Position numbers and translations under genes: made by a program | IMG/VR virus record: IMGVR_UViG_3300032307_000541 | Span: 1-47,081 of that record | Length of the DNA stretch: 47,081 nt | Reading direction: 5' to 3' (one strand) | Origin: a virus | Shown here: positions 1 through 47,081 of the stretch, in pieces | How the letters are laid out: the number at the start of each line of letters is the position of its first letter | Position numbering within the stretch: the first letter of the stretch is position 1 | The notes under the pieces: model-generated | The model's database searches: none | What the model saw: only the letters and a program-made list of their open reading frames with translations | Told to the model about the DNA's origin: nothing

Positions 1-594
1 ATGCTATTTTGTAGAGTGCAAGAATATTACGAATCACCTAACCCACAATTCAGAGGTAAGAACTTTAGTATTTGGGATTACATTGAATGGTATAGTAGAG
101 AGCATAGGGATGTATTTACTTATACATACGATTGGGGTGGGTTCAACATACCATTGAAAACTGCTTGGGATTGTTATGAGAAGTTAAGAGAGCATGAATC
201 ACCATACGATGAAGTTATGGAAAGTATTATTAGAACTATCGAATTAAAGATGTTTTATAAAAAGAATACTCGTAACTGGAACGCTTATATTATCGGAGCA
301 GACTCTACTGAAAGTGATACATTTGAGCACGAAATTTGTCATGGTTTGTACGCAACTAACAAAGAGTATAAACAATTGGTAGATGAGATTACTGAAACCA
401 TTTCAACGAAGGACTATCTTACATTCAAAAACAATTTGATTAAGATGGGTTATACTGACGGTGTAATTAATGATGAGATTCAGGCATATCTAAGCACTAA
501 CTACGAATATACCAAATTCAGTAAAGGAGTGAGTAAGAAAGTATGTAAAGTATTACATAAAGAGTATCAAAAGGTATTCAACAAATATTTATAG
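1..594 (+). CDS. HExxH zincin-like protein (possibly 5'-partial)
   Basis: A 197-residue protein whose first ATG is the first base of the window, so the true start may lie upstream. Residues 110-114 read HEICH, the zinc-binding and catalytic HExxH motif of zincin metallopeptidases; Glu159 in NDEIQAY could be the third ligand, as in glu-zincins. There is no signal peptide, so it should act in the cytoplasm. The stop is followed after 2 nt by the next start, suggesting co-transcription. The motif is seen; peptidase activity and substrate are inferred. A chance HExxH in a structural or inhibitor protein cannot be excluded. Confidence 0.6.
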   Translation: MLFCRVQEYYESPNPQFRGKNFSIWDYIEWYSREHRDVFTYTYDWGGFNIPLKTAWDCYEKLREHESPYDEVMESIIRTIELKMFYKKNTRNWNAYIIGADSTESDTFEHEICHGLYATNKEYKQLVDEITETISTKDYLTFKNNLIKMGYTDGVINDEIQAYLSTNYEYTKFSKGVSKKVCKVLHKEYQKVFNKYL

Positions 595-596
595 GT

Positions 597-791
597 ATGG
601 ATGGATTAACAATTTTAGCAATATGGGTACTACTTAGTTTCCCAATTGTAAGACACGTAAACAAAAGAATGGAGGAACTGGATGATGAGCTTAGATATAG
701 AACATCATTTCAATTAGTTTTATTTGTTAGAGCTCAATTTGAAGTACCAAAATTCTATTTATATAAAATAGCTAAACTAATATCAAGATGA
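597..791 (+). CDS. small membrane protein
   Basis: A 64-residue protein with one N-terminal hydrophobic stretch (about residues 3-18) followed by charged and amphipathic sequence. It starts 2 nt after the previous stop and overlaps the next gene by an ATGA junction, which supports real, translationally coupled coding. No family recognised; probably a single-span inner-membrane protein. Confidence 0.55.
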   Translation: MDGLTILAIWVLLSFPIVRHVNKRMEELDDELRYRTSFQLVLFVRAQFEVPKFYLYKIAKLISR

Positions 792-1168
792 AAAATAAAA
801 AATTAACAGCTAGTGATAAAGGTATGTTAGTAAATGAGCAACGATTTTCAATGATTGTTCTATTATGTAATATATTAGATGCCGAAGATGGAGTGCATGA
901 TGCAGTTAAATCTGCAGTAGCTGCATCTTTACTTAATATGATTGAAATGAGTTTCATTCCGGAGGATGATGATGTATTCGCTGATTTGATTAACTATTCA
1001 ATTGATAATTTTTGTAAGAGTGTAGAAGAAAAAACAGGTATGGTGGACTACCGTTCTACTCTTGGTGAAAGTGTAGCAATTGCTAAACAAATAGTAGATA
1101 AAGTAAATGAAAAGGCTAGAAGGATTAAAGAAGCTGATGAAATACTTAAAAATATTTGTTTAAACTAA
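788..1168 (+). CDS. hypothetical helical protein
   Basis: A 126-residue acidic protein that looks almost wholly alpha-helical, with a predicted amphipathic C-terminal helix (about residues 90-125). It begins inside the stop of the upstream gene (4-nt ATGA overlap). No domain recognised and no export signal. A minus-strand reading frame over its first half has hydrophobic, phage-atypical sequence and is a shadow. Confidence 0.6.
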   Translation: MKNKKLTASDKGMLVNEQRFSMIVLLCNILDAEDGVHDAVKSAVAASLLNMIEMSFIPEDDDVFADLINYSIDNFCKSVEEKTGMVDYRSTLGESVAIAKQIVDKVNEKARRIKEADEILKNICLN

Positions 1169-1190
1169 TATTTATATAAAACAAAATAAT

Positions 1191-1472
1191 ATGCTTTCAA
1201 CAAATGCAATACTAAATGCTAGTATAATAGAAACTCCCGAAGGTGAGGAAAATATTATACAAATATCAAATGATAATACCACATATCTACAATCTGATGT
1301 TAGGTGGGTTATGGATTATTACGGTCCAACTGGAAGACCAAGCAAATATGGTATGGTTAGGAATGTAGAACAAAAAGATTTTCAAAAAATAATTGAAAAT
1401 AATATAGAGTTCAAAATTCAAAAATCCGATTCTAATGAATTGGTTCTACACTATATCCAAAAACCTGAATAA
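1191..1472 (+). CDS. hypothetical protein
   Basis: A 93-residue protein of mixed alpha/beta character after a 22-nt gap of A/T-rich leader. Nothing recognisable. Its stop is followed after one nucleotide by the ATG of the next gene, so the two are probably translated from one message. Confidence 0.55.
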   Translation: MLSTNAILNASIIETPEGEENIIQISNDNTTYLQSDVRWVMDYYGPTGRPSKYGMVRNVEQKDFQKIIENNIEFKIQKSDSNELVLHYIQKPE

Positions 1473-1473
1473 C

Positions 1474-1692
1474 ATGCAAACATTAAGAGTAGTAAACAAA
1501 AGTATGGTGGGTGAGCTGGAGCACGCTGTATTACAAAATGTAGAAACGAATTCTATATACGAATTCTCTACTATTATCGGAGAATCAATTGAAGATAATA
1601 ACATATCACATCCAATCATTCAAAGAATATTAAACAATGGACATGTAGTACAGGCATCCATTGATGAAAATGGTGTTACTTTACACTTCTAA
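1474..1692 (+). CDS. small hypothetical protein
   Basis: A 72-residue protein. The frame is open from an ATG at 1435, but that would overlap the preceding gene by 38 nt; the ATG at 1474, one base after the preceding stop, fits the spacing used throughout the window. The C-terminal half (GHVVQASIDENGVTLHF) looks like two beta strands. No family recognised. Confidence 0.55.
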   Translation: MQTLRVVNKSMVGELEHAVLQNVETNSIYEFSTIIGESIEDNNISHPIIQRILNNGHVVQASIDENGVTLHF

Positions 1693-1694
1693 TT

Positions 1695-1829
1695 ATGAAA
1701 AAAATGTTACGAAAATTGGATAGATGGTTTGACATCTATATCGCTTATTTTTTATACAATGGTAATAAGACTCATAGATATTATGAGTACATGCGAAATA
1801 AGTATGGGAATAATTACGAAAAACTTTAA
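1695..1829 (+). CDS. 44-residue basic protein
   Basis: A short frame starting 2 nt after the preceding stop. The product is rich in Tyr, Arg and Lys (for example RYYEYMRNKYGNNYEKL at the C terminus). The stop overlaps the -33 element of the promoter at 1830, so this is the last gene of the unit. Short length makes the call moderate. Confidence 0.45.
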   Translation: MKKMLRKLDRWFDIYIAYFLYNGNKTHRYYEYMRNKYGNNYEKL

Positions 1830-1861
1830 TTTGGAAAATCCAAAATAAATTCGTATATTTG
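1830..1861 (+). promoter_or_regulatory. Bacteroidetes-type promoter
   Basis: TTTG at 1830-1833, exactly 20 nt, then TATATTTG at 1854-1861, matching the Bacteroidetes primary sigma consensus. The phosphoesterase ATG follows 18 nt downstream. The -7 box rules out the upstream TTG at 1859 as a start. Confidence 0.85.
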
Positions 1862-1879
1862 AATAACAAAGAAAAAGTT

Positions 1880-2653
1880 ATGAGAATTACAGGTATAAGC
1901 GATACCCACAATAAACACAATCAACTTAATGGTAAATTGCCAGGTGGGGATTTATTAATCCACTCTGGTGATATTACATCTTTGGGCAGAAAGCATGAGG
2001 TATGTGATTTTATCAAATGGTTTGGTAAGCAAGATTACACTTATAAAGTATTCATAGCTGGTAACCACGATATGTCTTTTGATAGGGAAAAACTATTGAG
2101 GGATAAATTGGCTCATTTTGAAGGTAGGGATAGAAACGATTACGATACTGAATGTGCTGATGGTAAGCCGGAATGGTTGACTGAAATGTTAGGTAGCTTG
2201 GATAACAATACATTCTATTTAGAGAATAGTAATATTGATATTGAAGGTATAAAGATATGGGGTTCGCCCTATTCACCATCATTTGGATATGGGTGGGGGT
2301 TCAATAAAGATAGAGGACATGATATCGCACAATGTTGGAATGAAATACCAATGGATACCGATATTGTTATTACACACAGTCCAATTTATGGATACAATGA
2401 TAGAGCACTTAACACAAATCAAAATGTAGGTTGTGCTGATTTGTATCACAGATTGCACGAAGTGAAACCACACTTACACTTTGCCGGGCATATTCACGAA
2501 GGATATGGATACGGAACGATACCTTATAAAGATAGTTGGGGTGATATATACACATTCAATCCATCAACTTGTAACTTAAGATATGAAGCTATCAACAAAC
2601 CAATTACTTTTGATTACGATTTTGTGAGTAGGCAGTTGGAATTTTTAATGTAG
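1880..2653 (+). CDS. calcineurin-like metallophosphoesterase
   Basis: A 257-residue member of the calcineurin-like phosphoesterase superfamily, full length. Di-metal motifs are in the usual order: D8-x-H10 (GISDTH), GD at 30-31 (HSGD), GNHD at 61-64, H166 (ITHSP) and GHIH at 203-206. It probably hydrolyses phosphomono- or diesters in the cytoplasm; substrate unknown. The start at ATG 1880 lies just downstream of its promoter. The next gene, 4 nt away, encodes a cREC domain linked to cyclic-phosphate processing, so a nucleic-acid or nucleotide end-repair role is plausible but inferred. Confidence 0.9.
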   Translation: MRITGISDTHNKHNQLNGKLPGGDLLIHSGDITSLGRKHEVCDFIKWFGKQDYTYKVFIAGNHDMSFDREKLLRDKLAHFEGRDRNDYDTECADGKPEWLTEMLGSLDNNTFYLENSNIDIEGIKIWGSPYSPSFGYGWGFNKDRGHDIAQCWNEIPMDTDIVITHSPIYGYNDRALNTNQNVGCADLYHRLHEVKPHLHFAGHIHEGYGYGTIPYKDSWGDIYTFNPSTCNLRYEAINKPITFDYDFVSRQLEFLM

Positions 2654-2657
2654 AATT

Positions 2658-3077
2658 ATGAGAAAAGAAAAAATATGGTTGTACTTAGATGATGTAAGGA
2701 CACCAACGGATGATAGATGGCAAGTTGTTAGGAGTTACGATGAATTTGTAGCTCATATCAAAATGAATGGATTGGAGAATTATGAAACAATATCATTAGA
2801 CCACGATTTGGGTGATACTGCTATGAAAGAATATTATAACAATGTTCACCCAAACTACACATTGGATTATAATAACATAACCGAAAAGACTGGACTTGAT
2901 TGTTGTAAGTTTTTGGTGGCGGAAAGTATGAATACAAAAATACCTTTACCACAAATTTATGTACATTCAGCTAATCCAATTGGTAGTGGAAATATGATGG
3001 GATATATAAACAATTACTTTATGAATTGTAGAATGCCTCAAACCTGTATAAGAATAAAAGTAGAACACACAATATAA
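2658..3077 (+). CDS. cyclic-phosphate processing receiver (cREC) domain protein
   Basis: A 139-residue stand-alone receiver-like domain. Acidic pocket residues D11-D12 (LYLDDVRTP) and the SLDHDLGD motif at 47-54 fit the cREC family (cyclic-phosphate processing receiver), known in phages and beside RNA end-processing enzymes. Comparative-genomics work has proposed that this family acts on cyclic phosphates; I know of no structure-level proof for this protein. It follows the metallophosphoesterase by 4 nt and must be co-transcribed with it. Confidence 0.75.
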   Translation: MRKEKIWLYLDDVRTPTDDRWQVVRSYDEFVAHIKMNGLENYETISLDHDLGDTAMKEYYNNVHPNYTLDYNNITEKTGLDCCKFLVAESMNTKIPLPQIYVHSANPIGSGNMMGYINNYFMNCRMPQTCIRIKVEHTI

Positions 3078-3098
3078 TAAACTATACTAAAAAATGTT

Positions 3099-3470
3099 AT
3101 GATAAATTGGTTAAAAAACAAATTGATTCCACCTTACAAACCAAATCAAAAAGAACAATTGATTTTGGATATAGTAAACAATTTATGTGAGCAATCGGAT
3201 ACTGATATTCTAATGGCTCCTCTTAGTGGTAGATACTATATTATTAATAAGAGGTTGGAGTATTGGGTAAGATTGTGGGATGATGGTATTACAATTACTA
3301 ATCACAAATTCACATTCAGTAATACAGCTTTACAATCGTTTCAGGCAATTGTAATTAAAATTGTAGAAAAAGCAATTGAAAAAAGTAGAGATGAATTTGA
3401 AACTGCAGTTTTTCAAAATGAAGTTGAACTATTGGAGAATATAGTAGTTAATATCAAAAGTAAAAAGTAA
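3099..3470 (+). CDS. hypothetical protein
   Basis: A 123-residue protein with an N-terminal basic segment (INWLKNKLIPPYKPNQKEQ), a central beta-rich region around YWVRLWDDGITITNHKF and a C-terminal amphipathic helix. No family recognised. It is the last gene of the unit started at 1830; the dyad repeats and a terminator follow. Confidence 0.6.
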   Translation: MINWLKNKLIPPYKPNQKEQLILDIVNNLCEQSDTDILMAPLSGRYYIINKRLEYWVRLWDDGITITNHKFTFSNTALQSFQAIVIKIVEKAIEKSRDEFETAVFQNEVELLENIVVNIKSKK

Positions 3471-3479
3471 GCATAATTG

Positions 3480-3524
3480 ATTGATTATCAATGGGTTATA
3501 ATATATTGATTATCAATGGGTTAT
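3480..3524. repeat. two copies of the dyad repeat
   Basis: ATTGATTATCAATGGGTTAT occurs at 3480-3499 and again at 3505-3524, 25 nt apart. Each copy contains the near-palindrome ATTGAT-T-ATCAAT. The same dyad, often in the fuller form AACYCATTGA-N3-TCAATGRGTT, recurs at seven intergenic places in the window, usually upstream of a promoter. Operator or RNA-hairpin roles are both possible. Confidence 0.7.
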
Positions 3525-3648
3525 GTATATAAAAATTTATAATATACCTTTTGATATAAGTACCTTAACTGCATATTTGAGGGGAAATTTGGGGTGTTTC
3601 TGTTAGTTTTAAGCCCTAATTTACTACTATATATCCTAAATTATTTAT

Positions 3649-3699
3649 AAAAAACCCGAAAAATACCTGAAAAAAGTTTTGGTATATTCGGGTTTTTTT
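3649..3699 (+). terminator. intrinsic terminator overlapping a promoter
   Basis: A perfect 12-bp stem, AAAAAACCCGAA (3649-3660) with TTCGGGTTTTTT (3687-3698), around a 26-nt loop, ending in a T-run. The right arm and T-run lie between the -33 and -7 boxes of the next promoter. Confidence 0.75.
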
Positions 3700-3709
3700 C
3701 GTACATTTA
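3678..3709 (+). promoter_or_regulatory. Bacteroidetes-type promoter
   Basis: TTTG 3678-3681, 20 nt, TACATTTA 3702-3709; 22 nt upstream of the ATG at 3732. The -33 box sits in the loop of the preceding terminator hairpin. Confidence 0.8.
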
Positions 3710-3731
3710 CTTCGTAATAAAAGTTAAAAAT

Positions 3732-4145
3732 ATGAAAAATTCAGTTCAATTGCCTGATTCATTTGTTAAAGGTCTTATTGTTAATGTGCATGTTTCCCTT
3801 AATGGTAAGACGGGAACTAAGCAATTAAAAGTATGTATGGTAAAGACCCGTTCAATCACTTTCATTGAGGTTGATAGGGAAAACCGCCAAAACATTTTCC
3901 GAAAGGTAGACCTTAAGGATATTGTAGAATTCAGACCTACGGCTATTTGTGAAATTACTGTTAGGGATGGTATCTTACCTGTTAAGTGGGAAAGTTCTTG
4001 GGATAGTATCGGACAACCATCTAATTCAGTACAAAATTATGGTAGATTTGCACAAGCCGCTAAACCACAATTTAGTAATGGATACGGATGGGCTCCAAAG
4101 TTACCATCAACAACAAATTCGGCATCTGGATTTCCAATGGTATAA
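3732..4145 (+). CDS. hypothetical protein
   Basis: A 137-residue protein. The first 80 residues look like a small beta-barrel (alternating hydrophobics, for example FVKGLIVNVHVSLNG and VCMVKTRSITFIEV); the C-terminal 50 residues are low-complexity, rich in Pro, Asn, Ser and Gly. First gene after its own promoter; zinc-ribbon and ligase genes follow closely. No family recognised; the DNA-ligase neighbour weakly suggests a DNA-related role. Confidence 0.6.
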   Translation: MKNSVQLPDSFVKGLIVNVHVSLNGKTGTKQLKVCMVKTRSITFIEVDRENRQNIFRKVDLKDIVEFRPTAICEITVRDGILPVKWESSWDSIGQPSNSVQNYGRFAQAAKPQFSNGYGWAPKLPSTTNSASGFPMV

Positions 4146-4155
4146 AATTTAAGAT

Positions 4156-4413
4156 ATGAAAGTTAATGTAAACAAATTAGAAATGACAAGTTGTACTAAA
4201 TGTGGAGGTGATATGCCACTTTTACGCTACACTAAGTATGGATATAAAAGTTGTGTTAATTGTAGTACGGAACAAAGAGTAGGTGGAGTAGCAATCGCTA
4301 ATCATAAAACAGGCAATGAAATTCAGATTATGCCAATGGAGGATGCAGCTAGATTGTATAGATTATCACAACGTAGTGGGTATGGTGTAATGAAAGGAAT
4401 GAAACATAATTAA
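4156..4413 (+). CDS. zinc-ribbon protein
   Basis: An 85-residue protein with two CxxC knuckles about 18 residues apart, CTKC (12-15) and CVNC (33-36), typical of a small zinc ribbon. The rest is short and polar. It sits between a beta-rich protein and the DNA ligase with gaps of about 10 nt, so it is part of the same message. Nucleic-acid or protein binding is likely from fold type; partner unknown. Confidence 0.65.
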   Translation: MKVNVNKLEMTSCTKCGGDMPLLRYTKYGYKSCVNCSTEQRVGGVAIANHKTGNEIQIMPMEDAARLYRLSQRSGYGVMKGMKHN

Positions 4414-4422
4414 AAGTAAGAT

Positions 4423-5532
4423 ATGAAGTTAGAAACAATTTACAAAAAAACTAAGACAGGGGCAACCCAAGAGTGGACAATCGAAGTATCGGATAATAAG
4501 TACCGAACATATAGCGGACAAGTTGGTGGCCAAATTACTACAAATGCATGGACTGTAGTATATGGTAAGAATACTGGTAAAGCAAATGGTACTACCGATG
4601 AGGAGCAAGCACTTAAAGAAGCTATTGCTAAACGAACAAAAAAATTAGAGAGTGGTTACTTTGAAAGTATTATTAACATTGATACCAAACAATACTTTGA
4701 ACCAATGTTAGCAGCTAAGTGGGAGGATTATAAAGATAAGATTCAATATCCTATCTATTCGCAGGCTAAGTTGGATGGTATTCGTTGTATCCTAACAAAA
4801 GATGGGATGTTTAGTAGGAATGGTAAACCAATCATTTCAGCACCACACATCTTTGATTCAGTAAAGCCACTATTCGAAACAAATCCTGATTTGATATTCG
4901 ATGGTGAGTTATATGCTGATAAGTTCGCTAATGATTTCAATAAGATTGTATCGTTGGTTAAGAAAACAAAACCAACTGCGGATGACCTTAAAGAAAGTAA
5001 AGAGCTGATTGAATATCACATTTACGATTTACCAAGCTCAAACAAAAACTTTATACAAAGAGCATACGATTTGGCTATACTATTCGAAACCCGTTCAGAG
5101 TTACATCCACATTGTAGAATCGTTGAAACATATAAAGTTCCAAGCGAAGATGTAGTTACTGAATTGTATGAAAAATATGTAGAGGAAGGGTATGAAGGCC
5201 AAATGTTACGATTGGATGGTAAGTATGAGAATAAGAGAAGTAAAAACCTATTGAAGCATAAATCATTTGTGGATGAGGAATATACTATCTTAGATATTTG
5301 TGAGGGTGAAGGTAACCGAACTGGAACTGCTGGTTATATGGTATTTGAAACAGCTGACGGTAAACCATTCAAATCAAATGTGAAAGGGACATGGGAGCAA
5401 ACGGCTGAAATGTTAAAGAACAAAAAGCAATTGATAGGTAAACAGGCAACGATTAAGTATTTCAACTTAACGCCGGATGGTATTCCTCGTTTTCCATTTG
5501 TTATTAATATTGATAGAAATAGTTACGAATAG
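4423..5532 (+). CDS. ATP-dependent DNA ligase with WGR-like N-terminal region
   Basis: A 369-residue ligase. Residues 1-80 resemble a WGR-type module (QEWTIEVSDNKYRTYSGQVGG). The nucleotidyltransferase core follows: KLDG at 116-119 supplies the adenylated lysine K116, then FDGELYA (motif III), EGYEGQMLRLDG (motif IIIa/IV) and LLKHKSF (motif V). The C-terminal 90 residues are the OB domain. It seals nicks in DNA during replication and repair using ATP. The size and ATP-type motifs fit phage ligases rather than the NAD-dependent bacterial housekeeping enzyme. The stop shares its last base with a GTG start. Confidence 0.93.
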   Translation: MKLETIYKKTKTGATQEWTIEVSDNKYRTYSGQVGGQITTNAWTVVYGKNTGKANGTTDEEQALKEAIAKRTKKLESGYFESIINIDTKQYFEPMLAAKWEDYKDKIQYPIYSQAKLDGIRCILTKDGMFSRNGKPIISAPHIFDSVKPLFETNPDLIFDGELYADKFANDFNKIVSLVKKTKPTADDLKESKELIEYHIYDLPSSNKNFIQRAYDLAILFETRSELHPHCRIVETYKVPSEDVVTELYEKYVEEGYEGQMLRLDGKYENKRSKNLLKHKSFVDEEYTILDICEGEGNRTGTAGYMVFETADGKPFKSNVKGTWEQTAEMLKNKKQLIGKQATIKYFNLTPDGIPRFPFVINIDRNSYE

Positions 5533-5867
5533 TGATATACATTATAACATACATAGTTGCACTTTCAATACTATACACAATTGTAGGATGGAAACGAATT
5601 TGGAAACGTATCCTAATGTATGGTGATAAAAAGTATTGGACAGATTACAATATAATTGAATTAGCAGCTTGGATGGCAAAAGCAATCATTATAGTACCCG
5701 GTCTATTGTTTGGTGTTGAGGTATGGTGGGGACACTTTATAACATTGGCAACATCATCTCTTTTGATTTGGGCATCAATGAGAAAGAATTTACCTACACT
5801 AATTATTTTTAATTCATTGTGGGTTATTATATCATTGACCGTTCTTATAAGGTACTTTTTAACATAG
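5532..5867 (+). CDS. multi-pass membrane protein (GTG start)
   Basis: A 111-residue very hydrophobic protein with about four predicted membrane spans (near 3-20, 45-63, 65-82, 88-108). It starts at GTG 5532, sharing one base with the ligase stop; the next in-frame ATG would remove the first span. No recognisable family. The stop lies just before a promoter. Confidence 0.55.
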   Translation: MIYIITYIVALSILYTIVGWKRIWKRILMYGDKKYWTDYNIIELAAWMAKAIIIVPGLLFGVEVWWGHFITLATSSLLIWASMRKNLPTLIIFNSLWVIISLTVLIRYFLT

Positions 5868-5868
5868 A

Positions 5869-5900
5869 TTTGGTAGTCTCAGGAATATTTCGTATATTTG
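5869..5900 (+). promoter_or_regulatory. Bacteroidetes-type promoter with TCAGG spacer element
   Basis: TTTG 5869-5872, 20 nt, TATATTTG 5893-5900. TCAGG lies in the spacer 10 nt from the start of the -33 box, as in nine other promoters here. The ATG at 5928 follows 27 nt later. Confidence 0.85.
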
Positions 5901-5927
5901 TATAAATAAAATTTAAAAGATTAAAAG

Positions 5928-6356
5928 ATGAACGTAAAACAGGCATTAAAAGTAAAGAACAAATTGGTTACTGATTTGAAGGCTCAATACCAAATCCTTC
6001 AAAAGTATAACTCAATTGAGGAAGGTAACCCTCGTAGATATTCAATGAAGGATACATTGGATAAAATCACAAACCTATCAAATGAATTGGTAGAGTTAAA
6101 GGCACGAATCCATACAGCAAATCAACCTGTATATCACCAAATCTTTGCATTGGCAGAGTTAAAAGGAATCGTAAAGGAATTAAAGAAAGTTCCAACCGAT
6201 GAAGGTAAGCAGACTGAAAGGTATGGTAGTGTGGCTTCAATAAAAGAAGTAGAATTGAATATTGTGGATATTGAAAAAATTGTAGCAGACCTTCAAATTA
6301 AAATTGAAGAATATCAAAACGAATTGGATATTCATAATGCAAATACCCAAATCTAA
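5928..6356 (+). CDS. coiled-coil protein, DIP1984/septicolysin-like
   Basis: A 142-residue protein made almost entirely of long charged helices with heptad patterns (about 5-70 and 85-138). The order of a helical N-terminus, an 'EEGNP' turn and a 'IHTANQ' segment recalls the DIP1984 (septicolysin-like) family found in phages and bacteria; this is a pattern match by eye. First and apparently only gene of its unit. Confidence 0.55.
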   Translation: MNVKQALKVKNKLVTDLKAQYQILQKYNSIEEGNPRRYSMKDTLDKITNLSNELVELKARIHTANQPVYHQIFALAELKGIVKELKKVPTDEGKQTERYGSVASIKEVELNIVDIEKIVADLQIKIEEYQNELDIHNANTQI

Positions 6357-6590
6357 AAATATTGAGTGAGTGGGGGTGATGAAGTTTATTTAATATCGTC
6401 TTACAATTCAACTATGATGCCAAATAGCGGATGAACGAATAAGATAATGAATAATTAACAAACTTCAACAATATTAGGGTCTCTTGTCGGCGATTTCAAT
6501 ACAATCAAACCTCTCTGAAAGCGGACTATCTTATTTAAACCGATTCATTCTCACAAACTCAACCTTATTGATTAATTAAAACAAAATAAT
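6357..6590. other. 234-bp intergenic region
   Basis: No open frame worth calling, no tRNA and no matching promoter pair. The composition is less A/T-rich than nearby spacers (GTCTCTTGTCGGCGATTTC, GAAAGCGGACTATC), so an untranslated RNA or long leader of the next gene is possible, but I see no clear fold. Confidence 0.3.
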
Positions 6591-7001
6591 ATGATAAAAT
6601 TCCTAAAAAAGTACAAAGAACAAATCTTCAATATTATTACGATATTTTTGATTTTAGAATTCGCAATTTACCCTGGCCTTACAACTGCTAATACATTCTA
6701 TAATATTATGGCAGGTATTGGGCTATTACTATTGATTGTATGGGGTGGGTTATCACTTTACAATTATGTAAGGAGTGATGAAGGTGGTTTGATTGATAAA
6801 GATGAATTGGATGAAGCACAAAAAATGTATGATGCTAAAACCAAAGAAATGTTGGAATCTGAATTAGGGCCTGTTATTGATGAAATGGCTAAGGAGGTAT
6901 TATCAAAACCAAAACGTAAACCAAAGGCAACTAAATCTGAATTTCCAGTAGAATCACATGCTAAGACTGTAAAAAAATCCGTAACTAAAAAAACAAAATA
7001 A
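6591..7001 (+). CDS. two-span membrane protein upstream of SPFH gene
   Basis: A 136-residue protein with two predicted membrane helices (about 11-29 and 37-58) and an acidic then Lys-rich cytoplasmic tail. It precedes the SPFH-domain gene by one nucleotide, so the pair is likely co-transcribed and may form a membrane complex; pairing of SPFH proteins with small membrane partners is common, but the partner role here is inferred. Confidence 0.6.
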   Translation: MIKFLKKYKEQIFNIITIFLILEFAIYPGLTTANTFYNIMAGIGLLLLIVWGGLSLYNYVRSDEGGLIDKDELDEAQKMYDAKTKEMLESELGPVIDEMAKEVLSKPKRKPKATKSEFPVESHAKTVKKSVTKKTK

Positions 7002-7002
7002 T

Positions 7003-7929
7003 ATGGCATTCGAATCGTTTGAGGACAGATATGCACGACAAATGAAGGAGCGTGAAGAACAAATACAACAACAAAAATTAGAACAACAATTAAAATTTAA
7101 AAAAATGATTAAAACAATCGTAGGTAGTGTAGTAGGTTTTATCCTATTAGTAGTATTATTCAATTCGTGTGAGAGAATTGATGCAGGACATGTTGGTGTA
7201 AAAGTAAACCAATATGGTGATAACAAAGGTGTGGATGATGTAGTAGCAGTAACTGGTATGGTATTTTACAATCCACTTACAACAAAAGTATATGAGTTCC
7301 CTACATTCATTCAACATAAAGAATACAAAGATGAGAATTCATTCGTAGTAAATAGCAAGGATGGTTCGGAGTTTAGCGTATCACCTATTATGAACTATTC
7401 AGTACAAAGAGAGAAAGTACCTTCTATCTTTAGTAAGTATCGTAGACCATTAGAAGATATTGAGGAAGGATTCTTAAAAACAGCAGTGTATGATGCATTC
7501 AGATTAGCAACTAACAAATATACGGCTGATGAATTGATTAGTAATAGAGCAGTATTTGAAGTAGAGGTTCGTAGATTATTAGATGCACAATTATTAAAAG
7601 AGGGATTTATTATCAATCAGTTTACATCTAACTTAATTTATCCTGAAACATTTAAGAAATCCATTGAAGCTAAGAACAATGCAGTTCAAGCTGCATTGAG
7701 AGCAGAGAATGAAGTTAAAACGGCTGAAGCACAGGCGAAGATTAAAGTAGCAACGGCTGAAGGTAACGCTCAGGCATTATTAACATCGGCAAAAGCTGAA
7801 GCTGAAGCAAATAGGATGAAGCAACAAACATTGACACCATTACTTATTCAATTAGAATATGTAAACAAATGGGATGGTAAGTTGCCTGTATATGGAACTG
7901 TACCACAACTGTTCAAAAATATTCAATAA
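7003..7929 (+). CDS. SPFH/prohibitin-family membrane protein
   Basis: A 308-residue protein: Gln/Glu-rich coil at 10-33, one membrane span about 36-54, an SPFH (band 7) domain about 57-225 and a C-terminal Ala/Glu-rich coiled coil (about 222-275). This matches the prohibitin/HflK-HflC architecture. Such proteins form ring- or cage-like membrane scaffolds that control proteases. Phage copies are known, and may protect phage membrane proteins or alter the host envelope; that role is inferred. The unit ends at the terminator near 7941. Confidence 0.88.
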   Translation: MAFESFEDRYARQMKEREEQIQQQKLEQQLKFKKMIKTIVGSVVGFILLVVLFNSCERIDAGHVGVKVNQYGDNKGVDDVVAVTGMVFYNPLTTKVYEFPTFIQHKEYKDENSFVVNSKDGSEFSVSPIMNYSVQREKVPSIFSKYRRPLEDIEEGFLKTAVYDAFRLATNKYTADELISNRAVFEVEVRRLLDAQLLKEGFIINQFTSNLIYPETFKKSIEAKNNAVQAALRAENEVKTAEAQAKIKVATAEGNAQALLTSAKAEAEANRMKQQTLTPLLIQLEYVNKWDGKLPVYGTVPQLFKNIQ

Positions 7930-7940
7930 AATAATAGTAC

Positions 7941-7971
7941 GGAAAAGTCTTGGTGATATCAGGACTTTTTC
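7941..7971 (+). terminator. short terminator overlapping a promoter
   Basis: GGAAAAGTC (7941-7949) pairs with GACTTTTTC (7963-7971), 9 bp with one G-U, 13-nt loop and built-in T-run. It ends the SPFH unit and its two arms span the -33 box and TCAGG element of the promoter that follows. Confidence 0.6.
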
Positions 7972-7980
7972 GTATATTTG
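7949..7980 (+). promoter_or_regulatory. Bacteroidetes-type promoter with TCAGG spacer element
   Basis: CTTG 7949-7952, 20 nt, TATATTTG 7973-7980, TCAGG at 7959. Drives the unit from 8023 to about 9.7 kb. Confidence 0.8.
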
Positions 7981-8022
7981 TAATTACTAACAATTAAAAA
8001 TAAGCATGGAGGCTTAAAACTT

Positions 8023-8265
8023 ATGAAGTGTATTAAATGTATTAAAGTAGCTAAGGGCTATGAGTTAGATGAAATTCGCAGAATTGATGACAAAGATGCG
8101 GAAGATAGAGTTAAAGGTGGGTATTGGAAATATGTACCAAAGAGTGAGTGGAAACTTGCAACTCGTAAAGTGAAAGTGAATGAAGTGGTTAATACAAATG
8201 AACCAACACAAGAACTTTCTATTGAGGAAAAGAAATTAAAACGTAAAAAGAATGACAAAAAGTAA
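8023..8265 (+). CDS. small basic protein with an unusual Shine-Dalgarno
   Basis: An 80-residue basic protein starting CIKCIKVAKGYELDEIRR and ending in a Lys-rich tail; the N-terminal CxxC could bind metal. Unlike almost all genes here it has a GGAGG (8008-8012) 10 nt before the ATG. The GGAGG lies within a minimal frame ATG-GAG-GCT-TAA at 8006-8017. No family recognised. Overlaps the next gene by 14 nt. Confidence 0.6.
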   Translation: MKCIKCIKVAKGYELDEIRRIDDKDAEDRVKGGYWKYVPKSEWKLATRKVKVNEVVNTNEPTQELSIEEKKLKRKKNDKK

Positions 8266-8836
8266 TAGTATAAAAATTGTTGAATTGTATCCTGAAATGT
8301 TTACATTCACAGTCAGAGATTATAAGCATAATATATTTGAGAAAGCTTATAACAAAGTATTGACTGTTGTACATAGACATTTCAAATTTACACGTTCAAT
8401 CAATTACATTAAGCAAACAAACCCATATCAATATACATTTAGTATTGGTGATGGCTGGTATAAGTTAGTGTATGAGTTAGTGCATGATATTAGAATCAAT
8501 GATTTAAAGAAAGGTGATTGGATTACAAAAGTAACACAATGTAAAGAAAAATTCGGAGGGTTACGATTCTATGTTACAGGTACATCGGATAAGAATTGGG
8601 CATTGATTAGAAACGCTGAACAAAAATCTTATGGTATTTGTGAAGCAACAGGTTCAGAAGTTGAAGTTGGAACATGGAACGATGGATGGATACAAACAAT
8701 TTGCCGTAAAGAAGCACTTAGAAGATTTTATGATAAGAGTGATAAGGGTGAATTGGGTGGAAAACGATTTGAGGATTGTTGGAAACCATCTGTAAGAGAG
8801 CATGTTATTGAAACGCCAAAGAAAAAGAAAAAGTAA
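8252..8836 (+). CDS. conserved phage hypothetical protein (KEKFGGLRFY family)
   Basis: A 194-residue protein containing VTQCKEKFGGLRFYV near residue 90 and, downstream, GICEATG and DGWIQTICRKEA. That order (KFG-LRFY, then Cys pair, then GW..T-C) recurs in a phage and bacterial family I recognise but cannot name; the usual CxxC is here reduced to CEAT, so metal binding may be lost. The C terminus is a Lys run. It overlaps the upstream gene by 14 nt and the downstream gene by 1 nt. Confidence 0.65.
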   Translation: MTKSNSIKIVELYPEMFTFTVRDYKHNIFEKAYNKVLTVVHRHFKFTRSINYIKQTNPYQYTFSIGDGWYKLVYELVHDIRINDLKKGDWITKVTQCKEKFGGLRFYVTGTSDKNWALIRNAEQKSYGICEATGSEVEVGTWNDGWIQTICRKEALRRFYDKSDKGELGGKRFEDCWKPSVREHVIETPKKKKK

Positions 8837-9108
8837 TGAGTTTAGCTCAAAGAGAATTGGGTGAAACATTTCGTATAGATAAACAAAAAGAAATGAGTAG
8901 CAAACATATAGAGGTAATACGATTTGATAATGCTAAGATAGCTATAAGAGAATATCTTAATGGTTCGGTATTACCAAATGTACCAACATATCAGCCCGCA
9001 ATTATCAAAATGATTGGAGCAAGATTGTTAATAGTTAATCCAGACAATAATGAGGAATACTATGATTGCCGTTATGAGGATTGTACTATTAAGAGAATGA
9101 ATGGATAA
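8836..9108 (+). CDS. hypothetical protein
   Basis: A 90-residue protein with TAATG start overlap to the gene before and an identical TAATG junction to the one after, indicating tight coupling. The N-terminal half is polar and helical; the C-terminal half holds a beta-rich stretch ending YYDCRYEDCTIKRMNG. No family recognised. Confidence 0.55.
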   Translation: MSLAQRELGETFRIDKQKEMSSKHIEVIRFDNAKIAIREYLNGSVLPNVPTYQPAIIKMIGARLLIVNPDNNEEYYDCRYEDCTIKRMNG

Positions 9109-9587
9109 TGAAAAAATTATTAAGTATAGTAGCAGTTATGTTTATAGTAAACGTATCAGCACAAACCAAAAAACAATTACCGGCATTGGATACATTGCCG
9201 TATTTAACATCGGATACAACATTAAATAACTTTATGTTGCATTGGATAGGTAAACCTTATAAGTTAGGAGGTAAAACTGAAAAGGGTATTGATTGTTCGC
9301 AGTTCAATAAAAGATTATATACTGATGTATATAAACTGAATTTAGAGAATGTATGTTATAGACAATGGGCACAAACAAATAGAGTACCAAAAGATAGCTT
9401 ACAAACCGGTGACCTTTTATTTTTTAGAAGTAGACAATCACCATCGGGTTGGCATTGTGGGGTTTATTTAGGGGAAACAATGTTTATACACGCAGCTAAT
9501 AGGTATGAAGGTGTAAAGATTAGTTCAATGGTAGAACCAAGATATAAACAATCATATAGAGGAGCTGGTAGATTAAAAAACAAATAA
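9108..9587 (+). CDS. exported NlpC/P60 peptidase
   Basis: A 159-residue protein with a signal peptide (residues 1-18, cleavage after VSA) and a single NlpC/P60 domain. Catalytic Cys63 lies in GIDCSQF, His116 in GWHCGVY and a third polar residue, probably His128, in FIHAA. The family cuts peptide stems of peptidoglycan (gamma-D-Glu-diaminopimelate bonds). Periplasmic export suggests a lysis or wall-remodelling role; it could be an endolysin that travels by Sec, or a gene taken from the host. Reading-frame overlap with the upstream gene is 1 nt. Confidence 0.88.
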   Translation: MKKLLSIVAVMFIVNVSAQTKKQLPALDTLPYLTSDTTLNNFMLHWIGKPYKLGGKTEKGIDCSQFNKRLYTDVYKLNLENVCYRQWAQTNRVPKDSLQTGDLLFFRSRQSPSGWHCGVYLGETMFIHAANRYEGVKISSMVEPRYKQSYRGAGRLKNK

Positions 9588-9590
9588 TTT

Positions 9591-9716
9591 ATGAAAGAAA
9601 AACTAAGAAAAGCAGTAGAAACAATCGGATACCTAGCCGTAATGGGATTCGGATTTTACATTCTATATTTTGGATTTAGAATGTTATGGATATTTTTAGA
9701 AACAATTTTAAAATAA
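9591..9716 (+). CDS. 41-residue membrane protein
   Basis: Starts 3 nt after the NlpC/P60 stop. One membrane helix covers most of residues 12-36, after a basic N-terminus (MKEKLRKAVETIG). Position beside an exported wall peptidase makes a holin-like or lysis-helper role conceivable, but small size is the only support. Confidence 0.5.
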   Translation: MKEKLRKAVETIGYLAVMGFGFYILYFGFRMLWIFLETILK

Positions 9717-9722
9717 AACAAT

Positions 9723-10319
9723 ATGTTAGCATGGATTTTACTATTCGTAATATTAGCATTCGTTGGTAAGTTAATATACGATGTACAACAAAACAAAAAG
9801 AAACCAACACAATCCGAAGATGGATTTGATGTGGATGCACTTCAAAAGTTAGCAGGTATTAAACCAAACAATCCAAACGATGAACTTCGTGAAATCTTAG
9901 TTAAGAATAATGTTCTTGCTAAAGAACAAATTGTTGGAGCTCTATTAAAAGCAGCACAAAATAGTGAGTTCCCAGCACCGGATGAATCAATCAATGTACG
10001 AACTGAAAAAGTTTATACTGTTCAAACTACATTCGAAGATAGTGACCCATTGGCATCAGTTCCAATGAGTAGAGTATCAAACGAAGCTAAACAAAAGATG
10101 GCTGAAATTGCTAAAGAGGATATCGGTAAACAATTAGAAAAAAATGTTGATAAATTTGAAGCATTGAATGGTGGACAAAAAGCATGTGGATGTGGACGAA
10201 GTGAAACAGGCTTTTGTACGGGCTTACATAGAATTCCTAAAAAAGATTGGGCAGCTGGTGTAAGGGAAATACCAGCAGAAAAACCAAAAAGAAAATATAA
10301 CAAAAAACCAAAACAATAA
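9723..10319 (+). CDS. membrane-anchored protein with CDGSH-like Fe-S motif
   Basis: A 198-residue protein: N-terminal membrane anchor (about 2-19), a polar linker, then CGCGRSETGFCTGLH at 155-169, and a Lys-rich tail. Cys155, Cys157, Cys165 and His169 match the 3Cys-1His ligand set of CDGSH [2Fe-2S] proteins (C-x-C-x2-S-x3-4-C-x-G-x-H), one residue shorter between the second and third cysteine than mitoNEET. The motif match is seen; cluster binding and an electron-transfer or redox-sensing role are inferred. It precedes GroES by 1 nt. Confidence 0.65.
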   Translation: MLAWILLFVILAFVGKLIYDVQQNKKKPTQSEDGFDVDALQKLAGIKPNNPNDELREILVKNNVLAKEQIVGALLKAAQNSEFPAPDESINVRTEKVYTVQTTFEDSDPLASVPMSRVSNEAKQKMAEIAKEDIGKQLEKNVDKFEALNGGQKACGCGRSETGFCTGLHRIPKKDWAAGVREIPAEKPKRKYNKKPKQ

Positions 10320-10320
10320 T

Positions 10321-10629
10321 ATGGCAGAGCAACATGAATTAGCAAAACCTTTAGCAGATAGGGTATTGATTAGAGTAGAAAAGGAAGTTACAAAAACCGC
10401 AGGTGGTATTATCTTACCTGAAACCGTTGAAAGTAGAGATACTAAAATTGGAACGGTAGTTTCAGTTGGTGAGGGTATCTATACCAACGATGGGGTTAAA
10501 ATTCCAATGAGTGTAAAGGTGGGTGATAAAGTTATGATGCCATTCGCTGGTTCTGCACAAAAAGTAAAATTAGGTGATGAAGATTTTCTATTATTTAGAG
10601 AGCAAGAACTTTTAATGGTAATTAGATAA
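10321..10629 (+). CDS. groES: GroES-like cochaperonin
   Basis: A 102-residue Cpn10. KPLADRVLIRVEKE opens the beta-barrel, TAGGIILPE is the mobile loop that docks on GroEL, and DGVKIPMSVKVGDKVMMPF and DFLLFREQELLMVI complete the fold. No groEL is present in the window, so it presumably works with the host GroEL, as phage T4 gp31 does in capsid folding. It starts 1 nt after the CDGSH-like gene and is followed by a cyclophilin gene, forming a folding module. Confidence 0.94.
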   Translation: MAEQHELAKPLADRVLIRVEKEVTKTAGGIILPETVESRDTKIGTVVSVGEGIYTNDGVKIPMSVKVGDKVMMPFAGSAQKVKLGDEDFLLFREQELLMVIR

Positions 10630-10639
10630 AATATAAATT

Positions 10640-11077
10640 ATGGGAACTAGAGTAAAAATAAAAACAGCAAAAGGTGATATGGTTGTTGAATTGTATGACA
10701 ATGAAACGCCAATTACAGTAAATAACTTTTTAAAATTAGTAGAAAAAGGATTTTACAATGGATTAAATTTCCATAGAGTACTACCAAACTTTGTAATTCA
10801 GGGTGGATGTCCAAACAAAAATGGTACGGGTGGTCCGGGTTACACAATTCCTTGTGAGGTAACTGCACCAAAACAATTTCACGATAGAGGTGTAATGAGT
10901 ATGGCACATGCCGGTAGAAACACTGGAGGTTCACAATTCTTTATTTGCCATAATAGAGCAGGTACGGCACACTTAGATGGCAATCACACTTGCTTCGGTA
11001 AAGTGATTGAAGGGTTGGATGTGATTGATGCTATTCGCCCAATGGATTCTATTGATTTAATGTTCGTATTGGATTAA
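10640..11077 (+). CDS. cyclophilin-type peptidyl-prolyl isomerase
   Basis: A 145-residue single-domain cyclophilin without signal peptide, so cytoplasmic. Active-site landmarks: FHRVLPNFVIQGG with catalytic Arg46, GSQFFI at 97-102 and His111 in HLDG. It catalyses cis-trans isomerisation of X-Pro bonds. Slightly short of the usual length of about 160. Its place right after GroES suggests joint folding of phage proteins. Confidence 0.94.
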   Translation: MGTRVKIKTAKGDMVVELYDNETPITVNNFLKLVEKGFYNGLNFHRVLPNFVIQGGCPNKNGTGGPGYTIPCEVTAPKQFHDRGVMSMAHAGRNTGGSQFFICHNRAGTAHLDGNHTCFGKVIEGLDVIDAIRPMDSIDLMFVLD

Positions 11078-11093
11078 ATAACCTACAATATAA

Positions 11094-11312
11094 ATGAGTA
11101 ATAACAAACAAGATAAAGGTAAGTTAGCAAATAAGCTGCATCAGTTACAAAAACGATTATTTCGTATGGAATCGAATGAAGGTCACAGCGCCGATAAAGC
11201 TGGTAAACGTAAAGGTATGTTAAAACGTTTGATGGATGCACTGAAAGGTAAAGGAAAAAAACAAACTACCTTATTGGATGATATGGATTGGAAGGATGAA
11301 TTCTTAGGATAA
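11094..11312 (+). CDS. small very basic protein
   Basis: A 72-residue protein rich in Lys, Gly and Leu (KRKGMLKRLMDALKGKGKK) with an acidic C-terminal end (LLDDMDWKDEFLG). It looks like an unstructured or helical nucleic-acid- or ribosome-binding peptide; no family recognised. It follows the cyclophilin by 16 nt. Confidence 0.55.
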   Translation: MSNNKQDKGKLANKLHQLQKRLFRMESNEGHSADKAGKRKGMLKRLMDALKGKGKKQTTLLDDMDWKDEFLG

Positions 11313-11322
11313 AAACAAAGCA

Positions 11323-11568
11323 ATGATTGAATTAAAAGAATGGATTGAGGAAGGTATAACTATTGATAAGAAAAATGAAGGGTATAGGGTATTCACAATA
11401 CCTACCCAGCATTTTGATATTAATGATTTGAGTGAGTTGACACCAGACCGATTTAGAGCAGAAGTTGAAAGGTATCAAAAGAATATCGAAATGCAGAATG
11501 AGTTATTAGGATTGGCATTTGGTAAAAGAGTAGAAGCTGGACTGTTTAAAGATTTGTTCAATGATTGA
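11323..11568 (+). CDS. hypothetical protein
   Basis: An 81-residue acidic protein, probably alpha/beta with a C-terminal helix (FRAEVERYQKNIEMQNELLG). It overlaps the following membrane-protein gene by 8 nt. No family recognised. Confidence 0.55.
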   Translation: MIELKEWIEEGITIDKKNEGYRVFTIPTQHFDINDLSELTPDRFRAEVERYQKNIEMQNELLGLAFGKRVEAGLFKDLFND

Positions 11569-11812
11569 TATATTTGGTTATATAGGTACTATATTAATTT
11601 TGTATTCATTTACAATTGAAAATATATACAAGCTCCGTTTGATTAATTCAATTGGTTCTGTATTTTGGATAATATACGGAATAGGTATTATGGCAGGACC
11701 TACTATATTGGTTAATAGCTGTGTACTTTGTATTCACACATATTGGTTTATAAAACAAAAAAATAAAAAAAGTGCTAACAATACAAAATCAACAAAAGCT
11801 ATTAGGTACTAA
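11561..11812 (+). CDS. YgjV/PQ-loop-like membrane protein
   Basis: An 83-residue protein with three predicted spans (about 4-19, 28-45, 48-68). The pattern GYIGTILILYSF, then LRLINSIGSVFWIIYGI, then P and LVNS, resembles half-transporters of the PQ-loop/SemiSWEET and YgjV type. In those families, dimers form small-solute channels in the inner membrane. Substrate and activity here are unknown. It overlaps the next gene by 41 nt. Confidence 0.6.
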   Translation: MIDIFGYIGTILILYSFTIENIYKLRLINSIGSVFWIIYGIGIMAGPTILVNSCVLCIHTYWFIKQKNKKSANNTKSTKAIRY

Positions 11813-12071
11813 TTTGATGGGTATTTACCAGCAACGTCCAATGGTTTGGGTTGTAACTTCAATAAAGGCACACATACATCATTATGTAATTTTTATTGAG
11901 CAAACTGAATTGGGGTGGGAACGTAAAGTAGTATTAGATAGAACCTTTACTCAAAACCGAGATGGAAAGCAGTATAAGCTAGAATGCGGAAATAGTAAAG
12001 TATATTTGTTCAAAGATAGTATAAACGATATGAAAACCTTTAGTCAACATTTAGAATATTTTTTAAGTTAA
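11772..12071 (+). CDS. MLTIxNI-family protein, array 1 member 1 (GTG start)
   Basis: A 99-residue member of the family that recurs 14 times in the window. GTG at 11772 gives the family N-terminus MLTIQN with LLGTN after it; the next ATG (11817) would cut this off. A central HHYVIFIEQ strand and terminal FSQHLEYF helix match the family layout. It overlaps the preceding gene by 41 nt. Function unknown. Confidence 0.6.
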   Translation: MLTIQNQQKLLGTNLMGIYQQRPMVWVVTSIKAHIHHYVIFIEQTELGWERKVVLDRTFTQNRDGKQYKLECGNSKVYLFKDSINDMKTFSQHLEYFLS

Positions 12072-12072
12072 T

Positions 12073-12534
12073 ATGCCACACATACCAATACCACCAACAC
12101 CAACGATGTCAACACAGCAAATGCTACAAAAGATACAACAAATAAGTGCTGGGAATATCTATAATACTCCGCCTGTAATGGATGCTAAACAAATAGCCGA
12201 TATAGCATTGGAGCAGGCTAAAAAGGTATTAGATGAATTTATGAAGCAAGAGCAAGAAAAAAGAAAAACTATATTAACGATTGAAAACATTGATAAGATT
12301 ATTGGGTCTGATTATAATGATAGTTTAAGAGTGGCGGGAGTTAAAGAGTTGGACACACATTATGAATTCACTTTAATATACGCTCACCATAATACAATTG
12401 AAACAATACTTTTACATAGGAGACAGACATCCGATAAGAGGTATATAATGGAATATCAAGGGCAGACATTGTGGGTGACTAAAGATAGGTTAAGTACGAT
12501 TGATGGAATTTTAGAATGTATGCGAGAAGTATAA
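12073..12534 (+). CDS. MLTIxNI-family protein with Pro-rich N-terminal extension
   Basis: A 153-residue protein. Residues 1-66 are an extension: a Pro-rich start (HIPIPPTPT) and a helix (AKQIADIALEQAKKVLDEF). From residue 67 the family core begins, ILTIENIDKIIGS, followed by HYEFTLIY, LLHRR and a C-terminal helix. Fusion of the core to a separate segment shows that the core is a domain. Starts 1 nt after the preceding stop. Confidence 0.6.
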   Translation: MPHIPIPPTPTMSTQQMLQKIQQISAGNIYNTPPVMDAKQIADIALEQAKKVLDEFMKQEQEKRKTILTIENIDKIIGSDYNDSLRVAGVKELDTHYEFTLIYAHHNTIETILLHRRQTSDKRYIMEYQGQTLWVTKDRLSTIDGILECMREV

Positions 12535-12544
12535 AACAAAAAAT

Positions 12545-12841
12545 ATGAAAGACGAAAGATTAGAATTCCTTTCCGATGAAGTTCGTAAAGGTAACCCAAT
12601 TGGATTAAGGGAAGCAATGGAAGTTGCAGAGTATCAGAGTGGATTACAAAATATGCGAAAAGCTCGTAGTGAAAGACGTGAACGAATTCTTAAATCATTA
12701 GCAGCGGTTGTGTGTTCAGCTGCAGGCGGTGTGGCATTGGTGTTAGGTGAAATTGATGATTCACCGGGTTTAGGTGGTATTGGTTTGTTTCTTATTGCGT
12801 CGTGTATGTATTTGAATTCAAAATTAGTAAATGGAAAATAA
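12545..12841 (+). CDS. membrane protein
   Basis: A 98-residue protein with a polar, basic N-terminal 45 residues and two predicted spans near 48-64 (LAAVVCSAAGGVALVLG) and 74-90. The spans are joined by a short Asp/Gly loop. No family recognised. Confidence 0.55.
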   Translation: MKDERLEFLSDEVRKGNPIGLREAMEVAEYQSGLQNMRKARSERRERILKSLAAVVCSAAGGVALVLGEIDDSPGLGGIGLFLIASCMYLNSKLVNGK

Positions 12842-12847
12842 AACAAT

Positions 12848-13108
12848 ATGAGAGTAATTTATAAATACGGATTTTCACAAACAATTCAACTGCCAATTGA
12901 TTCGCAAGTTTTGAAAGTTGGAATGCAAAATGGTATTATACAAATGTGGGTATTAATAGACCCAAATCAAAAACAAACATGCTATCGTAATTTTGAAATG
13001 ATTGCTACGGGACATGAGTTTGAATTTGATTATTTAACCCATACCTATATTGATTCATTATTTGATGGACCATTTGTATGGCATATTTGGGAAATAAATA
13101 AAAATTAA
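12848..13108 (+). CDS. DUF7352-like phage protein
   Basis: An 86-residue beta-rich protein. The order IYKYGF, IQLPIDSQVLKVGMQNG, IQMWVLIDP, ATGHEF and a final FVWHIWE matches a small family common in phages that I recognise as DUF7352 (memory-based match). Function unknown in that family. Seven nt after the membrane-protein stop. Confidence 0.65.
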   Translation: MRVIYKYGFSQTIQLPIDSQVLKVGMQNGIIQMWVLIDPNQKQTCYRNFEMIATGHEFEFDYLTHTYIDSLFDGPFVWHIWEINKN

Positions 13109-13109
13109 T

Positions 13110-13421
13110 ATGAGTATAACATTTTCAAATGATTCATCCCATTTAACAATGGAAGGTAGCACAAAGGCTCAAATGAATTCCTCAATTACGATAGCAGGTA
13201 GTGGAACGAAGTTACCAATTACAATAATTGGTGAGTTCAAAGATATTCCGCCACACTTACATCAAATTTATATTCAAGCGATGTGGAATTCGTATGGCGA
13301 TACCAATGTGTACAATAACACAAAGGAAGAGCCATACCCAATGACGATTAAAGAAAAACAAAGGGAGTGGAGGTTGAATAGAATTGTGGACATAATTAGT
13401 AAAGCAATATTAAAAAAATAA
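13110..13421 (+). CDS. hypothetical protein
   Basis: A 103-residue protein with a Ser/Thr-rich beta-like N-terminal half and a basic helical end (MTIKEKQREWRLNRIVDIIS). Starts 1 nt after the upstream stop. A long minus-strand frame over it is a shadow. No family recognised. Confidence 0.55.
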   Translation: MSITFSNDSSHLTMEGSTKAQMNSSITIAGSGTKLPITIIGEFKDIPPHLHQIYIQAMWNSYGDTNVYNNTKEEPYPMTIKEKQREWRLNRIVDIISKAILKK

Positions 13422-13424
13422 GTT

Positions 13425-13769
13425 ATGGGATTAGCAGATATCCTTTTTCCAATTAAGAAAACATTTGATGATATAAACCAACCAGATGATTTGGAAAAAA
13501 TACAACAAAACAATTTAGAGTTGGCACAAAAATTGAAAGAACAAGATAGATTGAAGTCGCAATATCCAATGAAACGATACCACATAGAAGTTGTATCAGG
13601 TGGAGTAATATTGCCGTACACAATTGAAGCGAGAGGGTTTGAATATAGTGAGTGTGGGACATATTATTTCTATGACTATAAATTCTTAAACGATGGCCGT
13701 AGAGAAAGAGAAATCCTTTCACATTTTCCAATAGATAAAACAATAATCAAAAAAATAGAAACACTATAA
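13425..13769 (+). CDS. hypothetical protein sharing the DILFPIK motif with array 2
   Basis: A 114-residue protein. Its N-terminal ADILFPIKKTFDDI is closely matched by LDILFPIKETIADI near the C terminus of the 26720 protein of the second array, linking the two clusters. A central coil (LEKIQQNNLELAQKLKEQ) and beta-rich C-terminal half follow. No family recognised. Confidence 0.6.
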   Translation: MGLADILFPIKKTFDDINQPDDLEKIQQNNLELAQKLKEQDRLKSQYPMKRYHIEVVSGGVILPYTIEARGFEYSECGTYYFYDYKFLNDGRREREILSHFPIDKTIIKKIETL

Positions 13770-13770
13770 T

Positions 13771-14016
13771 ATGGATAATCAAGAAAGAAATATTGCAGTA
13801 GTATTTGTGTGTATAGCATTTGGAATGTTATTTGCTTTATTGTATGGAATGGCAACTGAATTGCATGATATACGAATGGAGTTGTGGAATATCAAAAGAG
13901 AGCATCATGTTATTGTAGAACATCAATATAAAGTAACAGCTGATACGGTTGTAGTATATAAAGAAAGGATAATCAAAAGTAAAGGAATTTCGAAGGGATA
14001 TGAAAAAATGGATTAA
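13771..14016 (+). CDS. single-span membrane protein
   Basis: An 81-residue protein with a membrane span at about 8-28 (VVFVCIAFGMLFALLYGMAT) and a helical, charged cytoplasmic or periplasmic tail. It overlaps the next tiny membrane gene by 17 nt. The overlapping pair recalls spanin gene nesting, but there is no lipobox, so no such claim is made. Confidence 0.5.
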   Translation: MDNQERNIAVVFVCIAFGMLFALLYGMATELHDIRMELWNIKREHHVIVEHQYKVTADTVVVYKERIIKSKGISKGYEKMD

Positions 14017-14140
14017 GGAATGGAATGTTATAATAGCAGTGTATGTATTATTGGCATCCGCAATTGTGTTTCAGATGTATTACATATATCAATTGAAGCA
14101 AGAGTTAAAAATATATAAGAATGATACTAAAAAACCCTGA
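14000..14140 (+). CDS. 46-residue single-span membrane protein
   Basis: ATG 14000 opens a frame nested into the ends of both neighbours (17 nt upstream, 20 nt downstream overlap). Basic start (MKKWIKEW), one span at about 9-27 and a basic tail. Nested position, and an ordered span, favour a real gene, but it is small. Confidence 0.5.
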   Translation: MKKWIKEWNVIIAVYVLLASAIVFQMYYIYQLKQELKIYKNDTKKP

Positions 14141-14450
14141 AAAATTTTTAAAACAATTTATACCAACAATCGAAGGTGACCTTTGGTATGTAACTGATTT
14201 GAATATAACGATGGACGAGGAGGGTACTACATACATATATAAAATGGCTACTCAAATCCCTGTTAAGAGTTCATCTAATCAGCAATATTATCATTATACT
14301 CGTAAAATGGAGCAAGAGGTTACATTAAGATTCTATGATAAAATTTATGAGTTATATTGTAGTGGACAGACATGGAGGGGATATTATGAGGACATAGATA
14401 CGATGGATAAATTTACTAATAAAGTAGCAGATATGTTACCAAAATATTAA
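14121..14450 (+). CDS. MLTIxNI-related protein, divergent N-terminus
   Basis: A 109-residue protein of the same size and layout as the array members (LWYV strand, YHYTRKMEQEVTLRFY, YELYCS, C-terminal helix with FTNKVADML) but with MILKNPEKFLKQF in place of the MLTIENI start. It precedes three clear members, separated from the next one by a single base. Assigned to the family by layout; moderate support. Confidence 0.5.
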   Translation: MILKNPEKFLKQFIPTIEGDLWYVTDLNITMDEEGTTYIYKMATQIPVKSSSNQQYYHYTRKMEQEVTLRFYDKIYELYCSGQTWRGYYEDIDTMDKFTNKVADMLPKY

Positions 14451-14451
14451 T

Positions 14452-14784
14452 ATGCTAACAATAGATAACATACAAAATATAGAAGGTAAAGAATTCCAAA
14501 TGAGTAGTGGGCAGAAGTATGTAATTGGTATTGTAAGGGATTATTATGACCATTATAGTTTTGGGGTATTTCCTTTAAAAGAAAACAATGTAGCAAGTAT
14601 AAAGGATGGTATTGTATATAAATTACATAGAACAAAAAAGAGTAGAAGGGGATATAAATTAGTTGCACCTCAAATGAGTTGGCAACCTTATGTGAAGCCG
14701 GAAAACTTAACCTTAGATAATTTCGTATTAGAATTACACATACAAACTGGATTATTAAATGCTTACAATAGAAAACATACATAA
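14452..14784 (+). CDS. MLTIxNI-family protein
   Basis: A 110-residue member: MLTIDNIQNIEGKEF start, YSFGVFPL strand, KLHR basic motif, long final helix. The last 26 nt (AATGCTTACAATAGAAAACA...) also encode the start of the next paralogue in another frame, so the conserved family start sequence is used twice. Confidence 0.65.
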   Translation: MLTIDNIQNIEGKEFQMSSGQKYVIGIVRDYYDHYSFGVFPLKENNVASIKDGIVYKLHRTKKSRRGYKLVAPQMSWQPYVKPENLTLDNFVLELHIQTGLLNAYNRKHT

Positions 14785-15091
14785 TATAAAGTTATTGGCA
14801 AATTCATTAAGAGTGGGTGGTGAAAGGTGGCAATTAAGTAATATACAAACGGCTAGTGATTTGTACCAATTTGTGTTTACATGCATTGAATCATATCAAT
14901 CCGGTGTATTAGGACGAGAATCGGTAATCAATTTATACCGAAAAGATACGATGGAATACCTTAAATTGGGTCAAAGGGTATATGAATTGAAATGTATAAC
15001 CAATAATAAAAGCAGATTATTAGGTATTAATGATTTGAAAGAACCCGGCTTATTAATATATCCAATTTTAAGAGTAATACAAGGATGCTAA
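14759..15091 (+). CDS. MLTIxNI-family protein
   Basis: A 110-residue member: MLTIENIHNIKLL, then GGERWQLSNI, YQFVFTCI, YELKCI and a hydrophobic C-terminal segment. Overlaps its paralogous neighbours by 26 nt and 7 nt. The nucleotide sequence of the first 20 bases is nearly identical to that of the next gene, evidence for recent tandem duplication. Confidence 0.65.
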   Translation: MLTIENIHNIKLLANSLRVGGERWQLSNIQTASDLYQFVFTCIESYQSGVLGRESVINLYRKDTMEYLKLGQRVYELKCITNNKSRLLGINDLKEPGLLIYPILRVIQGC

Positions 15092-15408
15092 CAATAGAAA
15101 ACATAAACATAATCAATAGTAAGTTCGCAGGTACACCGGAATGGCAGATAGGTGAAATGTTTATAGGTTCACAAAACTATGTATTTCAAATCCATAAACG
15201 GGTAGGTGAGTGGACGATACAAGGAATACCGCAAGCTAGTTTAACGATACGATTGCATAGGATAAAGGCAATGGATGGGTATGTAATGGAAAGCGGATTC
15301 GTAAGGCAAAACTATTATGCCCGCTCCGTATATAGTATAGAGAATATGAAAACCATAACCGATTTTACAATGTGCTTGGACAGACATATTAAAACAATAT
15401 TAAGATAA
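15085..15408 (+). CDS. MLTIxNI-family protein, end of array 1
   Basis: A 107-residue member: MLTIENINIINSKFAG, PEWQIGEM, YVFQIHKR, LTIRLHRIKAMDGYVM and a C-terminal helix (FTMCLDRHIKTIL). Overlaps the upstream paralogue by 7 nt. Family pattern is seen; function unknown. Confidence 0.65.
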   Translation: MLTIENINIINSKFAGTPEWQIGEMFIGSQNYVFQIHKRVGEWTIQGIPQASLTIRLHRIKAMDGYVMESGFVRQNYYARSVYSIENMKTITDFTMCLDRHIKTILR

Positions 15409-15546
15409 TATATTCTATTCAGTCCTTGTAGTATATATCGTATCGGTGAATCGGAGTTCGGGTCGGAGGGGAAATTTTTATTGATAGTATATATTTATGA
15501 ATAACGAGCTATTAATGAATAGTGAAGGTATAAACAAAACAAACGT

Positions 15547-15885
15547 ATGAAAACAAAGAATGAATTAAAGGCCATCGTAAGAAAATGGTGGGAATATAAC
15601 CAAACAATGGCACAGGTAGCGGAGGCTCGATACTTTGTTGAGCAGTTAGCGGATTGGGAATCGGAGTTTCAAAACTTTCAAAACGAAGGCTATCAAGCAC
15701 CCGAAACCGATTGGGTCATCGAAAGGGCTAAGGATGTGAAGGGAGGTATAAGTTTTCGTTTAAGTTCCGGTCCTAATGTAGTGGATGGAATTCTAAATAT
15801 CGAAAGTGGGGTTATGGATTTAAAGGACTTGGGTGAAGTGAATACAACGGGAAGCTTAGTATTTCGAACAGCAACAATGGATTAA
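15547..15885 (+). CDS. hypothetical protein
   Basis: A 112-residue protein: a long basic-acidic helix (about 1-45, TKNELKAIVRKWWEYNQTM) and a beta-rich C-terminal half (GGISFRLSSGPNVVDGILNI). It follows a 138-bp gap with the motif TATATTTAT at 15490. No family recognised. Downstream genes are all tiny membrane proteins. Confidence 0.6.
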   Translation: MKTKNELKAIVRKWWEYNQTMAQVAEARYFVEQLADWESEFQNFQNEGYQAPETDWVIERAKDVKGGISFRLSSGPNVVDGILNIESGVMDLKDLGEVNTTGSLVFRTATMD

Positions 15886-15887
15886 AA

Positions 15888-15995
15888 ATGATAGTAGTAA
15901 TAATAGTAGTGGGATGTATGGTAGGTTGGGGAGTAGGGAATTACTTTTTGGACAGATGGCTTAATGATAACAATGATGACATTAATAAAAACTAA
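15888..15995 (+). CDS. 35-residue membrane protein
   Basis: ATG 2 nt after the preceding stop. A Val/Ile/Gly-rich span (IVVIIVVGCMVGWGVGNY) then a short Asp/Asn-rich tail. Nested in a run of four tiny genes; coding supported by tight packing only. Confidence 0.45.
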   Translation: MIVVIIVVGCMVGWGVGNYFLDRWLNDNNDDINKN

Positions 15996-15996
15996 G

Positions 15997-16149
15997 ATGG
16001 AAATAAATCAGCTAAGTATGGATACGCACATAGGGATACTAACAATAGGTTATATAGTATGGATAGTGGGAATGAACTGGATGTATATAAAGGAATACCT
16101 ACATAACACTAAGGGAGTAATAAAGAGGGGAACAGAATGGCCAGATTAA
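15997..16149 (+). CDS. 50-residue membrane protein
   Basis: ATG 15997, one base after the preceding stop, is chosen over ATG 15964, which would overlap the previous gene. A span covers about 12-31 (IGILTIGYIVWIVGMNWMYI). Overlaps the next gene by 13 nt. Confidence 0.5.
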   Translation: MEINQLSMDTHIGILTIGYIVWIVGMNWMYIKEYLHNTKGVIKRGTEWPD

Positions 16150-16274
16150 GAAACATAAAGAATAGAATCCTAAACTGGTATAAGGAATGGCTGAATGGGG
16201 ATGAGCCGGTATGGATGTTCATCTGGGTAATGCTCATTGTACTCCTATGGATTAAACTATTCCATACCGTATAA
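16137..16274 (+). CDS. 45-residue tail-anchored membrane protein
   Basis: Basic, amphipathic N-terminal half (RLRNIKNRILNWYKEWL) and one C-terminal span at about 26-43. Overlaps the upstream gene by 13 nt. Holin-like in size, but no further support. Confidence 0.5.
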   Translation: MARLRNIKNRILNWYKEWLNGDEPVWMFIWVMLIVLLWIKLFHTV

Positions 16275-16278
16275 GAGA

Positions 16279-16440
16279 ATGAATCCAAAAGATAGGATAC
16301 AAAAGGATATAGAAGGACTGGAGGGATTACTCACCGGGGCTATAAGGATACAAAACCCTAAATACATGAGAATGATTAGGAAGGATATAGAGGGTTTACA
16401 AAGAGAATTAAGGATACAAAAGGTAAAGGAAAGGGGATGA
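16279..16440 (+). CDS. 53-residue basic helical protein
   Basis: ATG 16279, 4 nt after the previous stop, is chosen over ATG 16237, which lies inside that gene. The product contains an internal repeat RIQKDIEGLEGLL / MIRKDIEGLQREL, giving two matching amphipathic helices. The stop sits in the left arm and loop of the terminator. Confidence 0.5.
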   Translation: MNPKDRIQKDIEGLEGLLTGAIRIQNPKYMRMIRKDIEGLQRELRIQKVKERG

Positions 16441-16457
16441 ATCAATCCTCTTTTTTT
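16430..16457 (+). terminator. intrinsic terminator
   Basis: AAAGGGGAT (16430-16438) pairs with ATCCTCTTT (16445-16453), 9 bp with one G-U, 6-nt loop, followed by a run of seven T (16451-16457). Ends the 11.3-16.4 kb gene run before the origin region. Confidence 0.8.
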
Positions 16458-17028
16458 ATGCTCTTAAATAGGGGCTAATGAGGTTACAAGGGCATCCATC
16501 AATCCGCACTTCAAGCCCATAATGATACCCACAATAATTTACCACTAAAAACATCCGAAGCGCAGAGGGGAAGCGCTCTATTCTTTTTTGATACGGAATT
16601 GGAATTGAAAACCACATCGTGTCATATTTCCCACACTATCCCACTTTCTAACACATTTTACCACTTTGGATAATAACAGGGCTTAGAATGATAGTGTAGT
16701 ATATCATAAAGAGGGCATATACGGATTCATTGGCAGAGCGCAAAATTTTTCCCGATATATTTTTACACACTAGCGTAGAACTTATCCACACCGTTATCCA
16801 CATGCGATTTACAAATGTAACACCGTAACTCATTGAGGCTCAGAGCTTTATCGGCTAAACGAATATACGAATTAACAAATGTAAACGAATGAGCTGTAAG
16901 TTATCCACATAGCTGGGAGTTATCCACATGAAGTAAAGATTTATGTAACAAATGTAAACTCATTGAGTCACAACACGTTACGGAAGGGAGCTGGAGCGTT
17001 AATGAAGCTAAAAAAGTTATCCACACCC
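16458..17028. other. candidate replication origin with five DnaA boxes
   Basis: No gene. Five exact TTATCCACA boxes, all on the plus strand: 16782-16790, 16794-16802, 16901-16909, 16920-16928 and 17017-17025. Between them are three ACAAATGTAA repeats (16811-16820, 16875-16884, 16948-16957) and two AACTCATTGAG sequences (16827-16837, 16957-16967) that match half of the dyad repeat. An A/T-rich stretch at about 16741-16770 could unwind. This layout is typical of DnaA-dependent origins. Origin use in this phage is inferred. Confidence 0.7.
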
Positions 17029-17060
17029 CTTGACTTTCTCAGGAATATTTCGTATCTTTA
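17029..17060 (+). promoter_or_regulatory. promoter of candidate ncRNA 1
   Basis: CTTG 17029-17032, 20 nt, TATCTTTA 17053-17060, with TCAGG at 17039. No gene starts in the next 320 nt, so the transcript is untranslated or a very long leader. Confidence 0.75.
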
Positions 17061-17232
17061 AGGGAGAGGAGGGCGGGTTAAGCGTTGCACTTATTGGGGA
17101 GCCCTGATAGCCCATTGAAAATTCTCTAATGAAAACCCCAATTCGTTGAAAATATCGTAACTCAAGACGATGGCGCTTTGAAAATCCTTTAACAAAACCC
17201 CTAAAATATTATGAAAAATAGTTGTGATAAAG
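17061..17232 (+). ncRNA. candidate untranslated RNA 1
   Basis: Starts AGGGAGAGGAGGGCGGG directly after the -7 box; AGGGC (17070-17074) can pair with GCCCT (17101-17105). The 3' half holds three TTGAAAAT units at 17115, 17146 and 17178 (spacing 31 and 32 nt). It has no plausible open frame. The first 17 bases nearly equal those of candidate RNA 2. Confidence 0.5.
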
Positions 17233-17264
17233 CTTGTTTATATCAGGAATTTGTTGTACCTTTA
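17233..17264 (+). promoter_or_regulatory. promoter of candidate ncRNA 2
   Basis: CTTG 17233-17236, 20 nt, TACCTTTA 17257-17264, TCAGG at 17243. Followed by GC-rich sequence, not by a start codon. Confidence 0.75.
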
Positions 17265-17329
17265 GGGTGAGGAGGGCGGGGTGAGCCCTTTGAGCACAGC
17301 CCTGACTCCCCGAGTGAGGCTAAAATAAA
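17265..17329 (+). ncRNA. candidate untranslated RNA 2
   Basis: Begins GGGTGAGGAGGGCGGGG after its promoter; AGGGC (17273-17277) can pair with GCCCT (17299-17303), and CGGGG with CCCCG, giving a compact GC-rich fold. Ends before the next promoter at 17330, so it would be about 65 nt if terminated there; no T-run is visible. Confidence 0.5.
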
Positions 17330-17361
17330 TTTGGATATATCAGGAATATTTCGTATATTTG
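17330..17361 (+). promoter_or_regulatory. Bacteroidetes-type promoter with TCAGG spacer element
   Basis: TTTG 17330-17333, 20 nt, TATATTTG 17354-17361, TCAGG at 17340; 20 nt before the ATG at 17382. Confidence 0.85.
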
Positions 17362-17381
17362 TATTATAATAAAGTATATTT

Positions 17382-17735
17382 ATGAGAGTAACCAATAAAC
17401 GAATAGGTATGAAGTTCGATTGCGGAAAGCTCTTACGATGGGCTGAGGAATTATTAGGTCCGTCCAAATGCAATACAATAGCATTCACTTGGGATAATGA
17501 AGAAGAGTCCCTAGGGTGGTATGATTGGGATAATATCATTTGGATTAACCTAGCATCTTGCAAGCGGATGATATCAGTCCAAAAGACTATTCTACACGAA
17601 TGGACACATGCACAACAGACATACAGATGGTACAATCACTACCAAATGAAATACGGATATAAGAACAACCCCTACGAAATCAAAGCAAGGGAGAATGAGA
17701 AATTGGTTAAGCGGGCATATAAGAAATCAAAATAA
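17382..17735 (+). CDS. HExxH zincin-like protein
   Basis: A 117-residue protein with HEWTH at 72-76 (ILHEWTHAQQT), the catalytic zinc-binding HExxH, and Glu99 in NPYEIKAREN as likely third ligand, a spacing like SprT/ImmA-type minimal zincins. No signal peptide. It is the first coding gene after the origin region and shares a TAATG junction with the next gene. Peptidase activity is inferred. It is distinct in sequence from the HEICH protein at the window start. Confidence 0.7.
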   Translation: MRVTNKRIGMKFDCGKLLRWAEELLGPSKCNTIAFTWDNEEESLGWYDWDNIIWINLASCKRMISVQKTILHEWTHAQQTYRWYNHYQMKYGYKNNPYEIKARENEKLVKRAYKKSK

Positions 17736-18040
17736 TGGGAGAGCAGATAGCTAACAATAGATGCGAGCATTGTAACGTAGTCCTACATCTAAACGAATCC
17801 GGAGAATATTATCCGGTGGTGAATCGTATGGAGAGGCATACCCTTATTAGAGGCGAATACCATCCAATAGGGAATCGGTTTCATTATCCAAGGAATTGGG
17901 GAAAAAAGAAAGGGGCTACTATACTATTAGAACATCGTATCGGAGATGTCCGTAAACAGATAGAAGATGCTCAAAGGGATTTACAGGCCCTTGAGGCTTG
18001 TTTAGCGAAAGTCAGCGAATGGGATTCAACTGAAAAATAA
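17735..18040 (+). CDS. hypothetical protein with CxxC and coiled coil
   Basis: A 101-residue protein with CEHC at 9-12, a His-rich middle (MERHTLIRGEYHPIGNRFHY) that could supply further zinc ligands, and a C-terminal coiled coil (VRKQIEDAQRDLQALEACL). Begins in the stop of the zincin gene (1-nt overlap). No family recognised. Confidence 0.6.
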   Translation: MGEQIANNRCEHCNVVLHLNESGEYYPVVNRMERHTLIRGEYHPIGNRFHYPRNWGKKKGATILLEHRIGDVRKQIEDAQRDLQALEACLAKVSEWDSTEK

Positions 18041-18043
18041 TAT

Positions 18044-18211
18044 ATGTCCGAACAGGAAATGATTGAAAAGGCCCGTATGGTGGGTATGGATGAGGAATTG
18101 ATATCGTATGCCAAACAAATACAGCGCCAATTGGGGTCCGAAGGGGATATAGCCGATTGGTTAGATTGCTTGGAGATGGCATATAACGAATTGATTATCA
18201 ATGAGTTATAA
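18044..18211 (+). CDS. 55-residue acidic helical protein
   Basis: Starts 3 nt after the upstream stop. Helical, with three Met early on and WLDCLEMAYNELIINEL at the end. The last codons and stop are written by the dyad repeat TTGATTATCAATGAGTTATAA, so the repeat also shapes the C terminus. The same 'NEL-stop' ending is seen at 18545. Confidence 0.55.
   Translation: MSEQEMIEKARMVGMDEELISYAKQIQRQLGSEGDIADWLDCLEMAYNELIINEL
18191..18211. repeat. dyad repeat overlapping a stop codon
   Basis: TTGATTATCAATGAGTTATA at 18191-18210 matches the dyad consensus ATTGATTATCAATGRGTTAT. A divergent relative, TTGATAGCCAATGAGTTATAA, ends the next gene at 18545. Confidence 0.6.
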
Positions 18212-18238
18212 CTTTTTTTAAAAATAAATGGTCAGGGA

Positions 18239-18270
18239 TTTGGTAGTCTCAGGAATTATTAGTAGTTTTA
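18239..18270 (+). promoter_or_regulatory. Bacteroidetes-type promoter with TCAGG spacer element
   Basis: TTTG 18239-18242, 20 nt, TAGTTTTA 18263-18270, TCAGG at 18249. The sequence TTTTACTATGTAATAA after the box recurs at other promoters in this region. Confidence 0.75.
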
Positions 18271-18293
18271 CTATGTAATAAAGATTGAGAGTT

Positions 18294-18545
18294 ATGAATC
18301 AGACAACACAAAAGTTAGTATCGGTTTTTAGTCAGGACGAATTGTCATCCATTATGACCGCAATCGGTGGGTATGTTAATACCAAGCGTAAACAGGGTAG
18401 GTCCACAGCCATTGAAACCCTAGCATTCAACAAAATCGTAGATGCCCTATTAGTATCCAATTATCTTAACGCAGAGGAGGTGGAGGTTCGTCCCGGCCGT
18501 ATTGGTGTAGCGGAAGGTAAGTTATTGATAGCCAATGAGTTATAA
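18294..18545 (+). CDS. hypothetical protein
   Basis: An 83-residue helical protein followed by a short beta end (EVEVRPGRIGVAEGKLLIANEL). ATG 18294 is preferred to TTG 18285, which would leave only a few leader bases after the expected transcription start. It is the only gene of its unit. No family recognised. Confidence 0.6.
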   Translation: MNQTTQKLVSVFSQDELSSIMTAIGGYVNTKRKQGRSTAIETLAFNKIVDALLVSNYLNAEEVEVRPGRIGVAEGKLLIANEL

Positions 18546-18582
18546 AATGTGGGTAACTTTTTTAAAAATAATTGGTTAATCC

Positions 18583-18614
18583 CTTGTTTATATCAGGTAT
18601 TATTCGTATGTTTA
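18583..18614 (+). promoter_or_regulatory. Bacteroidetes-type promoter with TCAGG spacer element
   Basis: CTTG 18583-18586, 20 nt, TATGTTTA 18607-18614, TCAGG at 18593. Followed by ACTATGTAATAAGAG as at several other promoters. Confidence 0.8.
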
Positions 18615-18637
18615 CTATGTAATAAGAGATGAGAGAT

Positions 18638-18889
18638 ATGGGAATTATAAACTTTTACAATATGAATATCAGACAGTTTTACTTAGAGAATTACCCAACC
18701 GATGAGCTGGGAATTGAATTGAACGAAACCCCTACCTTTGCCGGCCTGTTGACTCAGCTGATTGTGGGTGGTGATATCTATCGCTACATTGGTGTGAGTG
18801 ATAGTGTGATTAGAGAGCGATTGTTTGAAAGACTCGCTGAAGAGCTTGAAGTGAGTTACGATTATGTATATAACCTTTGGTTAAACTAA
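18638..18889 (+). CDS. hypothetical protein of phage/mobile-element type
   Basis: An 83-residue protein with FYLENYPTDELG, a central VGGDIYRYIGVSDSVIRERL and a final YDYVYNLWLN. This arrangement recalls a short family seen on Bacteroides mobile elements and phages, which I cannot name. ATG 18638 is favoured over 18629 because the leader fits other units here. Followed by AACCCCTTA and the next start. Confidence 0.6.
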   Translation: MGIINFYNMNIRQFYLENYPTDELGIELNETPTFAGLLTQLIVGGDIYRYIGVSDSVIRERLFERLAEELEVSYDYVYNLWLN

Positions 18890-18901
18890 AAACCCCTTAG
18901 T

Positions 18902-19198
18902 ATGAGAAAAATAACAAAAGAAGTAGTTTCCGCATTTTTAGAGAGAAAGCCCTTCCGTAAATCCAATATGAGTGTGGAGGCCTATGGTAATGAATTCCGA
19001 TTGAAGTTGCATGGTAATAGTATCGCCAGCATCGATGAGTTGGGTGTCCTTAGTGTGAGTAACGCAGGATGGGCATCAAATACTACAAAAGAAAGATTGA
19101 ATGGTATCCCTGGCGTAAGAGTTAATCAAAAGAACTGGACATGGTATTTGAATGGACAGGAGTGGGATGGTAGCTGGAAACGTATTAGTATAATTTAA
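18902..19198 (+). CDS. conserved phage hypothetical protein
   Basis: A 98-residue protein. KITKEVVSAFLERKPF, LKLHGNSIA, NAGWASNTTKERLNGIPGV and WYLNGQEWDGSW are the hallmarks of a widespread small phage family of unknown function. The pattern alternates basic helix and beta hairpins, so nucleic-acid binding is possible. Its start follows the AACCCCTTA leader motif. Confidence 0.7.
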   Translation: MRKITKEVVSAFLERKPFRKSNMSVEAYGNEFRLKLHGNSIASIDELGVLSVSNAGWASNTTKERLNGIPGVRVNQKNWTWYLNGQEWDGSWKRISII

Positions 19199-19212
19199 AC
19201 CCCTTATAAGAT

Positions 19213-19533
19213 ATGAGTAAGAAAGTAACAAAGAAAGCAGTTAAGCCGGCCAAAAAGGCAGCATCTAAGAAAGTAGTAGCTATGAACATTATCAAACATA
19301 AAAGAGTAGTATTGGAGCAAGTAGGTACGGAATCCTTACCGGATATGGTATTCATATCTTCGGCGCCGGCATGGGCTAAGACCATTGTGGGTAAAAGGTA
19401 TGTGAATGTAGATAGGGCTAAAGCCATCATTGAGGCCTTAGATGCGGAGAAGCTAATCAATAAGGGTGCTAAATCAGTACTTAAGGAAATGGATGCGGCT
19501 GGTATCGTTCCTTTGGATGTAGAAAGTATTTAA
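19213..19533 (+). CDS. Lys-rich, possibly nucleic-acid-binding protein
   Basis: A 106-residue protein whose first 22 residues are a Lys/Ala tail (KKVTKKAVKPAKKAASKK), histone-like in composition, joined to a mixed alpha/beta C-terminal region. A DNA-bending or RNA-binding role is a guess from the tail. Preceded by AACCCCTTA. Confidence 0.6.
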   Translation: MSKKVTKKAVKPAKKAASKKVVAMNIIKHKRVVLEQVGTESLPDMVFISSAPAWAKTIVGKRYVNVDRAKAIIEALDAEKLINKGAKSVLKEMDAAGIVPLDVESI

Positions 19534-19540
19534 AAATAAA

Positions 19541-19572
19541 TTTGGAATACTCGGGGATTTTTCGTATCTTTG
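19541..19572 (+). promoter_or_regulatory. Bacteroidetes-type promoter
   Basis: TTTG 19541-19544, 20 nt, TATCTTTG 19565-19572; TCGGG in the TCAGG position. It rules out ATG starts upstream of 19573 for the next gene. Confidence 0.8.
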
Positions 19573-19589
19573 AGTATATCAATAAAGAT

Positions 19590-19670
19590 AAAGGGTTAAG
19601 GACCACCCCTATTAATAAGATGGTCCAAACACAAAAAACCTGCCGGATTAGGATAGACCGGATTATAGTT
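19590..19670 (+). promoter_or_regulatory. structured leader, copy 1
   Basis: AAAGGGTTAAGGACCACCCC opens a leader with hairpin 1, GGACCA (19600-19605) with TGGTCC (19621-19626), and hairpin 2, CCGG (19643-19646) with CCGG (19658-19661), 11-nt loop, ending at ATGGCTAA. Copy 2 at 20017 has the same layout with compensating base changes. Confidence 0.65.
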
Positions 19671-20018
19671 ATGGCTAAATTAAAAGCAAGAAAAGAGGTT
19701 CGTACAATTGGTAGAGGAGCCTATGAAAAACGATTAAGCAATATCTTAATCATTGAAGATGGTAAAACAATATTTGAGGTACATGATTGGCCTCAACCCG
19801 ATGGTGGATATAAAGACCACATATTGGTTCACTATTGGAATGATAGTATTGTTAAATTTGCTGAGAACAATGGATATAGTGTGGTAAAACCTTATAATAA
19901 AGGTCACATAGATATATACCCATTCAGCCCACAAAAAGTACACGATGCAGTAGAATCTACTAAACGTCAATCTAAATGTATTGAAATTATAGAAAAGATA
20001 ATAGCATCACAAAAATAA
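19671..20018 (+). CDS. hypothetical protein under the duplicated leader
   Basis: A 115-residue protein beginning MAKLKARKEVRTIGRG. ATG 19671 is used: the frame is open from 19542 but that stretch contains the promoter and leader. Middle region is beta-rich (HDWPQPDGGYKDHILVHYW), end is helical. No family recognised. The next gene begins with the same leader and with MANKSK, so the N-termini may be related. Confidence 0.6.
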   Translation: MAKLKARKEVRTIGRGAYEKRLSNILIIEDGKTIFEVHDWPQPDGGYKDHILVHYWNDSIVKFAENNGYSVVKPYNKGHIDIYPFSPQKVHDAVESTKRQSKCIEIIEKIIASQK

Positions 20019-20098
20019 AGGGTTAAGGACTACCCCTATTATAAAGTAGTCCAAAATTAACAAAAACCTGGCGGTGAGAGAGGTCAACCGTATAAATT
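20017..20098 (+). promoter_or_regulatory. structured leader, copy 2
   Basis: AAAGGGTTAAGGACTACCCC, hairpin 1 GGACTA (20027-20032) with TAGTCC (20047-20052), hairpin 2 CGGT (20072-20075) with ACCG (20087-20090), 11-nt loop, then ATGGCTAA. Differences from copy 1 in hairpin 1 keep pairing (C-G to T-A). No promoter of its own. Confidence 0.65.
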
Positions 20099-20293
20099 AT
20101 GGCTAATAAGTCAAAAGCAGCAGCAAAGCGTGGTAACATCTACGAAACAGTATCTAACAACATCCAAAAGATTACTCGTCCATCTGGTACGGTATCTTAT
20201 AGAGTGAGAGTTAGTGAAGATGGAGTTATGTATTCTCAATACGAAACTTCATTAAAGAAAGCTAAGGCGTTACGCAACAGCTGGGTAGGATAA
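20099..20293 (+). CDS. AP2/Arm-type integrase N-terminal-like DNA-binding protein
   Basis: A 64-residue basic protein. VSYRVRVSEDGVMYSQYETS, then LKKAKALRNSW, resembles the three-stranded sheet and helix of AP2-like or Arm DNA-binding domains at the N terminus of phage integrases. No catalytic domain follows, so it is a stand-alone DNA-binding protein rather than an integrase. The fold call is by sequence pattern. Confidence 0.6.
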   Translation: MANKSKAAAKRGNIYETVSNNIQKITRPSGTVSYRVRVSEDGVMYSQYETSLKKAKALRNSWVG

Positions 20294-20306
20294 GAAATTG
20301 AATAGA

Positions 20307-20329
20307 GGGACTGGTGAATAGCCGGTCCC
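20307..20329 (+). terminator. hairpin without T-run
   Basis: GGGACTGG (20307-20314) pairs with CCGGTCCC (20322-20329), 8 bp with one U-G and 7-nt loop. Located 14 nt after the preceding stop; a possible RNA 3' end. The right arm GCCGGTCCCACT is repeated at about 20646. Confidence 0.5.
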
Positions 20330-20412
20330 ACTATAAAAAAATCGAATATCCATATACTTATAAAAGTTACAATAAAGAGTAAACAATTTAATTTAAACAA
20401 AACAAAAGAAAG

Positions 20413-20589
20413 ATGAAAAAAGTAATCGCAATTTTCGCAATCGCAACTACATTGGTAGCTTGTGGAGGTAAAGGTACAACTGAAGCAACAACTGATTCAA
20501 CAGCAGTAGCGGTAGATTCAGCAGTAGTAACAGCTGACACCACTGCAGTAGATACAACAGCTGCAGCACCTACAACTGAAGTTAAGTAA
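20413..20589 (+). CDS. small Thr/Ala-rich lipoprotein
   Basis: A 58-residue lipoprotein. Signal peptide MKKVIAIFAIATTLVA followed by lipobox cysteine at residue 17 (LVAC-GG). The mature part has only Thr, Ala, Val, Asp, Glu and a few others, unstructured, like small outer-membrane lipoproteins common in Bacteroidetes. It would be lipidated and exported to the envelope; role unknown. A strong terminator follows, so it is transcribed as its own unit or with the genes before it. A minus-strand frame across it is a shadow. Confidence 0.75.
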   Translation: MKKVIAIFAIATTLVACGGKGTTEATTDSTAVAVDSAVVTADTTAVDTTAAAPTTEVK

Positions 20590-20612
20590 TTAGGTAGGTT
20601 AGTAATTATACT

Positions 20613-20643
20613 AAAGGGTATCTCAATGAGGTATCCTTTTTTT
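20613..20643 (+). terminator. strong intrinsic terminator
   Basis: AAAGGGTATCTC (20613-20624) pairs with GAGGTATCCTTT (20628-20639), 12 bp with two G-U pairs and a 3-nt loop, then a T-run to 20643. It ends the lipoprotein unit. Confidence 0.85.
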
Positions 20644-20921
20644 ATGCCGGTCCCACTTGTACCCAATGTTCCCAACGTTCCCCTTGTTCCCTCAGCAGAA
20701 GACGTTTGCGGAGGCGTTAGATTTAGTATAGGTAACTTACAATTTATTCCAGAACTATACAAAATAACCTACAATTTAGGGTTAAACTATAAGTTATGCC
20801 GTACTGTAAAAACAGAAATCTGGAAAATCTGGTCTTGGGGTATTCCTAACTGGTTGATTATCAATGGGTGACGTAACTCATTGATTCTCAATAAACAATT
20901 TTTAAAATAATTCCCCCAGAA
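20644..20921. other. spacer without a secure gene
   Basis: Together with the terminator before and the promoter after, this makes a 386-bp gap. It contains a repeat-rich frame VPNVPNVPLVPS starting inside the terminator tail that I do not accept as a gene, and the dyad repeats at 20853-20893. Nothing else seen. Confidence 0.5.
20853..20893. repeat. two dyad-repeat copies
   Basis: GTTGATTATCAATGGGT (20853-20869) and AACTCATTGATTCTCAATA (20875-20893), both centred on TTGATT-TCAA. They lie about 30 nt before the next promoter. Confidence 0.65.
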
Positions 20922-20953
20922 TTTGGTAGTTTGGTAGAAACCCCCTATCTTTA
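20922..20953 (+). promoter_or_regulatory. Bacteroidetes-type promoter
   Basis: TTTG 20922-20925, 20 nt, TATCTTTA 20946-20953; no TCAGG element. The ATG follows at 20976. Confidence 0.75.
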
Positions 20954-20975
20954 CTATGTAATAAATGATGAGAAT

Positions 20976-21278
20976 ATGAACACAATCTACAACAATTTCG
21001 CCGCTAGTAAAATGAGTAATAACCCTAAATTTGAGGTAGTAGTTACCTTCAAAGATTTCTTAGGTAAAACACACAATATAGTGTGTAAGAACCGTAAGAA
21101 GTTGGCTGAAGCTAATCAGTTCCTTAAATTGTTCAAAACTGAATCGGTTAAGATTAATCAGATCTTGAGTGAGTATCCGGTTAAGATGGGTAAGTTCCCT
21201 AAGAAGTACCATAAGGAAATTAAATCAGAATTGGTTTCCGCTGGTTTCGGTTCGGTATCTAATTTTTTAATTAAGTAA
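20976..21278 (+). CDS. hypothetical basic protein
   Basis: A 100-residue Lys-rich protein. A helix-strand start, then KNRKKLAEANQFLKLFK, and VKMGKFPKKYHKEIKSELV. The frame is open further upstream but that stretch holds the promoter, so ATG 20976 is the start. No family recognised. Confidence 0.6.
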   Translation: MNTIYNNFAASKMSNNPKFEVVVTFKDFLGKTHNIVCKNRKKLAEANQFLKLFKTESVKINQILSEYPVKMGKFPKKYHKEIKSELVSAGFGSVSNFLIK

Positions 21279-21289
21279 TAAAATAAAGT

Positions 21290-21463
21290 ATGAGTTTAAC
21301 AAAACAATCAAAACAAACAAAAGAGAACGTAGAGTTCCTAAAGAGCCTAAGTGGTGAGAGATTCTTCTTCAGAGGTCAACACCCTGATAAGAGAACGGAT
21401 AAAGAGTGGGTAGCGTATATGAATAAGAAGTATCCGCACCTTAAGTGGAATGGTAAAGAATAA
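21290..21463 (+). CDS. 57-residue basic protein
   Basis: Starts 11 nt after the previous stop. Contains LSGERFFFRGQHPDKRTDKE and ends WVAYMNKKYPHLKWNGKE. Likely a small cytoplasmic, perhaps nucleic-acid-binding, protein of the 20922 unit. No family recognised. Confidence 0.55.
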   Translation: MSLTKQSKQTKENVEFLKSLSGERFFFRGQHPDKRTDKEWVAYMNKKYPHLKWNGKE

Positions 21464-21484
21464 TTAAAAATAATTGATTATTCT

Positions 21485-21516
21485 CTTGGATTTCTCAGGA
21501 ATTATGCCTACATTTA
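21485..21516 (+). promoter_or_regulatory. Bacteroidetes-type promoter with TCAGG spacer element
   Basis: CTTG 21485-21488, 20 nt, TACATTTA 21509-21516, TCAGG at 21495. Confidence 0.78.
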
Positions 21517-21537
21517 TAAAGTAATAAAAGATAAGAT

Positions 21538-21996
21538 ATGAATAACCCCTTAATTGAAATTAACGAAAGCTCCCTAGGTGGAGATGTGTTTTATGGTTCA
21601 ATCCGAATCAATGGTGAGAAAGTTAGTGTGAGTAACCTAACTAAATTAGGTGAAAAGCACCGATTCCGTTACACAGCCAAAGCTAAGGCTGGATTCCCAG
21701 TCATTGGTGATATTGAATGTACTCCTGAGCAGTTACCTTACTACCTAAGTAAGAATACCACTGTGGTACAAATGGAGAGAGTAATCTCTGGAATAAATGG
21801 TGATAGCTCTTATTGGTTCAATGTTCTAACTACCAAAGGTGGTAAATGGAATTCAATCGATAAGAACATCTTAGAAAACTTAGAGGTGGGTGATATGCAC
21901 CGAGCGTTCCCTAAGATGATTGACTGGAACATTTGGAAATTCAATAACACTAAGTTCCACTCTTGTAAATCATTCGTTCAAAATCAAGCCGCTTAA
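21538..21996 (+). CDS. hypothetical protein
   Basis: A 152-residue protein. N-terminal half is beta-rich (FYGSIRINGEKVSVSNLT), then a helix before YYLSKNTTVVQMERVISG; ends with a Cys-containing helix. No family recognised. First gene of the unit to 22440; the following gene begins after the AACCCCTTA motif. Confidence 0.6.
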   Translation: MNNPLIEINESSLGGDVFYGSIRINGEKVSVSNLTKLGEKHRFRYTAKAKAGFPVIGDIECTPEQLPYYLSKNTTVVQMERVISGINGDSSYWFNVLTTKGGKWNSIDKNILENLEVGDMHRAFPKMIDWNIWKFNNTKFHSCKSFVQNQAA

Positions 21997-22011
21997 TTAA
22001 ACCCCTTATAT

Positions 22012-22212
22012 ATGAAAAATTATCAAATACTTTTAACCGCTATTGGTTCGTTCTTTGTGGGTGTTACTATCCTTAATGGTACAGCCCAGCAATATGTACA
22101 TTTCGCTGGTCCTGAAAATGAATTGGGATGTGCTGTAATCGCCCTTACTATGGGTACATTGTGTATCTTCGGATTAGATTGGAAAGGATTAGTTAGTTAC
22201 TTAAACAAATAA
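22012..22212 (+). CDS. two-span membrane protein
   Basis: A 66-residue protein with spans at about 5-22 and 40-57 and a short polar loop. The start follows AACCCCTTA by 3 nt. No family recognised. Confidence 0.55.
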   Translation: MKNYQILLTAIGSFFVGVTILNGTAQQYVHFAGPENELGCAVIALTMGTLCIFGLDWKGLVSYLNK

Positions 22213-22215
22213 GAT

Positions 22216-22440
22216 ATGAGAATAGATGGTGATACTTTGGTACTAATACGCTCAGAGTTTGGTGAGTTTGACCTATCCCAAGTGTGTGGAGGCTCAAACG
22301 ATGTGTACCTTCGATTTGGTTATTGGAGGCGAGTAAACCTACAAAAGCTTCAGGAGCTGGTAGGTAGTGGTATCCGAGTTGTGGAGGACGATATCGATGA
22401 CGATGACTGTGGTACACTATACAGCTACAAGCTAAAATAA
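22216..22440 (+). CDS. hypothetical protein
   Basis: A 74-residue acidic protein (VEDDIDDDDCG near the C terminus) with an N-terminal beta part. Follows the membrane-protein stop by 3 nt. No family recognised; a minus-strand frame over it is a shadow. Confidence 0.55.
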   Translation: MRIDGDTLVLIRSEFGEFDLSQVCGGSNDVYLRFGYWRRVNLQKLQELVGSGIRVVEDDIDDDDCGTLYSYKLK

Positions 22441-22462
22441 TTTAAAAATATTTTCAATACCT

Positions 22463-22494
22463 CTTGTTTATATCAGGATTATTTCGTATGTTTA
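22463..22494 (+). promoter_or_regulatory. Bacteroidetes-type promoter with TCAGG spacer element
   Basis: CTTG 22463-22466, 20 nt, TATGTTTA 22487-22494, TCAGG at 22473. Confidence 0.8.
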
Positions 22495-22516
22495 CTATGT
22501 AATAAGAAATAAGGAT

Positions 22517-22636
22517 ATGAGAGATATATTTTACATCGATGGGCTGGGTTGGGTGAGAGAAATCACTATCAACCGAATAAATGAGAATGGAGTGCCCGAA
22601 CCCTATACTGAATACGAAATCGTTAAACCCCTTTAA
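22517..22636 (+). CDS. 39-residue protein
   Basis: ATG 22517 lies in the standard place after the promoter. Contains MRDIFYIDGLGWVREITINR and ends KPL; the stop-proximal bases AAACCCCTTTAA double as the leader motif of the next gene, whose ATG is 1 nt later. Short, so moderate confidence. Confidence 0.5.
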   Translation: MRDIFYIDGLGWVREITINRINENGVPEPYTEYEIVKPL

Positions 22637-22637
22637 T

Positions 22638-22937
22638 ATGAATATCACTGTTTTAGTTTCCGCTCAATACTATGAGAACTATTCCGATACGGCTACCCCT
22701 TATTGGAAGCCCAAAGGTGGAGTGGACTTCTCCTTTCCCGTTGATTCGGACTTGTTGATGTACGCTCCCCAAGGTGCGTTGGAATCCGCCCTTGGTAGAT
22801 TGGTGGAGGCCCAAAGTAATGGGTATGCCCGATATGAGTACCTATCCCATGAGGTTAAGTTCTCCGAGCCCAAAGTGGTGGAGGGCCTTGGTAGAGAGCT
22901 TGAAAGAGCTTGGGAACTGGCTAGTGTAAATAACTAA
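22638..22937 (+). CDS. hypothetical protein
   Basis: A 99-residue protein. ATG 22638, 1 nt after the previous stop, is used; the frame runs upstream to 22581 only because of an unrelated overlap. Contains VSAQYYENYSDT and GALESALGRLVEAQ. No family recognised. Codon use here has more C-ending Pro and Leu codons than the rest of the window. Confidence 0.6.
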   Translation: MNITVLVSAQYYENYSDTATPYWKPKGGVDFSFPVDSDLLMYAPQGALESALGRLVEAQSNGYARYEYLSHEVKFSEPKVVEGLGRELERAWELASVNN

Positions 22938-22955
22938 AAAATATTTTTAATTTCT

Positions 22956-22987
22956 CTTGTTTATATCAAGTATAATTCGTATGTTTA
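22956..22987 (+). promoter_or_regulatory. Bacteroidetes-type promoter
   Basis: CTTG 22956-22959, 20 nt, TATGTTTA 22980-22987; TCAAG instead of TCAGG at the fixed spacer position. Confidence 0.78.
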
Positions 22988-23024
22988 TACTGTAATAAGA
23001 GTTAAACCCCTAAAAACCCCTTAT

Positions 23025-23555
23025 ATGAGTAATCTAAAAATTCAAATCCAAGGTACTGTTTATCAGATAACTGAAAAGGCCTTCCGTACTACCGGCTGGA
23101 ATAGAGAGCCAATCACCCCTTACTTCTATGTATCCTATGTGGCTGCTGGACAGCTGGTAAAACAATGGGTAAAAAAGAACTTCCCTAATGTGGTATGTAG
23201 AGTAAAAGGTGATTCCTTCGCTGGTGGTAACTCTATGCATGTGAATGTGAGTAACCCCGATGGGACCCCTATTCCACAAGCGGACTATGAAGCTATAAAT
23301 AATTTCGCTAATCTATTTGAGTATGGTAGGTACAATGGTCAGGAGGACCTATATGAGAACTATGAGAACTCTGGACTCCGTACAGACAATGGTACTGAAC
23401 TACAAGCGGGCGTTAAGTATGTAAGTGTAGATAATCGCCCTTCCTTCGGTACTGTGGAATGGGCTAGATACGAATTGGGTTGTGGTAGACCCGTTTCCGA
23501 TATAAGTAGATATTGTGACCCTAAAATCGTTCAAAAGGCTATGGGCCTCAAATAA
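23025..23555 (+). CDS. LPD29-like polyvalent-protein domain
   Basis: A 176-residue protein. Residues about 38-105 (AAGQLVKQWVKKNFPNVVC, then GGNSMHVNVSNPDGTPI, and FEYGRYNGQEDLYE) follow the order of the LPD29 domain found in large polyvalent proteins of phages and conjugative elements: an LKK.FP helix, GGxS strand and FDG.xDLY end. Normally a part of long multi-domain proteins, here stand-alone. Family match is by memory and pattern; biochemical role unknown. Preceded by two AACCCC leader motifs. Confidence 0.6.
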   Translation: MSNLKIQIQGTVYQITEKAFRTTGWNREPITPYFYVSYVAAGQLVKQWVKKNFPNVVCRVKGDSFAGGNSMHVNVSNPDGTPIPQADYEAINNFANLFEYGRYNGQEDLYENYENSGLRTDNGTELQAGVKYVSVDNRPSFGTVEWARYELGCGRPVSDISRYCDPKIVQKAMGLK

Positions 23556-24031
23556 GGGGGGGGACTACTCCCCTGGCAGATGACCCTCTTATGTTCTGAA
23601 GGTAGATACCGGATATGGGTGAGTAGCCTGTATAGGTGTGTGGTGTGGAGGCGGCTGTGTGTGGATTCGCATGGGTGTGAGTATTCGGGGTACCAGGGGG
23701 GACTGAATTACTTGGAACTCAAGGAATTTTGCGATGACCCGCCCACGTCTGACCCTTTCACGTATCGAGCGTAATTTTTTCGGGTATAGGATTTTTATAG
23801 GGTAAGGTAGTACCTAGCTCTTATTATTGGATGGGTGGGTATCAATTTAGCCCTTTCCCTTTTAGCGTATATTAGACCCCCTTATTTTGAGAGGTTTTGG
23901 GATGGGATGGGTATTTGGATGGTTCGGAGGATTGAGGGGCTTATAAGGGAAATAAAGCCCCTAATATGTAAAGGGTTGATTTTCAATGGTTTATAACTCG
24001 TTGATTATCAATAAACAATTTTCTTCCAGTA
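23556..24031. other. GC-richer region without a secure gene
   Basis: About 530 bp to the next accepted start. It begins with a hairpin GGGGA (23560-23564) / TCCCC (23569-23573) just after the stop. A 64-codon frame at 23580-23774 is open but has Cys, Trp and Arg-rich sequence unlike neighbours. AGGGGCTT (23935-23942) pairs perfectly with AAGCCCCT (23955-23962). G-rich direct repeats (GGATGGGTGGG, GGGATGGGATGGG) lie between. A structured RNA or decayed gene is possible. Confidence 0.45.
23974..24020. repeat. two dyad-repeat copies before a promoter
   Basis: GGTTGATTTTCAATGGTTTAT (23974-23994) and AACTCGTTGATTATCAATAA (23995-24014), tandem and almost touching, 18 nt before the -33 box at 24032. 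Confidence 0.65.
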
Positions 24032-24063
24032 TTTGGAATTCTCAGGTATTATTCGTATTTTTA
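24032..24063 (+). promoter_or_regulatory. Bacteroidetes-type promoter with TCAGG spacer element
   Basis: TTTG 24032-24035, 20 nt, TATTTTTA 24056-24063, TCAGG at 24042; followed by ACTATGTAAC. Confidence 0.8.
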
Positions 24064-24084
24064 CTATGTAACAAAACAAAGAAA

Positions 24085-24651
24085 ATGAAAAACAATGTAA
24101 ACAAAGGTGGTGGTTCAAATCCTTACTTAGATGGATTAAAAGCGAAAGTGGAGGCCGATAAAGCCGTTTCTCTATTAAGTGGATACTTTAAGGGTAAGGT
24201 TACTCAATTGGGTAAGAAACAATTATATAAGGTGGAGGGTTTAAATCCTTTCTTCGTACTAATTACTTCTGCTCCATCTAACCTTAAGTTGGATAAGGTC
24301 CTTAAGGGATTGATGAAAGAGAATGGTTCGTTACCTTTCTATATTATCTTCACCCGTACCTTATCGGATTACCCAACCAACCCAAAGACGGTTCAAGCTT
24401 ACTATTCTAAGTTGAGAATTATCAATAAGAGTAAGGGTAAGTTTAGAGGTTCGATTATTGGTATAGAGGAATTGACATCTAAGATGGTGGATATGAAGAA
24501 GGGTGTAAGGATTCCTTTGAGTATTGATAGAGTTAAAGATGCTCCTTCCGTATTGGGATTGGATTCCTATATTAAAGAGAAGTTTGGTTTAACTCCTAAA
24601 ACCGCTCAATCGATTATCCAAACTATTAAGAATCATTATAGTATTATATAA
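24085..24651 (+). CDS. hypothetical protein
   Basis: A 188-residue Lys-rich protein (LSGYFKGKVTQLGKKQLYKVEG; IINKSKGKFRGSIIGIEELT). ATG 24085 is used because the frame upstream to 23986 covers the promoter. Mixed alpha/beta; no family recognised. First gene of a unit that may run into array 2. Confidence 0.6.
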   Translation: MKNNVNKGGGSNPYLDGLKAKVEADKAVSLLSGYFKGKVTQLGKKQLYKVEGLNPFFVLITSAPSNLKLDKVLKGLMKENGSLPFYIIFTRTLSDYPTNPKTVQAYYSKLRIINKSKGKFRGSIIGIEELTSKMVDMKKGVRIPLSIDRVKDAPSVLGLDSYIKEKFGLTPKTAQSIIQTIKNHYSII

Positions 24652-24670
24652 ACAAATAAAAATTAAAGTT

Positions 24671-24913
24671 ATGAAAAGTTTTAAAATTAGAGAGAACCTT
24701 ATCCACATTGATGGCGTACTATACGGCCCTACCCCTACGGATGTAAAGATTAAGGGTAAGTCCGGTACGATACAATCTATTAGTGTTCCCAATAGAGGTC
24801 AATACTTTCCTTATTCGGGTACATTCATTGATTCTTCCCTTCCGGTTACCGATGATTCAACCGGCATTGTGGAAGATACTAAACCCCTTAAGAAACCCCG
24901 TAAAACAAAGTAG
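24671..24913 (+). CDS. hypothetical protein
   Basis: An 80-residue protein, beta-rich (LIHIDGVLYGPTPTDVKIKG), with a Lys/Pro-rich end (KPLKKPRKTK). It contains one TTATCCACA (24699-24707) in coding sequence, judged a coincidence. No family recognised. Confidence 0.6.
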   Translation: MKSFKIRENLIHIDGVLYGPTPTDVKIKGKSGTIQSISVPNRGQYFPYSGTFIDSSLPVTDDSTGIVEDTKPLKKPRKTK

Positions 24914-24914
24914 T

Positions 24915-25130
24915 ATGATTACTTCATTTATTATAGTAATGATATCCTTACTTAATATGTTATTGGCATTCGCTATGGTATATACGTTTGAGGATGTGAA
25001 GGTATTAGAGAGTAAGGTATTCCGTTTATTCATTCTTATACCACCTGTATCTATTACTATATTCTTTTGTGTAGCTATATATGGTATCGTATATAGTTTA
25101 TATTATTTATTGTCCAATTATTTAAAATAA
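24915..25130 (+). CDS. two-span membrane protein
   Basis: A 71-residue protein. ATG 24915, 1 nt after the upstream stop, is used; the frame is open from 24783 but that part is a shadow of the preceding gene. Spans at about 3-22 and 38-62. No family recognised. Confidence 0.55.
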   Translation: MITSFIIVMISLLNMLLAFAMVYTFEDVKVLESKVFRLFILIPPVSITIFFCVAIYGIVYSLYYLLSNYLK

Positions 25131-25144
25131 AACCCCTTATCACT

Positions 25145-25387
25145 ATGAGTACTATTAAACAATTTGATGATGTCCAAGCTTATGAAGAACTACAAAAACG
25201 TAGAGAGCAGACTATGTTAGACCCGAAGTATCAACAATGGGTTAAAGAGTTACACATTTCTCAATCGTATGTAGAGCCGGATGGTATGATACGAGCGGCT
25301 GAAATAAATTCTCAATACGACTTTTCGGGCAGTACATCGAAATCCTCAATTCTTAACTTCTTAAAGATTAAAGGTATATGGAGTTAG
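25145..25387 (+). CDS. hypothetical protein opening array 2
   Basis: An 80-residue helical, polar protein (VQAYEELQKRREQTMLDPKYQQW). Starts 5 nt after AACCCCTTA and overlaps the next gene by 10 nt. It lacks the MLTIxNI start and is not counted in the family. Confidence 0.55.
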   Translation: MSTIKQFDDVQAYEELQKRREQTMLDPKYQQWVKELHISQSYVEPDGMIRAAEINSQYDFSGSTSKSSILNFLKIKGIWS

Positions 25388-25722
25388 TAATAGATGGTAT
25401 AACCAAATTAATATATCGTACCTATCACGGACGTAAGATAGAGGATATCCGTATTGATAAAAGAGAACCCAATACAAATTCTTCATCCTATGTTTTTACC
25501 TTTCCTCCAATTGATAGTCCGTTAGATGGATGGAATAGAAAGATGGAAGTTTACCTTTGTAAATTCCCTACACCGGATGAGAAGTATGAATTATTCGTTA
25601 TGGGATTGCATGGAGTGACTTGTTATTATTTGGAAAGGGATGAAATTAAAGATTTTGAAAAGTTCCATAACTATATGGTATCAACTATGTTTAAAGCTAA
25701 ATTTTATTGGGAATCATGTTAA
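25378..25722 (+). CDS. MLTIxNI-related protein, divergent
   Basis: A 114-residue protein with MELVIDGITKLI in place of MLTIENIxxL, then SYVFTFPP, MEVYLCKF and a final FHNYMVSTMF helix, the same layout as the array genes. Overlaps the next member by 7 nt. Family membership inferred from layout and position. Confidence 0.5.
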   Translation: MELVIDGITKLIYRTYHGRKIEDIRIDKREPNTNSSSYVFTFPPIDSPLDGWNRKMEVYLCKFPTPDEKYELFVMGLHGVTCYYLERDEIKDFEKFHNYMVSTMFKAKFYWESC

Positions 25723-26042
25723 CAATTGTAAACATATTAAAGTTAGAAGGTCAAACCCTATTAAGTGATTGGAAAATCCAATTGGTATATGAAACTACAC
25801 ATAATAATTGCTATGTGTTTGAGATAGTTAGGGATTTAGGATTGGGACAGGGATTGGCAATCAGACGTAAGATTATGTTGGAAAGGGAAGGTAGGAGGAT
25901 ATTCGGACAGCCTGATTTATCTTATTTCTTCATAAAGGATTCACAACGAACTAATGTATGTGTTTCCGCTAACTACATAGCCGATAAAGATAATATGATA
26001 TCACAATTAGAAAACATCTTACAAAAGTATAAAGATTTATAA
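25716..26042 (+). CDS. MLTIxNI-family protein
   Basis: A 108-residue member. ATG 25716 is preferred to TTG 25707 because it gives the family start MLTIVNILKLEG. Then SDWKIQLV, CYVFEIVR, KIMLERE and C-terminal LENILQKY. Next member starts 1 nt after its stop. Confidence 0.65.
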   Translation: MLTIVNILKLEGQTLLSDWKIQLVYETTHNNCYVFEIVRDLGLGQGLAIRRKIMLEREGRRIFGQPDLSYFFIKDSQRTNVCVSANYIADKDNMISQLENILQKYKDL

Positions 26043-26043
26043 T

Positions 26044-26382
26044 ATGCTAAAGATAGAAAATATAGTAGATTTAAATGGTTCGGTATGTGGAGGATTCGAA
26101 CTATCACATTGCGCTTTTTTGGAGAACGGCTCTAACTTAGTAAGAGATGCTCACTACCAAATACAATTCGATAAGTGTCCACCTCAAGGTAATGCTAAGG
26201 CAGCATGTTTAACTATTGGTGCTAACTCCGATGGGAATGGTAGATACTTTTGTAAATTATACTATGCAACAACGGATAATGTAATATGGCAGGAGTGGTT
26301 GGATATAAGTGTACTTCGTAAAAGAAACGGATTACTAAGTTCAATGGCGAATAAGATTCATTTACACATAAACCGAATATAG
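26044..26382 (+). CDS. MLTIxNI-family protein
   Basis: A 112-residue member beginning MLKIENIVDLNGS; GGFELSHCAF, HYQIQFDK, CKLYYA and a C-terminal MANKIHLHI helix. Six cysteines are unusual for the family and could bind metal. One nucleotide separates it from each neighbour. Confidence 0.65.
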   Translation: MLKIENIVDLNGSVCGGFELSHCAFLENGSNLVRDAHYQIQFDKCPPQGNAKAACLTIGANSDGNGRYFCKLYYATTDNVIWQEWLDISVLRKRNGLLSSMANKIHLHINRI

Positions 26383-26383
26383 A

Positions 26384-26716
26384 ATGCTAACAATACAAAA
26401 TATAGAAAACCTAAAAGGGATGAACTTGGGTTATTGGAAAGTGAGTGATACTGAAGCCAGTAGACCTACTAAGTGGTTAATGACTGAACACTATTGTATT
26501 AGAGTACATAGAGGTGGTGAGGCGGCTGCTATCCTAATTTGGAGAAACATAAACCCCTTAACCAAACAATATCATGTAAATGTATGTTATGATGATTTTA
26601 CCAATGTGATATACGAAGGTGCCTTTTCTAAGCAGGTGATTCAAGATAAAGGACACTTTTTATCCCATATAATGGGGCATATAAAAGCTGAATACTACTT
26701 AAGAAAACAAAAATAG
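26384..26716 (+). CDS. MLTIxNI-family protein
   Basis: A 110-residue member: MLTIQNIENLKGMN, LGYWKVSD, HYCIRVHRG, a Trp in the third strand (ILIWRN) and a basic end KAEYYLRKQK. Tandem with near-identical first bases to its neighbours. Confidence 0.65.
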   Translation: MLTIQNIENLKGMNLGYWKVSDTEASRPTKWLMTEHYCIRVHRGGEAAAILIWRNINPLTKQYHVNVCYDDFTNVIYEGAFSKQVIQDKGHFLSHIMGHIKAEYYLRKQK

Positions 26717-26719
26717 AAT

Positions 26720-27322
26720 ATGTTACAATTACAAAATATAGATAAGTTGATAGGAACATCAATAGTGAATTGGGCATGTGTAAACGTATCCGATGCTATG
26801 GGTACATACTTAATTACTTTTAAGCCATACGGAAATTCAATCTATACGGCAGAGTTTCTATTGAATAGGGATGATTCCCATTTAAAAGGAATGTATAGAG
26901 TGAATGGTATATTATACGAATCAACTGGATTGGGTAATGTGAATATTGGTAACTTCGATATGCATGTAACCCGAGCCGAACTACAAACACCAATGGAATT
27001 TATGAGAATCCTAACACGTCCTCTTAGAGTATTCGAAAAGGATATGGAAGTAAACATTCAAAGAAAAATGTTTAATACTTCTTCCCTATCATCTAATAAG
27101 TTTGTTGGTAGAGGAGCACCAACATCTCCATTTAGTAAACCGATTTCATCTCTACCACCAACATTAAATAGTGTACCGGATTGGTATGTAGATGAACCTA
27201 AAAAACTTAGTAGATGGGAAAGGATTAAGAATAAGGTATTGGATATTCTATTCCCAATCAAAGAAACAATTGCGGACATAAAACCCAAACCCAAACTAAG
27301 GGCTAAAAAAGCAGCATACTAA
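26720..27322 (+). CDS. MLTIxNI-family protein with long C-terminal extension
   Basis: A 200-residue fusion. The core is residues 1-110 (MLQLQNIDKLIGTSIVNWAC; FLLNRDDS; FMRILTRPL); then a Ser/Pro-rich linker with FVGRGAPTSPFSKPISSLPP and a C-terminal RIKNKVLDILFPIKETIADI. That last motif matches the N terminus of the 13425 protein, linking array 2 to array 1. Confidence 0.65.
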   Translation: MLQLQNIDKLIGTSIVNWACVNVSDAMGTYLITFKPYGNSIYTAEFLLNRDDSHLKGMYRVNGILYESTGLGNVNIGNFDMHVTRAELQTPMEFMRILTRPLRVFEKDMEVNIQRKMFNTSSLSSNKFVGRGAPTSPFSKPISSLPPTLNSVPDWYVDEPKKLSRWERIKNKVLDILFPIKETIADIKPKPKLRAKKAAY

Positions 27323-27330
27323 TACATAAT

Positions 27331-27648
27331 ATGAAACTAATAATACAAAACTATAAAGCAGTAATAGGTACTATGTTACATCAGGAGAGATTCGTATGTA
27401 CTAAGGCAGAAGAAACCCCTACTAACTACCGATTTCAATTCCGAGACGATGGAAGTCCGCAACTTCGTATGTTATGGATTGAAGTCCGTAGATTCGGGCA
27501 ATGGGATGCCAACGATGGTGGTAATTGGGTATATCGATTAAACTACCTAAATCAAGGTGTAGCCTTACATATAGTAACTGCTCAATGGTTTGGTAAGATA
27601 ACGAATGTAATGAGAACCTTTAGGGATTGCTTGGAAAAATCACTTTAG
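27331..27648 (+). CDS. MLTIxNI-family protein
   Basis: A 105-residue member beginning MKLIIQNYKAVIGT; YRFQFRDD, LRMLWIEVRR, YRLNY and a C-terminal FRDCLEKSL. Four nt from the next member. Confidence 0.6.
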   Translation: MKLIIQNYKAVIGTMLHQERFVCTKAEETPTNYRFQFRDDGSPQLRMLWIEVRRFGQWDANDGGNWVYRLNYLNQGVALHIVTAQWFGKITNVMRTFRDCLEKSL

Positions 27649-27651
27649 AAT

Positions 27652-28116
27652 ATGAGTATAATGAGAACAAAAGGAATGGGAAAGGTAGTGATTACCTCTA
27701 CACCAATTTCCGCTGGAAGCTGGGCGGCTAAGTACTATCAACAAAATCAAACCCAAAAAAATCCTAACTTCGACACGATTGGGAAGTTAGTGATACAAAA
27801 CTATGCAAAGGATTTGGGTAGTGGTGTATTTTGGGGATGGGATGTTATTTCCGCTGATGAGATGGATGATGTGTATTTATTCCAATTACGAAACCGAGAG
27901 AATTCAAAGTTACGGGTTTATATTACTTTAGGTAGAGAGTTACAAACTTCCGATTTAGAGAACAACCTATACCAATTGTATCAATGTTATATGCATGATG
28001 ATGATGGGAATTGGGAAGAAAGATTTTGGTTGGATGGTAAGGATATTAATCATAAAACATTTTGGGGAAAAATAGAAACAATTGTAGATAAACATCATCC
28101 GTTATATCCATTTTAA
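27652..28116 (+). CDS. MLTIxNI-family protein with N-terminal extension
   Basis: A 154-residue protein. A 43-residue extension precedes the core GKLVIQNYAKDLGSG; WGWDVI, YLFQLRNR and YQLYQCY follow. A second example, with the 12073 protein, of the core attached to a different N-terminal segment. Confidence 0.6.
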   Translation: MSIMRTKGMGKVVITSTPISAGSWAAKYYQQNQTQKNPNFDTIGKLVIQNYAKDLGSGVFWGWDVISADEMDDVYLFQLRNRENSKLRVYITLGRELQTSDLENNLYQLYQCYMHDDDGNWEERFWLDGKDINHKTFWGKIETIVDKHHPLYPF

Positions 28117-28118
28117 TT

Positions 28119-28430
28119 ATGCTACGAATAGAGAACTTTAATAAGATACAAAAACGTTGGTTTGGCGATTGGCAAATTGGTAGAACCGATGAGGGTAACG
28201 CATATTATGCTTTAAACGCCAAACATAAAGATGGTAAGAGAAGTGTAACGGTTGTTATATTTAAAGAAGATAAGTTAGATACGGAATTTGCCGAAACTGC
28301 TTATAGTATATCTCTTATAGATGATACGGTTGGAATCTCATCTCAAATTGATGATATTATATATAAAGCAGTATTAGAAGATATGGAATTATTTGGAGAA
28401 TCATTAGTACATTATTTAAACACAATATAG
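28119..28430 (+). CDS. MLTIxNI-family protein, end of array 2
   Basis: A 103-residue member: MLRIENFNKIQKRWFGDWQI, YYALNAK, VTVVIFKED, YSISLID and a final FGESLVHYL helix. The start of the nucleotidyltransferase gene follows 3 nt after its stop. Confidence 0.6.
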   Translation: MLRIENFNKIQKRWFGDWQIGRTDEGNAYYALNAKHKDGKRSVTVVIFKEDKLDTEFAETAYSISLIDDTVGISSQIDDIIYKAVLEDMELFGESLVHYLNTI

Positions 28431-28433
28431 AAT

Positions 28434-29177
28434 ATGAAAAAAGAAAAAGCAATTATAGTTAGTGGGTACTTTAATCCCCTACACAAAGGACACTTAGAGT
28501 TATTTAAAAAAGCTAAATCACAAGCCGATAAGTTATGGGTAATCGTTAATTCGGATTTCCAAAGAGAATTAAAAGGTTCTAAAGAGTTCATGTCCGATAC
28601 TGAGCGATTAGAAATAGTAAAGGCGATTAAGTGGGTTGATTATGCATTAATCTCGTCCGATAGAGATAGAACTCAATGTTATACCTTACAACAATTTCAC
28701 GAAATGTTTTCGGATAAATATGATTTGGCATTTGCCAATGGTGGAGACCAAAACAATGATACCATTCCTGAAAGAGAAGTTTGTGAGAGATTGGGTATAG
28801 AACTATTAGATGGTTTGGGTGATAAAATACAAAGTAGTAGTTGGTTACTGAAAGCAGACCTAAAAGAGAAAACAAAACGTTACTTTGAGTTATTTGCATC
28901 AAAGAATGTTAAAGGATTGGAAAATGAAATTTATGCAGATAATATTTTCCTTAGAGATTGGAATGGTGAATGGAGAGGTAAACAGGCAGTTTTGGAGATG
29001 AATGAAAATCTTTTTGAAAGTGAATTCCAAATTACTAATATAGAAATCAAACAGGCAGATAATACAACTTTAGTACAATTTGATTTACACATAGCAGATA
29101 CCATTCTAAAAGTTGTGGATGTGATTGATTGGAACGAAAATGGAAAGATAGAAAGAATCTTAGCATATAATGGATAA
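28434..29177 (+). CDS. cytidylyltransferase-like protein fused to a SnoaL-like domain
   Basis: A 247-residue two-domain protein. Residues 1-140 are a HIGH-type nucleotidyltransferase: FNPLHKGH with H17-x-G-H20, and IQSSSWLL (132-139) in the position of the ISTT motif of cytidylyltransferases (TagD, RfaE C-terminal, PCYT types). Residues about 143-247 (KTKRYFELFASKNVKG..., RGKQAVLEMNENLF) look like a SnoaL/NTF2-like domain. It would transfer a nucleotide to a phospho-sugar or phospho-alcohol; substrate unknown. A bidirectional terminator follows. Confidence 0.78.
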   Translation: MKKEKAIIVSGYFNPLHKGHLELFKKAKSQADKLWVIVNSDFQRELKGSKEFMSDTERLEIVKAIKWVDYALISSDRDRTQCYTLQQFHEMFSDKYDLAFANGGDQNNDTIPEREVCERLGIELLDGLGDKIQSSSWLLKADLKEKTKRYFELFASKNVKGLENEIYADNIFLRDWNGEWRGKQAVLEMNENLFESEFQITNIEIKQADNTTLVQFDLHIADTILKVVDVIDWNENGKIERILAYNG

Positions 29178-29211
29178 AAAGAAAGGGAGTGTTTAACTCC
29201 CTTTTTCTTTT
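29178..29211. terminator. bidirectional terminator between convergent genes
   Basis: AAAGGGAGT (29182-29190) pairs with ACTCCCTTT (29196-29204), 9 bp, 5-nt loop, with T-rich tracts on both sides. It separates the plus-strand nucleotidyltransferase from the minus-strand zinc-ribbon gene. Confidence 0.82.
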
Positions 29212-29238
29212 GAATACCTTGTGATTTATTATAACTTA

Positions 29239-30036
29239 TTAAAATTTATTTCCGCAGTGTGGGCAGAACTTAAAAGATGATTTCTTTCTTTTAGCTCCAC
29301 AATTTCCACAATAGTTTACACCTACTTCTTCTGCTGTATATTGTTTTTGTGATGTTGGTAAAATCTGCCAAACAACATTCCAAAACGAAAACTGATTGAA
29401 TGTTTTGTTTGTATGTTGGAATGTTTGTTCTGAACTATCACCCTTTTCAGTTGTACCTGTTTCTACTTTATTAGATAGATTTCTAATGTTTGGACCTTCA
29501 AATGTATTAGTGGTTAAACTAGCATTATAGAATGTGCTTGTTGATGTAGTTGCGGTACCTGATGTTAAACTATTCACACCAGTTGTAGTAAATGTTATTG
29601 GATTTCCATTAACTGTATGCGTTGAGTATGTGAAACTAGGACTTCCATAAATGGTTCTATTTGGGAATGTTGGTTTGTATTCTGAATAGAACTCAATCTC
29701 CACATATCCGTTATTTCTAATCGCATCCTGAACCTCTGTATTATTTCCATTAACTACATAGGTTGAGTATTTAAACTTGTTAGGCGAGTCCAAAAAGCGT
29801 TCTAAGAACACTCTTTCACCCCTTCTAAGAACTATACCGCCGCCGGCAATATAATCCCCATCGATTTTAATTTTTGCCAATACTACCTCTTGTGAAGGAT
29901 TGAATAGCTCAATTTCGTATTCATCTCCATCGGAGAGATATACTTGTCCATCAAATTGTTTGATTCTTTTTTTACCTTTCGTAATGAAGGCTTCTGGTCT
30001 TTTTGTAGCAGACCATGTGTTTGTAATGTTGTACAT
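29239..30036 (-). CDS. zinc-ribbon protein with beta-rich body
   Basis: A 265-residue protein. The first 130 residues hold beta-rich sequence (YEIELFNPSQEVVLAKIKIDG; GGIVLRRGERVFLERFLD), then a Thr/Asn-rich linker, and a C-terminal zinc ribbon with Cys243, Cys246, Cys258 and Cys261 (CGNCG ... CPHCG). The beta part resembles carbohydrate or virion-surface folds, but I cannot name a family. Lies at the end of the minus-strand block. Its promoter is not obvious; the only TATTTTTA-like box upstream lacks a -33 partner. Confidence 0.7.
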   Translation of the reverse strand: MYNITNTWSATKRPEAFITKGKKRIKQFDGQVYLSDGDEYEIELFNPSQEVVLAKIKIDGDYIAGGGIVLRRGERVFLERFLDSPNKFKYSTYVVNGNNTEVQDAIRNNGYVEIEFYSEYKPTFPNRTIYGSPSFTYSTHTVNGNPITFTTTGVNSLTSGTATTSTSTFYNASLTTNTFEGPNIRNLSNKVETGTTEKGDSSEQTFQHTNKTFNQFSFWNVVWQILPTSQKQYTAEEVGVNYCGNCGAKRKKSSFKFCPHCGNKF

Positions 30037-30266
30037 AATTGTCTTGTTTTTGTTTGTTTATTTAAGCCTTTATTCGTTGAGGGTTTTATTTTCAACTCGA
30101 ATGTTTCTAAGAACACTAAAGGATTAACCACAAGGTTTCGTATATAAATATGTATTAAAAATAAAATTGTATTATTTAAAGAACCTTTTTTGACATATTA
30201 GGAAAATACAATTTTTATTGGTTTTTTACAATTCGGGCGTATATTTATATTAAAATAATATAATAT
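30037..30266. other. 230-bp A/T-rich spacer between divergent genes
   Basis: Separates the minus-strand zinc-ribbon gene from the small plus-strand gene at 30267. ATTG at 30217-30220 and TATATTTA at 30240-30247 (19-nt spacing) form a weak plus-strand promoter. No other signal seen. Confidence 0.4.
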
Positions 30267-30392
30267 ATGATAAACTTACTTATAGCCCTTACATTAATGT
30301 GTAGCTCTTTAGGAGCAGTAATTTCTAAAACAACAAAGGAGTATGGATTCCGCAAACACAGAGAACATACTGAACCATTAAAGTTGGATTAA
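30267..30392 (+). CDS. 41-residue peptide with hydrophobic N-terminus
   Basis: MINLLIALTLMCSSLGAVIS is a short hydrophobic stretch (signal-like or anchor), then a polar tail (YGFRKHREHTEPL). Plus-strand gene in the minus-strand block, convergent with and overlapping by 15 nt the P-loop gene. Weak promoter in front; low-moderate support. Confidence 0.4.
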   Translation: MINLLIALTLMCSSLGAVISKTTKEYGFRKHREHTEPLKLD

Positions 30393-30926
30393 CTTAATAA
30401 TATTGTTGACAGTATCATCATCCACCATAACTTCGATATAAGGGATGTTATGGGCATCTAATGAGGATTGTATCAGATTATCCAATTCAATTGATTCAGC
30501 CAAACTCTGATACCTTTCAGCATCATTATGTTCACCTTCTGTATTTCTTTTTAGGATGATATTGAGATTATCGTATTGATTGAATATGGATAGAACCATA
30601 TCATCAAATTCCTTTCCGTATAATTTAGCAGGATATGTATCTGAATTATTGTAGTAATTTTTATAAACCAAACTCAATAGTATTGGTGAATCAACAATTA
30701 TGTATTTTACTTTACCATACGATTTAGCTATCCCTCTATGTTGATTAGCTACCACATATAATTGGTCACCAATCGCTTCTTTATTCTTATCCCATGCCAA
30801 CACATTAGGAAACTCATAAGGAGCATCACAACTAATATGTTTCTTCTTAAGTTTATATGTTAAGCCGGCAGCGATAGAAGATTTTCCAATGCCAGGTCCA
30901 CCAAATAGATTTATAATTTTACTCAT
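30378..30926 (-). CDS. P-loop NTPase (kinase-like)
   Basis: A 182-residue protein. GGPGIGKSS at 9-17 is the Walker A loop; VKYIIVDSPILL is the likely Walker B strand. Size and order resemble the AAA_28/NadR-kinase-like group and P-loop nucleotide kinases of phages. The minus frame is open back to 31019, but that part includes the promoter, so ATG 30926 is used. Nucleoside, NMN or other small-molecule kinase activity is possible; substrate unknown. The C terminus overlaps a tiny plus-strand gene. Confidence 0.72.
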   Translation of the reverse strand: MSKIINLFGGPGIGKSSIAAGLTYKLKKKHISCDAPYEFPNVLAWDKNKEAIGDQLYVVANQHRGIAKSYGKVKYIIVDSPILLSLVYKNYYNNSDTYPAKLYGKEFDDMVLSIFNQYDNLNIILKRNTEGEHNDAERYQSLAESIELDNLIQSSLDAHNIPYIEVMVDDDTVNNIIKLIQL

Positions 30927-30930
30927 AACA

Positions 30931-30961
30931 CAAAGGTACGAAAATTTTATTAAAAGGCAAA
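30931..30961 (-). promoter_or_regulatory. minus-strand promoter of the P-loop gene
   Basis: On the minus strand, TTTG (30961-30958) and TACCTTTG (30938-30931) with 19-nt spacing; ATG at 30926 follows within 5 nt, so the mRNA is almost leaderless or starts close to the ATG. It lies against the receptor terminator. Confidence 0.65.
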
Positions 30962-30963
30962 AT

Positions 30964-30991
30964 AAAAGGGGAGTTTTTATTCTCCCCTTTT
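30964..30991 (-). terminator. terminator of the TonB-receptor gene
   Basis: AAAAGGGGAG (30964-30973) and CTCCCCTTTT (30982-30991), a 10-bp perfect stem with 8-nt loop; on the minus strand it ends TTTTATT. It starts 5 nt beyond the receptor stop (30997). Confidence 0.85.
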
Positions 30992-30996
30992 TATTA

Positions 30997-33900
30997 TTAG
31001 TTAAAGATGTATCTAACACCTAACTGAATTTGGTAACGAGAACCAAATCCTACGTTATCTCTAAATGAATCAGTATAAGGAACTTTATTTCTTCCATCCA
31101 AATAAGGGAATGAGAAGATTGGAGTTTTACCATCAGCATCCAATTTAACGAAGTTAAGTGGAGTCATAGTTGTTGGGATTTTTTGGATACCTAACTCACT
31201 ACTGATTAAGTTAGTGAAGTTATAGATATCAGCAGTAAATCTCAATGTATGTTTTGAATCTTTATATTTGATATAGAAATCTTGCGTAAAGTTCAAATCC
31301 ATTCTATGAACCCAAGGTAATATCAATGCTTGCCTTTCAGCAAACTGACCTCTACGAGAGTTTAAGTAAGGATTGCCTGAAATGAAAGCATCTAATTGAT
31401 TCCACAATTCTGCTTGTGTTCTTGTATCAGCTACACCACCTACTGCAGCTGCGTTAGTTAATTTGATTTGAGATGCATCTTTAGGAACGAAGATTAAATC
31501 GTTACCATTGAAACCATCGTTATTCAAATCACCTGCGTATGTGTATGATAGAGAAGATTGTGGAGCGTTAGGAGAAGCTTCATACAATAATGCGAATGAA
31601 GTTCTTGTGTTCTTAATAAATTCTTTACCATAATTCATACTAGCAATAATTCTATGAGGTAAGTAGTTGTTTGAAAAACCTGCCTCAAAGTTGTTAGGAT
31701 TGGTAGATGTTGGTCTAGCTCCCCACATTGTAAATGCAGTTGAACCATTGATTGTAGCATCTTTTGCAGTTTGACGAGTATAAGAAGCGTTTACACCTAA
31801 GTTCTTAAATTGTCTTTGTACTTGCAATGTTCCGAATAATACATAACCAATGTTTGCATTAGTCATATAAATTGCGTTACCAATGTTTGGATTAGCTGCT
31901 GTTTGAGCTGCACCAGTTGCATCGTAAACTGAACGTTTAGCGAAACGAGTTCTACCATCACTTAATGTAATGTTACCTGTTGATGGTAATACTACGTTTT
32001 GGAATACGGTAGCGTTAATGTTCTTAATGTAAGTTCCTTCCGCAGTTACTGTCCATCCCAATACTTTCTTATCAACTGCTAATGTAGATTTCCAAACTTG
32101 CGGAAATTTATAATTAGGGTCAGTTACGTTAAGAGAATATGATTTAGATAAACCTGGCGTTGGAGTAGGTCTATAAGCGTTAATATCAGGTGAGAACATA
32201 TATCCAGTTCCGTTTGTAATAGAACCAAACAATGCCATACCACTATTAGATGCCTGATTTGAAATCCATACGAATGGAGGAGGGCCTTGGAATAACCCAG
32301 TACCACCTCTGATTTGTAAAGTTTCATCATCAAACACATCATAGTTGAAACCAATTCTAGGAGAAATTTGTAATGAAGCTTTAGGTGCTAAACCTGTGTT
32401 CAAACGTACTCCATTATAGAATTTAGATAAAGTATCAACTACGGGATTGTAAAGGAAGTTATCAGCGAAAGAAACATAATCTGCTCTAACACCATAAGTA
32501 ATAGTTAAATTATCTTTTACTCTGAATTTATCCTGAGCGAATAAACTTAATTCAGTATTTTTAGGTCCAACTAATGGGAAACCACCACTTAGAGAATATG
32601 ATAAATCATATAATGCTGCTGGTTTAGTTCCAGCTGCCGAAGCGTAGAAATCAGCCAAACTATTGAAACGATATGCACCTGCGAATGAAGGTGAAAAACC
32701 ATTTGAATATTGTTTGAATGAGTTTTGTGTTCCGAATGTAAATTCGTGCTTACCTTTGTATAAGTTGAAAATGTTATTCAATTGAACTACATCGGTATTC
32801 AATACGTTACCATAAGTAAATCTTTCAAAACCAAAAGTTGTATAAGGTAAACCATTACCATCTAAGATATCCACTTGAGGGAAATCACCACTACTTAATG
32901 AACTTCTGAAATCTCTTAATTGGGTATATCCAATTTGTAATTTATTAGAAGCGTTGTTAGAGAAACGAGTATTCAATTCTCCAATTACGATATCGGCATT
33001 GTTATTAATTACATAACCACTACCAAAGAACGGCATTGCAGTTGGACCTGGTCTTCTACCATTTGATGAGTTGATTGAACCACTATTAGAAGCTGGGATA
33101 TCTGCTGAAGAACGTAACATTGTATATTTCAATGAGAACGAATTCTTATCATTAATAGTCCAATCAATCTTAGATGTTAATCTTTGTGATTTAGAACCAT
33201 ATTGATATCCTTGATACGCACCCGGATCGTAATTGTATTTATCAATTAAGAACTTTCTCAATGCATCTAATTCTGATGTTCTTGCTTGAGATACGTTAAT
33301 ACCATTTGGAGTATTAGTACCATCCGCTGCTACCCATTGGGTACCAGGTTCCATTCTACTTTCTTGCTCACCATTTACGAAGAAGAACAATTTGTTTTTA
33401 ATGATTGCTCCACCTGCTGTAAAACCTTTTAAGTCATAAGTGAAATCCTGTTTAGGTTGTGTAATTTCACCAACTTTATAACCCTGTAAATCTTTATTCT
33501 TAATGAATTGATATACAGAACCGAATGCTTGATTCTTACCACTACGAGTCACAGTGTTAATAGAACCGCCAGCGAACCCACCATACTTAACATCAAATGG
33601 TGAAACGTTTACTTGGATTTGCTCAATCGCATCTAAGGAAATTGGTTGAGCTCCTGTTTGTCCACCTAATGTACCATCACCCAATCCGAATGAGTTATTG
33701 AAGTTCGCACCATCTAAGGTAACGTTATTCAATTGAGAACTCATACCACCAAATGATAAGTTGTTTTGAGAAGGAACTAATTTAACTAAGTCTTTCCAAC
33801 TACGATTCACGTTTGGTACAGTCTCAATCAATTTTCTATTGATGATTTCCTGTGAACCATTACGGCTTGAGTTAAATACATTACTTTGTCTTGATGTTAC

Positions 33901-34257
33901 CACAACTTCATTTAATGTGGTAGCCGCTTCAACTAAAGTAAAGTTAGCTTTGTAAGTTTGTCCTAACAATAAAGTAATATCACTTTGTGTTTCAGTTTTG
34001 AATCCCACAAATGATACCGTTACTACATAAGGTCCTCCAATTTTAAGGTTTGGTAGGTTGTATCTTCCATCCATACGAGTAGTTGTACCATACTTCGTAC
34101 CAGTTGGTTGATGCACAGCTACTACGGTTGCTCCCGGAATAGACTGTTTACCATCCAAAACAATTCCTTGAATTTCAGATGTAGTCTCCTGCGCGTACGC
34201 CCCAAATGATAGAAGTGTTACCACCATCAAAAGGAGAAATTTTCCGATTTTTTTCAT
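30997..34257 (-). CDS. Oar-like TonB-dependent outer-membrane receptor
   Basis: A complete 1086-residue receptor. Signal peptide 1-22 (cleavage after AYA), CarboxypepD_reg-like domain about 27-108 (IQGIVLDGKQSIPGATVV; MDGRYNLPNLKIGGPYVV), TonB-box-like LNEVVVTSRQ at 115-124, plug about 130-240 (LNNVTLDGANF), then the long 22-strand barrel, ending LGVRYIFN with a C-terminal aromatic residue. This is the Oar/SusC-related architecture of Bacteroidetes importers or adhesion proteins; ligand unknown. No frameshift or internal stop is seen. It is flanked by phage-type genes and driven by a promoter of the local type. Host origin is likely; a role in receptor swapping, uptake or superinfection exclusion is inferred. 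Confidence 0.92.
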   Translation of the reverse strand: MKKIGKFLLLMVVTLLSFGAYAQETTSEIQGIVLDGKQSIPGATVVAVHQPTGTKYGTTTRMDGRYNLPNLKIGGPYVVTVSFVGFKTETQSDITLLLGQTYKANFTLVEAATTLNEVVVTSRQSNVFNSSRNGSQEIINRKLIETVPNVNRSWKDLVKLVPSQNNLSFGGMSSQLNNVTLDGANFNNSFGLGDGTLGGQTGAQPISLDAIEQIQVNVSPFDVKYGGFAGGSINTVTRSGKNQAFGSVYQFIKNKDLQGYKVGEITQPKQDFTYDLKGFTAGGAIIKNKLFFFVNGEQESRMEPGTQWVAADGTNTPNGINVSQARTSELDALRKFLIDKYNYDPGAYQGYQYGSKSQRLTSKIDWTINDKNSFSLKYTMLRSSADIPASNSGSINSSNGRRPGPTAMPFFGSGYVINNNADIVIGELNTRFSNNASNKLQIGYTQLRDFRSSLSSGDFPQVDILDGNGLPYTTFGFERFTYGNVLNTDVVQLNNIFNLYKGKHEFTFGTQNSFKQYSNGFSPSFAGAYRFNSLADFYASAAGTKPAALYDLSYSLSGGFPLVGPKNTELSLFAQDKFRVKDNLTITYGVRADYVSFADNFLYNPVVDTLSKFYNGVRLNTGLAPKASLQISPRIGFNYDVFDDETLQIRGGTGLFQGPPPFVWISNQASNSGMALFGSITNGTGYMFSPDINAYRPTPTPGLSKSYSLNVTDPNYKFPQVWKSTLAVDKKVLGWTVTAEGTYIKNINATVFQNVVLPSTGNITLSDGRTRFAKRSVYDATGAAQTAANPNIGNAIYMTNANIGYVLFGTLQVQRQFKNLGVNASYTRQTAKDATINGSTAFTMWGARPTSTNPNNFEAGFSNNYLPHRIIASMNYGKEFIKNTRTSFALLYEASPNAPQSSLSYTYAGDLNNDGFNGNDLIFVPKDASQIKLTNAAAVGGVADTRTQAELWNQLDAFISGNPYLNSRRGQFAERQALILPWVHRMDLNFTQDFYIKYKDSKHTLRFTADIYNFTNLISSELGIQKIPTTMTPLNFVKLDADGKTPIFSFPYLDGRNKVPYTDSFRDNVGFGSRYQIQLGVRYIFN

Positions 34258-34454
34258 GTTTGTTTGTTTTTGTTTTAATTGTAACTTGTTAAAAATAAAA
34301 AAGGGTAAGAAGATTACTCTCCTACACCCTTAGTTTGCCCAGCCGCTTCCCTTACAAAACGGGCTGAAGTATTTGTATATAGATATGTATATTTATTCAT
34401 AAGCTTGGTAACGATTTTCAGTTAATAACTATTATGCTATTAACAAAAGTTTTA
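34258..34454 (-). promoter_or_regulatory. leader of the TonB-receptor gene with candidate attenuator
   Basis: About 190 nt between the minus-strand promoter and the ATG. On the RNA, GGGTGTAGGAGA (34329-34318) pairs with TCTTCTTACCC (34313-34303), 11 bp with two G-U and one bulge, GUAA loop, and runs into TTTTTTATTTTT (34302-34291): an intrinsic terminator before the start codon. Upstream, CAGCCCG and CGGCTG within 34340-34366 can form a second hairpin. The pair resembles an attenuator or riboswitch platform; no known aptamer was recognised. Confidence 0.6.
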
Positions 34455-34486
34455 CAAATATACGAAAAATATTTTACATTACCAAA
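34455..34486 (-). promoter_or_regulatory. minus-strand promoter of the TonB-receptor gene
   Basis: On the minus strand TTTG (34486-34483), 20 nt, TATATTTG (34462-34455). The spacing equals that of the plus-strand promoters. Confidence 0.82.
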
Positions 34487-34614
34487 CGATTTGATAATAA
34501 CTTATTGTAATTCAATGATTTATACGAAAAAATGGAAAAAATAGCTAAAAATTCGAAAAAAATCGAAAAATTTGATAACTTGTTGATAATCAATAAGATA
34601 AATTTGCTAAAAAA
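34487..34614. other. A/T-rich divergent spacer
   Basis: Part of a 410-bp gene-free stretch (34258-34667) between the receptor and the next plus-strand gene. It holds GAAAAAATGGAAAAAATAG-like A-tracts and repeated TCGAAAAA, and one dyad repeat. No other signal recognised. Confidence 0.4.
34577..34597. repeat. dyad repeat
   Basis: AACTTGTTGATAATCAATAAG, matching the dyad core TTGAT-A-ATCAA, 18 nt before the promoter at 34615. Confidence 0.6.
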
Positions 34615-34646
34615 TTTGGAAAATTCGAAAATTTTGCGTATCTTTA
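34615..34646 (+). promoter_or_regulatory. Bacteroidetes-type promoter
   Basis: TTTG 34615-34618, 20 nt, TATCTTTA 34639-34646, followed by ACTATGTAA as at other early-looking units. Confidence 0.8.
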
Positions 34647-34667
34647 CTATGTAAAGAAATTAAGATT

Positions 34668-34826
34668 ATGAAAAATTATAGATTATCCCTAAAACGTACC
34701 GAAATGGTGAATTCTGGGGCTTATGATGGTAGATTTCGTGAGAAAATTGTAGTAGATAAGAAGAAAAAAGTGAGTAAAGAGTTTGCTCGTAAGAAATATT
34801 CGTTCAATTTATTAAAAAATCAATAA
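34668..34826 (+). CDS. 52-residue basic protein
   Basis: MKNYRLSLKRTEMV start and KKKKVSKEFARKKYSFNLLK end; very basic. ATG at the standard distance after the promoter. The next gene begins 12 nt on, after AACCCCTTT. No family recognised. Confidence 0.55.
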   Translation: MKNYRLSLKRTEMVNSGAYDGRFREKIVVDKKKKVSKEFARKKYSFNLLKNQ

Positions 34827-34838
34827 AACCCCTTTAGT

Positions 34839-35186
34839 ATGAGAGTAATGACACAAAAATCATTAGATTATCTTAAAAACAACCCTAAAGTTGCCGAATT
34901 TTTAACAAAAGTAAACGCCGAAAGAGCTGAATACTACAAAAATATGGCTTCTATGAAAGATAAAACCGATTTAACATTGGAAGTTGGTAACAAATTCCTT
35001 CGTTTATGGGATGGTTCATCTTGTTGGGGATTTATCAGTAGAGTTGATGGTGATTTAAAAGGTTCACCTATCAAAAAAGGTGATTTACTAAAAGCTGCTA
35101 GTTGGAAAGCTCCAGCAAAGCACGCTAGAGGTAATATAACCGATGGTACTGCTCGTTATGGAGTGTACGGACCGGAATATTTATAA
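34839..35186 (+). CDS. conserved phage hypothetical protein
   Basis: A 115-residue protein. FLRLWDGSSCWGFISRVDG, KKGDLLKAASWKAPAKHARG and YGVYGPEYL are highly conserved in a small phage family of unknown function. An N-terminal helix precedes. Probably a DNA-metabolism accessory protein given its position before the helicase, but that is only context. Confidence 0.72.
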   Translation: MRVMTQKSLDYLKNNPKVAEFLTKVNAERAEYYKNMASMKDKTDLTLEVGNKFLRLWDGSSCWGFISRVDGDLKGSPIKKGDLLKAASWKAPAKHARGNITDGTARYGVYGPEYL

Positions 35187-35192
35187 AAATTA

Positions 35193-36569
35193 ATGAAATT
35201 AAGACCTAACCAAATAGAACCGGTAGAAAAAGGGGTAGCCTTCTTTAATCAAAAGAAAGCTAGCCCTTCTATCATTGTTGCGCCTACCGCTTTTGGTAAA
35301 AGTATTGTTATTGCAGAAATTGCACATAGATTGGGTGAAAAATTATTGGTTATTCAACCATCCAAAGAATTATTAGAACAAAATTACAATAAATTTATTA
35401 ATTTAGGGGGAACTGCTTCAATTTACTCCGCAGCAATGGGTGAAAAGGAGATTGGTGATGTTACATACGCCACAATTGGTTCTATTGTTAATATAGCCCA
35501 TAAATTTCATACATTAGGTATCAAAAAAGTGATTATTGATGAGTGTGATAGATTTCCAAGAGAGCCGGATGGTATGTTAAGGAGATTTCTTACAGCTGCT
35601 AAGATAACTCATGTATTGGGATTAACCGCAACTCCATTAAAATTACAAACTAACATAGATGAGTATTTCAAACCATTCTCAAAATTGGTTATGCTCACAT
35701 CTAAGAGTAAAAAAGGTAATTATTTCAAAGATATCATTCATGTTGCTCAAATTAAGGAAATGTGTGATATGGGATTCTGGTCACCATTACAATATGAATC
35801 ATACGATTTCGATACTGGAGCATTAGTTTACAATTCCACAAATGCGGAATTTACCGATGATAGTATTAAGAAGGCTTATAAACAGCAAGATATTGGTGGT
35901 AAGATTATTAAGAGAATATCTGAATTAACGGATAGAAAATCAATATTAGTGGCAGTTCCATCTATTGAAGAAGCAAAGGAGCTTTCCACTCGTTTACCAA
36001 GCTGCGAAGCCGTATTTAGTGGTATGCCTGATAGTGAGCGTGATAGAATCATTGAAGATTTTAAAGCATTACGATTACGAATAGTAGTTCAGGTTACTAT
36101 TCTTTCAGTAGGATTTGACCACCCGCAGTTAGATTGTATTATAACCGGCCGCCCTACCGCATCTTTGAGTTGGTGGTATCAGTTTGTAGGTAGAGTAACT
36201 CGTATCCATCCTGACAAAGCCAATGGGCTTGTAGTAGATTTTGTTGGTAGTGTACCTAAGTTCGGAAAGGTGGAGGATTTATATTTTGAATATGAAGAAC
36301 CACTTTGGAAATTATATGGAGAAGGTCAAAAGTTATTAACAGGCATTCCATTACATGAAATTGGGTTACATAAACAAAATCAACCATCACCGCATGATAT
36401 AGCCGCTCAAGGGCCTGTGGTTAAGATGACATTCGGAAAATATAAAGATACTGAAATTCGTAAGATTCCGATTTGGTATCGTAAATGGATGTTGGAAAAT
36501 ATTAAATGGAATCCGTTCAACAAACACATTCAGCAAGAATTACTACGTCTTAAGGAAATCGGTATTTAG
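35193..36569 (+). CDS. SF2 helicase with DUF3820-like C-terminal tail
   Basis: A 458-residue superfamily 2 helicase. PTAFGKS (31-37, Walker A), DECD (116-119, Walker B), TATP (145-148, motif III) and VGRVTR (332-337, motif VI) cover both RecA-like lobes. After about residue 405 a 50-residue tail KMTFGKYKDTEIRKIPIWYR-KWML matches the DUF3820/exonuclease X-type C-terminal module. It should unwind or remodel DNA or RNA using ATP, perhaps like T4 UvsW. Starts 6 nt after the preceding gene. Confidence 0.88.
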   Translation: MKLRPNQIEPVEKGVAFFNQKKASPSIIVAPTAFGKSIVIAEIAHRLGEKLLVIQPSKELLEQNYNKFINLGGTASIYSAAMGEKEIGDVTYATIGSIVNIAHKFHTLGIKKVIIDECDRFPREPDGMLRRFLTAAKITHVLGLTATPLKLQTNIDEYFKPFSKLVMLTSKSKKGNYFKDIIHVAQIKEMCDMGFWSPLQYESYDFDTGALVYNSTNAEFTDDSIKKAYKQQDIGGKIIKRISELTDRKSILVAVPSIEEAKELSTRLPSCEAVFSGMPDSERDRIIEDFKALRLRIVVQVTILSVGFDHPQLDCIITGRPTASLSWWYQFVGRVTRIHPDKANGLVVDFVGSVPKFGKVEDLYFEYEEPLWKLYGEGQKLLTGIPLHEIGLHKQNQPSPHDIAAQGPVVKMTFGKYKDTEIRKIPIWYRKWMLENIKWNPFNKHIQQELLRLKEIGI

Positions 36570-36589
36570 GTTACCTAATATTTATTAGT

Positions 36590-36838
36590 ATGTGGAATAA
36601 AGTAAAATACTATGTACTAAGATATTGGGTAGCTGTATCCTTCTTATTACTTGCTTTTTACTTTTACGAACCAACGCAATCAATAACACATTGTTCACCA
36701 AACACATTAAGTAGTGATACTCCTAAAACCTTTTTGGGTTTGGGTGAAATGACTTTGATGTGGATATTAATGGCAATAGCTCATAGTGCTAATGCCTGTT
36801 ATTGTGATATAAAATCTCTTTTAAAGAAAAATAAATAA
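36590..36838 (+). CDS. two-span membrane protein
   Basis: An 82-residue protein with predicted spans at about 11-24 (YWVAVSFLLLAFYFY) and 53-68 (MTLMWILMAIAHSA). The loop is Ser/Thr/Pro-rich with a Cys, and a Cys follows the second span. No family recognised. Follows the helicase by 20 nt. Confidence 0.55.
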   Translation: MWNKVKYYVLRYWVAVSFLLLAFYFYEPTQSITHCSPNTLSSDTPKTFLGLGEMTLMWILMAIAHSANACYCDIKSLLKKNK

Positions 36839-36840
36839 AA

Positions 36841-37074
36841 ATGGCTTACTATATACACAAACAATTAATTCCCGTAGATAGGAATTTAGGTGACCCTAAT
36901 TGGAGTAAAAGACAAATATGGGTTTTAAAATTAAATGCAGAAGATACAATCGATTCATTCGAAACGATAGAAGAAGCTCAAGTAAAAGTAGGAACTTTAA
37001 TAAATGAAGACCCGAGTGGTAGAATTTATAAAGTAGTTGTAAAAAATGAGAATGGAACTTTTTCAGACATATAG
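36841..37074 (+). CDS. hypothetical protein
   Basis: A 77-residue alpha/beta protein (YIHKQLIPVDR; TIEEAQVKVGTLINEDPSG; IYKVVVKNENGTF), like a small ferredoxin-type fold. ATG 2 nt after the upstream stop. No family recognised. Confidence 0.55.
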   Translation: MAYYIHKQLIPVDRNLGDPNWSKRQIWVLKLNAEDTIDSFETIEEAQVKVGTLINEDPSGRIYKVVVKNENGTFSDI

Positions 37075-37222
37075 TCCAAGTTTCCTGGTAATTGTCTAAG
37101 TCTTTATTAATACTGTCCTTTTAGTCCCAGTGTCCAAGTGTCATAAATATATATACTGGAAATATGCCAAACGTAAAGTTTTTTTCAATTATTTTTAAAA
37201 AAAAGAAATATACATGAAATCC

Positions 37223-37254
37223 TTTGGATATGTGAAAAATTATTCGTATATTTG
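37223..37254 (+). promoter_or_regulatory. Bacteroidetes-type promoter
   Basis: TTTG 37223-37226, 20 nt, TATATTTG 37247-37254; no TCAGG. The preceding 150 bp is A/T-rich spacer with no gene. Confidence 0.82.
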
Positions 37255-37276
37255 TGAAACGAATAAAACTACATAT

Positions 37277-37648
37277 ATGAAAGAAGAAGTATCAATCGGT
37301 GAAATAATGCAGGAAAACGCAGTTGATTATTGTGAAAGAGTATATCCACACACTACTGAAGAATTTAAAAAGATTCAAGCTGAAATGTACATTACCTTTT
37401 GTAAGAAACAAAGAAACTACGGACCAGGTAACATTTCGGTTGGTACTTCATTAGAAACAAAAGAGGATGTTAAACTATCCTTAACTGGATTGTGGTTTAG
37501 AATTAACGATAAGGTGCAGCGATTAAAGCAATTAGTAGTATTAGGGCAGCCCGATGAAGTAGGTGAATCCATTCAAGACACTTATGAAGATTTATCAGTA
37601 TATGGTATTATAGCTCAGATTGTTCAAAGAGGTAAATGGGCTAAATAA
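37277..37648 (+). CDS. DUF1599 (Nmad1)-like protein
   Basis: A 123-residue protein. ATG 37277 is used because upstream codons overlap the promoter. CKKQRNYGPGNIS, the KLSLTGLWFRINDKVQRLKQL segment and DTYEDLSVYGIIAQI match the order of DUF1599, also called nucleotide modification associated domain 1, found beside enzymes of modified-base metabolism in phages. It shares a TAATG junction with the dCMP deaminase gene, supporting a nucleotide-pool role. Confidence 0.75.
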   Translation: MKEEVSIGEIMQENAVDYCERVYPHTTEEFKKIQAEMYITFCKKQRNYGPGNISVGTSLETKEDVKLSLTGLWFRINDKVQRLKQLVVLGQPDEVGESIQDTYEDLSVYGIIAQIVQRGKWAK

Positions 37649-38088
37649 TGAATTGGAGTGAATATTTTATTAATATAGCCGAACAGGTTAAATTAAAATC
37701 AAAAGATAAAAATACACAAATTGGAGTGGTTATAGTTGGTAAAGATAATGAGATAGTTTCTACCGGTTATAATTCATTTCCAAGAGGAATCGATGATAAT
37801 ATCGATGAAAGACAAGAGAAGCCAGAAAAGTATTTTTGGTTTGAACATGCTGAAAGAAACGCTATCTATAATGCGGCTAGAATCGGAGTATCTACATTAG
37901 GAACTACGATGTATATGACTTGTGGAATCAGTTGTGCAGATTGTGCCCGAGCAATTATCAATTCGGGGATTTCAAAAATTGTATTAAGAGAAGGTAAGGG
38001 AGCTACCAATCCAAAATGGCAAGATTCAGCCAAACGCTCCATGCAAATGTTTAAAGAAGCAGGTATCATTGTAGAATATTACGATTAG
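37648..38088 (+). CDS. deoxycytidylate (dCMP) deaminase
   Basis: A 146-residue zinc deaminase. HAE at 67-69 in FEHAERNA supplies the zinc His and catalytic Glu; SCADC (95-99) gives the two zinc cysteines. It converts dCMP to dUMP, feeding thymidylate synthase at the window end. The overlap with the DUF1599-like gene suggests a joint pathway. Substrate could be another cytidine derivative, but dCMP is typical of phages. Confidence 0.9.
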   Translation: MNWSEYFINIAEQVKLKSKDKNTQIGVVIVGKDNEIVSTGYNSFPRGIDDNIDERQEKPEKYFWFEHAERNAIYNAARIGVSTLGTTMYMTCGISCADCARAIINSGISKIVLREGKGATNPKWQDSAKRSMQMFKEAGIIVEYYD

Positions 38089-38102
38089 TAATATTTATTT
38101 AC

Positions 38103-39572
38103 ATGCAATATGTAAGTTTATCAAAAGTACCAAATAGGTATCCAACATTAAATAACTACACCAAATTTAAAGAGGATGTAGTACTGCTTAATGGTCTATA
38201 CCCTGAAAGAAATAAAATAAACTTTAAATTACCAAAATTTGATGATATTACACCTGTTGATAATACAACATTTAGATTTGTAATTTCAGTTATTGCCGAT
38301 GATACGGATACCAATCCAAGGTATTTTACATCAAAAACCTTCTATAATGATTTAAAATTAGCATATAGAGTTGGTAATCCATTTTTCCCAATACAAGCAT
38401 TAATTGGTGGTGGTAGTGTTCTTACTATAAATCTTAAACAATATTTTGAAATATTTGATAAGTTTGAAAAAGAAGAAAAAGATACACCTGTTGATGTTGT
38501 TAAAAACATTTTCATATCAGATGTATCCGAAACGAATGATAATATAGATAATTTTAAAAAGGAATTAGCTGATGTAAATAAAGAAATTGATACATTCAAC
38601 GAAGATATAGCTGAATTAGAAACTGAATTAAAAAATCAAGAAACAAAACCATCTAAAGGAATTGATAAACTTAAATTTATTCAAAGAAAAGGTTCAAACA
38701 ATAATGGAAATTTAAAAGATAAGATTAATAATTATAAAGTTCAATTAAATGCCTTAATTATAAAAAGAGATAAATTAACTGAAAATATAAAAGTGGCAAC
38801 TGAATCAGTTAATAGGTCATTATTATCGGATAATTCTACAATTGATTATGAAGCATTTATAAAGTTTATAGATTTTATGGTACAACCACCTAAGTTTGAA
38901 CTTGCAGGAATTGAAACAAACAATGTAATTCCTGCTGAACAAATTGGTGAATGGTCTGGTGAATGGATTTCTGCTTATAAGAGAAGACAGGCTGGTGAGG
39001 TTATAGAAGCAACTACCGTTGATGAAAGAATAACACCACCTAAAAAAGAAGAAGAAAAAACATTTATACAAAAAGTAGGAGAGTTGCCTGTGATTAAACA
39101 AATAGTTGGTGCAGTTAAAGCAGTGGGAAATTTCTTTAAGAAGTTATTCTCCGATTCTAGATTAAAAACCGATATTGTTAAAGTTGGACAGGTTGAAGAT
39201 ATTAATATATACAAATTCAAATTTAAATTTGATAAATCAAAAACTCAAATTGGTGTTATCGCTCAAGAATTATTAAATACTAAATATGCCGATTGTGTAT
39301 CAACGGACCCAACAACCGGATTTTATGTTGTGAATTATAATATATTACAGCAAAAAGTAGATATAGTTGGTGGTATCGATAGAATACAAAAAGAATTAAC
39401 AAGTGGTAAAGGTTTGTTTGCTAAAATAAAAAATAAAATAGAATCACCAAAACCAGCCTATCAAACGGAAGTTCCAACTAAAAAATTAACAATAGGTAGC
39501 AAACTTTCTAAATTATCAAACGATTCTAAAAAAGATGTTGGTAATACTATTTTTAAAAGAAAAAGAAAGTAG
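38103..39572 (+). CDS. tail protein with peptidase S74 intramolecular chaperone
   Basis: A 489-residue protein: an N-terminal beta-rich region, a long coiled coil (about 145-235), a linker, and a C-terminal intramolecular chaperone (peptidase S74). SDSRLK at 350-355 has the catalytic Ser350 and Lys355 of the self-cleaving endosialidase-type chaperone; KTQIGVIAQEL follows as in the family. The chaperone trimerises tail fibres or spikes and removes itself by cleavage before Ser350. Host recognition or cell-surface binding is likely. The leading part is not a recognised fold. Confidence 0.85.
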   Translation: MQYVSLSKVPNRYPTLNNYTKFKEDVVLLNGLYPERNKINFKLPKFDDITPVDNTTFRFVISVIADDTDTNPRYFTSKTFYNDLKLAYRVGNPFFPIQALIGGGSVLTINLKQYFEIFDKFEKEEKDTPVDVVKNIFISDVSETNDNIDNFKKELADVNKEIDTFNEDIAELETELKNQETKPSKGIDKLKFIQRKGSNNNGNLKDKINNYKVQLNALIIKRDKLTENIKVATESVNRSLLSDNSTIDYEAFIKFIDFMVQPPKFELAGIETNNVIPAEQIGEWSGEWISAYKRRQAGEVIEATTVDERITPPKKEEEKTFIQKVGELPVIKQIVGAVKAVGNFFKKLFSDSRLKTDIVKVGQVEDINIYKFKFKFDKSKTQIGVIAQELLNTKYADCVSTDPTTGFYVVNYNILQQKVDIVGGIDRIQKELTSGKGLFAKIKNKIESPKPAYQTEVPTKKLTIGSKLSKLSNDSKKDVGNTIFKRKRK

Positions 39573-39617
39573 TTTAAATCAATTGTAGTATATTTATAGG
39601 TAATAAAAAGATTGCCT

Positions 39618-39965
39618 ATGGTTAGTCCTAATGTTTCATGGCAAAAGTACCTTAATAGTTCTAACACAGCTATTAACAAATACTTGAAAACCTATGGAGA
39701 CTCACTTCTTCACCAAACATTTAAGCGATTAACATCAGCAATTAAATCTAAAAAATCTCACATCATTTTATTTCGTTTTAAAGATTCCGATATTGTTTCC
39801 AACATCGGCAAGGATGATTATATCCAAGCATTAGAACATTTACTAAACCTTTGTATTAAATTAGAAAAATACGAATTGTGTAGAGATATACATAATGAAT
39901 TAAAAGTAATTCAATTAAAAAAAGCAAGAGGTAAAACACCAAAAGCAAAAGTTACATCACCTTAA
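39618..39965 (+). CDS. hypothetical protein
   Basis: A 115-residue helical, basic protein (LKTYGDSLLHQTFKRLTSA; LEKYELCRDIHNELKVIQL; Lys-rich end). ATG 39618 is chosen over TTG 39612. It follows TATATTTATAG (39589) by 18 nt. No family recognised. Confidence 0.6.
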   Translation: MVSPNVSWQKYLNSSNTAINKYLKTYGDSLLHQTFKRLTSAIKSKKSHIILFRFKDSDIVSNIGKDDYIQALEHLLNLCIKLEKYELCRDIHNELKVIQLKKARGKTPKAKVTSP

Positions 39966-39982
39966 CAAATTAAAATGGTGCT

Positions 39983-40813
39983 ATGGCTAAGAAAGAAAAA
40001 ATTCAAAGTTTAGAAGAATTGGAAACGGTAATACATTCATTACCAAAAGTTATAAAGAGAATTAAATTTAAAACCAAAAATCAAAAGAGATTTTATAAAG
40101 CGATAGAGAACGAAGGGAATAACATTATAATGGCTCATGCATTAGCCGGCGCCGGAAAAACTTACATTTCAATACAAAAAGGATTAGAATTATTATTACA
40201 CAAATCATCACCAATAGAAAAACTTATTATTATCAATCCAACAGTCGATGTTGGTAACGAAGATAAGTTAGGTCATTTGCCTGGTGATTTAATGGAAAAA
40301 ATAGAAGTACATAACGAATCATCATTATTTATCTTAAACAAAATTATCGGACCTGTTGAAGTTAAAAAATTAATTGATACTAAAAAGATTGAGTTTAGAG
40401 TGATGAATTTCTTAAGAGGTATTAACTTTGAAAAAGCATATATTATTTTAGATGAGGCACAAAATGCATCACCACTACAGTTGAAAACTTTAATCACTCG
40501 TATTTCAGATGATTCAAAATTAGTTATCGAAGGTGACCTTTCTCAATGTGATAAGTATCGTGCTAACGGAATACCGGCATATCAGAAAAGTGGATTTTAT
40601 GATGTATGGAAACGATTAGCAGGAATGAAGGGAGCATATCAAATAGAATTTACAGCTGAAGATTGTATTCGTTCTGGTATCGTTAAAAGGGTATTGGAAA
40701 GATACGAATTAGAGGAGCAAATTGTATTAGGTGAAAGTAATCCATTTGAACTGAATTTAGACACCCCATCGGAGGGGGAAATTATAGAGGGTGTTTATAT
40801 GGTAGAAAATTAA
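39983..40813 (+). CDS. phoH: PhoH-like ATPase
   Basis: A 276-residue PhoH-family P-loop ATPase. LAGAGKTYIS (Walker A at 55-60), LDEAQN (156-161, Walker B) and GDLSQCD (184-190) are in their usual places. PhoH proteins are common in phages and are thought to act as ATP-driven nucleic-acid helicases or RNA-processing factors under stress. The C-terminal 40 residues (LGESNPFELN...) are extra, acidic and unassigned. First gene of a short unit with the preceding gene. Confidence 0.92.
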   Translation: MAKKEKIQSLEELETVIHSLPKVIKRIKFKTKNQKRFYKAIENEGNNIIMAHALAGAGKTYISIQKGLELLLHKSSPIEKLIIINPTVDVGNEDKLGHLPGDLMEKIEVHNESSLFILNKIIGPVEVKKLIDTKKIEFRVMNFLRGINFEKAYIILDEAQNASPLQLKTLITRISDDSKLVIEGDLSQCDKYRANGIPAYQKSGFYDVWKRLAGMKGAYQIEFTAEDCIRSGIVKRVLERYELEEQIVLGESNPFELNLDTPSEGEIIEGVYMVEN

Positions 40814-40822
40814 CATATTTCA

Positions 40823-40917
40823 TAACTCATTAATTTACAATAAGATATAACTCATTGATTTTCAATGGGTTATATTTTTGTCCAAAAAAACAGCATAAAT
40901 CATTGATTTTCAATGAA
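40823..40917. repeat. three dyad-repeat copies before a promoter
   Basis: AACTCATTAATTTACAATAAG (40823-40843), AACTCATTGATTTTCAATGGG (from 40849, continuing to TTAT at 40872) and AATCATTGATTTTCAATGAA (40898-40917). The middle copy shows the complete dyad AACTCATTGA-TTT-TCAATGGGTT. The promoter at 40945 follows. Confidence 0.7.
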
Positions 40918-40944
40918 AATACTTTCTAAATAGACTAGAAAACG

Positions 40945-40976
40945 CTTGTTTATATGAAATATTTTTCGTATCTTTA
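40945..40976 (+). promoter_or_regulatory. Bacteroidetes-type promoter
   Basis: CTTG 40945-40948, 20 nt, TATCTTTA 40969-40976. Starts the unit of the deoxyribonucleotidase gene. Confidence 0.8.
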
Positions 40977-40997
40977 TTACATAAAGAAAGATAAGAT

Positions 40998-41483
40998 ATG
41001 AATAACACAAAGAAAGTAGTATGGATTGATATGGATGGTGTATTGGTTGACTTTTCTAAGCAAGTAGAAATTGTTCTTAATCGAAGCCCACATTTAAGAG
41101 TAGATTATGAAGGTAGATATGACCATATACCTGGCATATTCAGAACAGCGCCACCAATTGAAGGAGCTATTGAAGCCGTTAAGAAATTAGCAGAAAGTGG
41201 AAAATACGAATTGTACATTGCTACCGCAGCACCTTGGGGTAACCCATCTGCGGCTATGGATAAAAGATTTTGGATTGAAGAATACTTTGGTGATTTGTTT
41301 CGTAAGAAAATGGTAGTTTCTCACTTAAAAAATATGTTAATTGGTGATTATTTAATCGATGACAGAACTGCTAACGGAGCAGGAGAATTCAAAGGTGAGT
41401 TATTACGATTCGGTTGGGCTTACGAAACTGAAAATTGGAACGAATACCCTAATTGGGAATCAATAATTAAAAAATTATTATAA
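40998..41483 (+). CDS. 5'(3')-deoxyribonucleotidase (HAD superfamily)
   Basis: A 161-residue HAD phosphatase. IDMDGVLVDF (D11, D13) is the nucleophile motif, IATAAP the second, and GDYLIDDRTANG the fourth. Family members remove phosphate from dNMPs and NMPs, tuning the pool during phage replication; T4-like phages carry relatives. The stop shares its last base with the lipoprotein start. Confidence 0.85.
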   Translation: MNNTKKVVWIDMDGVLVDFSKQVEIVLNRSPHLRVDYEGRYDHIPGIFRTAPPIEGAIEAVKKLAESGKYELYIATAAPWGNPSAAMDKRFWIEEYFGDLFRKKMVVSHLKNMLIGDYLIDDRTANGAGEFKGELLRFGWAYETENWNEYPNWESIIKKLL

Positions 41484-42022
41484 TGAAAAAATTAATACCC
41501 CTTTTAATTTTATTTTCAGCATGTACAAAAGATGATGAATATATTCCACAAAAAGAATATTCATTCACAATCGATTCTGTATTAACACGTGATGGGTTGA
41601 GAAGTTTACCAAAAGACCAAAATGGATTATACCATTTAAAAATTAATTCAGTTGGAACATCACAATCACATAGAGTTACTGGTAGAATTTTAGTTAATGG
41701 CAAAGAACCATATCCTAATGAAAAAGTTTCGTTTGAAAGTAATCTTTATTGGTGGTTGCGTAGAGGTGATACAACAGCTACTATTACACAATCGTATGTA
41801 AACTATTTTACAGGTCAATTTACAATAGTTAATTTACCACCATTAATATCTAATAAAGATGAATTAGTACCAACTACAAATGCATCTTCTTATAGCGGAA
41901 AGGGTGGTGAAATAAATAATGTAATTGCCCCTATTAGAGAAATGATTGGAGATACTTTAATTTTAAAATCATCTCATTATACTTCCAAAAAAATAATTTA
42001 TACAAAAATAGTATTAGAATAA
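41483..42022 (+). CDS. lipoprotein
   Basis: A 179-residue protein with signal peptide KKLIPLLILFSA and lipobox cysteine (FSAC-T at residue 14). The mature part is beta-rich, with internal Tyr/Trp-rich strands (YPNEKVSFESNLYWWLR), as in small outer-membrane lipoproteins. It would be anchored in an outer membrane, perhaps blocking superinfection or helping lysis; neither is shown. Starts on the last base of the preceding stop (TAATG) and ends the same way. Confidence 0.75.
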   Translation: MKKLIPLLILFSACTKDDEYIPQKEYSFTIDSVLTRDGLRSLPKDQNGLYHLKINSVGTSQSHRVTGRILVNGKEPYPNEKVSFESNLYWWLRRGDTTATITQSYVNYFTGQFTIVNLPPLISNKDELVPTTNASSYSGKGGEINNVIAPIREMIGDTLILKSSHYTSKKIIYTKIVLE

Positions 42023-42387
42023 TGAAAACTAAAGAAATTAAATTAAATATGACTCCAATTACGGAGAAAACCTTTGAAAGACAGGGTTGGAAAAAAATAT
42101 CCGTAGGGGATGGTGAATCTATGGAAGATGGTGATGGATATGATGATTATTATTTTACGCTACCACTCCCAAAGCATAGAGATGATGAGTTTTCACCTAT
42201 GTTCGTATCTAATTCAACGGATGAAGGTCTATTGATAAAAGAAATTGGATTAAAGCCAGGTCAATTCTTTATTGAAATAATGGATATGGATGGGTTGGGA
42301 TTTTGTGCTTCGGAAGAAGAATTGGATGTATTATATTCTGCATTAACAGGAGAGGATATTGAAGAAAATTTGGAAAATCAAAAATAA
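42022..42387 (+). CDS. conserved phage hypothetical protein
   Basis: A 121-residue acidic protein: PITEKTFERQGWKKI, then YYFTLPLPK and VSNSTDEGLLIKEIGLKP. The 'ITEKTFERQGW' start is common in small phage proteins of unknown function. The last codons (ENLENQK) are also the -33 box and spacer of the next promoter. Confidence 0.65.
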   Translation: MKTKEIKLNMTPITEKTFERQGWKKISVGDGESMEDGDGYDDYYFTLPLPKHRDDEFSPMFVSNSTDEGLLIKEIGLKPGQFFIEIMDMDGLGFCASEEELDVLYSALTGEDIEENLENQK

Positions 42388-42400
42388 ATTCGTATATTTG
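42369..42400 (+). promoter_or_regulatory. Bacteroidetes-type promoter inside a coding end
   Basis: TTTG 42369-42372, 20 nt, TATATTTG 42393-42400; 4 nt before the ATG at 42405, so its mRNA is nearly leaderless. The -33 box lies in the preceding gene. Confidence 0.8.
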
Positions 42401-42404
42401 TATT

Positions 42405-43070
42405 ATGAGAAATTATAGTGAACAACAATTGAAAGAAAACTACGATAAGTTTATTACCTTCGTAAAGAAAGCATTCGCATCCCAACCAGAAAGATTGGAG
42501 AAACTTTTACACATGTACTCCGAAGAAGAATTGGGTATGGAATTAACGGTAGCACCTGCTAGTGGTAGATTACACTTCCACTCAGCTTATGTAGGTGGAT
42601 ATATTGACCATGTGATGAATGTATGTAAAAATGCAATCGGGCAAATGACACAATTTAAAAACAATGGAGGTACTATTGATTTTGAAGTTGAAGAATTATT
42701 GTTCGCAGCATTACATCACGATCTTGGTAAGTTGGGTGATGGTACTCATCCGTATTATGTTCCTAATCCATCAGATTGGCATGTTAAGAATCAGGGTGCA
42801 GTGTTTACCCAAAATGGAGAGCTTCATTATATGGACGTAACTCATAGAGCAATTTGGTTGTTACAAAAGTATGGAATTTCATTTACCCAAAAAGAAATGT
42901 TGGGTATTATGTTGGCAGATGGATTGTATAATGAAGCTAGTAAAAAATACTTCATATCTTATAGTGAAGAATTTTCATTGAAAACCGAACTTCCATATCT
43001 TATACATTGGGCAGACCACATGAGTTGTAGAATTGAAAGTTCTGAATATAAAAATGGTATTAAATTTTAA
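42405..43070 (+). CDS. HD-domain phosphohydrolase
   Basis: A 221-residue protein of the HD superfamily. His69 in YIDHVMNV, His104-Asp106 in LHHDLGKLGDG and a final Asp in HWADHM are metal ligands in the usual order. Typical activities are dNTP, nucleotide or cyclic-nucleotide hydrolysis. Monocistronic between two promoters. Which substrate is unknown; size fits dGTPase- or YfbR-like nucleotidases less well than generic HD proteins. Confidence 0.82.
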   Translation: MRNYSEQQLKENYDKFITFVKKAFASQPERLEKLLHMYSEEELGMELTVAPASGRLHFHSAYVGGYIDHVMNVCKNAIGQMTQFKNNGGTIDFEVEELLFAALHHDLGKLGDGTHPYYVPNPSDWHVKNQGAVFTQNGELHYMDVTHRAIWLLQKYGISFTQKEMLGIMLADGLYNEASKKYFISYSEEFSLKTELPYLIHWADHMSCRIESSEYKNGIKF

Positions 43071-43076
43071 TTTGGT

Positions 43077-43085
43077 TATATTTAT
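43077..43085 (+). promoter_or_regulatory. TATATTTAT motif (candidate alternative promoter)
   Basis: TTTGGT then TATATTTAT, directly after the HD stop. The same motif with a nearby TTTG or TTG precedes other structural or late-looking genes (39589, 43710, 15490). It lacks the -33 box at 20 nt. Confidence 0.35.
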
Positions 43086-43088
43086 TAT

Positions 43089-43113
43089 CCGATAGAGCTG
43101 GCCAGCATATCGG
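43089..43113 (+). promoter_or_regulatory. 5' hairpin in the Hsp20 leader
   Basis: CCGATA (43089-43094) pairs with TATCGG (43108-43113), with GCTGGCCAGC in the loop, close to the predicted 5' end and about 50 nt before the start. AAGGAG near 43127 lies between. An RNA-thermometer or stability role is possible; not shown. Confidence 0.45.
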
Positions 43114-43163
43114 CGTATCATCCAAAAGGAGATACAAACTTAACGCTTAAAAAAGGTAAAATT

Positions 43164-43643
43164 ATGAAAAATCAAATTCAAAGGGGATTCCCTAACCCCG
43201 CATTTAGGGACGAGTTCTTCTCACCATTAGATACTTTATTCGATAAAGTATTTTCAGAATCATTTCCTGAATTAACAAAGGAAATTGGTATCAACCCATT
43301 CCAACAAAACGCTTATCCAAAATGTGACATCATTAACTTTGATGACCGTATTGAGATTGTAGCAGAAGTTCCGGGTTTAACTAAAGAACAAATTACTATC
43401 GATGTGGATGGTGATGTGATTACATTAAAAGGTGAAAAATCAAGCAAAGCAACTGAAAAAGAAGGTGGAGTATATCTTCGTAGAGAAGTTAAACGTTCAT
43501 CGTTCTTAAGAAGCTTCACAGCTGATTCTAAAATCTTTAATTTGGATGCAGTAAAAGCAACATTCGAAGATGGTGTATTGGAATTACAAATACCAAAGAG
43601 AGAACCCGAAAAGCCTAAGAAAAGAACTATTTCAATTGGTTAA
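43164..43643 (+). CDS. Hsp20/alpha-crystallin small heat-shock protein
   Basis: A 159-residue protein. The alpha-crystallin domain (about 45-140) contains FDDRIEIVAEVPGL, ITIDVDGDVITLKGEKS, YLRREVKRSSFLRSF and ATFEDGVLELQIPK; a short I-x-I-like tail (TISIG) follows. sHsps hold unfolding proteins for refolding. Structural context and a following terminator suggest it is expressed on its own. Often phage sHsps aid virion assembly. Confidence 0.92.
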   Translation: MKNQIQRGFPNPAFRDEFFSPLDTLFDKVFSESFPELTKEIGINPFQQNAYPKCDIINFDDRIEIVAEVPGLTKEQITIDVDGDVITLKGEKSSKATEKEGGVYLRREVKRSSFLRSFTADSKIFNLDAVKATFEDGVLELQIPKREPEKPKKRTISIG

Positions 43644-43672
43644 TTTAACTAAACAAACAAACTAACAATAGG

Positions 43673-43706
43673 TGAGGGTGATTAATTTCACCCTCATTTT
43701 TATTTT
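43673..43706 (+). terminator. intrinsic terminator
   Basis: TGAGGGTGA (43673-43681) pairs with TCACCCTCA (43688-43696), 9 bp, 6-nt loop, then TTTTTATTTT. Ends the Hsp20 unit; a frame that starts inside it at 43672 is not used. Confidence 0.82.
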
Positions 43707-43709
43707 GAG

Positions 43710-43718
43710 TATATTTAT
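43710..43718 (+). promoter_or_regulatory. TATATTTAT motif (candidate alternative promoter)
   Basis: TTTTGAG then TATATTTAT, 26 nt before ATG 43744 and directly after a terminator, so a promoter is needed hereabouts although no TTTG-N20 box fits. Confidence 0.4.
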
Positions 43719-43743
43719 ATATACAATTAAAAAAAAACAAATT

Positions 43744-43923
43744 ATGAAACCAGAATACAAAATGAGAGCTCAAGAGCATTTGGAAGCAATTGCTAAAAGA
43801 AACAAAGTTATTGCTGAAATGTTAGCAGGAGAAAGGCCTGTTAATCAAGCAGAAGCTGTACAAATTACGAAAGAAATTGAAAGATTGGTAGAACTAACAA
43901 CAAACATAGTAGATTTATCTTAA
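43744..43923 (+). CDS. 59-residue helical protein
   Basis: ATG 43744 is used; upstream codons run through the terminator. Two amphipathic helices (AQEHLEAIAKRNKVIAEML; ITKEIERLVELTTNIVDL). Starts the unit of the coiled-coil membrane protein, 1 nt before it. No family recognised. Confidence 0.6.
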   Translation: MKPEYKMRAQEHLEAIAKRNKVIAEMLAGERPVNQAEAVQITKEIERLVELTTNIVDLS

Positions 43924-43924
43924 T

Positions 43925-45301
43925 ATGAATTGGTTAAAGTATTTAGTTGGATTATCGGCAATATTAGTAGCAGGATGTGCAGCTTATTTTTCCGTAACAG
44001 GATTAGGTGTTCTTTTCGCAGGAGCATCAATTTCCGTTATGGTTATGGCTGGTTCATTAGAGGCTGCTAAATTAGTTGCAGCAACCTACCTAAAGCAAGA
44101 GTGGGATACCCTTAAAGGATTTAACAAATGGTATTTAACAATATCAGTTGCAACTTTAATGATTATCACATCAGCTGGTATCTTTGGTTATCTATCTAAT
44201 GCTTTCCAACAACAAAACTTAGAACTACAAAAAGTTGAAAGAGATATTGCAGTATATCAAACTCAAATCACAAAAAATGATGCGGAGATTGCTAGATATA
44301 CAACTCAATTAAATAATCAACAAAATATCCGTAACTCACAAGAGAGTAACCTATCTAAACAAATTGATAATAACAGGTCTACATCAAGGGTATCTCAAAT
44401 GATTAGAACAGCGGATAAAGAAATCACATCAATATCCAAACGTATAGATGAACTAACTATACAAAATAATGTAGCGTTAGACTCAATCAATTCAATTAAG
44501 AATAACAATATAGAATTAGAAAGAGAAGTTGGTGGATTCCGTTTCGTAGCCGAAGCATTTGGTGTTCCACTTAACGATGTTGTTAAATTCTTTATTCTTA
44601 TAATTGTATTAGTATTTGACCCATTAGCGGTAGCATTGATTATTGCCTTCAATGGATTAATTATGAAACGTAAGGAAGAAGATGATAAGTCCGAATATAT
44701 TCCAAATTCGAATAAGGAATATGAAGTGTATGGTGATAAACAAAAGCAAAAAGAAGCTTTAGTTGAAATGATGCAAAACGATGAGCAATTGGGATTGTAT
44801 AATGAACCAACAACTTTATCTGAAAAGGATGCAGAAATATTTTTTAATGAAATAGAAAAACCATCCGAACCAAATCAGAAATTAAAAGATGCGGCTCAGA
44901 GATATAGTGATGAAGTAAGAAACAAACATATTCATATTGATGATTTTGTTATAGAAGAACCTACTTTAACTGATGAAGAAAAGAAAGCTTTAGAACCTGA
45001 AATTAGTGATGAGATATTATTGAAACTACAACCCGACTATTCAAAAAGACCTATTGATTATGATGGTGATGGTTCTATCGATGGATATGATACAAATGGT
45101 GATGGTATAATTGATGTAGTTACCGCAGCTCACCCACATAGAGCTAGACAAATACAAAATATGAGACCATACTATGCTAGACCTGATTTCAATTGGGATG
45201 ACCGTAAGAATTGGATAAATGACCAAAATGCAGTTAATTATTGGATAAAACACATAAAACCATCACAATACCCTACTGACTTCTCTGGAAAATCGTATTA
45301 A
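43925..45301 (+). CDS. membrane coiled-coil protein with EF-hand-like repeats
   Basis: A 458-residue protein. Three N-terminal spans (about 6-24, 28-44, 70-91), a long coiled coil (about 95-205), a fourth span at about 222-245, and a large acidic soluble C-terminal region. Near the end DYDGDGSID (378-386) and DTNGDGIID (389-397) are two adjacent Asp-rich loops like EF-hand or dockerin calcium-binding loops. GSLEAAKLVAATYLKQEW after span 2 is a motif I know from phage membrane proteins of unknown function. Calcium binding is inferred. Confidence 0.7.
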   Translation: MNWLKYLVGLSAILVAGCAAYFSVTGLGVLFAGASISVMVMAGSLEAAKLVAATYLKQEWDTLKGFNKWYLTISVATLMIITSAGIFGYLSNAFQQQNLELQKVERDIAVYQTQITKNDAEIARYTTQLNNQQNIRNSQESNLSKQIDNNRSTSRVSQMIRTADKEITSISKRIDELTIQNNVALDSINSIKNNNIELEREVGGFRFVAEAFGVPLNDVVKFFILIIVLVFDPLAVALIIAFNGLIMKRKEEDDKSEYIPNSNKEYEVYGDKQKQKEALVEMMQNDEQLGLYNEPTTLSEKDAEIFFNEIEKPSEPNQKLKDAAQRYSDEVRNKHIHIDDFVIEEPTLTDEEKKALEPEISDEILLKLQPDYSKRPIDYDGDGSIDGYDTNGDGIIDVVTAAHPHRARQIQNMRPYYARPDFNWDDRKNWINDQNAVNYWIKHIKPSQYPTDFSGKSY

Positions 45302-45303
45302 TA

Positions 45304-45335
45304 TTTGGTATTCTGAATAAATTTTCGTATATTTG
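45304..45335 (+). promoter_or_regulatory. Bacteroidetes-type promoter
   Basis: TTTG 45304-45307, 20 nt, TATATTTG 45328-45335; 22 nt before the UvdE ATG. Confidence 0.85.
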
Positions 45336-45357
45336 TATAACAACAAATAATACCAAA

Positions 45358-46302
45358 ATGATGAATTTAGGATACGCTTGTATCAATATGAGTATGGGTA
45401 AGAAAGTAGGCACTAACCGAACAATGGTTAAGAGAACTTTCGAAGCAAAGGGTTTAGATTATGTTTCCGAACTTGCATTACTCAATGCAAAGGATATTAT
45501 TAAAATCTTAGAATGGAATAGATTAAACGGAATTAAATTCTTTCGTTTATCATCTGCTCTTGTTCCTTGGGGTGATGGTTTGGATTTAACTAAATTAAAA
45601 GATTACAAAGAAATTAAGAGAGAGTTAAAGAAAGCTGGTGATTTTGCTAAGTTTTGGAACATGCGTATTAATTCGCATCCCGGTCCATTTAATGTATTAC
45701 CATCACCCAATGAAAAAGTAATTCAATCTACTATTGCGGATTTAGAATTACATGGCAAGATATTCGATATGATGGGGTTATCTAAAACTCCATATAACAA
45801 TATTAATATTCATTGTAATGGTGTTTACGGAGATAAACAATCTGCGATGGATAGATTAATTACAAACTACAAAAGACTCTCACCAAGCGTACGCAAACGA
45901 TTGACATTGGAGAACGATGATAAGGCTTCTATGTATTCCGTAAAAGACCTTATGTATATCCACAAACATACAGGCATTCCAATTGTGTTCGATTATCACC
46001 ATCACCAATTTTGTACAGGTGGATTAACTGAAGAAGAAGCTCTTAAATTAGCAGTAACAACTTGGCCTGATGGAATTACACCTGAAGTTCACTATTCAGA
46101 ATCAAAAGCATTGCACGAAAATAATCCAAAGGAAAAGCCACAAGCTCACTCACTTTATATTAACTCACTTCCAAATACATACGGATTGGATGTGGATATT
46201 ATGGTGGAGGCTAAGGGTAAGGAATTAGCAATACTTCCATTTATAGATAAAACTCCAATATGTGAATATAGTGGATTAACCGCAGTTGAGGCATACGCAT
46301 GA
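45358..46302 (+). CDS. uvsE: UV-damage endonuclease UvdE/UvsE
   Basis: A 314-residue TIM-barrel nuclease of full length. Diagnostic segments: LGYACINMSMG, IKFFRLSSALVPWGD, INSHPGPFNVLPSPN, NIHCNGVYGDK, LTLENDD, PIVFDYHHHQF and EVHYSE, which provide the conserved metal-ligand His, Glu and Asp residues. It nicks DNA 5' of UV photoproducts, starting alternative excision repair. The ATG at 45358 (or the next one at 45361) fits the promoter. It overlaps the membrane-protein gene by 4 nt. Confidence 0.92.
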   Translation: MMNLGYACINMSMGKKVGTNRTMVKRTFEAKGLDYVSELALLNAKDIIKILEWNRLNGIKFFRLSSALVPWGDGLDLTKLKDYKEIKRELKKAGDFAKFWNMRINSHPGPFNVLPSPNEKVIQSTIADLELHGKIFDMMGLSKTPYNNINIHCNGVYGDKQSAMDRLITNYKRLSPSVRKRLTLENDDKASMYSVKDLMYIHKHTGIPIVFDYHHHQFCTGGLTEEEALKLAVTTWPDGITPEVHYSESKALHENNPKEKPQAHSLYINSLPNTYGLDVDIMVEAKGKELAILPFIDKTPICEYSGLTAVEAYA

Positions 46303-46613
46303 TGAACTATATAGCAATATTAACTTTTCAAATAATGTTCAATATCTTTAAGGTGTTGGAAATTAAATTTACATACGAAAACCAATTGAATCGATTACTA
46401 ATTAATTCCGTATGGATTAACTTGGTATCACTTGCTTCAGTTTATTTTTCATTAGATAGTTTATTGAAAGGAGATATGTGGGTACTACCATTTTATATTG
46501 GTGGTAGTGTGTTGGGTAAATGGATAGCAATGACTCAGATGGAAAACTTAGAATCAAAATTATTTTCATTCTTTAAATCAAAACAAAATGGCAAAAGCAA
46601 AACTAGAATATGA
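46299..46613 (+). CDS. three-span membrane protein
   Basis: A 104-residue protein with spans at about 4-20, 38-53 and 66-82 (LPFYIGGSVLGKWIAM) and a basic C-terminal tail. Starts with ATGA overlap with UvdE. The general layout resembles small DUF5698-like membrane proteins, but the match is too weak to name. Overlaps the next gene by 26 nt. Confidence 0.55.
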   Translation: MMNYIAILTFQIMFNIFKVLEIKFTYENQLNRLLINSVWINLVSLASVYFSLDSLLKGDMWVLPFYIGGSVLGKWIAMTQMENLESKLFSFFKSKQNGKSKTRI

Positions 46614-46833
46614 TTTAAATGAACCAGATGATATGATGGCCCACAAAAGAGCCGTTAAATCATTAGATATGGCTTTAGCATTATGGGAAATAACTCACAA
46701 TACTAAAAAAGGTTTAGAGTGGAGTATGGAAGGTAAGGAGATTGATAAATACGAAGCATTGGAGATGGTATATGAAAAAATATATGAAATCTTAGATGAG
46801 CATAATATAAAATTGGATGATTTAATAATTTAA
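46588..46833 (+). CDS. acidic helical protein
   Basis: An 81-residue protein, helical ([38 protein letters not shown]). It lies between the membrane gene (26-nt overlap) and thymidylate synthase (1-nt gap), so it is probably a nucleotide-metabolism accessory protein, but no family is recognised. Confidence 0.6.
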
Positions 46834-46834
46834 T

Positions 46835-47081
46835 ATGAATACATTAGATAAAAAATACCAGCAACTATTAAGTGATATAATTGAATTTGGTGTAGAGAAA
46901 AAGGATAGAACCGGAACTGGTACTATATCTGAATTCGGTCATCAAATTCGCCACAAAATGAGTGAAGGGTTTCCTTTACTTACTACAAAGAAAATGGCAT
47001 GGAAGCAAGTAGTATCTGAATTACTTTGGTTCTTAACAGGACAAACTAATATTTCATTTTTACTTAAACACAATAATCATA
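46835..47081 (+). CDS. thyA: thymidylate synthase ThyA, 3'-truncated by window end
   Basis: Only the first 82 codons are present. [22 protein letters not shown] and [12 protein letters not shown] are the N-terminal signature of ThyA (folate-dependent dUMP methylation to dTMP). The catalytic cysteine would lie beyond the window. It uses dUMP that the dCMP deaminase at 37648 supplies. The length cannot be judged. Confidence 0.9.

Follow-up and report, generated by a model that had tools for sequence, protein, structure and literature searches.

The window, which is the whole 47,081-nucleotide stretch of IMG/VR virus record IMGVR_UViG_3300032307_000541, carries two arrays of genes for small, strongly diverged relatives of one protein. 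On balance we think that these arrays are two cassette loci encoding phage-specific, small, one-domain proteins, which are exchanged at a seam in their start sequence and bind varied host targets. The evidence supports calling the family "hypervariable by exchange": its variation comes mainly from whole genes being gained, lost, or replaced, with the breaks at the start codon, and from transfer between distant phages. Most likely the members are accessory proteins made early in infection and directed at varied host targets in defense or takeover, and large T4-superfamily phages carry them as interchangeable cassettes.

Results

The protein family and its carriers

A preliminary description, made from the letters alone, had reported an unrecognized and strongly variable paralogue family in two arrays, a view borne out by profile searches and by comparison with close relatives (designated by G numbers). 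The six genes it placed in array 1 were all found, as were the eight of array 2 (25378-28430):

11772-12071, + strand: array 1 member, orthogroup 8 (GTG start, 99 amino acids; profile E 2.6e-20; orthologues in G002, G005, and G007)
12073-12534, + strand: array 1 member, orthogroup 23 (domain from nt 12271, after a 66-residue N-terminal extension; orthologue G005_15165)
14121-14450, + strand: array 1 member, orthogroup 7 (divergent, without the start sequence; profile E 1.6e-11; orthologues at 56% and 43%)
14452-14784, + strand: array 1 member, orthogroup 5 (C-terminal codons overlap the start sequence of the next gene)
14759-15091, + strand: array 1 member, an insertion flanked by orthogroups 5 and 4 (64% relative in G010)
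15085-15408, + strand: array 1 member, orthogroup 4 (exact 21-mer; structure predicted)
25378-25722, + strand: array 2 member, orthogroup 3 (opens the array in 6/6 compared phages)
25716-26042, + strand: array 2 member, orthogroup 9 (profile and orthologue comparison)
26044-26382, + strand: array 2 member without an orthologue in six compared phages (by eye like G010 30527-30862)
26384-26716, + strand: array 2 member, orthogroup 22 (profile and orthologue comparison)
26720-27322, + strand: array 2 member, orthogroup 10 (C-terminal extension of ~90 residues with a basic tail at its end)
27331-27648, + strand: array 2 member, orthogroup 2 (in 6/6 phages; structure predicted)
27652-28116, + strand: array 2 member, orthogroup 1 (in 6/6 phages; N-terminal extension of ~45 residues)
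28119-28430, + strand: array 2 member, orthogroup 0 (closes the array in 6/6 phages; 67-69% identity to three orthologues)

A profile seeded on canonical members placed 13 of these 14 under the inclusion threshold and gave the other, 25378, an E-value of 0.03; once iterated with relatives, it recovered all 14 at E 2e-11 or better, and no reversed open reading frame, used as a control, fell below 0.07. The preliminary description had held that an HMM failing to connect the arrays would speak against the family, but the profile joins both. In a jackknife with a cutoff of E<=0.01, the array-1 profile recovered 27 of the 29 members lying outside array 1, and its array-2 counterpart recovered 20 of 22; with the first 12 residues removed the figures were 18/29 and 14/22, so the link between the arrays rests on more than the N-terminal motif. 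On a tree of 76 members, whose columns are too few to resolve deep forks, the arrays cluster (9 changes versus 23 in shuffles), and neither forms one clade. Members number 171 across nine viral records, and a phage has 12-35 copies in two clusters.

Neighboring genes do overlap by 7-41 nt, as first described, but the most frequent spacing is a 1-nt gap. Six unrelated small open reading frames (12545-14140) interrupt array 1, and tiny membrane proteins do adjoin it: 11561 matches Imp-YgjV, and 13771 and 14000 look membrane-bound by sequence. When 60 members were scanned against Pfam, PHROGs, NCBIfam, and PADLOC, no family spanned them, and matches were confined to single members (E 0.004-0.009). 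A protein search with four members found no family in 50,697 cultured-phage records; none turned up in Mel-JY01, the deposited relative closest to the G001 polymerase, and two host-genome scans, which reach near relatives only, returned no close relative. We took matches to Bradyrhizobium plasmids (E 0.01-0.04, 32%) as chance, and L005, a 26-residue match, is a non-member by the profile.

Markers of the T4 superfamily (gp23 capsid, gp20 portal, T4-type polymerase, and clamp loader) occur in relatives G007 and G001. The window has no match to gp23 or gp20 and is placed in the superfamily by kinship, having 46 non-family genes in common with G001 (median 74%); in G007 the arrays lie ~180 kb away from the capsid and portal genes. 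A crAss-like carrier had been considered on account of a helicase at 35193, a 38% match and the sole hit to csAssE-Sib, and was ruled out: csAssE-Sib (OR575929) is without family members, and the relatives have T4-type core genes. The hosts are probably Bacteroidota. A consensus scan found two promoter-like sites of the type used by that phylum and, on the coding strand, none between members:

7950-7980, + strand: Bacteroidota-type promoter-like site upstream of the gene run that includes array 1
24033-24063, + strand: Bacteroidota-type promoter-like site upstream of the gene run that includes array 2

Both arrays are probably expressed early or midway through infection, as parts of long operons whose promoters are of the host type.

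The start sequence

The consensus of the member starts is a 21-mer, ATGCTAACAATAGAAAACATA, which begins exactly at the ATG. Comparison with this consensus gives the following close matches in array 1:

14452-14472, + strand: start sequence, 1 mismatch
14759-14779, + strand: start sequence, 1 mismatch
15085-15105, + strand: start sequence ATGCTAACAATAGAAAACATA, exact consensus

The near identity of the first 20 bases that had been noted among neighboring genes thus holds for these three and, at 2 mismatches, for 26384. It does not extend to 11772, which differs at 5 of 21 bases, to 12073, where the motif is internal (residue 67, nt 12271), or to 14121, which is without it.

The first 21 bases are kept as DNA, beyond what the protein requires. 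Mean DNA identity between paralogues is 0.84 in this segment, versus 0.37 immediately upstream and 0.42 immediately downstream. Of the 56 canonical starts, 39 use CTA as codon 2, whereas the background among leucines is 10% and the value for the starts of other genes 12%; codon 6 is AAC in 42/61 versus 29%. In members whose motif stands away from the start codon, CTA drops to 2 of 25 (Fisher P 1.6e-7). Throughout the searched regions, every match to the 21-mer with three mismatches or fewer is a family start, the match at 37858 in G001 being the in-frame start of 37559-37933. In a blind test the exact 21-mer occurred in 7 of 2.9 million contigs, and all seven carry the family; three are new, with 17-32 members and CTA as codon 2 in 37/52. 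Similarity of the 21 nt within a genome (0.84) barely exceeds that between genomes (0.81), and recent within-genome homogenization is therefore not visible.

Conserved positions and predicted fold

The layout of strands and motifs given in the preliminary description reappears as conserved columns, weighted by orthogroup, followed by a C-terminal helix: L2, I4, N6 (94%), W19-x-I/V21, Y31 (95%)-x-F/I33, L/I49-x-R/K51 (95% basic), and Y60 (82%)-x-L/M62. A cysteine is not among the conserved columns, nor do the conserved residues form a constellation of catalytic look. Structure prediction, proposed earlier as a check that might have shown the members to lack a common fold, instead gave agreement between the arrays: AlphaFold models from both (pLDDT 89-90) have a short helix, a five-stranded meander, and a C-terminal helix. 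In these models the motif runs into the short helix, and N6 stands before it.

Foldseek searches of PDB and BFVD gave no significant match, a negative that in the second look applies to the families it included, and the best hit of a profile search of PDB sequences (E 0.13) was a designed protein. Both models aligned best, if weakly, with UBC/RWD proteins, which likewise combine a helix, an antiparallel meander, and a C-terminal helix: 2fo3 (Z 5.5, 93 aligned, 4.2 A) and the bacterial E2 8tz0_C (Z 5.0, 91 aligned, 3.4 A); Csm1 domains came in the next rows. These Z-scores do not exceed the background for small folds and are not separated from unrelated rows, and the array proteins differ from that fold in having neither a conserved cysteine nor a sequence match to it.

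Variation and turnover

Between close relatives the family is far more variable than its surroundings, with 52% identity in G002 versus G009 against a median of 91% for other genes, and 56% against 92% in G007 versus G009 (compared regions). The family had been called expanding and fast-diverging. Neither term survives in its simple sense: we found no recent duplicates, the nearest within-genome pairs being ~38-42% identical, and the suggested check for positive selection returned purifying selection on orthologues (dN/dS 0.19-0.48; median ~0.31 for members versus ~0.17 for other genes). Member reading frames are intact.

What differs between relatives is mainly which genes are present. G001 has no extra member between its orthologues of 14452 and 15085, the window has one (14759), and G002 and G007 have four others in its place. 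Where the left neighbors of orthogroup 4 differ, there is a sharp break: the 30 nt upstream have an identity of 0.27-0.33, the first 21 nt one of 0.95-1.00, and the following 30 nt one of 0.87-0.93; across all pairs with differing left neighbors the corresponding values are 0.34, 0.77, and 0.60. Single members also stand out between distant phages, at 77% in G007-G012 and 87% in G007-G011, versus medians of 38% and 49% for other genes. Orthogroups 0-3, by contrast with this turnover, are kept in the same order in 6/6 compared phages.

Discussion

We suspect that the start sequence acts as a seam at which phage recombination machinery would exchange whole reading frames, so that frame and translation start stay intact, the cassettes presumably coming from a pool common to related phages. 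More speculatively, the same scaffold in each protein may bind a different protein of the host or of a competing element, in the manner of inhibitors of defense or takeover factors, with a repertoire that would follow the hosts encountered; the conserved core, orthogroups 0-3, might perform a job required in every infection. Tentatively, then, we put forward the in-frame 21-nt start as a recombination port through which T4-type phages trade the reading frames of one scaffold and come to hold differing target-binding repertoires. Several observations pull the other way. Orthogroups 0-3 are too stable for pure arms-race genes; R/K51, Y31, and Y60 could mark a functional site common to the family and so point to a single ligand instead of many targets; and the tie between the CTA preference and the start codon suits conservation for translation alone no less than it suits a seam. 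If the exchange model holds, the arrays offer a testable mechanism by which phages swap accessory genes with reading frames unbroken, and would form a large, unnamed accessory family, of which one genome can hold up to 35 variants and which a 21-base probe could detect. Should the members be target-specific inhibitors, the arrays would amount to ready catalogues for unknown host defenses in little-studied bacteria.

The last of those counterpoints underlies a possible, though in our judgment less likely, alternative: that the 21 nt are a translation-level element, either a start context or the site of a translational regulator, and that genes turn over through ordinary recombination that happens to favor breaks between genes. 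RegA sites in T4 overlap start codons. The codon preference requires the motif directly after the start codon, the 21-mer begins at the ATG itself, and it is stable both across phages and within them, all of which a translation element would explain. It would explain less readily why, in the regions searched, the 21-mer at three mismatches or fewer is absent from the starts of all other genes, or why the structure of start regions is just slightly weaker than at other starts (-4.0 versus -5.4 kcal/mol). The RegA family had no match in four records, nor in the control genomes, so that this search, lacking a positive control, carries no weight. That the members bind nucleic acid, for example transcript or DNA, through the conserved basic residue and the aromatic residues of the sheet seems unlikely to us: those positions are indeed strongly conserved and 40/95 members have a pI of at least 8, but 26/95 lie below 6, including 28119 (4.8), the most conserved member of all, and known nucleic-acid-binding families are unmatched.

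Slightly less probable again is a role as packaged internal proteins ejected with the DNA against host restriction. T4 Ip1, Ip2, and Ip3 are injected anti-restriction proteins, each with its own specific host target (PMC12373910), and the resemblance lies in being small accessory proteins of a T4-superfamily phage, encoded at two loci (PMC12373910), whose N-termini are alike while their bodies diverge. A trait that defines the Ip class is inhibition of a specific GmrSD-type restriction enzyme. The Ip proteins, however, carry a terminal packaging signal, whereas in orthogroups 1 and 23 the array motif begins only after ~40-70 residues, which such a signal would not permit, and in the models it enters the fold, N6 standing ahead of the helix; the arrays also differ in their 12-35 copies per phage and in conserving the first 21 nt as DNA. 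We give very little credence to the notion that the members are RWD/UBC-like decoys disturbing host ubiquitin-like conjugation of the CBASS/Bil type, a notion drawn from the top alignments of both models and countered by their background-level Z-scores, the missing conserved cysteine, and the Foldseek result. Least credible of all are selfish, functionless duplicates maintained by recombination; high copy number and the want of a known role would suit them, but purifying selection across large divergence disfavors them, as do four orthogroups held in order in every compared phage and the unbroken reading frames.

Exchange of cassettes at a start seam has partial parallels in other phages. Like the arrays, PeSL shuffling cassettes place a short repeat beside accessory genes, which would allow whole-gene shuffling among T4-type phages, and the array repeat likewise marks the edges of genes that come and go among relatives, the breaks falling at the 21-nt start. 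The array seam differs in lying within coding sequence, in the first seven codons, and in being limited to one protein family; and where PeSL has an intergenic early promoter and a stem-loop, the arrays have no promoter-like site on the coding strand between members, weak structure at the starts, and mostly 1-nt spacing. At tifA in T4, recombination at microhomologies amplifies or deletes accessory counter-defense genes (PMC9391042), but that is recent tandem amplification at one locus, whereas the array paralogues are ancient and without recent copies. In the "ORFanage" of cyanophage S-PM2 (PMC4503421), as in other plastic stretches of T4-type genomes, runs of small genes of unknown function are similarly gained and lost; those of the arrays, unlike them, are homologous and ordered and have a common start sequence.

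Results

All six genes of array 1 and all eight of array 2 in the preliminary description were found, and the motif layout it gave corresponds to conserved columns of the family alignment (L2, I4, N6, W19-x-I21, Y31-x-F33, L49-x-R51 and Y60-x-L62). A profile seeded with canonical members matches 13 of the 14 array genes, the gene at 25378 being borderline; iterated with relatives, it matches all 14 clearly, and reversed ORFs, searched as a control, gave no E value below 0.07. The two arrays are joined by HMM, as a profile built from either one recovers members of the second, both with the N-terminal 12 residues and after their removal.

AlphaFold models of 15085 from array 1 (pLDDT 88.9, pTM 0.82) and 27331 from array 2 (pLDDT 90.4, pTM 0.81) share a predicted fold, a short helix after the motif, a meander of five main strands and a C-terminal helix, the two models being not fully independent because one common sequence set served as alignment. 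Searches of PDB and BFVD with the models returned no clear relative; the top weak structural alignments for both were to UBC/RWD proteins, a lead only. N6 directly precedes the short helix, the position expected of a helix cap, which may explain its near-invariance. By eye, a short segment LFPIKxTxxDI at the N-terminus of the protein encoded at 13425–13769 recurs in the C-terminal tail of the family member at 26720–27322, a possible docking segment common to both.

The genes begin alike and then diverge, as had been noted: paralogue identity is 0.84 over the first 21 nt, 0.37 upstream and 0.42 downstream. Synonymous skew in this start sequence is strong, with CTA at codon 2 (39/56), ACA at codon 3 (44/45), ATA at codons 4 (54/56) and 7 (36/37), and AAC at codon 6 (42/61); these rows include orthologues, and row-level binomial P values therefore overstate the skew. 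Counted by group, CTA predominates in 16 of 25 groups with the motif directly at the start versus none of seven in which it is displaced, and in 23 of the 25 cases where the peptide is displaced from the start codon, its leucine is encoded by TTA or TTG. In the searched regions, matches to the 21-mer at ≤3 mismatches are family starts without exception.

The window is itself a viral record of 47 kb; among related records, the family occurs in G001 (160 kb) and its near-copy G004, G002 (89.5 kb), G005 and its near-copy G006, G007 (274 kb), G009 and G008, the last with a single family gene at the record's edge; G010, G011 and G012 were found solely through the DNA start sequence. Leaving out near-copies and G008, there are 171 members across nine records, 12 to 35 each. 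The relatives are all contigs from metagenomes, and most of them are incomplete. In G007 every member lies within two arrays (37–41 kb and 50–54 kb).

The order of orthogroups (members matched across phages) is largely kept across the six phages compared. In all six, array 2 opens with orthogroup 3 and closes with 2-1-0 while its middle members vary, and array 1 holds 0, 1 or 4 members between orthogroups 5 and 4. The family had been called expanding and fast-diverging. Within-genome identity reaches at most ~42%, so recent duplication is absent and expansion is not supported. The family is strongly variable: in G002/G009 and G007/G009, 91–92% identical elsewhere in the compared regions, family proteins are only 52–56% identical. 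G007/G012 and G007/G011, at 38–49% elsewhere, share single members at 77–87%, and the two patterns together are a signature of exchange and transfer. Orthologue dN/dS is 0.19–0.48 (median ~0.31 versus ~0.17 for other genes). Judged from these sequence comparisons, the arrays vary through exchange and transfer, not point-mutation divergence alone.

Discussion

We regard as firm that these genes form one family and share a predicted fold, that they turn over like cassettes, and that their start is conserved as DNA. Between orthologues with differing left neighbours, similarity ends sharply at the ATG. The 3′ end of 14452 is partly encoded by the next gene's start sequence, and the C-terminus of the protein reads ...NAYNRKHT (window), ...NANNRKHKHTQ (G001) or ...YAHNRK (G002), the variation expected if the following gene were swapped at a seam. 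As explanations of the start sequence, a seam and a translation element are not separable here, and both may hold together. The closest evolutionary analogy is the shuffling at PeSLs, promoter and stem-loop elements, in T4-type phages (cited in PMC4503421); the family's proposed seam is different in kind.

The proteins are small, show no catalytic signature, combine high turnover with a conserved core, and are encoded in operons with host-type promoters located away from structural genes; from this we infer an accessory role in binding targets of the host or of a competitor. In function, the nearest analogy is to the T4 internal proteins Ip1–Ip3, each of which inhibits a different restriction enzyme (PMC12373910). 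Membership of that group fails on the terminal signal.

The carriers are T4-superfamily phages: G007 has gp23 and gp20, and G001 encodes a polymerase, a clamp loader and a clamp of T4 type. The Bacteroidota-type promoter consensus is TTTG / TAnnTTTG; sites resembling it, as consensus matches only, precede operons on the coding strand, making a Bacteroidota host likely. The deposited DNA polymerase nearest to that of G001 (52%) is from Microcystis phage Mel-JY01 (PP395634.1), in which the family was looked for and is absent. Mel-JY01 also has a run of glycosyltransferase genes. By eye, G001 carries at ~116–140 kb a long block of ORFs resembling glycosyltransferases and sugar-nucleotide enzymes, adjoining a tail-fibre gene; a scan of ~105–141 kb gave no Bacteroidota-type promoter-like sites.

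Other features of the window
2658–3077, cREC_REC receiver-like domain (E 1.3e-22)
4423–5532, ATP-dependent DNA ligase
7003–7929, SPFH/Band_7 (flotillin-like) protein
10321–10629, GroES co-chaperonin, in the gene run leading into array 1
10640–11077, cyclophilin-type prolyl isomerase, in the same run
30997–34257, opposite strand, outer-membrane barrel of TonB-dependent-receptor type, 1086 residues (OMP_b-brl_4, CarboxypepD_reg and Plug matches)
39983–40813, PhoH
43164–43643, Hsp20, third of a chaperone set with GroES and the prolyl isomerase
45358–46302, UV endonuclease UvdE
3480–3524, 18183–18209, 20853–20872, 23975–24012, 34575–34594 and 40847–40873, sites of the ATTGATTATCAATGGGTTAT element

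The barrel, unusual in a phage, has a separate promoter-like site of Bacteroidota type at 34485 (−) and possibly serves receptor masking or superinfection exclusion; a similar ORF lies at 29177–32470 of G001. The palindrome-like ATTGATTATCAATGGGTTAT is repeated (10 matches at ≤3 mismatches, 0.03 expected), mostly a short distance upstream of promoter-like sites, and might act as an operator or be akin to a PeSL.

Follow-up and report, generated by a model that had tools for sequence, protein, structure and literature searches.

Large phages with replication enzymes of their own are usually thought to initiate replication without the host DnaA protein, and the origins of T4-type phages, which depend on a promoter and on priming by an RNA-DNA hybrid, are to our knowledge not known to make use of DnaA boxes. 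Among the recognised hallmarks of theta origins in plasmids and phages are phased repeats, DnaA sites and transcription close by, and in the iteron origins of plasmids such as P1, F and pSC101 helix-phased repeats and DnaA boxes reside together in one intergenic region (PMC5043065). Predicted DnaA boxes have also been described in the putative origin of a Pseudomonas phage (PMC11512268). Several consensus boxes in one orientation are found in bacterial oriC, and dense boxes in noncoding DNA at DnaA-titration loci such as E. coli datA, which comprises two consensus boxes and four with one mismatch (PMC5835720). Host dif sites, in turn, are used by, e.g., CTX-type filamentous phages and the Bacteroidetes microvirus proviruses (PMC3091885).

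The 47,081-base stretch of viral DNA analysed here (the window) comes from a T4-type jumbo phage of Bacteroidota. At 16.4-17.4 kb it contains a noncoding control locus, conserved among relatives, which can be set against each of these systems. Like the iteron plasmids it has helically phased repeats and DnaA boxes in one intergenic region, but a scan of proteins near the locus recognised no initiator or Rep gene, its 274-kb relative G006 has a T4-type replisome, and the repeats vary between relatives. With T4-type origins it has in common strong promoters with a G-rich transcript, the hybrid being predicted here, and G006 encodes a T4-gp43-like polymerase (PolB), a DnaB-like helicase and UvsX. 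Its dense boxes, of predicted high affinity, recall datA, from which it differs in being promoter-linked and in having phased repeats and palindromes. In contrast to oriC, there is neither a dnaA gene nor a skew change nor an evident strongly A/T-rich element adjoining the boxes. Finally, relatives resemble the dif-using phages in having dif-type sites and no recombinase gene, although this is a T4-type jumbo phage for which no integrated copies were found, and the window itself has no such site.

The window is a fragment of an approximately 270-kb phage of Bacteroidota, and its proteins include a DEAD-type helicase, an ATP-dependent ligase, PhoH, a UvdE-type endonuclease and a TonB-type outer-membrane receptor. 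For the helicase, relatives were found in 113 viral stretches, and some of these belong to contigs of 250-276 kb; in G006 (88% helicase identity) nearly all genes lie on one strand, and a ribonucleotide reductase is encoded as well. TTG...TAnnTTTR promoters and dif-type sites, both common to Bacteroidota, point to a host from this phylum. Blastn gave no match between the region near the locus and annotated phage DNA. That the family persists as a prophage was rejected, as just two of 395 Bacteroidota genomes carry helicases of only 40-42% identity and none the family helicase. The DnaA DNA-binding domain PF08299 was encoded in none of 17 records, as against 10 of 14 genomes in the positive control, and when seven Bacteroidota genomes were searched for box clusters, no clear host oriC emerged for comparison.

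With respect to the boxes, the initial annotation had described five perfect copies of TTATCCACA in one orientation within 244 bp of a gene-free region, all of which is correct: the copies span 16782-17025 on the + strand only, in a 941-bp gap (approximately 16441-17381) without a convincing gene. The single additional copy it had placed inside a gene is located within an ORF at 24699, and its estimate of less than one copy expected by chance on both strands agrees with a second-order Markov expectation of 0.85 for the whole window (0.004 per 244 bp). The location of five of the six copies within the gap has a binomial P of 2e-8. In an unbiased scan of every 9-mer, TTATCCACA was the most locally clustered one of the window, and no other reached four copies per 250 bp save its one-base shift. 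What the array repeats is the 9-bp box, in most cases with a G before it, rather than a long duplicated segment. Judged from the sequence, host DnaA very likely binds here. Two further points of the initial annotation hold less well. Since at least 120 viral contigs have three boxes within about 90 bp, density of host-initiator boxes alone is not unusual; and the A/T-rich stretch said to complete an origin-like layout is weak, as the G + C content of 16741-17030 (37.6%) exceeds that of the window (33.5%) and the lowest-GC stretches of the gap, at 17202 and 17321, lie outside the array, short A/T-rich stretches occurring only there.

Table 1. Features of the noncoding locus and its adjoining genes (window positions unless a relative is named).
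Feature	Position	Strand	Remarks
Four CAC repeats, CCCACACTAT CCCACTTTCT AACACATTTT ACCACTTTGG	16630..16669	+	10-bp (helical) phase
Remainder of conserved noncoding element, AATGATAGTGTAGTATATCA ... TATACGGATTCATTGGCAGAGCGCAAAATTTTT	16687..16750	.	kept in nearest relatives
DnaA box 1, TTATCCACA	16782..16790	+	exact match; aligned G001 position has 1 mismatch
DnaA box 2, TTATCCACA	16794..16802	+	exact match; kept in place in G001/G002
Palindromic site TTTACAAATGTAAC, type TTTACANNTGTAAA	16808..16821	.	first ACAAATGTAA copy (16811), TTTACANNTGTAA palindrome
Second ACAAATGTAA site (TTAACAAATGTAAAC)	16872..16886	.	copy at 16875
DnaA box 3, TTATCCACA	16901..16909	+	exact match
DnaA box 4, TTATCCACA	16920..16928	+	exact match
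Third ACAAATGTAA site (GTAACAAATGTAAAC)	16945..16959	.	copy at 16948
DnaA box 5	17017..17025	+	4 bases upstream of promoter A -33 element
Promoter A, Bacteroidota type, TTGAC ... TATCTTTA	17030..17060	+	pattern scan; alignment of eleven related promoters
G-rich leader A, GGGAGAGGAGGGCGGGT	17062..17078	+	directly after promoter A
Promoter B and G-rich leader B (GGGTGAGGAGGGCGGGG)	17234..17281	+	without DnaA box
Promoter C of gpA (TTTGG ... TATATTTG)	17330..17361	+	kept in L001-L006
gpA, 117 aa	17382..17735	+	ORF; HEWTH (HExxH-type) motif
gpB, 101 aa	17735..18040	+	landmark gene adjoining locus; homologues mark locus in distant relatives
dif-type sites	G001 11758; G002 19899; G004 44276; G005 42554, 42628; G006 47407, 47333; L286 1363; L293 1343

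In the relatives, the locus runs from the four CAC repeats through DnaA boxes or other repeats and palindromic sites to a promoter with a G-rich leader. Helically phased direct repeats adjoining DnaA boxes, as in iteron plasmid-type origins, are present, and the repeats are kept in five relatives, with an identical four-block layout in G001, G004, G006, G028 and G030. Alignment of the element relied on its four blocks, which follow a 10-bp phase; a profile search alone was not significant for G028 and G030, for which homology therefore rests on block spacing and position. The conserved noncoding element has one copy per record examined, and elsewhere in the examined sequence the CAC-block pattern occurs only in apparent repetitive coding sequence. 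The three ACAAATGTAA repeats reported initially were all found (Table 1), and palindromes comparable to the first of these sites are present in G001, G016, G018 and G028.

Leaders related to leader A occur in G001, G004, G006, G016 and G018 and, more weakly, in G028. The G-rich motif GGGNGNGGAGGGCGGG stands right after the promoter start at both 17062-17078 and 17264-17281 and is kept across relatives. It matches no Rfam family, the leader RNAs show no unusually stable fold (z-scores +0.7 to -1.2), and a scan for the motif outside the phage family gave chance matches, mostly in GC-rich contigs.

The boxes themselves turn over between relatives. The nearest relatives, G001 and G002 (gpA 89% identical), have three boxes in place and one with one mismatch, those of G001 being kept amid diverged sequence. 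In G003-G006 (gpA 74-75%) the conserved element is kept and there is no array between it and gpA; G005 and G006 have one box abutting a similar promoter downstream of the gpA-gpB genes. In G016, G018 and G019 three to five copies of GGATACGTTTTTTATTC replace the boxes, together with palindromes and a promoter with G-rich leader; these repeats occupy the DnaA-box position at 820-1140 of L286 and 820-1160 of L293. Three oppositely oriented boxes are found in a divergent lineage with 71% helicase identity: in G027/G028 two perfect TTATCCACA and one TTATCAACA stand in reverse orientation between the phased CAC element and the promoter, again with palindromes (P about 1.6e-4 for G028). G030 has the phased element and, as variant boxes, TTATCAACA and near-boxes at the locus. 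As to conservation in related phages, which had been suggested as a check, relatives keep the promoter and the flanking element and in many cases also the boxes, but some lack the boxes or have other repeats in their place.

The best single reading of the locus, albeit a tentative one, is that of an origin of replication that fires in early infection. It leads the alternatives because the combination of phased repeats and DnaA boxes with transcription alongside is typical of theta origins (PMC5043065). Further points in its favour are that box clustering is far above chance, and that divergent relatives again have boxes at this locus, in some cases in inverted orientation; dif-type sites at the locus in several relatives (see below) would fit a place where replicated genomes are handled. 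At such an origin, host DnaA together with a phage protein acting on the phased repeats might bend or open the DNA, and transcription from promoter A might then provide the opening or a primer for the phage replisome, the G-rich 5' end of the transcript presumably favouring a lasting RNA-DNA hybrid. However, the GC-skew sign change predicted near 16.9 kb is found neither in the window nor at the homologous place in the 274-kb relative, although uniform skew is also expected from one-sided gene direction. The uniform skew, the replisome that phages of this type have of their own and the related phages without an array (G003 and G004 have none, and G016, G018 and G019 have another repeat) keep the origin short of an even chance. 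The higher than average G + C content of the box region and the lack of a recognised initiator gene beside the locus also argue against it, and since G006 has its own PolB, DnaB-like helicase and UvsX, host DnaA need not load the helicase. Of the candidate phage origin that had been put forward initially, the box array stands as part of a real conserved control locus, and the origin itself is plausible but unproven.

The main rival is a DnaA-controlled promoter. The boxes would then be operators at which host DnaA acts as activator or repressor of transcription of the G-rich leader RNA and the gpA-gpB operon from their promoters with no replication start involved, so that phage gene expression would follow the state of host DnaA. 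Box 5 is well placed for this purpose, the junction AAAAAAGTTATCCACA(C)CCCCTTGACTTT being kept in G001/G002, with identical flanks in G001, and sharing the box-promoter layout of G005 and G006, where the single box kept is the promoter-abutting one; the palindromic sites, too, resemble operators. However, two to five boxes distant from the promoter would be unnecessary, promoter B and most related promoters have no box, and the nearest box of G027/G028 lies apart from the promoter. We consider this alternative unlikely.

Titration comes next. In this case the array would be a decoy through which the multiplying phage genomes titrate host DnaA and halt initiation at oriC, similar to datA, whose two consensus boxes are outnumbered by the five of the array. 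That box number, order and orientation vary between relatives is what titration would permit. Yet the boxes keep to a single conserved locus, where a promoter and phased repeats are also found, and are not spread genome-wide, and relatives manage without an array; a decoy is improbable.

The dif-type sites bear on a further alternative. The pattern ATAA-N6-TTATGTTAA(A/G)T, with zero matches expected, occurs in G001, G002, G004, G005 and G006 at this locus only, and dif-type sites are also present at the locus in G016, G018 and G019. At least 119 cellular contigs have a match to the pattern GTTATATAA-N6-TTATGTTAART, 79 of the 80 matches listed being Bacteroidota by title, and the central bases TTTACA of the G018 and G019 sites are those of 12 cellular matches among those listed; by sequence, the sites of the relatives look like the chromosomal dif of Bacteroidota. 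A phage-encoded tyrosine recombinase was not found, the relatives with dif-type sites included. Among the 120 three-box viral contigs listed, strict dif-type sites were located seven times near the boxes and never elsewhere, four of the seven being copies of one element, so that about 3-4 independent groups are represented. Dif beside box clusters is possibly a general arrangement of phages or plasmids. In unrelated viral contigs, a dif-type site between or beside DnaA-box clusters was seen in L263, L259, L236, L192, L249, L191, L325 and L329. A scan for a single box plus dif returned 16 viral contigs versus four for a reversed-box control; it is not counted as support, since 11 of the 14 contigs outside the family represent one coding sequence and its relatives, and a general single-box link was rejected.

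The locus might be a plasmid-like maintenance region of a phage with a circular or integrated stage, in which DnaA boxes initiate replication and dif resolves dimers via host XerC/XerD. In favour of this scenario are the restriction of the Bacteroidota-like sites to the locus and the vicinity of strict dif-type sites to boxes in unrelated three-box viral contigs. However, the window has no 28-bp dif-type site, the family helicase is absent from the 395 Bacteroidota genomes and the single-box scan returned mostly coding coincidences; we consider maintenance of this kind quite improbable. Chance or local duplication with no role for DnaA would agree with the quick gain and loss of boxes between close relatives, but is hardly credible given that it is the box itself that is repeated and that divergent lineages, too, have boxes at this locus.

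A broader proposal is that, in a T4-type jumbo-phage lineage with its own replisome, one intergenic locus gathers signals of the host chromosome cycle (DnaA boxes, joined by dif in several members), times replication by the host initiator and resolves genomes via host XerC/XerD, the type of repeat being swapped between lineages. Taken as a whole this is doubtful; if true, it would mean that some large phages read or exploit the replication cycle of their host. In the open-access literature, no description was found of a conserved T4-type jumbo-phage locus that takes up DnaA boxes or dif-type sites depending on the lineage, and no report on jumbo or Flavobacterium phages with DnaA boxes, the latter being weak evidence. 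The locus may be a start of phage DNA copying or a sensor of the host's DNA-copying state, and, as a 300-bp target, it would allow a direct test of the way in which such phages begin to copy their DNA.

Some additional observations were made in the window and its relatives. The small HExxH-motif protein gpA, which adjoins the locus, has orthologues of 74-89% identity and no Pfam match, and distant paralogues of it exist in the relatives. Just upstream of gpB, L310, L312 and L315 (G028, G030 and G025, respectively) have cloverleaf-like RNA repeats (GCGGAAG...CTTCCGC), which were rejected as tRNAs because ARAGORN calls none. Finally, a protein with the catalytic domain of the RuBisCO large chain (Pfam E 6e-33) is encoded at L041 8335-9525 (- strand), in the jumbo-phage contig of the relative G006.

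Follow-up and report, generated by a model that had tools for sequence, protein, structure and literature searches.

All eight consecutive open reading frames (ORFs) of array 2 (25378-28430) in the window, the whole 47,081-nucleotide stretch of viral DNA analysed here, were found to belong to one family, to which array 1 contributes a further six ORFs. The family, of small proteins of ~100 residues, appears to be phage-specific and previously undescribed. The reading we prefer, held tentatively and at somewhat less than an even chance, is that these proteins are specialised binding modules, conserved per lineage, which would serve host takeover or counter-defence.

Organisation of the two arrays

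The features of both operons are given below; members were assigned to their lettered groups by HMM and orthologue grouping unless another basis is stated.

7949..7980, +, promoter-like site before the operon containing array 1 (consensus match)
11772..12071, +, array 1, group H member
12073..12534, +, array 1, group P member with an N-terminal tail, core at residues 68-152 (HMM)
14121..14450, +, array 1, group J member, weakest of the 14 (26 bits with the relatives-only HMM; E 1.1 in the first profile)
14452..14784, +, array 1, group I member
14759..15091, +, array 1, group Y member
15085..15408, +, array 1, group K member
24032..24063, +, promoter-like site before the array-2 operon, TTTGG ... 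TTCGTATTTTTA (consensus match)
24085..24651, +, gene 1 of the array-2 operon, start re-set downstream of the promoter-like site; no Pfam match
24671..24913, +, small conserved leader gene (homologues in G001, G007, G010 and G015)
24915..25130, +, array-2 operon gene for a small hydrophobic membrane protein (homologues in G001, G006, G007 and G015)
25145..25387, +, leader gene opening array 2 (in 7 other records its homologues also stand where the array begins)
25378..25722, +, array 2, group E member
25716..26042, +, array 2, group D member
26044..26382, +, array 2, group U member
26384..26716, +, array 2, group L member (78% to L002)
26720..27322, +, array 2, group M member: core, linker and C-terminal helix (HMM, model)
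27331..27648, +, array 2, group C member
27652..28116, +, array 2, group B member with an N-terminal tail of ~44 residues (HMM)
28119..28430, +, array 2, group A member, final array gene in all records and AlphaFold target (HMM, model)

The group D start is most likely ATG 25716 rather than the TTG 25707 of the ORF table. Spacing of 1-4 nt between most array-2 members, as described in the initial annotation, was confirmed, the gaps being -7, 1, 1, 3, 8, 3, 2 and 3 nt when that to the next gene is included. The same annotation had placed each array on its own transcript, and a separate putative promoter-like site, identified by consensus match, does lie upstream of each. The two array operons have a common promoter-like motif of Bacteroidota type, which is also found 5' of other operons; the TCRGG spacer motif of the window sites is not uniform across relatives.

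That array 2 is of the same family as array 1 was borne out by HMM profiles. An HMM built from 137 members in other records, with no window sequence, recovered 14 of the 196 window ORFs and nothing else; the eight array-2 and six array-1 ORFs scored 26-68 bits, against 7.8 bits for the best non-member window ORF and 10.2 bits for the best shuffled decoy (n=3,920). When HMMs were built leaving out one group at a time, every window array-2 member was re-detected in a set of 248 ORFs at E values between 1.6e-12 and 8.3e-6, and the weakest of the 14 groups was that of L002:9251 (E 0.011). These scores together indicate common descent beyond chance. BLAST of window members against one another gave almost no matches (one pair at E 0.010), and mean column identity across 133 members was 14%, which makes this an old family and excludes fresh duplication.

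In some members the core is extended by a membrane segment, a zinc-ribbon-like motif or a helix. Both extensions pointed out in the initial annotation, N-terminal in 27652 and C-terminal in 26720, are real, and the core, being found with differing extensions, is indeed the movable domain that had been proposed. Groups M (C-terminal extension) and V (membrane-anchored) have the motif [FYH][NSHTY]TSSL in common, which was selected post hoc and is present in 7 of 1,167 ORFs against a shuffled mean of 0.3. The two groups never co-occur (4 and 3 of 9 usable records), a mutual exclusion that could be due to chance and descent.

Predicted fold and structural neighbours

AlphaFold modelled the group A member (28119) as a five-strand antiparallel sheet with a C-terminal helix (pLDDT 94.4, pTM 0.84), and the same core was obtained for a second member just 16% identical to it. 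For both models the top aligned structure was actin-capping protein (CapZ alpha/beta), itself a sheet plus helix, with Z 7.5 over 90 residues and Z 8.9 at 4.0 A over 124 residues, values near the level that is common for unrelated models with this tool; the best Foldseek E value was 0.012. CapZ differs in being eukaryotic and ~270 residues long, with 6-14% identity. Searching PDB sequences with the family profile up to E 10 gave two hits, neither of them CapZ, and we take the family to have no sequence match there. Second for the M-group model came the FP domain of Fbxo7/PI31 (Z 6.9 over 108 residues), which is also eukaryotic, at 8% identity and with a weak Foldseek score. Both actin-capping protein, which caps filaments as a heterodimer, and the FP domain dimerise through such sheets. 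The many further folds listed with Z between 4 and 5, among them avidin, FABP and RNA-phage coats, were given no weight. Inspection of the conserved positions revealed no evident catalytic set.

Divergence and selection

The initial annotation had suggested a need for dose or variety. Within a genome the best pair of paralogues is ~36% identical, which rejects dose and rules out recent tandem duplication, and so variety is the part that stands. Many copies serving one function would fit the tandem layout within one operon, but with no recent copies and with only 7% identity at outward-read positions, such a dosage effect can be given next to no credence. Paralogues show this 7% in all three genomes compared, against 32-75% inside seven orthologue groups, although entropy was among the criteria for picking the outward positions, a choice that in itself depresses the figure for paralogues, and the faces themselves were read from the residue pattern. 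An outer face kept within a lineage and differing between paralogues suggests that the members probably each keep a separate, long-term binding partner.

Fast evolution within members found no support as the main signal, since purifying selection acts on most orthologues shared by G001 and G015. In these two records dN/dS was weakly higher in the family than in its neighbours (p = 0.048; 19 family pairs against 32 of 35 neighbour pairs). Those left out were a pair of dS 0, a pair whose dS was undefined and an ORF read in another frame of a family gene; a second pair of dS 0 was assigned dS 0.0001. Only one of the 19 family pairs had dN above dS (G001_38575, 0.103 against 0.085); in several others dN and dS were raised together, as if diverged alleles had been swapped in.

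Distribution and order across viral records

The family is present in 12 further viral records besides the window. It occupies two fixed loci, the same pair in every record spanning both. Copy number in the fuller records ranges from 13 to 35, the latter in G012. Altogether 155 members could be sorted into 32 shared groups and 22 singletons. Further viral scans added no new record among the matches listed, and the known record set looks near saturation at the search sensitivity used; L003, a weak match in which the profile finds zero members, was dropped as a carrier.

Array 2 ends in ...C-B-(G)-A, with the last gene the same in every record and the interior variable, and the homologue of the array-2 leader gene is itself preceded by a single family member in G012 and G013. 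The copy-number change between related phages that the initial annotation anticipated was seen: the near relatives G001 and G015 have 19 of 23 members in common, four being missing. Turnover within the arrays does not clearly exceed that of the genes around them.

Groups A, B and C co-occur in every record reaching them, and this, together with co-transcription as judged by layout and the dimerising sheets of the nearest folds, would suit paralogues that bind mainly one another in a single hetero-oligomeric intracellular phage structure, the conserved outer faces being member-member interfaces. We regard such self-assembly as unlikely though credible, since subsets differ strongly between phages, single losses between near relatives are ill-suited to a fixed assembly, and the structural Z-scores are near background.

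Database searches and carriers

The possibility that members align with unrelated known families was checked with 133 members, and neither Pfam nor PHROGs gave a family match; at best one or two members matched a given family, with E at least 0.004, among the first 25 families of each listing (of 35 for Pfam and 53 for PHROGs). No member matched a known anti-defence or takeover protein among the PHROGs families listed, and a PADLOC scan gave single weak matches only. A row of many diverged small proteins, conserved per lineage and mosaic between phages, resembles a polyimmunity-like set in which every member would counter a single host toxin or abortive-infection effector, and the immunity protein TriTu was among the weak structure matches (Z 4.5, given no weight). 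However, no immunity or antitoxin family was matched in PADLOC or among the Pfam families listed, and no member was found in the host-type genomes searched, so that this explanation appears quite unlikely.

Host origin was rejected on finding zero members in 296 Bacteroidota genomes, a search made without a positive control among bacteria. Nor was any member found in six genomes that carry related TonB receptors, in a genome-contig scan with group A, in isolated phages by tblastn with 4 of the 14 window members, or by profile search of immuto, Microcystis phage Mel-JY01 and LR756508. No description of such a family was found among listings of open-licence PMC papers, which is weak evidence that none has been published.

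A T4-type terminase, as expected of a large phage of the T4 superfamily, was seen in the relative G015 only, the window being a 47-kb fragment with no match. By this terminase the nearest isolate is Flavobacterium phage immuto (Immutovirus; 57.5% identical), in which a T4-like gp20 is annotated adjoining the terminase, but in which the profile found no member of the family. The carriers are probably a group of large viruses infecting freshwater Bacteroidota. In G015 some 190 kb separate the arrays from the terminase, and GroES and isomerase genes are close to the arrays. This distance, the lack of a convincing virion or tail match for any member and the conservation of each member's outer face between phages argue against the surface diversity that had been proposed; although the sheet-plus-helix plan, a common arrangement, recurs in RNA-phage coat proteins (Z ~5), we consider it very unlikely that the members are decoration or receptor-binding proteins.

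A proposed repertoire of binding modules

According to the preferred reading of specialised binding modules, the fold would be held by inward-facing positions together with the MLTIxN motif at the N-terminus, and specificity would lie in the outward positions. The family may have radiated into >30 lineages before the phages split, each phage retaining part of the set at two loci, its order mostly preserved, in two operons with putative host-type promoters, and with single members gained, lost or swapped. A lineage-specific outer face kept across phages makes a separate partner per member most likely, and these partners would be host proteins, bound for takeover or counter-defence. Co-encoded paralogues are possible dimer partners, and the extensions (membrane anchor, zinc-ribbon-like motif, terminal helix) could place copies. 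The sequences and models directly show a single family, a confidently predicted fold, the layout at two loci, turnover and the pattern of conservation, whereas binding, dimerisation, host targets and time of expression are what we infer here, and an anti-defence role is possible.

Archaeal viruses carry early anti-defence gene clusters of several small diverged genes, some of them Acr paralogues, with shared promoter motifs (PMC11065993). The present arrays are alike in their clustered small diverged genes and paralogues, with a promoter-like motif before each operon, but the viruses and proteins are others. Inhibition was shown for some of the archaeal virus proteins, whereas in the present arrays it would be a putative role; here, too, as many as 35 genes of a record come from a single family.

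In a more speculative form, to which we give little weight, dozens of CapZ-like half-domains from two transcripts would pair into many two-faced binders, with anchored members (membrane, zinc ribbon, helix) placing them on host targets. If true, phages would here have their own counterpart to an adaptor repertoire.

Large phages give much of their genome to small genes that are beyond annotation. Here up to 35 such genes (in G012) resolve into one fold family with orthologue groups, fixed loci and a confident model, and the family profile can be used for finding further such arrays. Thus 'hypothetical proteins' become one testable system, and a route to what a Bacteroidota phage must bind in its host.

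Two arrays of one undescribed family

An ORF check of the window, a virus record of 47,081 bases, bore out the positions that the initial annotation had given to eight tandem ORFs at 25378-28430 (array 2). Pairwise BLAST among window ORFs detected nearly no similarity between the eight, and leave-one-group-out HMMs, for which the first profiles held 21 members from the window and one relative (locus L002), regained 8/8 at E-values of 1.6e-12 to 8.3e-6. The strictest test used a window-free profile, built on 137 members of the other records, which ranked 14 window ORFs at the top at 26 to 68 bits; the next window ORF reached 7.8 bits, and the highest score among 3,920 shuffled decoys was 10.2 bits. 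These 14 comprised the eight array-2 ORFs together with six of array 1, and the earlier proposal that both arrays hold the same family, 10 kb apart, was thus upheld.

11772, 12073, 14121, 14452, 14759, 15085: array-1 family members found with the window-free profile
12848-13108 (+): DUF7352 protein within the array-1 region, not a family member

An iterated HMM search of all ORFs of the examined loci gave 177 members (E up to 0.001). A reduced set of 155 (E below 0.05, near-repeat records G008 and G011 left out) was sorted into 32 groups common to at least two records, plus 22 singletons. The arrays are real, the family is undescribed (no description of it appeared among the papers listed by literature searches) and the arrays vary between phages.

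Occurrence and layout

Relatives were sought in viral contigs using members, orthologue groups and the adjoining TonB-type receptor. At least twelve further viral records carry the family, the largest being G015 (274 kb), and G008 and G011 are near-repeats of G007 and G010. No members were found in the Flavobacterium phage immuto, the Microcystis phage Mel-JY01, LR756508 or 296 Bacteroidota genomes, nor by tblastn of four window members against 50,697 phage records.

Member counts, array 1/array 2; counts are lower in records truncated by a contig end
G000 (the window): 6/8
G001: 10/13
G015: 9/10
G010: 5/8
G007: 8/6 (one of the 8 weak and 8 kb away)
G012: 15/19, plus one elsewhere

Copy number thus differs between related phages, as had been anticipated, and so does the interior of array 2, which in G000, G001, G015, G010, G007 and G006 begins with group E and ends with C-B-A; in G012 and G013 it ends with C-B-G-A and E is internal. 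Seven other records have a homologue of the leader gene 25145 where the array begins, preceded by one family member in G012 and G013. Array 1 is adjoined by GroES and peptidyl-prolyl isomerase genes in 6/6 records where these were found. On a member tree, which rests on few columns and has many weak forks, the array label switches 17 times against 44.5 in shuffles, and members therefore mostly keep to their own array; both arrays contain members of group F and of the pair named a.

Three records also hold a single core copy about 40 to 50 kb from the arrays, with an N-terminal cysteine motif, which we read from its letters as of the zinc-ribbon kind, and a C-terminal tail. This copy may mark an ancestral form.

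G015:99450-100004
G010:91100-91639
G012:91952-92461

Several promoter-like sites lie between the arrays in addition to those upstream of each operon, and the arrays are for this reason likely to be on separate transcripts. The spacer motif TTGG-N5-TCRGG-N5-TTCGTA (up to 2 mismatches) occurs at 13 sites against 0.19 expected; since promoter-like sites at 34-46 kb are without it, there may be two promoter classes.

24032: promoter-like site upstream of the array-2 operon
7949: promoter-like site upstream of the array-1 operon
3679-3703, 5870-5894, 7950-7974, 17331-17355, 19542-19566, 24033-24057 (+): promoter-like sites with the spacer motif

Variety, turnover and the modular core

The suggestion that the arrays serve dose is unlikely, as the closest within-genome copies are only about 36% identical, which points to variety instead. 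G015, a near relative of G001, has orthologues of 19/23 G001 members, 12 at 91-100% identity and the remainder at 70-86%. Four G001 members are absent from G015, and because a few nearby non-family ORFs are likewise absent, such turnover is not peculiar to the family. In this one genome pair, median dN/dS differed weakly between family (0.19) and neighbours (0.11; p = 0.048).

L002:11685-11954 (+): small membrane protein gene inside array 2 of G001, with no match in G015

That the core is a movable module, as first proposed from two extended members, was supported by extensions that differ between groups and by group B, in which the N-terminal tail is present (G000, G001, G006, G007, G010, G015) or the core starts at residue 1 (G004, G012, G013, G014). 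By eye, the group f tail is like that of the distant zinc-ribbon-like copy.

Group M: C-terminal linker and helix
Group V (G012, G013, G014): hydrophobic helix ahead of the core, probably a membrane anchor
Group P and part of group B: N-terminal tails
Group f: C-terminal tail

Carrier phage and host

The G015 terminase is 57.5% identical to that of immuto, which is adjoined by a gene annotated as T4-like gp20, and on this basis the carriers would belong to the T4 superfamily. Promoter-like sites of the form TTTG-N17..21-TAnnTTTG (15 observed, 2.4 expected) follow the host-type (Bacteroidota) consensus, and these, with the similarity of a receptor gene retained in relatives, point to a Bacteroidota host. 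This gene shows 61-62% identity to its counterparts in five genomes of Bacteroidetes or Chitinophagaceae, perhaps of freshwater type to guess from isolate names. Two genes near it, for a nucleotidyltransferase and an AAA_28 ATPase, might together act in taking up and salvaging a cofactor. A marine megaphage with a SusC-like receptor is reported in PMC9723777.

30997-34257 (-): outer-membrane barrel resembling a TonB-dependent receptor, which carries plug and carboxypeptidase-regulatory domains
28434-29177 (+): nucleotidyltransferase fused to a SnoaL-like domain
30378-31019 (-): AAA_28 ATPase adjoining the receptor gene
38103-39572 (+): likely fibre whose C-terminus holds a Peptidase_S74 (chaperone of endosialidase) domain, apart from the arrays

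Structure, surface and function

An AlphaFold model of the group A member 28119 (133-member alignment; pLDDT 94.4, pTM 0.84) has a short helix (7-10), five strands (18-25, 29-36, 42-54, 59-68, 77-82) and a helix (89-102); that of the group M member 26720 shares this core, followed by a linker of low confidence and a helix (165-185). The conserved positions, alternating along the strands, are hydrophobic (W18, I/V20, Y30, F/I32, L/I47, Y62, F92, L96, L100), and with N6 (N or G) and R/K49 we read them as a fold scaffold with no obvious catalytic set.

A PDB sequence search with the family gave no match; the likeness found was by structural alignment, in which actin-capping protein chains came top for both models (Z 7.5 for 28119; Z 8.9 over 124 residues for 26720). 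According to the structure tool, models that lack a clear match commonly reach a best Z of 7 to 8. FP domains of PI31/Fbxo7 were among the next families, and the best Foldseek E-value was 0.012. Capping protein and FP domains use such sheets to form dimers, a hint that the family members may also dimerise, perhaps with one another. A self-assembling set of paralogues is a less likely reading, next after the binder toolbox proposed below, and a polyimmunity-like set is less probable still.

At 23 presumed-outward positions, paralogues were 7% identical within each of three genomes, a value lowered by construction as positions were selected by pattern and entropy, while identity within seven orthologue groups was 32-75%, which does not depend on the choice in the same way; inner positions gave 36-38% and 61-92%, respectively. 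Every lineage thus retains its own surface. For this reason surface diversity, also suggested by the initial annotation, is unlikely.

The nearest published parallel that we found is in archaeal viruses, whose early anti-defence genes are clustered and include some Acr paralogues (PMC11065993). The arrays would most likely represent, as a tentative reading, a toolbox of specialised binding proteins with which the phage takes over its host or counters host defences.

Follow-up and report, generated by a model that had tools for sequence, protein, structure and literature searches.

Judging from gene order and from a tree of the neighboring helicase, a minus-strand position in a lineage of large phages is a swap slot for envelope genes, with at least eight replacements. 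In the stretch of DNA analyzed here (the window; 47,081 nucleotides, IMG/VR virus record IMGVR_UViG_3300032307_000541), this position holds an intact TonB-dependent receptor (TBDR). The presence of an apparently host-derived, intact receptor at a position that is swapped among relatives suggests that large, uncultured viruses of Bacteroidota, probably freshwater for the most part, re-equip the infected cell's surface. We see an even chance that the receptor is a host-derived, working TonB-dependent transporter in an exchange slot, with uptake as its benefit. No phage slot exchanging TBDRs is described in the literature searched, which took in few subscription papers and no bioRxiv preprints, and the family-wide slot appears to be new; a phage-borne TBDR is itself already known.

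The receptor gene (positions 30997 to 34257, minus strand) runs from ATG to stop with zero internal stops and encodes 1086 amino acids. Its Pfam matches, all above the curated cut-offs, are OMP_b-brl_4 (PF25183; 1.4e-41), CarboxypepD_reg (PF13620; 1.3e-19), and Plug (4.7e-6). The N terminus reads as a putative signal peptide (MKKIGKFLLLMVVTLLSFGAYAQ), the C terminus is RYIFN, and a predicted TonB box (LNEVVV, residues 115 to 120) precedes the plug, with L115, E117, V118, and V120 invariant across the receptor types A and B described below (alignment A1). An AlphaFold2 model built with 68 homologues (pLDDT of 84.7, pTM of 0.81) contains a plug and about 22 barrel strands, by our own count from DSSP. 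The best PDB match of this model is the TonB-dependent ferredoxin importer FusA (E value of 2e-34, TM score of 0.68 on the target), and the PDB structure matches are TonB-dependent transporters (TBDTs); a PDB sequence search with the receptor found no full-length relative, and no PHROGs family matched it. The modeled plug within a 22-stranded barrel and the TonB box before the plug are defining features of a TBDT, and the CarboxypepD_reg N-terminal extension together with an Oar-type barrel places the receptor in the Oar subclass. No SusC family is among the Pfam or NCBIfam matches, and the receptor is not part of a SusC/SusD pair, its adjoining genes encoding a kinase-like protein and DUF7717/helicase. 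The complete Oar-like TBDR that the preliminary description had read from the letters is thus borne out by the intact reading frame, the set of Pfam domains, and the predicted fold.

Searching IMG/VR with the receptor protein returned 12 loci, 11 of which share the flanking genes and the inverted orientation. These 11 are 83 to 90% identical to the receptor, save for one 87-residue fragment at 68%, and one lies on a 274-kb contig; at the 12th locus, only 35 residues matched and the neighbors are unrelated. An alignment search extended this to about 135 viral loci in IMG/VR that carry receptor relatives, a figure that spans more than one phage lineage and in which contigs do not count as independent genomes. 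We tested 25 records with relatives of the receptor or of the helicase and found terminase in 15, among them the 274-kb contig with this receptor; together with the conserved synteny, this shows the receptor gene to be a stable part of genuine phage genomes that have hallmark genes. Some of the smaller viral contigs with no terminase match (L187, L189, L191, and L193) are less securely phage, and L187 has many genes in common with the large phages. The location on a phage had been claimed from the start, and it stands on the virus record, the terminases, and the synteny. The two objections that had been raised against it, an assembly join and flanking genes from a bacterial chromosome, were both removed, since the neighbor order recurs identically in independent viral contigs from other metagenomes and the adjoining genes turned out to be shared phage genes. 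The tyrosine integrase PF00589 was not found in 20 related records, which makes lysogenic conversion less likely.

The receptor belongs to a minus-strand island whose outer border is a zinc-ribbon protein gene (29239 to 30036, minus strand). Beside the receptor is a gene for an AAA_28/thymidylate-kinase-like protein (30378 to 30926, minus strand), homologues of which adjoin the slot in relatives; its start was moved from GTG at 31019 to the ATG with which MSKIINLFGG begins. The other border is the first plus-strand gene, encoding a DUF7717-like protein (34839 to 35186) recognized by profile match and synteny, and is followed by the DNA helicase gene (35193 to 36569, plus strand), also recognized by profile match. 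With this helicase as the anchor of a survey, 80 contigs were collected. Within the lineage whose helicases are 69 to 93% identical, the minus-strand place beside the helicase holds one of several cargoes: a type A TBDR, as in the window; a diverged type A TBDR (63 to 68%); a type B TBDR, 37% identical to type A; a type C TBDR, which is a canonical PF00593 receptor of about 905 residues; an OmpA-family protein; or a glycosyltransferase with a calcineurin-like phosphoesterase. Cargo of these kinds is present in every contig of the lineage in which the place is assembled, and no island was found at the place beside the helicase in a more distant clade (helicase identity of 60 to 64%). The outer border is formed by the zinc-ribbon gene for several kinds of cargo, including OmpA (45%) and the glycosyltransferase (47%). 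A helicase DNA tree of 36 rows accounts for the cargo labels with no fewer than eight changes, and on it the type B phages fall among those of type A. In L015, for instance, the helicase matches that of the window at 90% identity, but the receptor does so at only 37%.

Upstream of the receptor, a Bacteroidota-type promoter, TTTG-N20-TATATTTG (34455 to 34486, minus strand), is a perfect match, and TATNTTTG is conserved across relatives. This confirms the earlier claim of a promoter with 20-nt spacing; the window has several perfect copies, of which this is one. The whole window has 32 matches to TTTG-N20-TANNTTTG with at most one mismatch, versus 12.8 expected, and the extended form of the receptor promoter is the same as that of other window promoters, the phage form TTTGG-N-TTCGTATATTTG being recurrent. 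A 24-nt motif, ATACATATNTATATACNAANNCTT (34367 to 34390, minus strand), is common to the leaders of the receptor and zinc-ribbon genes only (2 matches in the window versus 0.05 expected).

The leader also contains a terminator-like hairpin followed by T6 (34301 to 34331, minus strand; -15.0 kcal/mol), the T run of which begins 45 nt upstream of the receptor's start codon. All 20 slot TBDRs of types A and B have the hairpin before them, as do 13 of the 21 other viral TBDRs; among bacterial TBDRs it occurs in 6 of 26, mostly in weaker form, and the type C, OmpA, and glycosyltransferase cargoes lack it. No gene on the same strand lies ahead of the hairpin in the window, so it would affect the transcript of the receptor itself and not serve as the terminator of another gene. 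Attenuation at this hairpin is a hypothesis. A putative leader ORF of 28 codons (34314 to 34400, minus strand) has its stop inside the hairpin, both in the window and in its nearest relatives. Leader-peptide attenuation is not claimed, because amino acid conservation of this ORF is weak outside those relatives and because several other lineages have, as their small ORF, a separate gene rich in lysine. That gene, found directly before the receptor and hairpin in L210, L212, L215, L240, L243, and L254, encodes a conserved, possibly histone-like protein of about 58 residues. Some compensatory changes are seen in an upstream hairpin, and no Rfam riboswitch matched the leader even at an E value of 5.

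The nearest bacterial homologues of the receptor, at 60 to 66% identity, belong to genomes of freshwater Chitinophagaceae and Sediminibacterium-like bacteria. All phages in this study are metagenomic; from the relatives of the receptor only, we infer Bacteroidota as their hosts, and the records of the bacterial relatives point to a freshwater habitat. A tree of the whole family forces at least eight changes between virus and bacterium, which makes repeated entry of its TBDRs into phages probable. The type A data do not reject a single viral clade (p-AU of 0.56). Type B is a branch with 49 viral and 3 bacterial members and is not a purely viral family, as three Chitinophagaceae-like MAG contigs with bacterial neighbors carry receptors 84 to 85% identical to the phage copies; in a sample of 296 genomes from that bacterial family, the other type B matches reach at most about 51%. 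A second, different TBDR with a Plug domain is found on the contigs of L004, L015, L017, and L035, and in L017 (3 to 1778) it adjoins the slot. The window has a PhoH gene (39983 to 40813, plus strand), and in L095 and L096, which are among the closest bacterial genomes, a PhoH homologue sits immediately upstream of the TBDR; this proximity in both phage and bacteria is probably coincidental.

Type A receptors are under purifying selection, with dN/dS of 0.07 to 0.16 in close pairs, in which dS is up to about 0.9, and of about 0.2 to 0.28 toward the group of L031, L034, and L202. By region, dN/dS is 0.045 in the plug, 0.088 in the TonB box and linker, 0.097 in the barrel, 0.159 in the extracellular loops (boundaries set by hand from the DSSP string), 0.20 in the N-terminal extension, and 0.54 in the signal peptide. 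For the bacterial homologues, represented by two pairs only, the values are 0.156 for the loops and 0.134 for the plug, and relative to these two pairs the type A loops evolve no faster (0.159 versus 0.156). With the plug under the strongest selection and the TonB box also strongly constrained, the protein looks like a working transporter, and the regional pattern favors an active transporter over a decoy or rapid receptor evasion. The plug also seals and folds the barrel, however, and its conservation by itself is no proof of transport. On balance, we consider it quite probable that the receptor is a working transporter, while the chance that import is what is selected falls just short of even.

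TBDRs are the main uptake route in Bacteroidota and are common entry points for phages. In the explanation that we favor, the receptor gene would have come from a Bacteroidota host and would sit in a slot reserved for envelope proteins that can be exchanged. Expressed in infection, it would allow the large phages to put the receptor into the outer membrane of the infected cell, where the host TonB-ExbBD would power it. TonB_C was absent from the 25 records searched and ExbB from 20, with positive controls in both cases; these linear records may be incomplete, and on this evidence the energy would need to come from the host. The likeliest benefit, which is also the weakest step, would be TonB-driven uptake of a substrate limiting phage production. 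A surface change that hinders competing phages is a close alternative and could be either a by-product or the main gain.

The four roles listed in the preliminary description (nutrient import, receptor replacement, superinfection exclusion, and decoy) cannot be separated from sequence alone. Under receptor replacement or superinfection exclusion, the slot would remodel the host surface and the TBDR would replace or outnumber phage receptors, thereby blocking adsorption, a serious possibility that we nevertheless place distinctly below even. The alternatives in the slot are all envelope-related (three TBDR types, OmpA, and glycosyltransferase plus phosphoesterase) and have been replaced at least eight times on the helicase tree. 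Glycosyltransferase homologues adjoin TBDRs in other phages (L197 to L200 and L204), glycosyltransferase and phosphoesterase lie within 10 kb in L191 and L193, and a conserved phage lipoprotein is encoded nearby. Receptor change is a standard route to exclusion, Cor blocking FhuA, itself a TBDR (PMC11436027), and LPS remodeling has been proposed for other Bacteroidetes phages (PMC9723584). Yet the TonB box is conserved, although a decoy or replacement would not require one, the extracellular loops show no excess change, and swapping would equally fit importers of different substrates. Import, for its part, has to accommodate a slot that also takes OmpA and the glycosyltransferase-phosphoesterase pair, neither of which is an importer. 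Nor do the bacterial neighbors of the closest homologues point to a common substrate: there is no consistent partner, with an aminotransferase, a sugar oxidoreductase, an esterase, and a glutamate-cysteine ligase differing by group. That this is a dedicated, regulated slot in apparently virulent large phages, with which each re-equips the host surface for import and exclusion at once, is plausible, if somewhat below an even chance.

The direction of transport is not certain, as Myxococcus xanthus Oar, which has the same layout (CarboxypepD_reg extension, plug, and TonB box), is needed for PopC secretion (PMC6434023). TonB-driven secretion of a phage or host protein across the outer membrane nonetheless seems improbable here: no PopC-like partner was found in the window, and the partner of type B, a CpeT-family protein, occurs in some contigs only. 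This protein has a signal-like N terminus and directly follows the type B receptor in L015 (5000 to 5605), L017 (2676 to 3293), and L027 (3149 to 3754), too few loci for it to be a fixed partner. A passenger gene, recently captured from a host and with no role, or a misassembly was already disfavored and is barely credible given the low dN/dS of 0.07 to 0.16 with dS up to about 0.9, the conserved leader hairpin, and synteny in many independent contigs.

The earlier statement that no well-described phage has a complete importer needs qualifying. Megaphage Mar_Mega_1 carries a SusC-type receptor for which carbohydrate uptake was proposed (PMC9723777), and the BFVD library of viral structures contains one convincing TBDR, the SusC of an uncultured marine phage (A0A8D9FQQ5). 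These are likewise TBDRs on very large phages but are of the SusC type, with 11% identity in structural alignment; the Mar_Mega_1 gene was reported as a single gene, also in LR745206, without analysis of synteny, swapping, or selection (PMC9723777). SusC and IroN are listed, without phage context, among the viral auxiliary genes of the infant gut (PMC12352455). Bacterial Oar proteins (M. xanthus Oar, PMC6434023; Chitinophagaceae) share the CarboxypepD_reg extension, plug, TonB box, and large barrel, whereas the phage receptor has a phage promoter and a leader hairpin that is missing in most bacterial homologues. P22 gtrABC, D3 oac, and phi80/N15 cor (PMC11436027) are also phage genes altering the host surface, and the slot of relatives holds a glycosyltransferase; however, those genes belong mainly to prophages and act by modifying or blocking a receptor, and here the phage brings a complete TBDR. 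The bS21-carrying jumbo phages of freshwater Bacteroidetes are similar in being large, in their predicted Bacteroidetes hosts, and in having LPS biosynthesis genes read as surface remodeling, but we found no such receptor mentioned in the text of that paper (PMC9723584). If our explanation is correct, the virus would partly set the transport and phage susceptibility of infected cells, and the locus offers natural variants (types A, B, and C, OmpA, and glycosyltransferase) along with conserved TonB box and plug residues for telling import from exclusion. The porin of phage PA-2 was considered as a precedent, but the literature searched contained nothing on it, and it plays no part in the argument.

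The conserved phage lipoprotein (41483 to 42022, plus strand) had no Pfam match, and its structure model was discarded as unusable (pLDDT of 55). Its Cys14 is invariant (alignment A5) and the lipobox is followed by a surface-export-like C-T-K-D-D-E; in many members, the lipobox Cys is followed by K and acidic residues, a pattern that we take to resemble Bacteroidota surface-export signals. A few kilobases from the slot, a virion protein with an S74 endosialidase-chaperone domain (38103 to 39572, plus strand) is about 26 to 37% identical among relatives, in which neighboring genes are mostly 70 to 90% identical, and is a candidate host recognition protein. The window also encodes a cytidylyltransferase-like domain fused to a SnoaL-like domain (28434 to 29177, plus strand) and the UV endonuclease UvdE (45358 to 46302, plus strand).
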